Position numbers and translations under genes: made by a program
Part shown: positions 1 through 64,000 of the stretch, piece by piece
How positions within the stretch are numbered: position 1 is the first letter of the stretch
How the letters are laid out: each line of letters starts with the position of its first letter
Source of the DNA: Melieria omissa
Lineage: Eukaryota > Arthropoda > Insecta > Diptera > Ulidiidae
Assembly (NCBI GenBank): GCA_963971225.1
Contig: CAXARI010000001.1
Location: 316,001-380,000 of the forward strand
Reading direction: 5' to 3'
DNA: 64,000 nt
The notes under the pieces: generated by a model
What the model saw: the letters and a program-made list of their open reading frames with translations, nothing else
Database searches by the model: none
Told to the model about the DNA's origin: nothing

Positions 1-3118
<3,118 letters not shown>

Positions 3119-3119
<1 letters not shown>

Positions 3120-3136
3120 GGCGCCCGAGCAGGGAC
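3119..3136 (+). promoter_or_regulatory. Primer-binding site, tRNA-Lys type
   Basis: TGGCGCCCGAGCAGGGAC directly follows (and shares one base with) the LTR end. It matches the general form of lysine-tRNA primer sites with a 3' CCA complement (TGG). The identical 18-mer is at the equivalent place in elements B (28811-28828) and C (63621-63638). Confidence 0.85.
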
Positions 3137-4436
3137 CCGCGCAAAAATGCGGGTCGACGCGTGAAGGACTCAGGGCGAAGCAACCGCTTCGAAAAATAAC
3201 AGTAAGTTTAAAATAGGAAAACGTAAAAGAAAGCAAGATAAAGAAATACGTCTTCATCCTGCGATTCCTACGGGATCCTCCAGGATATAACAAATAACAA
3301 AAGTGCTGCGACCCCGAAGCCCCTCAGCCTTTCATAAAAATTATTTGGGAACTGCCAGCGATTCACCACCTTCGGGGGGACCCTCCTGTGCAGTAAAAAA
3401 TAAAAAGTGTACGACGGTTCGCCAACTCCAGGGAATACTCCCGTACACTTGGCATATCCCCAAATATAAATTTATCAAAACCGGCGATCCAAATGCTTGG
3501 ATCTTCCGGTAACATAACACTGTGAAGAAAAAGTCCTAAGTTCCTAACGCCAACGAATTGTAAAGGATCGGCCTTATCCCACCTCACACCTTGTGCGTTC
3601 GCTTAAAAGTCGGAGTATATCCTCTGGACAAGTCGAGCGCCGAACGGTGATGAGCGGATAGGTGGAAGACACCGTGCCTTAGTAGGTCGGCTGCAATTAT
3701 AAACGCGGTCGACTAAAAAGGATAACACGGACTTCCCAGGCCGGCCCGTAGTCGGTGTGAAGCCAGTCGCTCCTTAGTAGGTTGCCCGCAATCAGATTGC
3801 GGACGACTAAAACGGATAAAGTGACCCTTCCGCGACTAAAATTGTCAAAAGCCGTTCCCTTCAGAACACGGTGAAACGAAGTTTAAAGGCAGACGCCGTT
3901 GAGCGCGAGCCGCCGTTAACGTAAGATCACGGTACACATAAATAAAAACCGCTTCCTTACTTCCAGATAAACGGAGAATAAGCATCGAACGAAAGGTGCC
4001 AGAGGATTGTGGATTGTGGAAAATAAAACAAACAAAAAAACAAAATTGTGTTAATGATTTAAAAGTGCCAGAAAACAAAAATTGATAGGAAAAGTGCCAG
4101 AAAATAAGGAAAAAAGTTGCTAATATATAAATAATAAGAAGTGTCAAGCAATTTTTCCTTGGTGAAAAAGAGAAATCATAAGAATTCATAAGAATTCCTT
4201 GGTAGTCCAAAGAAAAATAAAAAAAAGAGATAAATATAAGTAAAAAGATAAATGGTAAAAAAATTCTAAAATTGTAAAAATTTTTTGTTTTTTAAATTGT
4301 AAAAAAAAAAAAAAGAAGGAAGAAAATAAGAAGTGTGAAAGTGCCACCCGAAAGGTTCGAAAGGTGCTGAAAGGAAGGAGTACGAGAACATATAGAGGTG
4401 AGTCCTTGAACTGTTTGGTGTATTTGATTGGTGAAA
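3137..4436 (+). other. Untranslated leader of errantivirus A
   Basis: A 1.3-kb non-coding leader. It contains a duplicated module (3677-3725 and 3772-3819), each starting CCTTAGTAGGT and ending in ACTAAAA(A/C)GGATAA. In the second copy the centre is an inverted repeat (CCGCAAT/ATTGCGG, 3786-3802). The module recurs once in the leader of B near 28650-28710 and in C, so it may be a packaging or translation signal (inference). The last third is A-rich. Short ORFs here have no recognisable similarity. Confidence 0.7.
4396..4403 (+). promoter_or_regulatory. Candidate splice donor for env mRNA (AG|GTGAGT)
   Basis: A consensus donor AG|GTGAGT lies about 35 nt before the gag ATG. Element B has CAG|GTGAGT at the equivalent place, and C has GG|GTGAGT. 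Errantiviruses make Env from a spliced RNA, so conservation of position supports use. A possible acceptor is ATTACAG at 9391-9397, about 47 nt before env, but it lacks a clear pyrimidine tract. Confidence 0.5.
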
Positions 4437-5633
4437 ATGGATTCCTTAGCGCAATCAGTGACTGAATTAACTGGTTCAGTGAATGCCCTACTGGGCCAGT
4501 TGAGAGCGGCCGAAAGCCGTATCCGGCAACTCGAACAATCGTTCGCCCCAACCGCGGGAACGCCCGGGGAGGAACCGTTGCGTGGTCCTTCATCGGAGAG
4601 TGACTTGAGGGAAATCGAAAGACTGCCAGATTCAGTGAAGGAACTGCAGACTTTCGAGGGGAACCCGGCGCAATATGTGTCCTGGGTCCACTGTGTGGAA
4701 GGAATTTTGGGGGACTATAAAATAGTTAGGGGAAAACCTTTGTACAGGGCGATCCTTAAAAGCATTAGAGGAAAAATTAGGGGTAGTGCCGACACGGCAC
4801 TCGTTTCTTATAATATTTTCGATGACGATTGGCCGGCTATTAAAAAATGTCTCTCGCTGCATTATGCTGACAAGAGAGACATTAGGACTTTAGAACACCA
4901 ACTAGGTCGACTCACACAAGGGGGAACGAAACTGGATGTATTTTACGCGAACGTAAATCACCAGTTCTCGCTAATAATAAATAAACTAAAAACAGAGGAC
5001 TACTCTCCTGAGACATTGAATGCATTGGTAGAAACATATAGAAACAGGGCCTTAGACGTTTTCATCAGAGGATTAGACGGTGATCTGTCAAAAATGATCA
5101 TCGTGCAGAAGCCCAGTACTCTGCCCGAAGCCTACACAGCATGTCTCGACATACAAAATTTAAACTTTCGTGGTCACTCTATACATAACACGAATGTGCG
5201 TAATTCCATAACAGTGCCCATCAACCACTTAAACCATAGGGACAATCCCCCTCCTCTAATACCTAGGAGGTTCAACAATTTCACGCCAGGCGGGGGAAGT
5301 GGAAGATTCAATCCAGGAGCGCGAAGCTATTCCAAGGACAATCGGTACGTCTACACGAAAAATAACGCGCCAGGTCCTGCTGTGAAGATGGAAGTAGATC
5401 CCTCAACTCAAACGCGAATGACCAGCTACTCGCAAAAACCGCAACAGCAATTCCCCTCTAAAAGAAGTATTGGCTCAGACAATTTTCCTCAAAAACAACA
5501 ACGAATTTTCAATATTGAAACGGCTGAAGAAAGTCGGGGAGAACTCGATGGGGGAACCCGTGAAGGGCCAGAGATGAGCGAAAAGGACCAAAAAAATTTT
5601 ACGAGAGGAGCCTATCCAGCGTTCCTTATATAG
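4437..5633 (+). CDS. gag: Gag polyprotein of errantivirus A
   Basis: A 398-codon ORF starting at the ATG at 4437; TTG/GTG codons upstream are not needed. The N-terminus is a predicted short coiled coil (SVTELTGSVNALLGQLRAAE...). A capsid-like core follows, with FEGNPAQYVSWVHCVE and a helical segment (LETYRNRALDVFIRGLDGDL region) strongly conserved with Gag of element B. The C-terminus is basic and Gly/Asn/Arg rich and has no CCHC zinc knuckle, as is usual in errantiviruses. It forms the particle and binds the RNA. It ends in a 70-nt overlap with the pol frame that contains slippery sequences. Confidence 0.92.
   Translation: MDSLAQSVTELTGSVNALLGQLRAAESRIRQLEQSFAPTAGTPGEEPLRGPSSESDLREIERLPDSVKELQTFEGNPAQYVSWVHCVEGILGDYKIVRGKPLYRAILKSIRGKIRGSADTALVSYNIFDDDWPAIKKCLSLHYADKRDIRTLEHQLGRLTQGGTKLDVFYANVNHQFSLIINKLKTEDYSPETLNALVETYRNRALDVFIRGLDGDLSKMIIVQKPSTLPEAYTACLDIQNLNFRGHSIHNTNVRNSITVPINHLNHRDNPPPLIPRRFNNFTPGGGSGRFNPGARSYSKDNRYVYTKNNAPGPAVKMEVDPSTQTRMTSYSQKPQQQFPSKRSIGSDNFPQKQQRIFNIETAEESRGELDGGTREGPEMSEKDQKNFTRGAYPAFLI
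5591..5600 (+). promoter_or_regulatory. Probable -1 frameshift site, gag to pol (element A)
   Basis: In the gag frame the bases read A AAA AAT TTT, giving two overlapping X XXY YYZ heptamers (5591-5597 and 5594-5600). The pol frame is -1 relative to gag and opens at 5564, so both lie inside the 5564-5633 overlap, about 35 nt before the gag stop. Confidence 0.6.
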
Positions 5634-5956
5634 AATACGTTAACAGCGAAGGCTCAGTGCTGAAATTCCTTGTGGATACCGGAGCCAATAAAAATTTTAT
5701 TAGACCATTTCTTTCAAAAACCACCACTAAACTTGAGAAACCTTTTTCCGTTCAATCTGCCGGAGGCGGTATCCCGATCTCCGAGGAGGTGAAGGGAAGA
5801 TTTTTCCACCAACTAGGGAACAATACTCTGATGACTTTTTACGTCCTGCCAGGACTCAAATCTTTTGACGGAATTATCGGCGACGATAGCTTGAAGGAGC
5901 TAGAAGCCGTGATTGACAGAAAACAAAATTTACTGATATTAAAACCAAACATTAAA

Positions 5957-5980
5957 ATTCCACTACTAGATTCCACTACT
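5957..5980 (+). repeat. 13-bp tandem duplication that breaks pol
   Basis: ATTCCACTACT occurs at 5957-5967 and again at 5970-5980, a 13-bp period. Thirteen is 1 mod 3, exactly the offset between the protease frame and the downstream RT frame. The RT frame is closed by TAG at 5967-5969, inside the duplicated motif. It is the simplest explanation for the pol break and could be a mutation or an assembly error. Confidence 0.75.
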
Positions 5981-8864
5981 CGAGAATCGTCTATCAAGAA
6001 ATGCAAAGGAAAAGTTGCACCGGATAATTGAAGAACACAACTCCCTTTTCGGGCCAATAAGTAATAGGGAAATTGTAGGCACGACAGTTAGGGCCGAAAT
6101 TAAAACTACCACGGACGAACCTATCTACACGAAGAGTTATCCATATCCCGCATGTATGAGGGCCGAGGTGGAACGACAAGTACAGGAACTCCTGGATGAA
6201 GGCATCATCCAACCATCAAAAAGCCCGTACAACTCTCCTGTTTGGGTGGTGCCGAAAAAGCCGAAGCCAAACGGAGAGAAACAGTACCGAATGGTAATCG
6301 ATTTCAAGCGATTGAACGCTGTTACCATTCCTGATACGTACCCTATCCCGGACATCAACTCTACTCTCGCCAGCTTGAGCAAGGCCAAATTTTTCACGAC
6401 TCTGGATCTGACTTCTGGTTTCCACCAAATACCCATGAAACCATCGGACGTTCCCAAGACAGCATTTTCCACTATGAATGGGAAATACGAGTTCCTTCGA
6501 CTACCCTTCGGCCTGAGAAACGCGCCCGCGATATTTCAAAGAATGATTGATGACGTGCTTAAGGAATTTATTGGCAAAATTTGTTACGTATACATTGATG
6601 ACATCATTGTATACGGCACAGACGAGGACGATCATATCAAAAATACAGAAGCAATCTTCTCTAGACTCAGCGAAGCTAATCTGAAGGTAAATCTCGACAA
6701 GACCCATTTTATGAGGGATGAGGTTGAGTTCCTTGGCTATGTTGTTACTGCCAACGGCATCAGAGCTGACGAAAAAAAGGTAGCCGCGATTCAAAACATT
6801 CCTCCGCCGGAAAATCTTAAAGAGTTGAAGAGCTTCCTTGGGATGACTTCTTATTATAGGAAGTTCATCCGCGATTACGCGAAGATAGCTAAACCCTTAA
6901 CGAACCTAACTAGGGGTGAGAATGCACAGGGTAAAGCAAATGCTTCCAAACGCATTCCAATCACACTCGACGCGGAGGCTCTGGGAGCTTTCAATGAGTT
7001 AAAAAGGTCGTTAGTTTCATCTGACCTATTAGCATTTCCAGACTTTGAGAAACCATTTAACCTAACGACCGATGCGTCCGATTACGCAATAGGAGCGGTT
7101 CTGTCCCAGGGGGAAAATGGGAAGGACAAACCCATCTCGTATATATCACGATCGCTAAACAAAACCGAAGAAAACTACGCGACCAACGAAAAGGAGATGC
7201 TTGCGATTGTGTGGGCCCTGGACAACCTGCGATCCTACCTCTACGGTGCGAAGAAAATCCGTATCTACACGGACCACCAACCTCTGACTTTCGCACTAGG
7301 AAACAGGAATCACAACGCTAAATTGAAAAGGTGGAAGGCGAGGATCGAAGAGTACAACCACGAATTAATTTACACTCCAGGTAAATCGAATGTAGTGGCC
7401 GACGCTCTTTCTCGACTCAAAACAAGTTTATACCTTCTCACGAACTCCGAAACCGATACTGCCAGTGAGGGTAATCCTGAAACCGATACTGCCAGTGAGG
7501 GTAATCCTGAAACCGACACCGCTAGCGAGGGCAACACCGAAACTATAACGGCAAGCGAAGCCAACACTACAGGCGCGACCGCCCACAGCGCCGATCGTGA
7601 CGCAACCGACTTAATTCCCCACGTGGAAGTTCCACTGAACGTCTTTAGGAACCAAATTGTGTTTAGGTCGGGCAGGGAACTGCATTGCTTAGAGAACCCA
7701 CATCCAGGCTACACTCGTCACTATGTAACCATAACCGAAATAAATGAAGAAAACCTAGTTGACATACTAAAAAGATTACTTAATCCAGGAGTGATCAATG
7801 GCATAAAAATGCCCGAATCCCGGCTACAACTCTTACAGGACGTTTTTTCGCGACATTTTTCGAAATACAAGATAAGAATCACACAAAGGTTGGTGGAAGA
7901 TGTAGCGAATGAAGAAAGGAAGTGCCGAGTGATAGAAGAAGCACACCGCAGAGCACATAGAGGCCCTCGCGAAAATACACAACAAATTTTAGAAAAGTAC
8001 TATTTCCCGCGTATGACTAGTCTGGTTAAACAGTATACGTCCGGATGTCAGACTTGCAAATTACAAAAATACGACCGTCATCCGCCTAAACCTAAATACC
8101 AAGTCACCCCAACACCATCATACCCTTGCGAAATCCTTCACATAGACATTTTTGAAATAGAAAGGGAAAAGTTTCTGAGCTGCGTGGACAAATTTTCCAA
8201 ATTTGCTAAGCTTTTCCATATTAGAAATAGATCAAGTGTACACCTACGTGAGAAATTGGCCAAGGTCATACACTTTTTCACTGCCCCAAAAATTATAGTA
8301 ACAGACAACGAGCGAGGCTTTCTAAGCCCAACCGTGTCAAACTTTATCACGTCGCTCGGTATCGAGCTATACAAAACACCAGTCCAAAAAAGCGAGGTTA
8401 ACGGCCAAGTCGAGAGATTACACTCGACGTTGTTGGAAATTTACCGATGTCAGAGAACTGAGCTTCAACAGTACAGGGTAAAAGAATTACTGTATATAGC
8501 AGTAGACCGCTATAACAACTCTGTGCACTCCATTACTAAAAAAAAACCGAGTGACATATTTTTTAACAGAACATCTAGAATAAATTATCAGAATTTGACA
8601 AACTTCAGGGACACAGTCTATGACAATATTAAGGCCCAAATAGAAAATAACCAGGAAATTAGGAACCTAAGATCAAATAGGAACAGGCAGGAACCAAAGA
8701 AATTTGACATAGGTGGGAAAGTGTTCGTTGCTGACAAGCAAATCAAAGGAAAACACAAAAAACGCTATAAACAAGAGGTTGTAGCCCGCGACAACAAAGT
8801 AACAGTAATTACCAGATCAGGCAAAAGGATCCATAAAAGCCACATCAAGAACACTAGACAGTAA
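5970..8864 (+). CDS. pol: Pol: reverse transcriptase, RNase H and integrase (element A)
   Basis: A long open frame without an own ATG (codons before TTG 6015 are also pol-like). RT: FKRLNAVTIPDTYPIPDI, LDLTSGFHQI, LPFGLRNAPAIFQR and catalytic YVYIDDIIVYG near 6590-6610. RNase H: LTTDASDYAIGA, NEKEMLAIVWAL, IYTDHQPL and ADALSRL. A linker of four 10-residue ETDTASEGNP-like repeats follows. Integrase: HHCC zinc domain (H-x3-H at about 7941, CQTCK at about 8049) and catalytic Asp near 8145, Asp 8304 and Glu 8412, giving D,D(35)E. A C-terminal basic GPY/F-like domain ends the protein. It copies RNA to DNA and inserts it in the nucleus. RT to integrase is intact; only the link to protease is broken. 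Confidence 0.93.
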   Translation: MPLLENRLSRNAKEKLHRIIEEHNSLFGPISNREIVGTTVRAEIKTTTDEPIYTKSYPYPACMRAEVERQVQELLDEGIIQPSKSPYNSPVWVVPKKPKPNGEKQYRMVIDFKRLNAVTIPDTYPIPDINSTLASLSKAKFFTTLDLTSGFHQIPMKPSDVPKTAFSTMNGKYEFLRLPFGLRNAPAIFQRMIDDVLKEFIGKICYVYIDDIIVYGTDEDDHIKNTEAIFSRLSEANLKVNLDKTHFMRDEVEFLGYVVTANGIRADEKKVAAIQNIPPPENLKELKSFLGMTSYYRKFIRDYAKIAKPLTNLTRGENAQGKANASKRIPITLDAEALGAFNELKRSLVSSDLLAFPDFEKPFNLTTDASDYAIGAVLSQGENGKDKPISYISRSLNKTEENYATNEKEMLAIVWALDNLRSYLYGAKKIRIYTDHQPLTFALGNRNHNAKLKRWKARIEEYNHELIYTPGKSNVVADALSRLKTSLYLLTNSETDTASEGNPETDTASEGNPETDTASEGNTETITASEANTTGATAHSADRDATDLIPHVEVPLNVFRNQIVFRSGRELHCLENPHPGYTRHYVTITEINEENLVDILKRLLNPGVINGIKMPESRLQLLQDVFSRHFSKYKIRITQRLVEDVANEERKCRVIEEAHRRAHRGPRENTQQILEKYYFPRMTSLVKQYTSGCQTCKLQKYDRHPPKPKYQVTPTPSYPCEILHIDIFEIEREKFLSCVDKFSKFAKLFHIRNRSSVHLREKLAKVIHFFTAPKIIVTDNERGFLSPTVSNFITSLGIELYKTPVQKSEVNGQVERLHSTLLEIYRCQRTELQQYRVKELLYIAVDRYNNSVHSITKKKPSDIFFNRTSRINYQNLTNFRDTVYDNIKAQIENNQEIRNLRSNRNRQEPKKFDIGGKVFVADKQIKGKHKKRYKQEVVARDNKVTVITRSGKRIHKSHIKNTRQ
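7449..7568 (+). repeat. 30-bp in-frame tandem repeat in pol linker
   Basis: Four 30-bp units coding ETDTASEGNP-like decapeptides between RNase H and integrase; the first two are identical and the last two diverged. Element B has a related but differently arrayed TDTASEG linker (19633-19805). Confidence 0.9.
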
Positions 8865-9202
8865 GGATTCAGAAGAATTTTTAAAGAGGAAATTATGAAC
8901 AGCAAAAAAGAGCATAAATAAGATTTTATGAATAAGATTTTATGAAAAAAAAGCAATAAATAAAAAAAGAAAAACCAATGCGGAATATATACAGGAAATT
9001 TAAATAGAATGGTGATGGGAATAGGAAATAAAAAAATAAAAAAAAAAATAATAAAAAAATTTTTTTGTAAAAAATATAAAAAATATGTGGCACACAAAGG
9101 CTTCATGTCTTAATGGCTTCAAAGATAAAAGGAAAAATAAAATAGTATAAAACTGGTAGATTTAAGATATGTATATATAGAATATGGGGAAGCGGTATAA
9201 AA

Positions 9203-9238
<36 letters not shown>

Positions 9239-9443
9239 AAATAAAAAAATAAATAAAAAATTTTTCAACAAAAATAAAACAAAACAAATAAAAAAGAATA
9301 GAGAATTACAAAAACATTTTAAGAAAAATGGCACAAAAAATATGTATATGTAAAACATACGGCACCCTTTAAATTGTATGAATAAATATAATTACAGGCA
9401 CACATATACACAAGAAAATTTAAGACATAAAAAATAGGTAAAA
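8865..9443 (+). other. Pol-env spacer of errantivirus A
   Basis: A very A-rich non-coding stretch including a long poly-A run near 9200-9236. The only candidate signal seen is a possible splice acceptor (ATTACAG, 9391-9397). The same spacer, with small length changes in the homopolymers, is present in element C (54411-55000). Confidence 0.6.
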
Positions 9444-10928
9444 ATGCACCTTAGATCGACATTCCACTTCATCATCACGGTAGTAATAATCTCCGGGACA
9501 ATTGCACTTAACATCTTTAAGTACGACTCCCCTCTGGTGGTCATCCAACACAGCGACGGATGGATAGTGAATGGGCACTTCAAGCTGGTGCATGCTCTTG
9601 ACATCGGCTTCTTCGATGCAGCTTTAAGGAAGCTCGAAATAGCCAAGCCAACCATGAGGGACGATTTATCGAAATCTCTGGTCGATTACTACCTCAAGCA
9701 GACGAGGCTACGCCTTAATGAATTACTGAGTGACGGCAACAGGATGAAACGCTCCATAACCTGGATCGGAGCGGCATGGAAGTGGGTCGCGGGCTCACCA
9801 GACGCTACTGACTGGGATGAAATCCTCCAAAAGCAAAATGAGATGGTATCAAACAACAACAACCAATACCTGATCAACAAAAAAATCTTCAACGTAACAG
9901 AGGAGGCAATCAGGAAGGTCAATGATGTCATGGCCCACATAAACACTATCGGCAAGGACATTAACTCAGAAAGATCCGACACGTTAATGTCGCACAAGGT
10001 CCTGGTGCTCAAAGAACAGATATCCGAAATCATCAGGGCTTCACAAATGGCCAAGGCAGGTATTGTCAACACCAACCTCTTAGATCAAGCAGAAATAGAT
10101 CGAGTAATCTGTGAAGAAGACGGACTACCTTACCGAAATCTAGTAGAGGCGCTTCAGTACGCGAAACCCTCTATCTACTCGAACGGAACTCTGCTCCTCT
10201 ACGTGCTCGCCGTACCGAAAGTGAAGAAAACCCGTTATAGTCTAATGTTGGTCAGAGCCTCAACGGCGAAGGGGAAACGAGTAGATCTGCAGTACAAAAA
10301 AATGCTGATGAGCAACGACGAAACCTATGGTCTCACCGGCGATTGCTACTCATCGAACAACTCCACGATTTGTGAGGCGAGTTCCCTGGTAAAGTTGCCT
10401 GAAAACGAATGCATACCAAGACTGCTGAAAGGCGGCAATGCGAAGTGCCGTTTCGAACCAGACAACCAAGTGACCGTGGAGCTAGTTGACTACGATACGA
10501 TATTCCTTTCCAACTTCGAAGGGATCATTCGAAGCGACAACCAGCTACGAAAACTAAACGGGACCTTCCTTGTGCAACTGAATAACGAGACAGTGTGGAT
10601 TGGAAACCAAACGTTCTCCAGCAAAACGACTAGGACGCTGCAAGCAGTACCACCCGTTCTAACAAACGTTACAGAGATAGGTTTGAAACTGAATATGAAA
10701 TATATCCACGAGTTAGGGCTGGCAAACATAAGCCGCCTCCGCAAGCTTGGCCGAACCCTCCATACCTCGACGACCATAGATGCCATCCTGATCCTTGCCC
10801 TAGCAGCCATTTGCTACATCATATGGAGAAAGGTGACAATTCGCGTCAGAATCCCCGAAGTGCACAAGCCTACCACCCTAGAACATGGCTCCATTCAGCC
10901 TCACACGATCTGCGGGACGCAGATTTTT

Positions 10929-10939
10929 GAAGGGGGAAG
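10929..10939 (+). promoter_or_regulatory. Polypurine tract of errantivirus A
   Basis: GAAGGGGGAAG abuts the 3' LTR start and would prime plus-strand DNA. It also lies inside the env coding frame (EGGR). The same tract precedes the LTR of element C. Confidence 0.85.
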
Positions 10940-11505
<566 letters not shown>

Positions 11506-11583
11506 TCAGGTGTACAACTTTGCGTCCGCCGTTTTTTTTCCCAAAATTAAAAGCTTTATTGCGAAAAAGTGCTTACAGATGTA

Positions 11584-12119
11584 TTATTCAAAGTATTGTC
11601 CGTCGCTAGCGACAACTTTCTCCCATCTTTCCGGCAATTTTCGGCTCCCGGCTCGAAAAAAGGAGTCCTCTTTTGACGCTATCCATGAAGCAATCCATTT
11701 TTCCAATTCTTCGAAGGATTGAAAATGTTGATCTGCCAGGCCGTGTGCCATCGAACGGAATAGGTGGAAGTCAGAAGGGGCGACATCTGGGGAATACGGC
11801 GGGTGGGGCAAGACTTCCCATTTCAGCGTTTCCAGGTACTTTTTGACCACTTTTGCGACGTGAGGCCGAGCATTGTCGTGTTGGAGGATGACTTTGTCAT
11901 GTCGAAATCACCATTTTTAAAACGTTGAAACCACTCCCGACACGTTCTTTCACTCAGAGCAGCATCACCGTAAGTTTCTGAGAGCATTCGATGCGCTTCA
12001 GCTGCATTTTTTTTTTCGAATTGTAACACAAAAGTAAAACGTCCCGCAAATGGCGAGAATTGGGCACATAAACGGACATTTTCGAGCGTGAATAATACGA
12101 AAACAAGAACAACTGTCAC
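11584..12119 (-). pseudogene. Mariner transposase remnant (copy 1)
   Basis: Two overlapping frames. The N-terminal one (to about 11900) has the DNA-binding HTH region with NAAEAHRMLSETYGDAALSE and CREWFQRFKNGDFD. The C-terminal one has the second catalytic motif HDNARPH and the third YSPDVAPSDFHLF, ending LPERWEKVVASDGQYFE. About 535 bp remain of a gene that is normally about 1 kb. The middle, including the first catalytic Asp region, is deleted and the two parts are out of frame, so the protein cannot transpose DNA. Confidence 0.9.
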
Positions 12120-12182
12120 TGAAACGGCGATGACAATTCGTTAGGCACTGTCCACACTCACTTTAAAGGCATTACCATCTAT

Positions 12183-13081
12183 TAGGGATTGCAATCCCGG
12201 ACAGGTTTTACAATCCCGGGATTTTCGGGACTGAAAATCACAATCCCGGGATCCCGGGATTTTTTTCGGGATTGAATATATTACTTTAAGGAACTAGTTC
12301 AGACTTTTTTTCAATCAAATAAATTATATCTATGTATTAAATACAATTCTGTGTACTGAATTTAAAACTAAGAACAAAATATTTATGACAAATAACTTGA
12401 AAACGCATTTAATTGCCAAATCACCTGGCTAACCTGCTAAAAAAGGCATCTCTCTGGTTCAATACAAGTACATCAAATCGTATTATGTGTAAATCTTCAA
12501 GTTTTAAGTGAAACTAGGTGTGAGTAATAACTATCAATAATTTAAGTTTCGCTATAGTTTTAATTCACAAATGCTGATGGTTTTATATTAGCTTTTTCTT
12601 TCTTTATCCTCTTATTTACACCATTTTTCTTGCGTATTGTGAATGTGACAAGTCACATAGTGTAAAGAAGAATTAAACTTGCATGTTTTTAGAAAATTCT
12701 GGTTGTTTACTTTTTTGAATGGATTCATTTCTGGGAGCGTAAGCTTGTTTGCACTTCTGATTTTGATTACTGGCAAATCTGTACTGGAAAAGTACCAAAA
12801 CAGAGCTAGTTTGTACAAATTTGTAAAAAGTCGTTCTACACAAACAGAGCTATTGTTGCATTAACATTTATTCAAACGTCACAGGCAATGGGCAATTTAT
12901 TTTTTGTGTTAAATAAGAAGGGTTAAATTTTTTGAAATCAACGTTACAAAAGCAAAAAGTAAGCTTTTTGTTTTTGTTTCGATCCCGGGATGGGATTTTG
13001 TCAATCCCGGGATTTTTCGGGACTGAAATTGCCCGGGATCCCGGGATTACGGGATTCGCGATCCCGGGATTGCAATCCCTA
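12183..13081. mobile_element. hAT-type MITE nested in mariner 1
   Basis: 899 bp bounded by the inverted repeat TAGGGATTGCAATCCCGG and flanked by the 8-bp duplication CCATCTAT (12175-12182 and 13082-13089). TAGGG-type ends with 8-bp duplications are hAT features. Both ends carry several copies of the palindrome ATCCCGGGAT as subterminal repeats, the usual transposase-binding layout. No transposase is encoded, so it is non-autonomous. The AT-rich interior contains nothing else recognisable. Confidence 0.88.
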
Positions 13082-13157
13082 CCATCTATGTATTTCAACC
13101 AGCCTCAGCCGGTACAGCCACCTATCGAAAAACGGCGGAAGCATAGTTGTACACCTG

Positions 13158-16054
<2,897 letters not shown>

Positions 16055-16065
16055 GCCCCCCCTTC
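16055..16065 (-). promoter_or_regulatory. Polypurine tract of errantivirus B
   Basis: In element orientation GAAGGGGGGGC directly precedes the 3' LTR and lies within the env reading frame (EGGA). Confidence 0.8.
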
Positions 16066-17523
16066 AAAAGTCTGCGTCCCGCTGACTATGGTTGCCAGAG
16101 GATGTTGCGTGGCAGCTTGGGCTCCCGCTGGTTCCTGGAGTGGCGGGATGCCCGTCTTCATCGTTAGTCTTCGCCAAAAGAGGTATGCCAAGCAAGCCAT
16201 TACTGAAAAGATCAGAGAATCTGCAACGACAGAAAGGTTAGTCATATTCTTCAGGTGCCCCATGTACTTGAAGTTTTGTAAGTGGCCATCGTGCACATAT
16301 TCTAAGGTTGGCTTTAGACCGCGATTCGTTATGTTGTGGAGGACTGGCGGTAGTGCCAAGAGTCTTGTCACGGATCTGCTAGAATAAGTCTCGTTTCCCA
16401 ACTCGATGGTTTCGTTGTTTAGCTGGATGACGAAGGTTCCCTCCAATAATCTGGTGTAATTTTCTGCCCTGATGGTTCCCTTGAAATTGGTGAGAAATAG
16501 TGTGTTGTCGTCTATCGTCTCGATCACCTCCTTGTCGCTGGGTACGTAGTGGCATTCAGCGTCGCCTCCTTTAATCACTCGTGGCAGGCAGCTATCTTCG
16601 GGCAGCACTTCTATCTCCTCGGGGTAGCAGATCGTTGAATTGCTGATGTGTGTGCACGTTCCGGTGATGCCGAACGTTTCTCTTTGGTTAACCAGCATCT
16701 TGGTATAATTGAGAGCTAGTTGTTTGCCCTCTGAGATGGTGGCTCTTGTTGTTAGAAGATGATACCTTTCGTTCTTGGTTTTCGGCAGTGAGAGCACATA
16801 CAGCAGCAGCGTACCGTTCGTGTAGACTGAAGGCTTCCCATACTCGATAGCTTCAATCGCGTTCTGGTACGGCAACGTCTCTATTTCCGATATAACTTGA
16901 TTGATCTCTTCCTTGTCGAGGAGGTTAGTGTTCACGATCCCGTTCTTTGCCATTTGGCATGCCCTTACGACTTCATCTACCTGTTTTTTTAGTATAAGCA
17001 CCTTACTCATAATGTTGCGTCCTGGCTCCATCGTTTCTACGTATTTTGAAACGTTGTTGACCTTCGTTATCATTTCGTTAACCTTGGCTATGACATCACT
17101 CGTGGCCTCCAAGATGCCGTTATTGATTTTGTATTGCTGATTGTTGTTCTCCCAGATTTCTTTCTCTGAATTCAGCACCTGATTCCAATCGGTGGCATCG
17201 GGTGAACCAGCTATCCATTTCCACGCAGCTCCCAGCCAGTCAATGGAGCGAGTCTTCCTCTTGCTGCTGCGAAGTTCGTCAAGGCGGTCATTAATTTGGT
17301 TTACGTAGTAGTCAAAAATAGCCTTGTCTTCTGTGCTCCTCAGCGCGTCTTGGGCCACCGCAGTAATCTTCTTTGCCGCTTCCTTAAGGGATCCTGTATT
17401 GATGACGTGCACCATTTTGAAATGCCCACTGATGACCCATGCGTTCCCGTGTTGAATCGTCACCACAGGCGCCTTGTAGTTGAATATCCGGACGCCATTT
17501 GCTACCGTCAGGAGGTGTAGCAA

Positions 17524-18347
17524 CCTAGCTTAGGATAGTTGATTAGGTGTAAAATTTGTTAAGACTTATCTGTTAATGTGTTAACTAGTTAGTTAAAAAA
17601 TTTGTATTAGGTTACTTTTTTGTAGTTAGTGGGAATTGGTATAAGGTATTTTAATATTACAAAATATAATATAGGATAATGATCTGGAGGTCCAGTAACG
17701 TATTTTAGGTAGTTATGCACCTATTTTCCTTTTTGTTTAATTAACATTATTTCTTTTCTTTTTTCTTTTTATTTTATTTTCATATATATTCTATGCGCAT
17801 GGTACCATTCTGTCGTTCTCAAACGGGGAGTTGAGCCCCAATACCTGGGTTCTTCTTGCCAGGTATCTGCCATATTTGTTGGGACTTGGGTACTGCGACG
17901 GGTGTGTGATAACATTATTTCTTTTTTCCTATTTGATTTTAACAGTATTCATGATACTTGAATAATTTTTTGTACATCTTAATTTTCTATTTTTATTAAA
18001 AAAAAACTTGTTCTCTTTTTTTTTGATTGTTTCTTGACGGTACGTAAAAAGCATATCTCTTTCTTGTGTGTGAGTGTATATTTTGTGCGGTTTTACGTGC
18101 AGTTGTATTTTATTTTGTGTGCTGGTGCGAATATGTGCTGGTGTAAGTGCTTATGTGATTGAATTTATTGCATTTTATGTTATACTTATATTGTTACGTA
18201 TATTCTAGTATATAAGATATTTATTGATTGATTTACTGACGTACTTCAGCGTACAAGATTGCTGATTGTATTTTATGTGGTCTTTACTAATTTATAAAAT
18301 TTCTTTTATATTTTAATTGCATATATTTTTTCATATTTTATGTTATT
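17524..18347 (-). other. Pol-env spacer of errantivirus B
   Basis: AT-rich non-coding DNA with one GC-richer patch. Two adjacent inverted repeats lie at 17825-17839 (GGGG/CCCC, 7-nt loop) and 17841-17866 (ATACCTGG/CCAGGTAT, 10-nt loop). The repeat TTTTATGTTAT occurs at 18173-18183 and 18336-18346; the 163 bp between these copies is absent from the B-type piece in element C. Confidence 0.65.
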
Positions 18348-19841
18348 TTATTTTTTTGGAGTGCAACTCTTGATATGGGCCTTGTGAATTCTTCTTCCAC
18401 TTTCCGTCGTTACTGTCACCCTATTGTCTTTAGATACTATCTCTTTACGGTACAATGGTTTGTTTTTCCCTTTTATTGTCTTGATTGCTACGAAAATTTC
18501 CTCGCCCTTCCTATATGTTCTTGGTTTTGACCTTCTTGCATTTCTGCGTGTGTTCTGCAGTCGGAGGTTTTTTCGAATAAGCCCCCTTAAATCATTGTTT
18601 ACCTTTGCTTGGAAGTCGACTAGATTTTGGTAGTTTATCTTCTGAACTCTATTAAAAAATATATCGCTGGGTCTTTTCTTGGTTACAGAATGTATTGTGT
18701 TGTTATATCTGTCAGTAGCGACGTTCACTAGTTCCTTAACCTTAAGGTCAGGATACTCCCTTCTAAGGCATCGGTAAATTTCCAAGATGGTAGAGTGAAG
18801 TCGTTCCACTTGCCCATTTACTTCGCTCCTTTGTGAAGGGGTGAAGTAAAGCCGAATCCTCAGAGCTTTTATAAGGTTCTGGATTATGGGACTAATCAGA
18901 CTCCTTTCATTATCTGCAACCAGAATTTTGGGTACTGTGAAGTAATGTAAAATTTTTATAAGTTTTGACCTAACATGTAGTACGGATCTATCTTTGAGGT
19001 GAAACAATTTGGCAAATTTCGAAAATTTATCTATGCAACTCACGAACTTTTCCCCTTGAATTTCCATGATATCCATGTGAAGGATTTCACACGCGTACTT
19101 TGGGACGGGGGTTTCTTGGAATTCCGGGTGTGTGGGATGTCTGTCATATTTGTTAATGTTACACACGTCACAGGTGGAGGCATACTTTTTCACAAGACTG
19201 TTCATCCTTGGAAAATAGAAGGTTTCTAATATTTGCTCTTTATTTTCTCGCGCATTTCGGTGAGCCCTATTATGCTCCGTTCTTATAATGTAGAATTTGC
19301 GCTCTTCAGTTGTCACGTCCTCTACAATTCTTTGCGTGATACGAATTTTGTATTTAGAAAAGTTGTTGACATATATTTCTTGGAGTAGGTGAATGTATTC
19401 CTCGGGAATTTTCACTCCATTAATTACATTTGGATTTAATCTCTCTTTAAGAAGCTGTACAAGTTTCCCTTTGTTGAAATATGGTATGGTCAGATAATGG
19501 CGTGTGTATCCCGGATGCGGGTTTTCACAGGAGAGGAGTTCTTTACCTATTCTGATGATTATTTGGCATCGAAATGCGTTAATAGGACATTCCACATGCG
19601 GAATCAAGTCTGAGCTGTCTTGATCCGCGCTGTGCATCGTGGCACCCTCACTTGCAGTGTCTGTTATTGAATCCTTACCCTCACTTGCTGTATCTGTTAT
19701 CGAATCGTTACCCTCACTTGCTGTTTGCGTGTCACTTTGACCTTCGATGGCTGTCTCTGTTTCTGAAGTATATTCCCGACCTTCGCTAGCTGTATCCGTA
19801 TCGCTTGGTTCAGCTCCTGTGGATGCTGTCAAGTGGTTCAC
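18348..19841 (-). CDS. pol: Pol C-terminal part: linker and integrase (element B)
   Basis: An open frame starting at the RNase H deletion junction (no real start codon). It has a TDTASEG-type repetitive linker, then integrase: zinc domain H-x3-H (HNRAH) and CDVCN, core HMDIME, ADNERS and VNGQVERLHS with 35 residues between the second Asp and the Glu, and a basic C-terminal domain ending near HIKSC. Integrase joins the DNA copy to the chromosome. It is out of frame with the upstream RT part, so it is not expressed as one Pol. Confidence 0.88.
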   Translation of the reverse strand: MNHLTASTGAEPSDTDTASEGREYTSETETAIEGQSDTQTASEGNDSITDTASEGKDSITDTASEGATMHSADQDSSDLIPHVECPINAFRCQIIIRIGKELLSCENPHPGYTRHYLTIPYFNKGKLVQLLKERLNPNVINGVKIPEEYIHLLQEIYVNNFSKYKIRITQRIVEDVTTEERKFYIIRTEHNRAHRNARENKEQILETFYFPRMNSLVKKYASTCDVCNINKYDRHPTHPEFQETPVPKYACEILHMDIMEIQGEKFVSCIDKFSKFAKLFHLKDRSVLHVRSKLIKILHYFTVPKILVADNERSLISPIIQNLIKALRIRLYFTPSQRSEVNGQVERLHSTILEIYRCLRREYPDLKVKELVNVATDRYNNTIHSVTKKRPSDIFFNRVQKINYQNLVDFQAKVNNDLRGLIRKNLRLQNTRRNARRSKPRTYRKGEEIFVAIKTIKGKNKPLYRKEIVSKDNRVTVTTESGRRIHKAHIKSCTPKK

Positions 19842-21584
19842 ATTTGTTTTTAGCCTGGAAAGGGCGTCCGGGTTGGTGGTCGGTATAAATTCTAATTTTC
19901 TTTGCGCCGTACAAGTATGAGCGAAGGTTGTCGAGAGCCCATACTATAGCGAGCATCTCTTTCTCATTTGTCGCGTAGTTTTCTTCTGTCTTGTTCAAAG
20001 AGCGCGAGATGTACGCTATTGGCTTATCCTTTCGGGGTTCTCCCTGGGACAGCACGGCACCAATTGCGTAATTTGAGGCGTCAGTTGTCAGATTAAATGA
20101 TTTTTCGAAGTCTGGAAAAGCGAGTATTTCTGAAGAGGTTAAGAGTTCTTTTAAATTGTTGAACGCTTGCAAAGCCGTTGAATCTAAACTAATAGAAACT
20201 TTTCTCGATTGGTTAGCCTTTACTTGAGAATTTTCCCCACGGGTGAGATTTGTGAGTGGTTTTGCTACCTTGGCATAATCTCGAATAAACTTGCGGTAGT
20301 ACGACGTCATCCCTAGGAATCGTTTCAATTCTTTTAAGTTGCTTGGTGGCAACATTTGTTGGATTGCTGCAACTTTACCTGGGTCGGCCTTGATACCATC
20401 AGTCGTAATAATGTATCCTAAAAATTCAACCTCTTCCCTCATAAAGTGTGTTTTTTCCAAGTTTACCCTCAGGTTAGCTTCCAACAATGTTGCAAAGACG
20501 GTCTCTATGTTTTGTAGATGCTCGTCCACAGTTTTTCCAAAGACGATTATATCATCGATGTACACGTAGCAAATTTTCCCAATATGCTTCTTCAGTACAT
20601 CGTCAATCATTCTTTGGAAAATTGCGGGCGCATTCTTAAGACCGAATGGTAGGCGCAAGAATTCGTACTTGCCGTTCATCGTGGAGAACGCAGTTTTAGG
20701 GATGTCGGATTCTTTCATCAATATTTGATGAAAGCCTGATGTTAGATCGAGGGTGGTGAAATACTTTGCTGCTCCCAGGCTTACCAGAGTTGAGTTAATA
20801 TCAGGGATGGGGTACGTGTCAGCTATGGTTACCGCGTTCAGGCGTTTGAAATCGATCACCATTCGGTATTGCTTTTCCCCTGAAGGCTTAGGCTTTTTCG
20901 GAACTACCCATATCGGAGAATTGTATGGGCTTTTTGAAGGTCGAATAATGCCTTCAGTTAGGAGTTCATGAACCTGTTTTTCTACTTCCGATCTCATGCA
21001 CGCCGGGTATGGATAACTTTTGGTGTAAATGGGCTCGTCTGTACTAGTTTTTATCTCTGCCTTGACTGACGTTTCTACACTAACCCCTGCACTGAGTGGC
21101 TCAAATAGTTCCGAATATTTTTCCAAAAGTGATTCCAAAGATCTTACTTCCCCGTTTCTCACATTAGGCGTCTGCAACAGGTGCAAGCCTTTCGCGACCC
21201 TGTTCCTCAGATTCAGTGTAATTCCAGGCTGCAACGTTATTTTGTGGTTTTTTCGGTCTATCACCGCCCCTAGTTGCTTAAGCGTGTCGTCTCCGATTAT
21301 TCCGTCGAAAGATTTGAGCCCCGGAAGCACATAGAATGTAATTGGGGTCTCAATTCCTACACACTTGAAAAATTTCCCGGTAGTCTTTCTGTTGATGGGA
21401 ATCGGGCCAGCAACTGTTTGGACAGGGAAAGGAGAATTTACAGGCGAGGATTGTTTAGCCAACTTTGGGCTGACGAAGTTCTTATTGGCCCCCGTATCTA
21501 TCAGAAAATCCAAAGTTTCCCCGTTCTTGCACGATTTCGAGATGTAGGGTACACTCGAAATTCGTTCCCCCCGAGTTTGTCCGT
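19810..21584 (-). pseudogene. pol: Pol N-terminal part: protease, RT and truncated RNase H (element B)
   Basis: The -1 frame after gag, continuous through VPYI to the protease active site FLIDTGANKNFV and RT (VIDFKRLNAV, LDLTSGFHQI, YVYIDDIIVFG) into RNase H (LTTDASNYAIGA, NEKEMLAIVWAL, IYTDHQP). At about 19860 roughly 118 bp present in A (between DHQP and DALSR) are missing. The frame shifts and ends at 19810. Unlike A, protease and RT are in one frame here. Confidence 0.88.
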
Positions 21585-21601
21585 CTAAATGAAAAACGCA
21601 G

Positions 21602-21621
21602 GGGGATGATCCCCTAAAAAA
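21602..21621 (-). promoter_or_regulatory. -1 frameshift site T TTT TTA with adjacent inverted repeat (element B)
   Basis: On the minus strand, bases 21621-21615 read T TTT TTA in the gag frame, a classic retroviral slippery heptamer. The following GGGGATCATCCCC can form a short hairpin, though it is closer than the usual 5-9 nt spacer. Pol is in the -1 frame here. Confidence 0.75.
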
Positions 21622-21786
21622 TCCTGATCATCATCTAGGGTTCCAGTATCAGTGTCCTCCTGTGCGTGTTGACTTAGATTTTCTTCTTCGGCTAACGCTT
21701 CGAGGTTGAACAGCCGCTGCTGTTTTTGTGGGAAGTTTGCAGAGGCCGCGCGCCTCTTAAACGGATTCATATTATTGGTGTCGGGT

Positions 21787-21798
21787 CGATTCATATAA
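21787..21798. repeat. Target-site duplication of I-clade element, left copy
   Basis: CGATTCATATAA, repeated exactly at 27121-27132 on the far side of the element. Confidence 0.95.
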
Positions 21799-22046
21799 CA
21801 GTGCGAAAAGAACTTTCAGCGTAGACAGACGTACAAAGCAAACGCGTTGTCAGCTTACATTCGTTGATCTACAAGCCGGTTTTACAACAAACTCGCGCGA
21901 GACAATAAAGTGCATTACAACAAAGTAAACCGTTACATTCAGCAGTGAAAACTGAACTGAACTGAACAGCAGTGAAAGAAGCACAAAGCAAAATCACAAA
22001 GCAAAATCACAAACTAACATCAGACCACACTGCAGCTAGCAAAACC

Positions 22047-23264
22047 ATGCTAGACCCACCTGATATTTGGAGGAGAAATCCCCCTAACCCGGACGAACCA
22101 AAGTTCCTTACAATCACCAGAACTGACAATGAAAATCTCACAAGACTATCCCCCTTTATAATCAAAAAAACAATAGACTACACTTGCGGCGGAGAGGTAG
22201 AAATGTGCAAAAAAACACGCTCTGGCACACTACTAATAAAAACAAAAAACATAACTCAAGCAAATAAACTCTTAAAACTAACATCAATACATAACAACAT
22301 ACCAATTACCGTCGCACTTCATAAAACTCTCAACATTAGCAAATGCGTAATTTACTCCAACGACCTACGCGAAATAGACGAAACAACAATTCTCAATGAA
22401 TTAAAACCGCAAAACATAATCGAAATAAAAAAAATCCTAAAAAAACATGACAACATATTAACAGAAACCGGACTCTTAATAATCACCATCAACTCCCAAA
22501 CACTACCAGAATATATAAACATAGGATACGAAAAGGTAAAAGTTCGTCCCTACATCCCGCTGCCCATCAGATGCAACAACTGTCTTCGTTTTGGGCACAT
22601 CAACAAATCATGCAAGAACACAAAACTATGCAACAACTGTGGCCAGGCTTTCCATCTAAACATCGAAACAAATGAAATTTGCTATGCCAAAAAAACATGT
22701 GTCAACTGCACAGATAATCAACTGCCGTCAACCAATCACGCCTCAACTGACAAAGGATGCCCCATTTTTATAAAAGAACGCGAAATCCAAACTATTAAAA
22801 CCCTAGAAAAAGTAAGCAACAAAAAAGCCTACACAATATACAATAACCGACATCCAACCAACGACGCATTATACTCCACCGTTACTAAAAACGAATCCTC
22901 TTTCCACACAAATGTAAACAAAACAAACACCACTACAAACACAACTAATTCAACAAACGTCGTCCAATTAAAAAGAACGCAAACATCATATAATGACCTG
23001 GATCTAACCAGCAATTTAGAAAATCTCACATCCCAAGCGACAACAACCACTACACAACCATCAAAAATGCAGTCATCCCAACCCCTTCCGGACTCTAAAA
23101 TTAAAATTCTACCCAAAAACATCTCTAACAGGCTAAAATCAAAACTAAAAGCAAAAACAACTAATAGATCTAACAAAATAAGCACAAAACCTCAATTACC
23201 TTCAACTGAACCCTTGGACGTCGACGACACCTCGGATTCGATGTCCTTCGAACAATACCCATAA
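22047..23264 (+). CDS. ORF1p of I-clade element (nucleic-acid-binding, CCHC)
   Basis: 405 codons from the ATG at 22047 (MLDPPDIWRRNPPNPDEP). The frame is open further upstream, but only non-ATG codons exist there. The centre holds three zinc knuckles in the arrangement typical of I/Jockey ORF1: CNNCLRFGHINKSC, CNNCGQAFHLN..C and CVNC..H..C, followed by PIFIKEREIQTIK. The C-terminal third is Thr/Ser/Asn-rich and low complexity. The protein coats element RNA and helps form the retrotransposition particle. The coding strand is strongly A-rich. Confidence 0.9.
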   Translation: MLDPPDIWRRNPPNPDEPKFLTITRTDNENLTRLSPFIIKKTIDYTCGGEVEMCKKTRSGTLLIKTKNITQANKLLKLTSIHNNIPITVALHKTLNISKCVIYSNDLREIDETTILNELKPQNIIEIKKILKKHDNILTETGLLIITINSQTLPEYINIGYEKVKVRPYIPLPIRCNNCLRFGHINKSCKNTKLCNNCGQAFHLNIETNEICYAKKTCVNCTDNQLPSTNHASTDKGCPIFIKEREIQTIKTLEKVSNKKAYTIYNNRHPTNDALYSTVTKNESSFHTNVNKTNTTTNTTNSTNVVQLKRTQTSYNDLDLTSNLENLTSQATTTTTQPSKMQSSQPLPDSKIKILPKNISNRLKSKLKAKTTNRSNKISTKPQLPSTEPLDVDDTSDSMSFEQYP

Positions 23265-23325
23265 ATAGCTGTCAAATTAGTATATTCTGTATACTTCTTA
23301 GTGACAGCCATCCCAACATTTGCCG

Positions 23326-26300
23326 ATGAACCTCAAAATTCTCCAGTGGAATTTGAATGGCTTCAACAATAACCTACACGAACTACAAATTCTAATAAAA
23401 ACACACAGCCCTGACATCATAGCTCTACAAGAAACGCACCTCAACCACAATAACATAAATATCAACAACTATACTTCAACAACAAGCAATAGCCAAACAA
23501 CACGCGCAAAAGGTGGTACAGCCATCCTAGTTAAAAAAAATCTCAGCCACAAATTTCTTAGCCCACCAAACTCCCTTCAAGCAACCATAGCGGAAATAAA
23601 TATAAACATAACGATCACTGTTGTATCACTATACATCCCTCCGTCCGAGAACATTTCGCAATCAGAAATTACTGCATTATTAAACAGCATAAACACACGA
23701 ATTATATTGGTAGGGGATCTCAACGCGCATAGCACTTTATGGGGATCCAATAAAACAAACTCAAGAGGCAAAATAATAGAGTCGCTATCAACACATTCAA
23801 ACCTAATAGTTCTAAACACGGGAGCACCCACACACCTATCCACCCATTCAACTTTCACACATGTAGATATAGCACTCGCTTCATCAAATCTGGCACCCTT
23901 ACTAAACTGGAATGTAGCAAACGACATACATGGTAGCGATCACTATCCTATCATAATAACGTATGACAACAACACTCAGCTTACAACTAGAAAACATATC
24001 GCACGCTTTAAGACGACAGAAGCAAACTGGGCCAAATTCCAAAATTTACTGAACTCAAAAATAAGTAGCACTACAGTCTCAAACAACACCAACAAAGAAG
24101 CAGCCAAACTACACAAATGGATAATTGCCGCAGCAAATGAATCCATTCCACACACACATCCACAACCTACACTGAAAAAGAAAGTCTACTGGTGGAACAA
24201 CAATTTAGCACAACTACGATTAACTAAGCAAAATCTTTGGCACAAATTTAAAAACAACACCACAAGCGTAAATAGAATCGCATACAAAAAGGCTAACGCC
24301 ATTTTCAAAAAACACGCCAAAATAGCAAAGAGAGAGGCTTTCGCTGAATACACAAACACAATAAACCCTAACACACCAATCAAAACTATCTGGCACAACA
24401 TAAACAAACTATATGGAAAATACAATTCAACCGACATTAAAATGATAAAAAACAATCCAAACAACACTCTAACTGACCCAACTCAAATCGCCACATGCTT
24501 TGCAAAAAAATGGTCCACATACTCCAACGATGAAAACTTTGACAGAACTTTTTTAAATACAAAATACACAGAAAACACAACAAATGACATGAACTACTCA
24601 TTAAACAAATACGCAAGCAAAACGGAAATGAATATTAGTTTAACCGAGCTAAATGCTGCATTAACCACACTGAAAGGAGATACCCCCGGCCGCGACAAAA
24701 TAAATTATAGAATGCTTAAAAATCTTCCACACATAGCCAAACAAAGACTACTAAATATTTACAATACCATCTTTAACACTAGCATTATTCCACAGCAATG
24801 GAAAACAGCCACAATCATTCCTCTACAAAAACCACAAAAACAACCAGATTCATTAGACGGTTACCGACCAATTTCACTCCTCTCTTGTGTAAGCAAACTA
24901 ATGGAAAAAATTATCGCAAAACGACTAGTCTGGTTCATGCAAAGAAACAATTTACTAGCACAAAACCAAGTTGCATACAAAAACAATAAAAGCACACTTG
25001 ACGCACTCTTGTTTCTAGATCATATAACAACAAAAGCATTATCAACCCGCAACCATATGTCAATCATTTCAATTGATTTTGAGAAAGCGTTTGACCGAAT
25101 CGGCATACACACAATTCTGAACCAATTGATAGAGTGGAAGGTAGGAAAAAAGATAATATCCTATATAAAGTCTTTTCTGGTGAATAGGAAATTTCAAGTA
25201 CTGGTAAACGGTCATCTTTCCGAAATTTACTCCCTGCAAAACGGGATACCACAAGGCTCGCCTTTATCGGTAGTACTATTCCAAATTGCTTTTGAGAAGC
25301 TCAACAAAATCATTCTCCAACATAAACAATTTAGACACGGAATATATGCAGACGATTTGTATATCACAGCCAAATACAAATCAAACCAATCTCTACAAAA
25401 CGAATTTAATAAACTTAGTACGGACATCAACGAATGGTGCAAGTGGAATGGAGCAAAGATCTCGACAACAAAATGCAAAATTCTACACATCTGCAGGAAA
25501 AGGGAATGCAACCCCCCAATACTTCACCTCAATAACACAACAATAAATTACGTGGATAAACTAAAAATCCTAGGTCTCACTTTCAACAAAAGATACAACT
25601 GGACAGAACATATTGAATACTTAAAAAAAGAACTAACGAAGAGACTCAACTTAGTAAAATGCCTCACTAGCTTTCACAGCAATACACACATCAACACCTC
25701 CATAAACATTTTAAAAGCGATTCTAATATCCAAACTAGACTACGGTTTAGCTATATACGGACGTACAACCAAAAATAACATAAACAAACTAAAATCAATT
25801 TACCATGCTGCAGCAAGATACTGCTTAGGCGCATTTACATCTACACCAATAGCAAACGTCCTAACGGAGGCCGGCCTACCTACAATCGAACACAGAATAA
25901 AAGAAGCAACAGCTAAATTGTTTACCAAAATAATCAGCCCAACTGAAAAACCAAACTACTACAATTTCAAAAACATTCAAAAACAAACCAAACTAAAATT
26001 TCCATCCGCCATTCACAACAGCATAAACGTCGCAAAAAGCTTTGGACTCACTCACCACCAAAAGATAAATTATGTACCAAAAAACCCACCATGGACTTTC
26101 TCCAAGAAATGTATAATAGACCAACTAACTTGTTTAAAGAAAGACAGCATCAACTGTACAATATATATCAAATCATTTTTAGAAGTAAAAAATTCATACA
26201 AGGACTGGAAATTCCACTACACGGACGGATCAAAAACAAATTCTGGCGTCAGTTACGCAATAATTAACAACAATTACCAAATTGAACGCCTTGCACAGCT

Positions 26301-27012
26301 AGACGACAACTGCTCGATCTTTACAGCGGAATCAGAGGCAATATTATATGCCTTAAAAATCTTTCAACCACGTAATGGCAAACACATCATCTGCACCGAT
26401 TCATTATCGGCAATTCGAGCAACTCTCAACACAATTCACCAAAACAACACAATAATGGAAATTCGAGATATCCTCACACAACATCAACACAAATTAAAAC
26501 TAATGTGGGTTCCCAGTCACGTTGGCATCAAAGGCAACGAAATCGCAGACAATGCCGCAAAATTTGCACTACAAGCGCCAATACTCTTACAGCAGACATC
26601 GACCAAATCGGACCTAAATCGTCTTATAAAACAACACGTAACAAAAATACGAATGGAAGAATGGGAAAATTACCAACATTACTACAAAAAATACAACTTG
26701 GAAGCCAAACCGACATCATACCCTAGTGACTGCAAAAGAATATACATAAAAAAATGCACACGTTTAAGACTAGGACACACATTACTTACTCACCAACACC
26801 TAATGGAAAGAACAAGCGCACCTCTATGCAAACTGTGCAACACCCAGCAAATCTCAATTCAACACATCACAGAAGAATGTCATGTCATCAAACAAACACA
26901 AGAACAACTCAACCTACCCCCTTTATCAGCCCTTCTCAGTAATTTCACCAAAGAAAATGTATATAAAGTTATGAACATTTTAAGAGAATGTGGCATCCTT
27001 TACAACATCTAA
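23326..27012 (+). CDS. ORF2p of I-clade element: endonuclease, RT, RNase H
   Basis: 1,228 codons from the ATG at 23326. APE-type endonuclease (LQWNLNGFNNN, LQETHL, GDLNAHSTLWGS, GSDHYPI) occupies about residues 1-230. RT is in the middle (DGYRPISLLS, IDFEKAFDRI, NGIPQGSPLSVVLF, catalytic YADDLYIT). RNase H follows (HYTDGSK, AESEAILYAL, CTDSLSAI, WVPSHVGIKGNEIADNAA) with all acidic residues, and a C-terminal C-x2-C-x8-H-x4-C motif (CKLCNTQQISIQHITEEC). It nicks target DNA and reverse-transcribes its RNA there. No stop or shift is seen, so it is potentially active. A 61-bp gap separates it from ORF1. Confidence 0.93.
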   Translation: MNLKILQWNLNGFNNNLHELQILIKTHSPDIIALQETHLNHNNININNYTSTTSNSQTTRAKGGTAILVKKNLSHKFLSPPNSLQATIAEININITITVVSLYIPPSENISQSEITALLNSINTRIILVGDLNAHSTLWGSNKTNSRGKIIESLSTHSNLIVLNTGAPTHLSTHSTFTHVDIALASSNLAPLLNWNVANDIHGSDHYPIIITYDNNTQLTTRKHIARFKTTEANWAKFQNLLNSKISSTTVSNNTNKEAAKLHKWIIAAANESIPHTHPQPTLKKKVYWWNNNLAQLRLTKQNLWHKFKNNTTSVNRIAYKKANAIFKKHAKIAKREAFAEYTNTINPNTPIKTIWHNINKLYGKYNSTDIKMIKNNPNNTLTDPTQIATCFAKKWSTYSNDENFDRTFLNTKYTENTTNDMNYSLNKYASKTEMNISLTELNAALTTLKGDTPGRDKINYRMLKNLPHIAKQRLLNIYNTIFNTSIIPQQWKTATIIPLQKPQKQPDSLDGYRPISLLSCVSKLMEKIIAKRLVWFMQRNNLLAQNQVAYKNNKSTLDALLFLDHITTKALSTRNHMSIISIDFEKAFDRIGIHTILNQLIEWKVGKKIISYIKSFLVNRKFQVLVNGHLSEIYSLQNGIPQGSPLSVVLFQIAFEKLNKIILQHKQFRHGIYADDLYITAKYKSNQSLQNEFNKLSTDINEWCKWNGAKISTTKCKILHICRKRECNPPILHLNNTTINYVDKLKILGLTFNKRYNWTEHIEYLKKELTKRLNLVKCLTSFHSNTHINTSINILKAILISKLDYGLAIYGRTTKNNINKLKSIYHAAARYCLGAFTSTPIANVLTEAGLPTIEHRIKEATAKLFTKIISPTEKPNYYNFKNIQKQTKLKFPSAIHNSINVAKSFGLTHHQKINYVPKNPPWTFSKKCIIDQLTCLKKDSINCTIYIKSFLEVKNSYKDWKFHYTDGSKTNSGVSYAIINNNYQIERLAQLDDNCSIFTAESEAILYALKIFQPRNGKHIICTDSLSAIRATLNTIHQNNTIMEIRDILTQHQHKLKLMWVPSHVGIKGNEIADNAAKFALQAPILLQQTSTKSDLNRLIKQHVTKIRMEEWENYQHYYKKYNLEAKPTSYPSDCKRIYIKKCTRLRLGHTLLTHQHLMERTSAPLCKLCNTQQISIQHITEECHVIKQTQEQLNLPPLSALLSNFTKENVYKVMNILRECGILYNI

Positions 27013-27093
27013 TATTCAAATAATCGGCCGAAAGCCTTAGATGCTAGTGCCTTAGTTTTAAGTTTGTTTTATAATTTATTTATTAAATAAACT

Positions 27094-27120
27094 GTAAATA
27101 ATAATAATAATAATAATAAT
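27094..27120 (+). repeat. TAA-repeat 3' tail of the I-clade element
   Basis: About eight to nine TAA/AAT units end the element, just after an AATAAA near 27085. It has the same motif as the long arrays elsewhere in the window. Confidence 0.92.
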
Positions 27121-27132
27121 CGATTCATATAA
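27121..27132. repeat. Target-site duplication of I-clade element, right copy
   Basis: CGATTCATATAA directly after the TAA tail, identical to 21787-21798. Confidence 0.95.
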
Positions 27133-28217
27133 TTTACCCGCTTGGACTGGATCGACCTGTCCACATCCATTTTTTCTTGTGGCTTAGGGCCCGTCGGTCT
27201 GGGAGGTGGAGTAGACTCCATGCTTCCATTTCCCGTGTATCTATTATTTTCAAAGATTGGAGGCATGTTGCGGTAGTTTAATTTTCCCCCATAATCGCTG
27301 GGAAACTTATATTGTCTTCGGGGCAGTGGCGGTACCTGATCTGATCCGAAATTTCTGTTCAGAGGAACCGTGACCCTGTTTGTGCTTGCGGTATGAATAA
27401 TGTTGTTTCGTATTGTTAAATTCTGCATATCCAAGCATGCAGAGTACGCTTCCGGCAAGGTCTTCGGTTTCTGTACTATAAGCATGCGTGACAAGTCGCT
27501 GTTCAACCCCCTTATGAAAACGTCCAGAGCTCGGTTCCGGTATGTCTCTATTAGTGCGTTCATTGTCTCTTCGGAGTATGTCTCGCTTTTTATTTTATTA
27601 ATAATCAATGAAAATTGATAGTTTACGGTCGCATAGAACTCGTCCAGCCTACCTCCTCTTTGCGAGAGTTGGTTTAGCTGGTGTTCCAACGTCCGTATGT
27701 CCCTTTTGTCGGCGTTATGAAGAGACAATACCCGTTTTATTTCCTGCCAGTCCGCGTCGAACACGTTGTACGACACCAGCGCTGTGTCGGCACTACCCCT
27801 CACTTTTTGGCGGATATGTTGGAGGATTGCCCGGTAGATGGGCTTTCCCCGTACGATTTCATAGTCCTTTAGAATATTTTCCACGCTGTGCACCCACGAC
27901 ACATAGCATACAGGGTTTCCGTCAAAAGTTTGAAGTTCCTTCACACAGTCAGGGAGTCGAGCGATCTCTTTGAGTTCCTGTTCATTTTGAGGTCCGCATA
28001 AGGTGGTCAGCTCCGCGCCAGGTTGTGGTTGTGATTCTCCTCGCTCAATCTGGAGAAGTCTCCCCTCAATTCCTTGAAGCGTTGCTCCTAATAAGCCCCT
28101 GTTATCTAGCCTATCTTGTTCGACCCTGGATAGTCGTCCCTCTATACCCCTTAGCTGTTCTAACATCCGGTTGACCGCTCCGGTCAATTCGGTCAAAGAG
28201 GTTCTCATCTCGTCCAT
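27121..28217 (-). pseudogene. gag: Gag of errantivirus B, 5' part before the I insertion
   Basis: Starts at the ATG 28217 (MDEMRTSLTELTGAVNRM). It has a coiled-coil N-terminus with IEGRL repeats, then the conserved Gag core shared with A (FDGNPVCYVSWVHSVE, YRNRALDVFIRGL, MLIVQKPKTLPEAYSACLDMQNL). It is cut at the right copy of the target duplication (27121-27132). Beyond that, the frame runs into retrotransposon tail and stops. Apart from the insertion the gag frame is uninterrupted. Confidence 0.9.
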
Positions 28218-28810
28218 CGTCGGTCAGTTGGAAGAAAAATTCACTCACCTGTTATTTTCCTGTGACTCTAGTCCTTGTGTTGCCTCCGTATATATCCTTT
28301 TACTAGCACTTGGCACTCACTTCGCACTTACTTTGCACGCACTGCACACTTTTCAATGATTAGTATTTTTTTATTTCTATTTTTTCTAAAGCTTTTTTGC
28401 TTTTGCTAAATTTTTCTGTGTAAAAAAAATTTTGGTTATATGTTTTATCGTTTATTTGACGTAAGTTTAGTTATGGTCCTTTTACTCACCCTAAGATGAG
28501 CATTGAAGGCTTTAGTTAGTTATCCGGTCGTTGGCGAAATGAAATAAAAAATTTATTTAAGACTGGAGGGTCCCGTGGGAATCGCAGCTTTAGTGTTCAC
28601 CAACGCCTTTTTTGTTTATGTGCGGGCACCGCCTGGAAGGGTCGTGTTGTCCTGTTTAGTTGTCTGCGTTAACGGATTATTTGCGGACAACCTACTGAGG
28701 CACGACTGGCTTCACGTACCGGCTCACTATCGCTTAACGCTTGAGTCGTCCGGAGGATATACTCCGACTCCTCGGGGGAAGCTTGCGAAGAGTGAACTTG
28801 TGGTAAGGCG
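28218..28810 (-). other. Untranslated leader of errantivirus B
   Basis: Non-coding leader between PBS and gag. It has one copy of the stem-containing module also seen twice in A (around 28650-28710). The stretch 28271-28385 is nearly identical to 62275-62388 in element C, which identifies C as partly B-derived. Confidence 0.75.
28243..28251 (-). promoter_or_regulatory. Candidate splice donor CAG|GTGAGT (element B)
   Basis: On the minus strand CAG|GTGAGT lies about 30 nt before the gag ATG, the same relative position as the donor in A. It probably serves the spliced env RNA. Confidence 0.55.
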
Positions 28811-28828
28811 GTCCCTGCTCGGGCGCCA
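28811..28828 (-). promoter_or_regulatory. Primer-binding site of errantivirus B
   Basis: In element orientation TGGCGCCCGAGCAGGGAC, identical to that of A and C, overlapping the 5' LTR end by one base. Confidence 0.88.
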
Positions 28829-29327
28829 GTTATGGTTCCAACGGGAACCGGTTCAAAAAGTTATCAAGTCGGGCAGCCACCAACAAGGCTGCGCCGATCT
28901 TGTTCAATCAAACACCGCGATTATCAACGTTATAAAATTTATTGTGCTCCGATCGAGCTCCAGACTAAGAGTGAGTACAATATGTTGCTTAATCCTACTC
29001 GTAACCTATGTCCGGCACCGCTCCCATGGTGACGGCGATTCGCTGAGGTAGGCGATCCCACGGTGGACGCGGCGCGTGTGCTGTGTCAGCGCCTTGGCGT
29101 GCTGGTGTGGCGTAGCGAGGATCAGGTTGCAGCTCGAAGAGCGCTGACCATACACGCTGCCGAGGTCGCTGGTCACGTTGCTGCGCGCGTGTGGTAAGCA
29201 GCGCGGGAAAGTGCTGGCGTTGCATATTGCCGAGGTCGCTGGTCACGTTGCTGCGCGCGTGTGGTAAGCAGCGCGGGAAAGTGCTGGCGTTGCATATTAG
29301 TTGGCCAGTGGTGGCCCCGTGCTAACT
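28828..29327 (-). repeat. 5' LTR of errantivirus B (500 bp)
   Basis: Matches 15555-16054 with about four substitutions, including the 70-bp tandem duplication (29156-29295). It is bounded by AGTTA.../...TAACT. Confidence 0.93.
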
Positions 29328-30092
<765 letters not shown>

Positions 30093-30170
30093 TCAGGTGT
30101 ACAACTTTGCTTCCGCCGTTTTTTTTCCCAAAATTAAAAGCTTTATTGCGAAAAAGTGCTTACAGATGTA

Positions 30171-30655
30171 TTATTCAAAGTATTGTCCGTCGCTAGCGAC
30201 AACTTTCTCCCATCTTTCCGGCAATTTTCGGGTCCCGGCTCGAAAAAAGGAGTCCTCTTTTGACGCTATCCATGAAGCAATCCATTTTTCCAATTCTTCG
30301 AAGGATTGAAAATGTTGATCTGCCAGGCCGTGTGCCATCGAACGGAATAGGTGGAAGTCAGAAGGGGCGACATCTGGGGAATACGGCGGGTGGGGCAAGA
30401 CTTCCCATTTCAGCGTTTCCAGGTACTTTTTGACCACTTTTGCGACGTGAGGCCGAGCATTGTCGTGTTGGAGGATGACTTTGTCATGTCGAAATCACCA
30501 TTTTTAAAACGTTGAAACCACTCCCGACACGTTCTTTCACTCAGAGCAGCATCACCGTAAGTTTCTGAGAGCATTCGATGCGCTTCAGCTGCATTTTTTT
30601 TTCGAATTGTAACACAAAAGTAAAACTTCCCGCAAATGGCGAGAATTGGGCACAT
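30171..30655 (-). pseudogene. Mariner transposase remnant (copy 2)
   Basis: Same broken transposase as at 11584-12119: HTH part (NAAEAHRMLSETYGD, CREWFQRFKNGD), then in another frame HDNARPH and YSPDVAPSDFHLF. The region of the first catalytic Asp is deleted. Confidence 0.9.
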
Positions 30656-30768
30656 AAACGGACATTTTCGAGCGTGAATAATACGAAAACAAGAACAACT
30701 GTCACTGAAACGGCGATGACAATTCGTTAGGCACTGTCCACACTCACTTTAAAGGCATTACCATCTAT

Positions 30769-31644
30769 TAGGGATTGCAATCCCGGACAGGTTTTACAAT
30801 CCCGGGATTTTCGGGACTGAAAATCACAATCCCGGGATCCCGGGATTTTTTTCGGGATTGAATATATTACTTTAAGGAACTAGTTCAGACTTTTTTTCAA
30901 TCAAATAAATTATATCTATGTATTAAATACAATTCTGTGTACTGAATTTAAAACTAAGAACAAAATATTTATGACAAATAACTTGAAAACGCATTTAATT
31001 GCCAAATCACCTGGCTAACCTGCTAAAAAAGGCATCTCTCTGGTTCAATACAAGTACATCAAATCGTATTATGTGTAAATCTTCAAGTTTTAAGTGAAAC
31101 TAGGTGTGAGTAATAACTATCAATAATTTAAGTTTCGCTATAGTTTTAATTCACAAATGCTGATGGTTTTATATTAGCTTTTTCTTTCTTTATCCTCTTA
31201 TTTACACCATTTTTCTTGCGTATTGTGAATGTGACAAGTCACATAGTGTAAAGAAGAATTAAACTTGCATGTTTTTAGAAAATTCTGGTTGTTTACTTTT
31301 TTGAATGGATTCATTTCTGGGAGCGTAAGCTTGTTTGCACTTCTGATTTTGATTACTGGCAAATCTGTACTGGAAAAGTACCAAAACAGAGCTAGTTTGT
31401 ACAAATTTGTAAAAAGTCGTTCTACACAAACAGAGCTATTGTTGCATTAACATTTATTCAAACGTCACAGGCAATGGGCAATTTATTTTTTGTGTTAAAT
31501 AAGAAGGGTTAAATTTTTTGAAATCAACGTTACAAAAGCAAAAAGTAAGCTTTTTGTTTTTGTTTCGATCCCGGGATGGGATTTTGTCAATCCCGGGATT
31601 TTTCGGGACTGAAATTGCCCGGGATCCCGGGATTGCAATCCCTA
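30769..31644. mobile_element. hAT-type MITE nested in mariner 2
   Basis: 876 bp with TAGGGATTGCAATCCCGG termini and the CCATCTAT duplication at 30761-30768 and 31645-31652. Subterminal ATCCCGGGAT palindromes as in copy 1. No coding capacity seen. Confidence 0.88.
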
Positions 31645-31720
31645 CCATCTATGTATTTCAACCAGCCTCAGCCGGTACAGCCACCTATCGGAAAACGGCG
31701 GAAGCATAGTTGTACACCTG

Positions 31721-40333
<8,613 letters not shown>

Positions 40334-42268
40334 GGCTATATTAGAATGACCACGCCCCCTTCTTACGCCCACTATGGTAACAAAACTCATCTATGGTATG
40401 CTTTTGTACGGCAATATGGGTATCAAACGATTCAGCTTATCATTGCGGCAAACATAGGCTATAACATAATCGGCCACGCCCACTTTCCGTGCCCACTAAA
40501 CTAACAAAACGAAGCTGCGGTACATGTTGGTAGATCAGTATTAATACCAAATGATTCCGTGTTTCATTGATGTTTACATAGGATATATAAGATTGACCAC
40601 GCCCACCTGATATGTCTTTTCATCACGCCCACTATAATAACAAATCAGCCATGGCATATTTGTCTTAGCAATATGGGTATCAAACGATTCAGCGTGTCAT
40701 TGCGGGAAATATAGGCTATAATATAATCGGCCACGCCCACTTTCCGTGCCCTCTAAACTAACAAAACGAAGCTACGGTACATGTCGTTAAATCAGTATTA
40801 ATATCGAATGATTCCGTGCTTCGTTGATGTTAACATAGGATATATAAGATTGACCACGCCCACCCGATATGCCTTTTCGCCACGCCCACTATAATAACAA
40901 ATCAGGCATGGTATATTTGTCATAGCAATATGGGTATCAAACGATTCAGGCGTTCATTGCGGCAAACATAGGCTATAATATAATCGGTCACGCCTACTTC
41001 CCGCGCCCACTAAACTAACAAAACAAAGTTACGGTACATGTCTGAAAATTAATGTTGATATAAAATGATTCTGTGTTTCATAGCGGTAAACATAAGCTAT
41101 ATAAAGTTGACAACGCCCACCTTTTACGCCTTCCTGCAATTCCCATGACGACAGAAATTAACTGTGCTATATTTGTGCAAAACAATATGGATATAAAAAA
41201 ATTTTGCGAGTCATTGCAGCAAATATCTTTATGTTGTATATAAAAATTAATGTATATTTGTTTGTTGGTCCCACGGCATTAAAACTCAAAAACTAGATAG
41301 CCGATTAGCTGAATTTTTCGCGGAATGTTCGTCTTGAGTAAGTCTCGGTAAGCCACATAGTGCGAATGCGACCCGATAGGTAGGCGTGGCACCTCCCATA
41401 CAACTTAAATTTTCAATATGGAATATTTTCGTAATGTGAAGTCGAACAGCATTAGAATTTGGTGCGGGTCCACCGTTTAGATGTTCCGTTTCACTGGTAA
41501 AATTTGATTGACATTGGACAAGAGGCGTGGCACTTTTTAAATGCCAGTGTAACTTTAAAACTATAGCGTTCTCATTAATGACACTCGGTACAAACGTACG
41601 GTTTAGTTGTGTTTTTCCATATGGGGAATAGGGTGGGTTTTTGACAAGGGGGCGTGGCACCGCCCATACAACTTAAAATTTCAATATGGAATATCTTCGG
41701 AATGAAAAATCCGGCAGCATTAAAATTTGGTGCGGGGTGACCGTTTAGATGTGCCGTTTCACTGGTAAAACTTTGTGAACGTTGGACAAGAGGTGTGGCA
41801 CTTTTTAAGCAACTCAAATGTTTCGAATAACTTTGGAACTTTGGAACTACAAATCACACATCAAAGATTTACGATTTAGATGCCCTTCGACATGGGGAAT
41901 GGGTTGGGTATTGGACGAGGGGCATGGCACCGCCCATAGAACCCAAATTTTTAATGGGGAATAGCTTCGGAACAATAAGTTGGAAAGCTTTGAAGTTTTG
42001 TATATCATCGTCCCATAGATGTGTTATTCTACTGACAAAATATTATGGGCGTTGAATAAGGGGCGCGGCATATTTTTGGGACTGAAATTTTCCGCGGAAC
42101 TTTGGAACTGAAAGTCGCATATTAATGAAACCAGGTCACACCCTTCGGCTGGAGGAATGGATTGGGCATTACATAAAAGGCGTGGCATCGCCCATAGAGT
42201 ATAGTATGAAGAAACTTGATCTATTGGGCCCATTGAAGCTTGCGTGCAAAACCGCAGGGCCCTACTTG
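40334..42268. repeat. Macrosatellite unit 5 (1,935 bp)
   Basis: Starts at a different point of the subrepeat (GGCTATATTAGAATGACC instead of CAAATCAGCC), so the AAT junction is shifted relative to units 1-4. The rest follows the same plan. It ends with the GATCTATTGGGCCC variant and the interrupted AAACATAAT array start shared with units 1 and 6-8. Confidence 0.9.
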
Positions 42269-43170
<902 letters not shown>

Positions 43171-45616
43171 GGCTATATTAGAATGACCACGCCCCCTTCT
43201 TACTATGGTAACAAAACTCATCTATGGTATGCTTTTGTACGGCAATATGGGTATCAAACGATTCAGCTTATCATTGCGGCAAACATAGGCTATAACATAA
43301 TCGGCCACGCCCACTTTCCGTGCCCACTAAACTAACAAAACGAAGCTGCGGTACATGTTGGTAAATCAGTATTAATACCAAATGATTCCGTGTTTCATTG
43401 ATGTTTACATAGGATATATAAGATTGACCACGCCCACCTGATATGTCTTTTCATCACGGCCACTATAATAACAAATCAGCCATGGTATATTTGTCTTCGC
43501 AATATGGGTATGAAACGATTCAGCGTGTCATTGCGGGAAATATAGGCTATAATATAATCGGCCACGCACACTTTCCGTGCCCTCTAAACTAACAAAACGA
43601 AGCTACGGTACATGTCGTTAAATCAGTATTAATATCGAATGATTCCGTGCTTCGTTGATGTTAACAAAGGATATATAAGATTGACCACGCCCACCCGATA
43701 TGCCTTTTCGCCACGCCCACTATGGTAACAAAACTCATCTATGGTATGCTTTTGTACGGCAATATGGGTATCAAACGATTCAGCTTATCATTGCGGCAAA
43801 CATAGGCTATAATATAATCGGCCACACCTACTTTCCGTGCCCTCTAAACTAACAAAACGAAGCTACGGTACATGTTGGTAAATCAGTATTAATACCAAAT
43901 GATTCCGTGTTTCATTGATGTTAACATAGGATATATAAGATTGACCACGCCCACCTGATATGTCTTTTCATCACGCCCACGTTAATAACAAATCAGCCAT
44001 GGCATATTTGTCTTAGCAATATGGGTATCAAACGATTCAGCGTGTCATTGCGGGAAATATAGGCTATAATATAATCGGCCACGCCCACTTTCCGTGCCCT
44101 CTAAACTAACAAAATGAAGCTACGGTACATGTCGTTAAATCAGTATTAATATCGAATGATTCCGTGCTTCGTTGATGTTAACAAAGGATATATAAGATTG
44201 ACCACGCCCACCCGATATGCCTTTTCGCCACGCCCACTATAATAACAAATCAGCCATGGTATATTTGTCATAGCAATATGGGTATCAAACGCTTCAGCCG
44301 TTCATTGCGGCAAACATAGGCTATAATATAATCGGTCACGCCTACTTCCCGCGCCCACTAAACTAACAAAACAAAGTTACGGTACATGTCTGAAAATTAA
44401 TGTTGATATAAAATGATTCTGTGTTTCATAGCGGTAAACATAAGCTATATAAAGTTGACCACGCCCACCTTTTACGCCTTCCTGCAATTCCCATGACGAC
44501 AGAAATTAACTGTGCTATATTTGTGCAAAACAATATGGATATAAAAAAATTTTGCGAGTCATTGCAGCAAATATCTTTATGTTGTATATAAAAATTAATG
44601 TATATTTGTTTGTTGGTCCCACGGCATTAAAACTCAAAAACTATATAGACGATTAGCTGAATTTTTCACGGAATGTTCGTCTTGAGTAAGTCTCGGTAAG
44701 CCACATAGTGCGAATGCGACCCGATAGGTAGGCGTGGCACCTCCCATACAACTTAAATTTTCAATATGGAATATTTTCGTAATGTGAAGTCGAACAGCAT
44801 TAGAATTTGGTGCGGGTCCACGGTTAAGATGTTCCGTTTCACTGGTAAAATTTGATGGGCGTTGGACAAGAGGCGTGGCACTTTTTAAATGCCAGTGTAA
44901 CTTTAAAACTATAGCGTTCTCATTAATGACACTCGGTACAAACGTACGGTTTAGTTGTGTTTTTCCATATGGGGAATAGGGTGGGTTTTTGAAAAGGGGG
45001 CGTGGCACCGCCCATACAACTTAAAATTTCCATATGGAATATCTTCGGAATGAAAAATCCGGCAGCATTAAAATTTGGTGCGGGGTGACCGTTTAGACGT
45101 GCCGTTTCACTGGTAAAACTTTGTGAACGTTGGACAAGAGGTGTGGCACTTTTTAAGCAACTCAAATGTTTCGAATAACTTTGGAACTTTGGAACTACAA
45201 ATCACACATCAAAGATTTACGATTTAGATGCCCTTCGACATGGGGAATGGGTTGGGTATTGGACGAGGGGCATGGCACCGCCCATAGAACCCAAATTTTT
45301 AATGGGGAATAGCTTCGGAACAATAAGTTGGAAAGCTTTGAAGTTTTGTATATCATCGTCCCATAGATGTGTTATTCTACTGACAAAATATTATGGGCGT
45401 TGAATAAGGGGCGCGGCATATTTTTGGGACTGAAATTTTCCGCGGAACTTTGGAACTGAAAGTCGCATATTAATGAAACCAGGTCACACCCTTCGGCTGG
45501 AGGAATGGATTGGGCATTACATAAAAGGCGTGGCATCGCCCATAGAGTATAGTATGAAGAAACTTGATCTATTGGGCCCATTGAAGCTTGCGTGCAAAAC
45601 CGCAGGGCCCTACTTG
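43171..45616. repeat. Macrosatellite unit 6 (2,446 bp)
   Basis: Begins GGCTATATTAGAATGACC like unit 5 but has two additional ~256-bp left-half subrepeats, explaining the extra 511 bp. No difference from unit 7 apparent by eye. Confidence 0.9.
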
Positions 45617-46059
<443 letters not shown>

Positions 46060-48505
46060 GGCTATATTAGAATGACCACGCCCCCTTCTTACTATGGTAA
46101 CAAAACTCATCTATGGTATGCTTTTGTACGGCAATATGGGTATCAAACGATTCAGCTTATCATTGCGGCAAACATAGGCTATAACATAATCGGCCACGCC
46201 CACTTTCCGTGCCCACTAAACTAACAAAACGAAGCTGCGGTACATGTTGGTAAATCAGTATTAATACCAAATGATTCCGTGTTTCATTGATGTTTACATA
46301 GGATATATAAGATTGACCACGCCCACCTGATATGTCTTTTCATCACGGCCACTATAATAACAAATCAGCCATGGTATATTTGTCTTCGCAATATGGGTAT
46401 GAAACGATTCAGCGTGTCATTGCGGGAAATATAGGCTATAATATAATCGGCCACGCACACTTTCCGTGCCCTCTAAACTAACAAAACGAAGCTACGGTAC
46501 ATGTCGTTAAATCAGTATTAATATCGAATGATTCCGTGCTTCGTTGATGTTAACAAAGGATATATAAGATTGACCACGCCCACCCGATATGCCTTTTCGC
46601 CACGCCCACTATGGTAACAAAACTCATCTATGGTATGCTTTTGTACGGCAATATGGGTATCAAACGATTCAGCTTATCATTGCGGCAAACATAGGCTATA
46701 ATATAATCGGCCACACCTACTTTCCGTGCCCTCTAAACTAACAAAACGAAGCTACGGTACATGTTGGTAAATCAGTATTAATACCAAATGATTCCGTGTT
46801 TCATTGATGTTAACATAGGATATATAAGATTGACCACGCCCACCTGATATGTCTTTTCATCACGCCCACGTTAATAACAAATCAGCCATGGCATATTTGT
46901 CTTAGCAATATGGGTATCAAACGATTCAGCGTGTCATTGCGGGAAATATAGGCTATAATATAATCGGCCACGCCCACTTTCCGTGCCCTCTAAACTAACA
47001 AAATGAAGCTACGGTACATGTCGTTAAATCAGTATTAATATCGAATGATTCCGTGCTTCGTTGATGTTAACAAAGGATATATAAGATTGACCACGCCCAC
47101 CCGATATGCCTTTTCGCCACGCCCACTATAATAACAAATCAGCCATGGTATATTTGTCATAGCAATATGGGTATCAAACGCTTCAGCCGTTCATTGCGGC
47201 AAACATAGGCTATAATATAATCGGTCACGCCTACTTCCCGCGCCCACTAAACTAACAAAACAAAGTTACGGTACATGTCTGAAAATTAATGTTGATATAA
47301 AATGATTCTGTGTTTCATAGCGGTAAACATAAGCTATATAAAGTTGACCACGCCCACCTTTTACGCCTTCCTGCAATTCCCATGACGACAGAAATTAACT
47401 GTGCTATATTTGTGCAAAACAATATGGATATAAAAAAATTTTGCGAGTCATTGCAGCAAATATCTTTATGTTGTATATAAAAATTAATGTATATTTGTTT
47501 GTTGGTCCCACGGCATTAAAACTCAAAAACTATATAGACGATTAGCTGAATTTTTCACGGAATGTTCGTCTTGAGTAAGTCTCGGTAAGCCACATAGTGC
47601 GAATGCGACCCGATAGGTAGGCGTGGCACCTCCCATACAACTTAAATTTTCAATATGGAATATTTTCGTAATGTGAAGTCGAACAGCATTAGAATTTGGT
47701 GCGGGTCCACGGTTAAGATGTTCCGTTTCACTGGTAAAATTTGATGGGCGTTGGACAAGAGGCGTGGCACTTTTTAAATGCCAGTGTAACTTTAAAACTA
47801 TAGCGTTCTCATTAATGACACTCGGTACAAACGTACGGTTTAGTTGTGTTTTTCCATATGGGGAATAGGGTGGGTTTTTGAAAAGGGGGCGTGGCACCGC
47901 CCATACAACTTAAAATTTCCATATGGAATATCTTCGGAATGAAAAATCCGGCAGCATTAAAATTTGGTGCGGGGTGACCGTTTAGACGTGCCGTTTCACT
48001 GGTAAAACTTTGTGAACGTTGGACAAGAGGTGTGGCACTTTTTAAGCAACTCAAATGTTTCGAATAACTTTGGAACTTTGGAACTACAAATCACACATCA
48101 AAGATTTACGATTTAGATGCCCTTCGACATGGGGAATGGGTTGGGTATTGGACGAGGGGCATGGCACCGCCCATAGAACCCAAATTTTTAATGGGGAATA
48201 GCTTCGGAACAATAAGTTGGAAAGCTTTGAAGTTTTGTATATCATCGTCCCATAGATGTGTTATTCTACTGACAAAATATTATGGGCGTTGAATAAGGGG
48301 CGCGGCATATTTTTGGGACTGAAATTTTCCGCGGAACTTTGGAACTGAAAGTCGCATATTAATGAAACCAGGTCACACCCTTCGGCTGGAGGAATGGATT
48401 GGGCATTACATAAAAGGCGTGGCATCGCCCATAGAGTATAGTATGGAGAAACTTGATCTATTGGGCCCATTGAAGCTTGCGTGCAAAACCGCAGGGCCCT
48501 ACTTG
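46060..48505. repeat. Macrosatellite unit 7 (2,446 bp)
   Basis: Same length and arrangement as unit 6. One visible substitution near the end (AGTATGGAG instead of AGTATGAAG, near 48445). Confidence 0.9.
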
Positions 48506-49248
<743 letters not shown>

Positions 49249-51703
49249 GGCTATATTAGAATGACCACGCCCCCTTCTTACTATGGTAACAAAACTCATC
49301 TATGGTATGCTTTTGTACGGCAATATGGGTATCAAACGATTCAGCTTATCATTGCGGCAAACATAGGCTATAACATAATCGGCCACGCCCACTTTCCGTG
49401 CCCACTAAACTAACAAAACGAAGCTGCGGTACATGCGGTACATGTTGGTAAATCAGTATTAATACCAAATGATTCCGTGTTTCATTGATGTTTACATAGG
49501 ATATATAAGATTGACCACGCCCACCTGATATGTCTTTTCATCACGGCCACTATAATAACAAATCAGCCATGGTATATTTGTCTTCGCAATATGGGTATGA
49601 AACGATTCAGCGTGTCATTGCGGGAAATATAGGCTATAATATAATCGGCCACGCACACTTTCCGTGCCCTCTAAACTAACAAAACGAAGCTACGGTACAT
49701 GTCGTTAAATCAGTATTAATATCGAATGATTCCGTGCTTCGTTGATGTTAACAAAGGATATATAAGATTGACCACGCCCACCCGATATGCCTTTTCGCCA
49801 CGCCCACTATGGTAACAAAACTCATCTATGGTATGCTTTTGTACGGCAATATGGGTATCAAACGATTCAGCTTATCATTGCGGCAAACATAGGCTATAAT
49901 ATAATCGGCCACACCTACTTTCCGTGCCCTCTAAACTAACAAAACGAAGCTACGGTACATGTTGGTAAATCAGTATTAATACCAAATGATTCCGTGTTTC
50001 ATTGATGTTAACATAGGATATATAAGATTGACCACGCCCACCTGATATGTCTTTTCATCACGCCCACGTTAATAACAAATCAGCCATGGCATATTTGTCT
50101 TAGCAATATGGGTATCAAACGATTCAGCGTGTCATTGCGGGAAATATAGGCTATAATATAATCGGCCACGCCCACTTTCCGTGCCCTCTAAACTAACAAA
50201 ATGAAGCTACGGTACATGTCGTTAAATCAGTATTAATATCGAATGATTCCGTGCTTCGTTGATGTTAACAAAGGATATATAAGATTGACCACGCCCACCC
50301 GATATGCCTTTTCGCCACGCCCACTATAATAACAAATCAGCCATGGTATATTTGTCATAGCAATATGGGTATCAAACGCTTCAGCCGTTCATTGCGGCAA
50401 ACATAGGCTATAATATAATCGGTCACGCCTACTTCCCGCGCCCACTAAACTAACAAAACAAAGTTACGGTACATGTCTGAAAATTAATGTTGATATAAAA
50501 TGATTCTGTGTTTCATAGCGGTAAACATAAGCTATATAAAGTTGACCACGCCCACCTTTTACGCCTTCCTGCAATTCCCATGACGACAGAAATTAACTGT
50601 GCTATATTTGTGCAAAACAATATGGATATAAAAAAATTTTGCGAGTCATTGCAGCAAATATCTTTATGTTGTATATAAAAATTAATGTATATTTGTTTGT
50701 TGGTCCCACGGCATTAAAACTCAAAAACTATATAGACGATTAGCTGAATTTTTCACGGAATGTTCGTCTTGAGTAAGTCTCGGTAAGCCACATAGTGCGA
50801 ATGCGACCCGATAGGTAGGCGTGGCACCTCCCATACAACTTAAATTTTCAATATGGAATATTTTCGTAATGTGAAGTCGAACAGCATTAGAATTTGGTGC
50901 GGGTCCACCGTTTAGATGTTCCGTTTCACTGGTAAAATTTGATGGGCGTTGGACAAGAGGCGTGGCACTTTTTAAATGCCAGTGTAACTTTAAAACTATA
51001 GCGTTCTCATTAATGACACTCGGTACAAACGTACGGTTTAGTTGTGTTTTTCCATATGGGGAATAGGGTGGGTTTTTGAAAAGGGGGCGTGGCACCGCCC
51101 ATACAACTTAAAATTTCCATATGGAATATCTTCGGAATGAAAAATCCGGCAGCATTAAAATTTGGTGCGGGGTGACCGTTTAGACGTGCCGTTTCACTGG
51201 TAAAACTTTGTGAACGTTGGACAAGAGGTGTGGCACTTTTTAAGCAACTCAAATGTTTCGAATAACTTTGGAACTTTGGAACTACAAATCACACATCAAA
51301 GATTTACGATTTAGATGCCCTTCGACATGGGGAATGGGTTGGGTATTGGACGAGGGGCATGGCACCGCCCATAGAACCCAAATTTTTAATGGGGAATAGC
51401 TTCGGAACAATAAGTTGGAAAGCTTTGAAGTTTTGTATATCATCGTCCCATAGATGTGTTATTCTACTGACAAAATATTATGGGCGTTGAATAAGGGGCA
51501 CGGCATATTTTTGGGACTGAAATTTTCCGCGGAACTTTGGAACTGAAAGTCGCATATTAATGAAACCAGGTCACACCCTTCGGCTGGAGGAATGGATTGG
51601 GCATTACATAAAAGGCGTGGCATCGCCCATAGAGTATAGTATGAAGAAACTTGATCTATTGGGCCCATTGAAGCTTGCGTGCAAAACCGCAGGGCCCTAC
51701 TTG
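49249..51703. repeat. Macrosatellite unit 8 (2,455 bp)
   Basis: Like units 6 and 7 plus a 9-bp duplication (CGGTACATG twice near 49426-49444). In the right half it carries CCACCGTTTAGATG, the variant of units 3-5, not that of 6-7, so it is a mosaic. Confidence 0.9.
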
Positions 51704-52914
<1,211 letters not shown>

Positions 52915-52925
52915 CTTCCCCCTTC
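52915..52925 (-). promoter_or_regulatory. Polypurine tract of errantivirus C
   Basis: GAAGGGGGAAG in element orientation, the same as A, next to the LTR. Confidence 0.83.
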
Positions 52926-54410
52926 AAAAATCTGCGTCCCGCAGATCGTGTGAGGCTGAATGGAGCCATGTTCTAGGGTGGTAGGCTTGTGCACTTCGGG
53001 GATTCTGGCGCGAATTGTCACCTTTCTCCATATGATGTAGCAAATGGCTGCTAGGGCAAGGATCAGGATGGCATCTATGGTCGTCGAGGTATGGAGGGTT
53101 CGGCCAAGCTTGCGGAGGCGGCTTATGTTTGCCAGCCCTAACTCGTGGATATATTTCATATTCAGTTTCAAACCTATCTCTGTAACGTTTGTTAGAACGG
53201 GTGGTACTGCTTGCAGCGTCCTAGTCGTTTTGCTGGAGAACGTTTGGTTTCCAATCCACACTGTCTCGTTATTCAGTTGCACAAGGAAGGTCCCGTTTAG
53301 TTTTCGTAGCTGGTTGTCGCTTCGAATGATCCCTTCGAAGTTGGAAAGGAATATCGTATCGTAGTCAACTAGCTCCACGGTCACTTGGTTGTCTGGTTCG
53401 AAACGGCACTTCGCATTGCCGCCTTTCAGCAGTCTTGGTATGCATTCGTTTTCAGGCAACTTTACCAGGGAACTCGCCTCACAAATCGTGGAGTTGTTCG
53501 ATGAGTAGCAATCGCCGGTGAGACCATAGGTTTCGTCGTTGCTCATCAGCATTTTTTTGTACTGCAGATCTACTCGTTTCCCCTTCGCCGTTGAGGCTCT
53601 GACCAACATTAGACTATAACGGGTTTTCTTCACTTTCGGTACGGCGAGCACGTAGAGGAGCAGAGTTCCGTTCGAGTAGATAGAGGGTTTCGCGTACTGA
53701 AGCGCCTCTACTAGATTTCGGTAAGGTAGTCCGTCTTCTTCACAGATTACTCGATCTATTTCTGCTTGATCTAAGAGGTTGGTGTTGACAATACCTGCCT
53801 TGGCCATTTGTGAAGCCCTGATGATTTCGGATATCTGTTCTTTGAGCACCAGGACCTTGTGCGACATTAACGTGTCGGATCTTTCTGAGTTAATGTCCTT
53901 GCCGATAGTGTTTATGTGGGCCATGACATCATTGACCTTCCTGATTGCCTCCTCTGTTACGTTGAAGATTTTTTTGTTGATCAGGTATTGGTTGTTGTTG
54001 TTTGATACCATCTCATTTTGCTTTTGGAGGATTTCATCCCAGTCAGTAGCGTCTGGTGAGCCTGCGACCCACTTCCATGCCGCTCCGATCCAGGTTATGG
54101 AGCGTTTCATCCTGTTGCCGTCACTCAGTAATTCATTAAGGCGTAGCCTCGTCTGCTTGAGGTAGTAATCGACCAGAGATTTCGATAAATCGTCCCTCAT
54201 GGTTGACTTGGCTATTTCGAGCTTCCTTAAAGCTGCATCGAAGAAGCCGATGTCAAGAGCATGCACCAGCTTGAAGTGCCCATTCACTATCCATCCGTCG
54301 CTGTGTTGGATGACCACCAGAGGGGAGTCGTACTTAAAGATGTTAAGTGCAATTGTCCCGGAGATTATTACTACCGTGATGATGAAGTGGAATGTCGATC
54401 TAAGGTGCAT

Positions 54411-54600
54411 TTTTACCTATTTTTTATGTCTTAAATTTTCTTGTGTATATGTGTGCCTGTAATTATATTTATTCATACAATTTAAAGGGTGCCGTATGTT
54501 TTACATATACATATTTTTTGTGCCATTTTTCTTAAAAGTTTTTGTAATTCTCTATTCTTTTTTATTTGTTTTGTTTTATTTTTGTTGAAAAAAAATTTTT

Positions 54601-54639
<39 letters not shown>

Positions 54640-55101
54640 CCGCTTCCCCATATTCTATATATACATATCTTAAATCTACCAGTTTTATACTATTTTATTT
54701 TTCCTTTATCTTTGAAGCCATTAAGACATGAAGCCTTTGTGTGCCACATATTTTTTATATTTTTTACAAAAAAAAATGTTTTTATTATTATTGTTTTTTT
54801 TTTTTTTTTTTTTTTTATTTCCTATTCCCATCACCATTCTATTTAAATTTCCTGTATATATTCCGCATTGGTTTTTCTTTTTTTATTTATTGCTTTTTTT
54901 TCATAAAACCTTATTCATAAAATCTTATTTATGCTCTTCTTTGCTGTTCATAATTTCCTCTTTAAAAATTCTTCTGAATCCTTATTGTCTAGTGTTCTTG
55001 ATGTGGCTTTTACGTGCAGTTGTGTTTTATTTTGTGTGCTGGTGCGAATATGTGCTGGTGTAAGTGCTTATGTGATTGAATTTATCGCATTTTATGTTAT
55101 T
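54411..55101 (-). other. Composite pol-env spacer of errantivirus C
   Basis: 54411 to about 55010 is A-type: spacer plus the last codons of A-type integrase (complement of AAAAGCCACATCAAG). From about 55010 to 55101 it is B-type spacer. The switch lies near 55008-55012 (...GCACGTAAAAGCC...). The B-type part lacks the 163 bp found in element B between two TTTTATGTTAT copies. Confidence 0.8.
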
Positions 55102-55267
55102 TTATTTTTTTGGAGTGCAACTCTTGATATGGGCCTTGTGAATTCTTCTTCCACTTTCCGTCGTTACTGTCACCCTATTGTCTTTAGATACTATCTCTTT
55201 ACGGTACAATGGTTTGTTTTTCCCTTTTATTGTCTTGATTGCTACGAAAATTTCCTCGCCCTTCCTA
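55102..55267 (-). pseudogene. pol: 3' end of B-type integrase gene (element C)
   Basis: About 55 codons matching the C-terminal basic domain of integrase B (KGEEIFVAIKTIKGK region to the stop at 55104-55102). It is not in frame with the upstream captured ORF. The junction at 55267/55268 is inside the codons for the TYRKGEE segment of B. Confidence 0.85.
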
Positions 55268-56536
55268 ATTGCAACTGAATTCTAAACTTATTTTGTTGGT
55301 TTCGATATGGTATTTAATATAAACGGCGTCCCCTCCTGTTAATTGCAGCAGTTGCCAAAGGCGTTCCGCTGAACTCAATTTATTTTCGAAGTTCTTCTTC
55401 TCCACTCCCGTTGAGTAGAGTTGATGGAGCGCTTCGTAGCGTTCGATCTGCCTTTCTATGGCCCTCGTATTTAATTTTTTAACCGGACGTTTGCCAAATG
55501 TCTTATCGGGGCCTTGAACAGGCAACCGAGACCTCGAACCAGGTCGATGACAACGTGCCGTTTCACGTTCGGGATCGGAACGAAAACTTCTGTTATTGGC
55601 TTTTAGGGAACCGTCTACTATGGGTTTGCGAGTTGTATCACCAACCGGTGCATAGTTTCCACTAGGAGTTGGGTAAGATGACATTGCAAACGATGTTTCT
55701 GGATAGCACTGATTGAAATTGTACATTTTCGGAGTCGGCTGCTGATAACGTAACTCTGGGACAGGGTGATGTTGTCGGCTGAACTGTTGAGGATCATGAA
55801 TTTTGTTACAAGAAGCAAAGCCTGAATGACAGGGGTGGACAGTCTCATTCAACGATTTCTGGGGAACAAGGTTATGCCTTGTTGCGACTAGCTGATCAAC
55901 GTCTCTTGAATTTATTATATGTGTAAAAGTAGGGCCATATAGTTCAGAGGCATGACGAAATGAGAATATTTTTGAAAGAATTTCGTAACGATTGATATTA
56001 AAATCACGCTCCATGCATTCATACGGCAAATCTCGGCCATGATGTTTCTCTATAGCCACAGCCAATTTTTTCAAAATTTGTAACATAACTCTCTGAGAAT
56101 CCTCTTCAGGAATTTTTCCGATATATTGTCGGCATTGCCGTATGGCAGTCGGAAAGTGGTTTTCGCAAAATTTCAGACGGTGATTGTAGCCCATCAAGTG
56201 ATCTTGCATACCAGACCCATCCGACATAAGTTCGCATAACCCACACTCAAACCTCGCATTTAAGTCACCAGAGCCTTTAAGTATTTTGATTACATACTCA
56301 ACGCCTATCAGTCCCAATATTTTGTCATCACTTCGCTTATAACTAAATGTTTTTGTTGCAAACGTTGGTTGGACTATTTTGCGCATCCGGGAATGGGAGG
56401 AGCGGTTTTTATTTTTGGTAACCGTCGCTACACTTACAGTATTTGCTTGAAAGCGCGATTTCTCTGTGGTGTCTAATAACTCATATTTAGGTAGCATATC
56501 TCTGCAGGGGGTATGCTCTGTGCCGTGAATTAGCAT
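55265..56536 (-). CDS. Zinc-finger ORF of apparent host origin carried by errantivirus C
   Basis: 423 codons from the ATG at 56536, no introns, unrelated to any Gag, Pol or Env part. A U1/matrin-type finger is visible: C98-x2-C101-x11-H113-x5-H119, preceded by GLIGVEYVIKIL and followed by HFPTAIRQCRQYIG, a spacing seen in RNA-binding C2H2 proteins. Helical region about 147-205; Pro/Ser/Gln-rich disordered stretch about 225-345; basic segment RPVKKLNTRAIERQIERYEAL near 350-370 with helical C-terminus. The frame is open 20 codons upstream to a TGA, so the natural N-terminus may be missing. The TAG stop lies at the junction with viral integrase sequence. I do not recognise the parent gene; a fast-evolving host RNA-binding or germline protein is a guess. 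Confidence 0.8.
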   Translation of the reverse strand: MLIHGTEHTPCRDMLPKYELLDTTEKSRFQANTVSVATVTKNKNRSSHSRMRKIVQPTFATKTFSYKRSDDKILGLIGVEYVIKILKGSGDLNARFECGLCELMSDGSGMQDHLMGYNHRLKFCENHFPTAIRQCRQYIGKIPEEDSQRVMLQILKKLAVAIEKHHGRDLPYECMERDFNINRYEILSKIFSFRHASELYGPTFTHIINSRDVDQLVATRHNLVPQKSLNETVHPCHSGFASCNKIHDPQQFSRQHHPVPELRYQQPTPKMYNFNQCYPETSFAMSSYPTPSGNYAPVGDTTRKPIVDGSLKANNRSFRSDPERETARCHRPGSRSRLPVQGPDKTFGKRPVKKLNTRAIERQIERYEALHQLYSTGVEKKNFENKLSSAERLWQLLQLTGGDAVYIKYHIETNKISLEFSCN

Positions 56537-56607
56537 TAATTCTTCTGGGATCGCCCCAAGGCTTTTTGCCCTTTTATTTGAACTAAGTTTTTTTCATGGC
56601 TTTATTT

Positions 56608-56716
56608 TTGTTCGACCCTAGGTAGTCGTCCCTCTATATCTGGTTCAATTGGTCAATTCTGGTCAATTCGGTCGGCTGGAAGAAAAATTCACTCACCCGT
56701 TATTTTCCTGTGACTC
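56608..56716 (-). pseudogene. gag: Gag start remnant of B type (element C)
   Basis: Matches the first ~30 codons of gag B plus the adjoining leader (complement of TTCGACCCT(A/G)G, GTCGTCCCTCTATA, GGTCAATTCGGTC). The block with the gag ATG is deleted. The splice donor survives as GG|GTGAGT near 56690-56700. The captured segment joins at about 56607/56608. Confidence 0.78.
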
Positions 56717-56730
56717 TAGTCCTTGTGTTG
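56717..56730. repeat. Target-site duplication of LOA-like element, left copy
   Basis: TAGTCCTTGTGTTG (a preceding C also matches), repeated at 62275-62288. Confidence 0.93.
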
Positions 56731-57371
56731 GGGATCAGGGTTTGGATCCACAAGGCAAAGCACCTGACTGCACGGATGTAGACGTGGTCCACATCTTCGG
56801 CTGCGATCCTTGTGGGTACCAGGCCAAGTGGACTCAACGCCTTCACGAAGGTTGCTTCTGGTGACCGGGCGGTCCCCGGGCGGCTGTTGAAGCTTGTCTT
56901 CTCAGCTGGCGAAGTTTGAGCTGCGGAAATCCAGGAGCGTCTGACCCACAGTGGGCGGCTCCCTGGTCAGCGTCTGATCTCCATGTTAGGAGCGGCTGTT
57001 TCTTATCATCTTTTGGTGGCGTGATAGATGTCAAAGAAACGCCACAGGGGAAGGCGACCCCCTTCATCAAAACCATTCTGGAGGGCTCCCATAAGGACTC
57101 TTTTACGGTGCAGGGAGTCGGATCCCCAGTACCGGCGGTAGACAGTGGGCGAGCGGGCTGTCTGGCGTCGTCATCCAACGACCGCTTAGGCTGTGCAGCG
57201 GGACCCCAGGCTGTGCAGTCTACAAATGCTACTGGGAAGCAGGAGGCGCCCAAACCTGCATTAAGCAGGCAAAAGGCGCAGGAGTCCACAGCACAGGATG
57301 GTCCCTCACTTTCGGGGGTGGTGCCTCAGCTCCGGGGCCTTCGACTCGACGCTGCTATAGAGGGGGAATCT

Positions 57372-58571
57372 ATGATTCTCTCGCAAAGTAGCGGCGCCGG
57401 GTCGGTGGACTCTGAGGCGGAGGCGGCACTCCTGGAGGAGGGAGACCGACCTGCGGCCACTGGCTCCATTCCTGGTATCTTACCGGCGGGGGAACGCAAG
57501 GCGAGCAGTGCTGCGAAGAAAGCCAGAAATGGCTACCGGCGCTCTCTTGCGTTTCTCCGCAGAGTGAGCAAAGAGCCTGGATCCTTGTCCGATAAGGAGA
57601 AGGATCTGGTAAGGAAGCACCAGAAGATCGTGGCTAGATTCGAAAAGAAACAGGCGGCGATTTCTGGTGCAAAATGCACGGCCGTTGCAGCAACGCCTGG
57701 TGACAGTGCCACGGCTGCATGGCCCACCGAAGGTGCAGTGGAGGCGGAAAAGCCTAGAAACAAGGCCACATCCTCCGTCACTGCACGGATGGGAGTAAAG
57801 ACGGGGACGGCAAAGCCTGGAAACAGTGCTGCGGTCGCCCCGTCAAATGAGACTGGTCAGAGACCCACCACCTCTTCAAGGCCCACTTCCACCACGGTGG
57901 AAAAGGCCGTAAAAAGGGGAAGATCGGGTGACGATCAGCCGACAGGGGAGGGGAAAAAGCTGAAGCCCTCAGCTAGCTTCTCTTCCCCACAGGAGTTGCA
58001 GATAGCCGTGGTGGACCGGAGCGATCCTGATGGGAAAATTCGCCCGGAAAACTGGCTTTCTGTAGAGGCGCGCATTCTGCGAGCGATGCTCGAGGCGGCT
58101 GACGGCGAAATTGACTTCGACGGCGCTGGCTGGCAGAAGGGTGTCAAAATCGTCGGTTGTGGCAACAAGGAGTCCCTCAACTTCTTGGTGCGCACTATCG
58201 GCGGTCTTGAGCCCCTCTGGCAGGGGGCGAAACTCGAGGTCATACCCCGTGACCGTCTGCCACTCCGGCCTATCGTCACACTGTGGGTCCCCCCTCCAGT
58301 TATGGAGGACGCCGACACGGTGAAGCTGATTGGCCGGCAGAATAGTGGCCTGAACACAGGAGAGTGGAGAATTGTATCCTCCACTACTTGTAAAAATGAG
58401 GCGGGCAAGGACATCGTGATCGCGGTAGATCAATCGTCCTTTGCCCATCTGCGGGACTCCCTGGGAGTTGTTAAGTTCGGTTTGGGTTCCCTCAAAGCTC
58501 GCTTCCCTAACAAGGAGCGCGCCACACAAGGGAAGGCTGAAGGTAGTGCAGATAAACCTGCACCACTCTAA
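57372..58571 (+). CDS. ORF1p of LOA-like element
   Basis: Frame open from about 56916 but without ATG before 57372, which gives 399 codons (MILSQSSGAGSVDSEAEAALL). The first half is Ala/Lys/Thr-rich and probably disordered, with a basic helical segment (KKARNGYRRSLAFLRRVSKE). The C-terminal ~170 residues form a conserved-looking domain (LQIAVVDRSDPDGKIRPENW, WQKGVKIVGCGNKESLNFL) resembling the DUF4780-type domain of insect retroelement proteins (from memory, unverified). No CCHC knuckle was seen in ORF1. Probably an RNA-binding particle protein. The end overlaps ORF2 by 131 nt or more. Confidence 0.8.
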   Translation: MILSQSSGAGSVDSEAEAALLEEGDRPAATGSIPGILPAGERKASSAAKKARNGYRRSLAFLRRVSKEPGSLSDKEKDLVRKHQKIVARFEKKQAAISGAKCTAVAATPGDSATAAWPTEGAVEAEKPRNKATSSVTARMGVKTGTAKPGNSAAVAPSNETGQRPTTSSRPTSTTVEKAVKRGRSGDDQPTGEGKKLKPSASFSSPQELQIAVVDRSDPDGKIRPENWLSVEARILRAMLEAADGEIDFDGAGWQKGVKIVGCGNKESLNFLVRTIGGLEPLWQGAKLEVIPRDRLPLRPIVTLWVPPPVMEDADTVKLIGRQNSGLNTGEWRIVSSTTCKNEAGKDIVIAVDQSSFAHLRDSLGVVKFGLGSLKARFPNKERATQGKAEGSADKPAPL

Positions 58572-61500
58572 AGCCGCCACCCACGACCTTATGCAGTTCC
58601 TTGAGGAGACTGGAGTTGACTTGGCTCTAATTCAGGAACCCTGGATCGTAGGAAACAGGGTTTGTGGGTTAGATTCAGGTCAATTTAGATTGCTTCATTC
58701 ACGCGGTGAAGGTAAGATACGAGCCTGTATTGTATACAGAAGGTGCATTAATTTGTTTCTTTTGTCTCATTACAGTACTGGTGACCTGTGTGTGGCTGCA
58801 TGCGAACGACGCGATGGGCGAGACCTGATCCTGTCGTCCGCATACATGCCATTCGAAGGGGAGGAACCACCGCCGAAGGAAGTCCGGGACCTTGCTGCGC
58901 ACGCCCGATCACGGAGGCTCGACCTTATCATCGGGTGTGATGCCAATGCACACCACATGCTGTGGGGAAGTTCCGACACCAACAGTAGGGGTGAGTCAAT
59001 TTTTGAGTTTCTTCTAGGCTCTAACCTTGTGCTGTGCAATAGAGGCAATACGCCGACTTTCCACAATAGGGTTAGGGAGGAAGTCATAGATATTACCTTA
59101 GTTACCGACTCCAACACTATCTCCGTGGTCGACTGGAAAGTACTGACGGAATGTTCGTTCTCGGACCACAACCGTATAGTCTTTTCAGTGGCCATAGAGG
59201 TTGGATGTCCACAAACTTATAGGAATCCGAGAAAGACTAACTGGCCCAAATTCAGTGCACTAGTTTCTCAGAAACTGGCATCGCGCAAAGCGATCGCTAC
59301 ATTCGAGAGAAACAACATTGACAGGTCAGTTGGTCTTCTAACGAAAGTGCTTAACAAGTCTTTTAATGAATCTTGTCCTAAAAGTCGAGCTCCACGGAAA
59401 ACCAACGCGGTGTGGTGGACCCCAGAGCTAAGACAACTTAGAACAGATACCAGACGTCTCTTCAATAAGGCTAAACTTAGCCGAACTGAAGAAGACTGGG
59501 GAGCCTACAAGGCTAGCTTTAATAAGTTTAAGAAGACTATTAGGGCGGCCAAGCGGGATAATTGGAGGAAGTACTGTGAATCCCTCGACAATGTCAACGA
59601 GGCCGCCAGACTTCGCAAGGTGCTAGCCGGGGCATCACATACCCCTAGCAGCATTAGGAAGTCTGACGGCTCGTGGACAGAATCGAGGGAGGAGCTTCTA
59701 GAGACTCTCATGAACACCCACTTTCCCGGTTGCACGAGTGTTGTTGAGACGACCACGCCTCATAGACAGCACTCGTCACGACCGGATGCTTTTGTTCGGG
59801 GGATTATCGATGAGGTCAAAGTGGCATGGGCGATAGACACCTTCAACCCGTACAAATCTCCGGGTCCCGATGGTGTCATTCCGGCTATGCTGCAATGGTC
59901 TAAGGAGGCAGTGGTCAAAGTCTTGGTGCGAATCTTTCGGGAATCTCTCCAACAGGGCTATGTACCGCGCGCCTGGAAAGAGGTTAAGATGGTGTTCATC
60001 CCCAAGGCGGGGAAGTCAAACCACATCACTGCAAAAGACTACAGACCGATCAGCCTGTCATCGTTCTTTCTTAAGACCTTGGAGAGGCTGGTGGATGTCT
60101 ATGTCAGGGGAGTGGCACAGTCCAGGGGACTCTGCAGGACGCAACATGCGTATTGCAGGGGAAAATCTGTAGACAGCGCCTTACATGAGGTCGTTCAGAC
60201 GATCGAAAAATCGCTGAGCGTCAAGGAGTATACGTTAGCCGCTTTCCTCGATATTGAGGGGGCCTTTAATAACGTCACTCTAGAGGCAATAATCAGTGCA
60301 CTTAGAAAATTCGAAGTGGACGAGAAAGTGGTAAGGTGGACCAGCGATATGCTTAGTAGCAGAAGGGTTCACTCCAGCCTAGGCTCGTGCTCGGTGAGGA
60401 GGTTAACCACAAGGGGCACACCTCAGGGGGGCGTCCTTTCGCCTCTGCTGTGGCTGCTTGTGATAAACAACATCCTCGAGATCTTCGAATCCAGGAGGCT
60501 GCGAGTAGTAGCATATGCGGACGACGTCACTATCCTGATCCCTGGAAAATTTCTTTCCACCATCAGTGATCTCATGGAGTCTGCTTTAGGAGAACTCTCT
60601 AGGTGGGCAGAGCATAACGGTCTAGGAGTTAACCCCTCAAAGACGGTTATGGTACTGTTCACCCGGAGATACAAGATACCGGAGTTTAGGCTGCCGAAAC
60701 TCAGCGGCATCACTATCACCCTCTCACCCGAGGTGAAATACCTTGGCACCACACTCGACTCCAAGCTTTCTTGGAGACGCAACGTGGAAGAGCGGGTGAA
60801 GAAGAGCCTGAATGCCTTCTACGTCTGTCAGAAGGCCTTCGGGAAAAAGTGGGGATTGCGGCCGGGCATTGTCCACTGGATGTATACAGCGATCATTCGG
60901 CCGATCTTATGTTACGGAGCCATTGTCTGGTGGCCGGCCACGGACACCAGGTCCTTGGCGACGCAACTGATGAAGGTGCAGAGACTGGCGGCTATGGGAA
61001 TAGCAGGAACCGTCAAAAGCACCCCCCAGGCAGGCCTAGAGATGATTCTACATCTCCACCCAATAGAGCAGTTCATTAAGTGCTGTGCTGCTAAAGGCGC
61101 TCTCAGGCTGAGAGAGGCCAACTTGTGGAAAGAGCACGCTTATGGACACTCTGGGATCCTAAGGTCATTTACGAGGCCAGGTACGGAACATCAATTAGAT
61201 TCCTGCACGGACTATCTGATTCCATACCTGGATTTTGATTCGCGCGCACTTACCTCCTTTCCCTCAAGGGAAGAATGGGGACTTACAAGTGTGATAAGAG
61301 ACGCCTCCATCACCATATTCACAGATGGTTCTAAGATGGAGGAAGGTACAGGAGCTGGTCTCCACTCAGATGCACTAGGGGCTCAACGGTCTTTCAGACT
61401 CCCGGACCTCTGTAGCATCTTTCAGGCGGAGATTTATGCAATCTGGAAAGCTGCTGAATTAATCCGCGACAGCGGATTATCACCCACGGATATCACAATC

Positions 61501-62154
61501 TGTGTGGATAGTCAGGCAGCCCTTAAAGCGCTGGAATCAGCGACTGTGAAATCAAAGGTAGTGCAGAGTTGTCGCAGTGCACTTCGCGGCATCGGACATC
61601 ACCGAGTCACTCTCTGCTGGGTTCCGGGCCACTCTGGAGTGGCAGGAAACGAGGCAGCGGATGAGATGGCAAGAAAGGGGGTCGCCCTGCCTCTCACCGA
61701 AGTGGATAACTCTGTGCTCCTTCCGATATCTGCCCTGTATTTGCGTATTGACAGGTTGAGCAAAACTTACATCGAGTCCTCATGGCGGAGCAGAACTGAT
61801 TGCAGTACCTGCCGGGCAATATGGCCTTCCCTTTCCGTGAGGAAAACGCGATATGTACTGTCCCTGAGTCGAACCTCTATTAGGCAGCTTGTTGGAGTCA
61901 TCACTGGACACTGCGCCATTGGATCTATGCTGGTCAAATGGTGCCTCTCGTCCAGTGATGTCTGCAGAAGCTGTGGAGATGAGGAAGAAGTGGAAACGAT
62001 CCAACACTACCTGTGCCACTGCCCGGCTCTGCAGGAACGCCGACTCCGTACCTTGGGGTCAAGGTTCCTGGTAGACTTGGCCTGCGCAGCAGTAGTTGAA
62101 ATATCGGATCTACTCTCCTTCATCAAGAGGTCGAACTGGTTTGCCCCGAGCTGA
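58441..62154 (+). CDS. ORF2p of LOA-like element: endonuclease, RT, RNase H
   Basis: About 1,237 codons in the +1 frame relative to ORF1. The endonuclease begins (VVQINLHHSKAATHDL) before the first useful ATG, so translation probably comes by frameshifting or termination-reinitiation from ORF1. Endonuclease motifs IQEPWI, GCDANAHHMLWGS, SDHNRIV; RT KDYRPISLSS, LDIEGAFNNV, RGTPQGGVLSPLL, catalytic AYADDVTIL; RNase H FTDGSKMEEG, FQAEIYAIWKA, CVDSQAALKAL, WVPGHSGVAGNEAADEMA; C-terminal CRSCGDEEEVETIQHYLCHC zinc motif. No stops or shifts, so it is potentially active. Confidence 0.92.
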   Translation: MPICGTPWELLSSVWVPSKLASLTRSAPHKGRLKVVQINLHHSKAATHDLMQFLEETGVDLALIQEPWIVGNRVCGLDSGQFRLLHSRGEGKIRACIVYRRCINLFLLSHYSTGDLCVAACERRDGRDLILSSAYMPFEGEEPPPKEVRDLAAHARSRRLDLIIGCDANAHHMLWGSSDTNSRGESIFEFLLGSNLVLCNRGNTPTFHNRVREEVIDITLVTDSNTISVVDWKVLTECSFSDHNRIVFSVAIEVGCPQTYRNPRKTNWPKFSALVSQKLASRKAIATFERNNIDRSVGLLTKVLNKSFNESCPKSRAPRKTNAVWWTPELRQLRTDTRRLFNKAKLSRTEEDWGAYKASFNKFKKTIRAAKRDNWRKYCESLDNVNEAARLRKVLAGASHTPSSIRKSDGSWTESREELLETLMNTHFPGCTSVVETTTPHRQHSSRPDAFVRGIIDEVKVAWAIDTFNPYKSPGPDGVIPAMLQWSKEAVVKVLVRIFRESLQQGYVPRAWKEVKMVFIPKAGKSNHITAKDYRPISLSSFFLKTLERLVDVYVRGVAQSRGLCRTQHAYCRGKSVDSALHEVVQTIEKSLSVKEYTLAAFLDIEGAFNNVTLEAIISALRKFEVDEKVVRWTSDMLSSRRVHSSLGSCSVRRLTTRGTPQGGVLSPLLWLLVINNILEIFESRRLRVVAYADDVTILIPGKFLSTISDLMESALGELSRWAEHNGLGVNPSKTVMVLFTRRYKIPEFRLPKLSGITITLSPEVKYLGTTLDSKLSWRRNVEERVKKSLNAFYVCQKAFGKKWGLRPGIVHWMYTAIIRPILCYGAIVWWPATDTRSLATQLMKVQRLAAMGIAGTVKSTPQAGLEMILHLHPIEQFIKCCAAKGALRLREANLWKEHAYGHSGILRSFTRPGTEHQLDSCTDYLIPYLDFDSRALTSFPSREEWGLTSVIRDASITIFTDGSKMEEGTGAGLHSDALGAQRSFRLPDLCSIFQAEIYAIWKAAELIRDSGLSPTDITICVDSQAALKALESATVKSKVVQSCRSALRGIGHHRVTLCWVPGHSGVAGNEAADEMARKGVALPLTEVDNSVLLPISALYLRIDRLSKTYIESSWRSRTDCSTCRAIWPSLSVRKTRYVLSLSRTSIRQLVGVITGHCAIGSMLVKWCLSSSDVCRSCGDEEEVETIQHYLCHCPALQERRLRTLGSRFLVDLACAAVVEISDLLSFIKRSNWFAPS

Positions 62155-62253
62155 GAGCCACTGGTTAGCTCCGGAATCTTCCATGAAGGGATTCACAATG
62201 GGCCATTTTGGCCTACGAGTGGAAGTGCTGCCCTTGGGACGCACACACCCTTC

Positions 62254-62274
62254 CCTACCTAACCTAACCTAACC
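62254..62274 (+). repeat. (CCTAA)n-like 3' terminus of the LOA-like element
   Basis: CCTA then three CCTAA units and a final CC before the target duplication. The unit equals the complement of the common insect telomere repeat TTAGG, but here it is the tail of a retroelement. Confidence 0.85.
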
Positions 62275-62390
62275 TAGTCCTTGTGTTGCCTCCGTATATA
62301 TCCTTTTACTAGCACTTGGCACTCACTTCGCACTTACTTTGCACGCACTGCACCCTTTTCAATGATTAGTATTTTTTTATTTCTATTTTT
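62275..62390 (-). other. B-type inner leader in errantivirus C
   Basis: Starts with the right target duplication (62275-62288) and matches the leader of B (28271-28385) with one clear substitution (CACCCTTTT for CACACTTTT). At about 62389 it changes to A-type leader. Confidence 0.83.
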
Positions 62391-63620
62391 TTCCTTCCTT
62401 TCAGAACCTTTCGGGTGGCACTTTCACACTTCTTATTTTCTTCCTTCTTTTTTTTTACAATTTAAAAAACAAAAAATTTTTACAATTTTAGAATTTTTTT
62501 ACCATTTATCTTTTTACTTATATTTATCTCCTTTTTTTATTTTTCTTTGGACTACCAAGGAATTCTTATGAATTCTTATGATTTCTCTTTTTCACCAAGG
62601 AAAAATTGTTTGACACTTCTTATTATTTATATATTAGCAACTTTTTTCCTTATTTTCTGGCACTTTTCCTATCAATTTTTTGTTTTCTGGCACTTTTAAA
62701 TCATTAACACAATTTTGTTTTTTGTTTGTTTTATTTTCCACAATCCACAATCCTCTGGCACCTTTTGTTCGATGCTTATTCTCCGTTTATCTGGAAGTAA
62801 GGAAGCGGTTTTTATTTATATGTACCGTGATCTTACGTTAACGGCGGCTCGCGCTCAACGGCGTCTGCCTTTAAACTTCGTTTCACCGTGTTCTGAAGGG
62901 AACGGCTTTTGACAATTTTAGTCGCGGAAGGGTCACTTTATCCGTTTTAGTCGTCCGCAATCTGATTGCGGGCAACCTACTAAGGAGCGACTGGCTTCAC
63001 ACCGACTACGGGCCAGCCTGGGAAGTCCGTGTTATCCTTTTTAGTCGACCGCGTTTATAATTGCAGCCGACCTACTAAGGCACGGTGTCTTCCACCTATC
63101 CGCTCATCACCGTTCGGCGCTCGACTTGTCCAGAGGATATACTCCGACTTTTAAGCGAACGCGCAAGGTGTGAGGTGGGATAAGGCCGATCCTTTACAAT
63201 TCGTTGGCGTTAGGAACTCAGGACTTTTTCTTCACAGTGTTATGTTACCGAAAGATCCACGCATTTGGATCGCCGGTTTTGATAAATTTATATTTGGGGA
63301 TATGCCGAGTGTACGGGAGTATTCCCTGGAGTTGGCGAATCGTCGTACACTTTTTATTTTTTACTGCACAGGAGGGTCCCCCCGAAGGTGGTGAATCGCT
63401 GGCAGTTCCCAAATAATTTTTATGAAAGGCTGAGGGGCTTCGGGGTCGCAGCACTTTTGTTATTTGTTATATCCTGGAGGGTCCCGTAGGAATCGCAGGA
63501 TGAAGACGTATTTCTTTATCTTGTTTTCTTTTACGTTTTCCTATTTTAAACTTACTGTTATTTTTCGAAGCGGTTGCTTCGCCCTGAGTCCTTCACGCGT
63601 CGACCCGCATTTTTGCGCGG
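62391..63620 (-). other. A-type outer leader of errantivirus C
   Basis: Reverse complement of element A leader (3137 to about 4370), including both stem-containing modules (around 62930-63080). Lacks a 9-bp CACCTTTCG unit next to the B junction. ORFs here are the same non-coding ones as in A. Confidence 0.85.
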
Positions 63621-63638
63621 GTCCCTGCTCGGGCGCCA
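63621..63638 (-). promoter_or_regulatory. Primer-binding site of errantivirus C
   Basis: The same 18-mer as in A and B, complementary to a lysine-tRNA-type 3' end. Confidence 0.88.
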
Positions 63639-64000
63639 GTTAAGGAGCTCGCCCCGCGAGCTCCAAAAAAGTTAGAGATGGGGCCAACCACTGGCCCTTG
63701 GCTCTGCTGCAAAGAGAATTGGATTAATTAAAACACCAAAGTTTACCTTCCTCGTCCGAGGTCCGATCAAAAGTGACAAGAACTTTATTCTTTATTCTTA
63801 ATGAAGCTTACTATCTACTCTGCTTAACTAAGGCACGTGTGCTATGTCAGCATTTCAGCCTGCAGGCAACGCATATGCGACGGGCAGCGATCCCACGGTT
63901 TTTGGAGGAGGATCGCGTTACCGAGCCATTCAGTGCAACGTTATGCGTTGTTGGGTCGCCGATCACGTTGATATGCAACGTGCTGGAATTGGCGTGGAAG
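63638..64000 (-). repeat. 5' LTR of errantivirus C, cut by window end
   Basis: 363 of an expected 407 bp are visible. All are identical to 52508-52870 in a base-by-base comparison by eye. Confidence 0.95.

Follow-up and report, generated by a model that had tools for sequence, protein, structure and literature searches.

A non-autonomous errantivirus of the fly Melieria omissa that very probably carries a captured fragment of the host gene CG7065

Our analysis indicates that an element in a 64,000-nucleotide stretch of Melieria omissa DNA (the window) is, in all likelihood, a non-autonomous errantivirus carrying a fragment of a host gene. The fragment appears to have been captured once and lies on several backbones; its capture would have been by template switching, and mobilisation of the element in trans. 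Capture in the manner of transducing retroviruses is well supported. The parent gene, a relative of CG7065, is present in the same genome.

An ORF of 423 codons (55265–56536, minus strand, in the ORF listing of the window) runs in the sense of the element that holds it and contains a U1-type finger, C98-x2-C101-x11-H113-x5-H119. The frame, its finger and its orientation are as the earlier note on this DNA described them, and the length is not due to chance, since none of 1000 dinucleotide shuffles of 55268–56607 reached 423 codons and the longest frame obtained had 189. Third codon positions are richer in T in the ORF (0.31) than in the genes of errantiviruses A and B (0.15–0.25), as is expected for cellular sequence. 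No family was assigned to the ORF by Pfam or PHROGs, and a PDB sequence search returned a single chance match (E 1.4). AlphaFold modelled the ORF poorly (mean pLDDT 54), with confidence confined to about 90–165, and Foldseek found nothing for this model at E 0.001 or better. A pattern search of viral contigs matched two stretches, neither of which codes for a relative of the ORF. The features of the element are as follows.

63638–64000, minus strand: 5′ LTR, cut by the window end
62274–63637, minus strand: leader, A type down to 62397 and B type at 62274–62391
56731–62273, plus strand: nested LINE with a 14-bp target-site duplication
56608–56730, minus strand: B-type gag start remnant with a splice-donor-like sequence, gag ATG deleted
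56473–56607, minus strand: stretch 5′ of the host part, comprising the first 21 ORF codons and the bases before the ATG
55265–56536, minus strand: fusion ORF of 423 codons, matched by at least 98 viral-type loci in the genome
55511–56472, minus strand: host-derived segment with the U1-type finger, corresponding to bases 3531–4492 of the host locus L031
55265–55510, minus strand: C-terminal module, homologous to the pre-gag small ORF of errantivirus family D
55105–55266, minus strand: integrase C-terminal remnant, B type, corresponding to B pol residues 444–497 (100%)
55008–55104, minus strand: B-type spacer lacking about 143 bp, its end close to the TAAAA switch to A type
52884–54410, minus strand: env, A type, 508 codons
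52508–52907, minus strand: 3′ LTR, its inner end approximate and set from the 400-bp LTR of element A

Within the window, the two LTRs agree at 363 of 363 bp, and next to the 5′ LTR, at about 63621–63638, lies a sequence that resembles a primer-binding site and that we take to act as one. The env gene matches Pfam Gypsy PF07253 (E 2.7e-50). The ORF lies between a gag-start and an integrase-end remnant, as had been claimed, and alignment assigns both to the B type. These remnants are all that is left of the element's own gag and pol, and the element is therefore a defective derivative of errantiviruses rather than an autonomous one. We infer that it would depend on a helper; the dispersal of its copies fits helper-dependent spread, as do the frames for gag and pol that element A has in the window. 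The layout proposed from the sequence (LTR, leader, foreign ORF, env, LTR) was borne out for env, the LTRs and the remnants, with the exception that a 5.5-kb LINE is nested between the leader and the gag remnant. This LINE, which has a DUF4780 ORF1, an open ORF2 for endonuclease, RT and RNase H, and CCTAA-like repeats at its end, was inserted later and does not belong to the capture.

When the element was compared by BLASTN with the remainder of the window, and its junctions were aligned, it proved to combine A-type and B-type errantivirus DNA in a mosaic. The window contains errantivirus A on the plus strand (gag 4428–5633, pol 6015–8864, env 9444–10970) and errantivirus B on the minus strand (env 16024–17523, pol 18348–21513, gag 27069–28217); a LINE of another kind (21972–27012, plus strand) lies between gag and pol of the latter. 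In the BLASTN comparison, the LTR and leader at 62397–64000 are of A type (98%), as are env and the LTR at 52348–55012 (96%). B-type DNA occupies 62274–62391, 56658–56730, the integrase end at 55081–55267 (98%) and the spacer at 55008–55100 (98%), and the ORF region has no BLASTN match in the rest of the window. At the junctions, 56608–56730 corresponds to the gag start of errantivirus B, from which about 31 nt, the gag ATG among them, are missing, the B-type integrase DNA starts at the ORF stop codon (55267 and below), and the change from B to A sits at a short shared TAAAA. Short shared bases were observed at viral switch points only. The stretch at 56473–56607 has no match in the window or in the host gene; it weakly resembles a Gag N-terminus, which may be chance. 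The accessible part of PMC12992720 describes recombination among variants of one Drosophila lineage (rover) and argues from env trees against env exchange between errantivirus lineages in Drosophila, a finding that counts against our reading and from which the A/B mosaic of the present element differs.

The protein database gave 26 different relatives of the ORF; the 15 named ones were all from flies and included CG7065 of tephritids and Drosophila. The earlier note had named matches to viral proteins only as a refutation, and this was not the case. In the genome (490 Mb, 164 contigs), a single one of the 99 listed loci lies in a long cellular frame (C1:46829529–46830503). This frame (L031, C1:46,826,000–46,835,000) is a CG7065 relative of 1301 codons, or 1295 from the first ATG, and aligns with its relatives over almost the full length, so that the coding part is one exon here. 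The ORF shares an ungapped stretch of 962 bp with L031 (bases 3531–4492), at 88% DNA and 76% protein identity. The host-derived part of the ORF comprises codons 22–342, equivalent to about codons 403–723 of the host gene from its first ATG. When eight viral types were placed in a protein tree together with the 26 relatives, they formed one clade (100/98), sister to the CG7065 of their own genome (98/98), with branches of 0.07 for the host and 0.16 for the viral stem. The ungapped match and the sister position support the capture of a cellular gene. A spliced host gene had been named as the proof of it; a host gene of high identity was indeed found, but its coding region is one open frame, and intron loss at capture therefore cannot be seen.

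The ORF keeps 30 of the 31 columns that are invariant in the other 26 CG7065 relatives (residues 57–225). The captured fragment retains the second finger region of CG7065, while neither the first finger (so judged by eye; Pfam zf-met at E 0.2 only) nor the conserved C-terminal part is present. We tested whether the C-terminus of the ORF continues CG7065 and dropped this view; nothing in the host gene matches the last ~80 codons. Over residues 66–232, eight amino-acid differences separate the host from all 69 viral copies compared, four of them in the finger loop (residues 104, 105, 108 and 112; ORF 104–112 corresponds to 56201–56227). The copy at L046, which has a stop inside, was left out of this count and of the DNA tree.

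We found at least 98 viral-type loci, including the window copy, among the 99 of 185 candidates that were scored; the 100 rows obtained from these also contain the host locus and a second row for one of the viral loci. Typed by identity and extent, with context added for fetched copies, the listed loci comprise 38 of type T1/T3, 8 T4, 7 T5, 12 T6, 31 T7, 1 T8 and 1 T9; 70 of the 98 were fetched, and the other 28 were called viral by identity and extent alone. A stop lies inside the matched row at five of the listed viral-type loci, and one more in the second short row of T9. Among the 70 fetched copies, 68 have no stop in the matched stretch and 69 an intact finger. The 5′ host end is at 3531–3534 in 68 of them, and the 3′ host end at 4492 in 53, at 4150 in 12 and at 4342 in 4. 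The T9 copy (L051), though interrupted, likewise ends at host 4492, and the beginning of the small-ORF module is still present in it. These common ends are explained by one capture. A single recent, private capture was rejected, as copies occur across the genome. The earlier note had suggested a search for other copies with the same junctions, and the junctions do recur in other copies, which makes an assembly error unlikely.

Matches to gag, integrase or env flank or adjoin all 70 fetched copies; no reverse transcriptase was found in them within about 1.5 kb on each side. Some of the listed copies are dispersed over four chromosome-scale contigs. On two contigs (C5:245–573 kb and C16:237–285 kb), many copies stand in one-strand rows, spaced in places at about 5.5–7.2 kb, as if elements were in tandem and shared LTRs, and these may be amplified DNA rather than separate insertions. 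The presence of many copies in rows would also be expected if the ORF copies were a dispersed host gene family or satellite, with viral neighbours that are coincidental or due to assembly error. We regard this as extremely improbable, since all 70 fetched copies have viral sequence beside them, the junctions recur on many contigs, and only one of the 99 listed loci lies in a long cellular frame.

The viral surroundings of the captured fragment vary. T1 and T4 combine a B integrase tail with A env, while T3 has a longer spacer, a B integrase tail and B env; L029 has the T1 junction, but B env. T5 carries a third env, mostly 44–47% identical to A and B. The ORF of T6 stops early in another integrase tail; T8 has a longer B integrase, with stops inside. 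T7 leads in one frame from 29 Gag residues through the host codons into an integrase-like tail (by eye), and some T7 copies have no env within 1.5 kb. T9 opens with a different Gag start, followed by host codons from which an internal part is deleted, a distant integrase (43%) and a distant env (27–30%). In BLASTN of representatives, T1 aligns with T5, T7 and T9 only in the cassette (91–95%), and pairs among T5, T7 and T9 match in the cassette at 89–94%. T4 and T5 have about 100 bp upstream in common (87%), and pieces of 25–41 bp outside the cassette are common to T7 and T3, T4 and T5. The cassette is present on at least four backbones, and because it aligns while the flanks barely do, it appears to have moved between them; recombination among co-packaged RNAs would be the simplest route.

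In the last ~80 codons, the ORF is homologous to a viral pre-gag small ORF, to which the host fragment is fused in frame. The protein database gave no match for them among 11 candidates of fitting length. In the genome, the module matches 73 places, and both places fetched (L072 and L073, 97% and 83% DNA identity) are without the host part. L073 contains an 84-residue ORF of the module kind whose stop lies two bases before the Gag ATG (MANPNN...) of family D, and T9 begins with a D-like Gag start and retains the host-to-module junction (by eye). In one detail the ORF differs from the earlier description: codons 22–342 are of host origin, but the C-terminus is viral. The other possibility named in the earlier note, an accessory gene of an undescribed viral lineage, is partly right in view of the C-terminal module and of the presence of the fusion on several backbones. 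At L072:93–728, the module is fused to a truncated Gag, without the host part, in a second non-autonomous design.

The module is under strong purifying selection, with dN/dS of 0.05–0.18 in 14 of 15 pairs (the remaining pair has one change) and, where dS exceeds 0.2 (eight pairs), of 0.05–0.15, p being as low as 2e-9. Between T1 and T5, dS is 0.24 in the module and 0.07–0.09 in the host part, a further sign of mosaic history. The accessible part of PMC11952523 describes sORF1 and sORF2 upstream of gag, with low dN/dS, in the MDG1 group of Drosophila. The module resembles them in position and in low dN/dS, but differs in that it stands by the gag of an errantivirus-like family, in env-bearing elements, and is fused to a host protein. 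In the 84-residue ORF of L073 (beginning MKRPNK), inspection by eye revealed no myristoylation motif and no long hydrophobic stretch, unlike MDG1 sORF2 (FAST-like).

Selection on the host-derived part was analysed pairwise as dN/dS with uncorrected Fisher p, over residues 66–232 unless stated. T9 against T1, T4, T5 and T7 gave dN/dS of 0.25–0.30 (p 4e-5 to 8e-5), four comparisons that share one lineage and are in effect one test. Between the host and the viral types, dN/dS was 0.42–0.51 (p 0.0014–0.02), which includes change in the host. Comparisons with T7 gave 0.36 for T1 (p 0.039), 0.44 for T5 (p 0.027) and 0.45 for T4 (p 0.062). The pairs T1–T4, T1–T5 and T4–T5 had dN/dS of 0.45–0.57, not significantly below 1, and of 0.60–0.68, likewise not significant, over residues 22–342 (p 0.15–0.28 for the whole range of 0.45–0.68). 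Constraint on the host part rests mainly on the T9 split, the deepest among the viral types, and the long viral stem (0.16, against 0.07 for the host) also fits relaxed constraint after capture.

These values bear on the question of whether the captured fragment is a mere passenger, in elements amplified for other reasons and with frames that are open owing to recent copying. The identical and hence young LTRs of the window copy, the values for T1, T4 and T5 and the length of the viral stem agree with this, but the comparison of T9 with the rest (p about 5e-5), the finger retained in 69 of 70 copies, the cassette common to at least four backbones and the in-frame fusions formed in more than one way do not. 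We consider a passenger role rather unlikely. The boldest reading, and one less likely than not, is that of a selected selfish cassette, fused to a pre-gag protein and recombined among at least four backbones, with which helper-dependent elements of insect retroviruses would manipulate a nuclear CG7065 pathway.

In the accessible part of PMC2891703, CG7065 is listed as of Unknown function in a Drosophila screen, among the genes whose dsRNA lowered the signal of a hypoxia (HIF) reporter. The likeliest role of the fragment, tentative and with odds well below even, would be to act as a nuclear interfering copy of CG7065, or to bring the viral small protein to CG7065 partners, and in this way to aid expression of the element. 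The lack of the first finger and of the conserved C-terminal part suits an interfering copy. The fragment might instead be kept for the benefit of the host, either as an interfering protein carried by the virus or as a source of piRNAs directed at errantiviruses. In other animals, viral products that are truncated can have a restrictive effect, and the same-strand rows on C5 and C16 could be heterochromatic arrays. This appears highly unlikely, given that copies are also dispersed over four chromosome-scale contigs, that the fragment occurs on several backbones and that the viral small-ORF module is selected as well.

Within the favored reading of one capture and several backbones, the host sequence would have been acquired when reverse transcription switched templates between co-packaged RNAs, and the element would be mobilised in trans by Gag and Pol of intact relatives. 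The fusion protein would be made from unspliced RNA and Env from spliced RNA, with splicing from the donor-like GGGTGAGT near 56690, which, by analogy with gypsy biology, we assume to be the splice donor. According to the accessible part of PMC12992720, the exons from which env is spliced lie upstream of gag or inside it.

In vertebrate retroviruses, host-gene transduction is a textbook phenomenon (v-src and similar). Acutely transforming (transducing) retroviruses are named in the accessible part of PMC13297096. Our element resembles them in the sense-oriented host coding segment between LTRs, the lost or replaced gag and pol, the Gag-host fusion of T7 and the expected helper dependence. It differs in being an insect errantivirus that keeps env, with no oncogenic role known, and in that one capture extends across several backbones and dozens of loci, with the host fragment joined to an accessory protein of viral origin. 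The nearest LTR-element precedents found, in the accessible parts of the sources, are Bs1 of maize (PMC13317346) and LTR-mediated retroposition (PMC5408686). Bs1, which is reported to contain segments of three genes, none with a full-length ORF, is likewise an LTR element in which fragments of host genes make up a chimeric ORF; our element has one fragment, open in most copies, as well as env, and its cassette lies on several backbones. In metazoans, LTR-mediated retroposition (Tan et al. 2016, as described in PMC5408686) involves template switching between LTR-element RNA and cellular mRNA at short similarities, of the kind we presume for our element; it is described as yielding retrocopies, whereas here the insert became a lasting part of multiplying elements. 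In the literature searched, a partial open library, we found no host-gene capture in insect errantiviruses. Here the parent gene, the junctions, the mosaic forms and selection are all readable in one genome, which makes it testable how often insect retroviruses capture genes and what the uncharacterised CG7065 means to them.

We also observed (AAT)n/(ATT)n runs directly beside LTR ends of A and C (about 11337–11505 and 52480–52507), and that at 33.7–52.6 kb units recur every 2.6–3.4 kb, each with about 0.4–1.2 kb of (AAT)n. The elements may prefer (AAT)n/(ATT)n arrays as targets.
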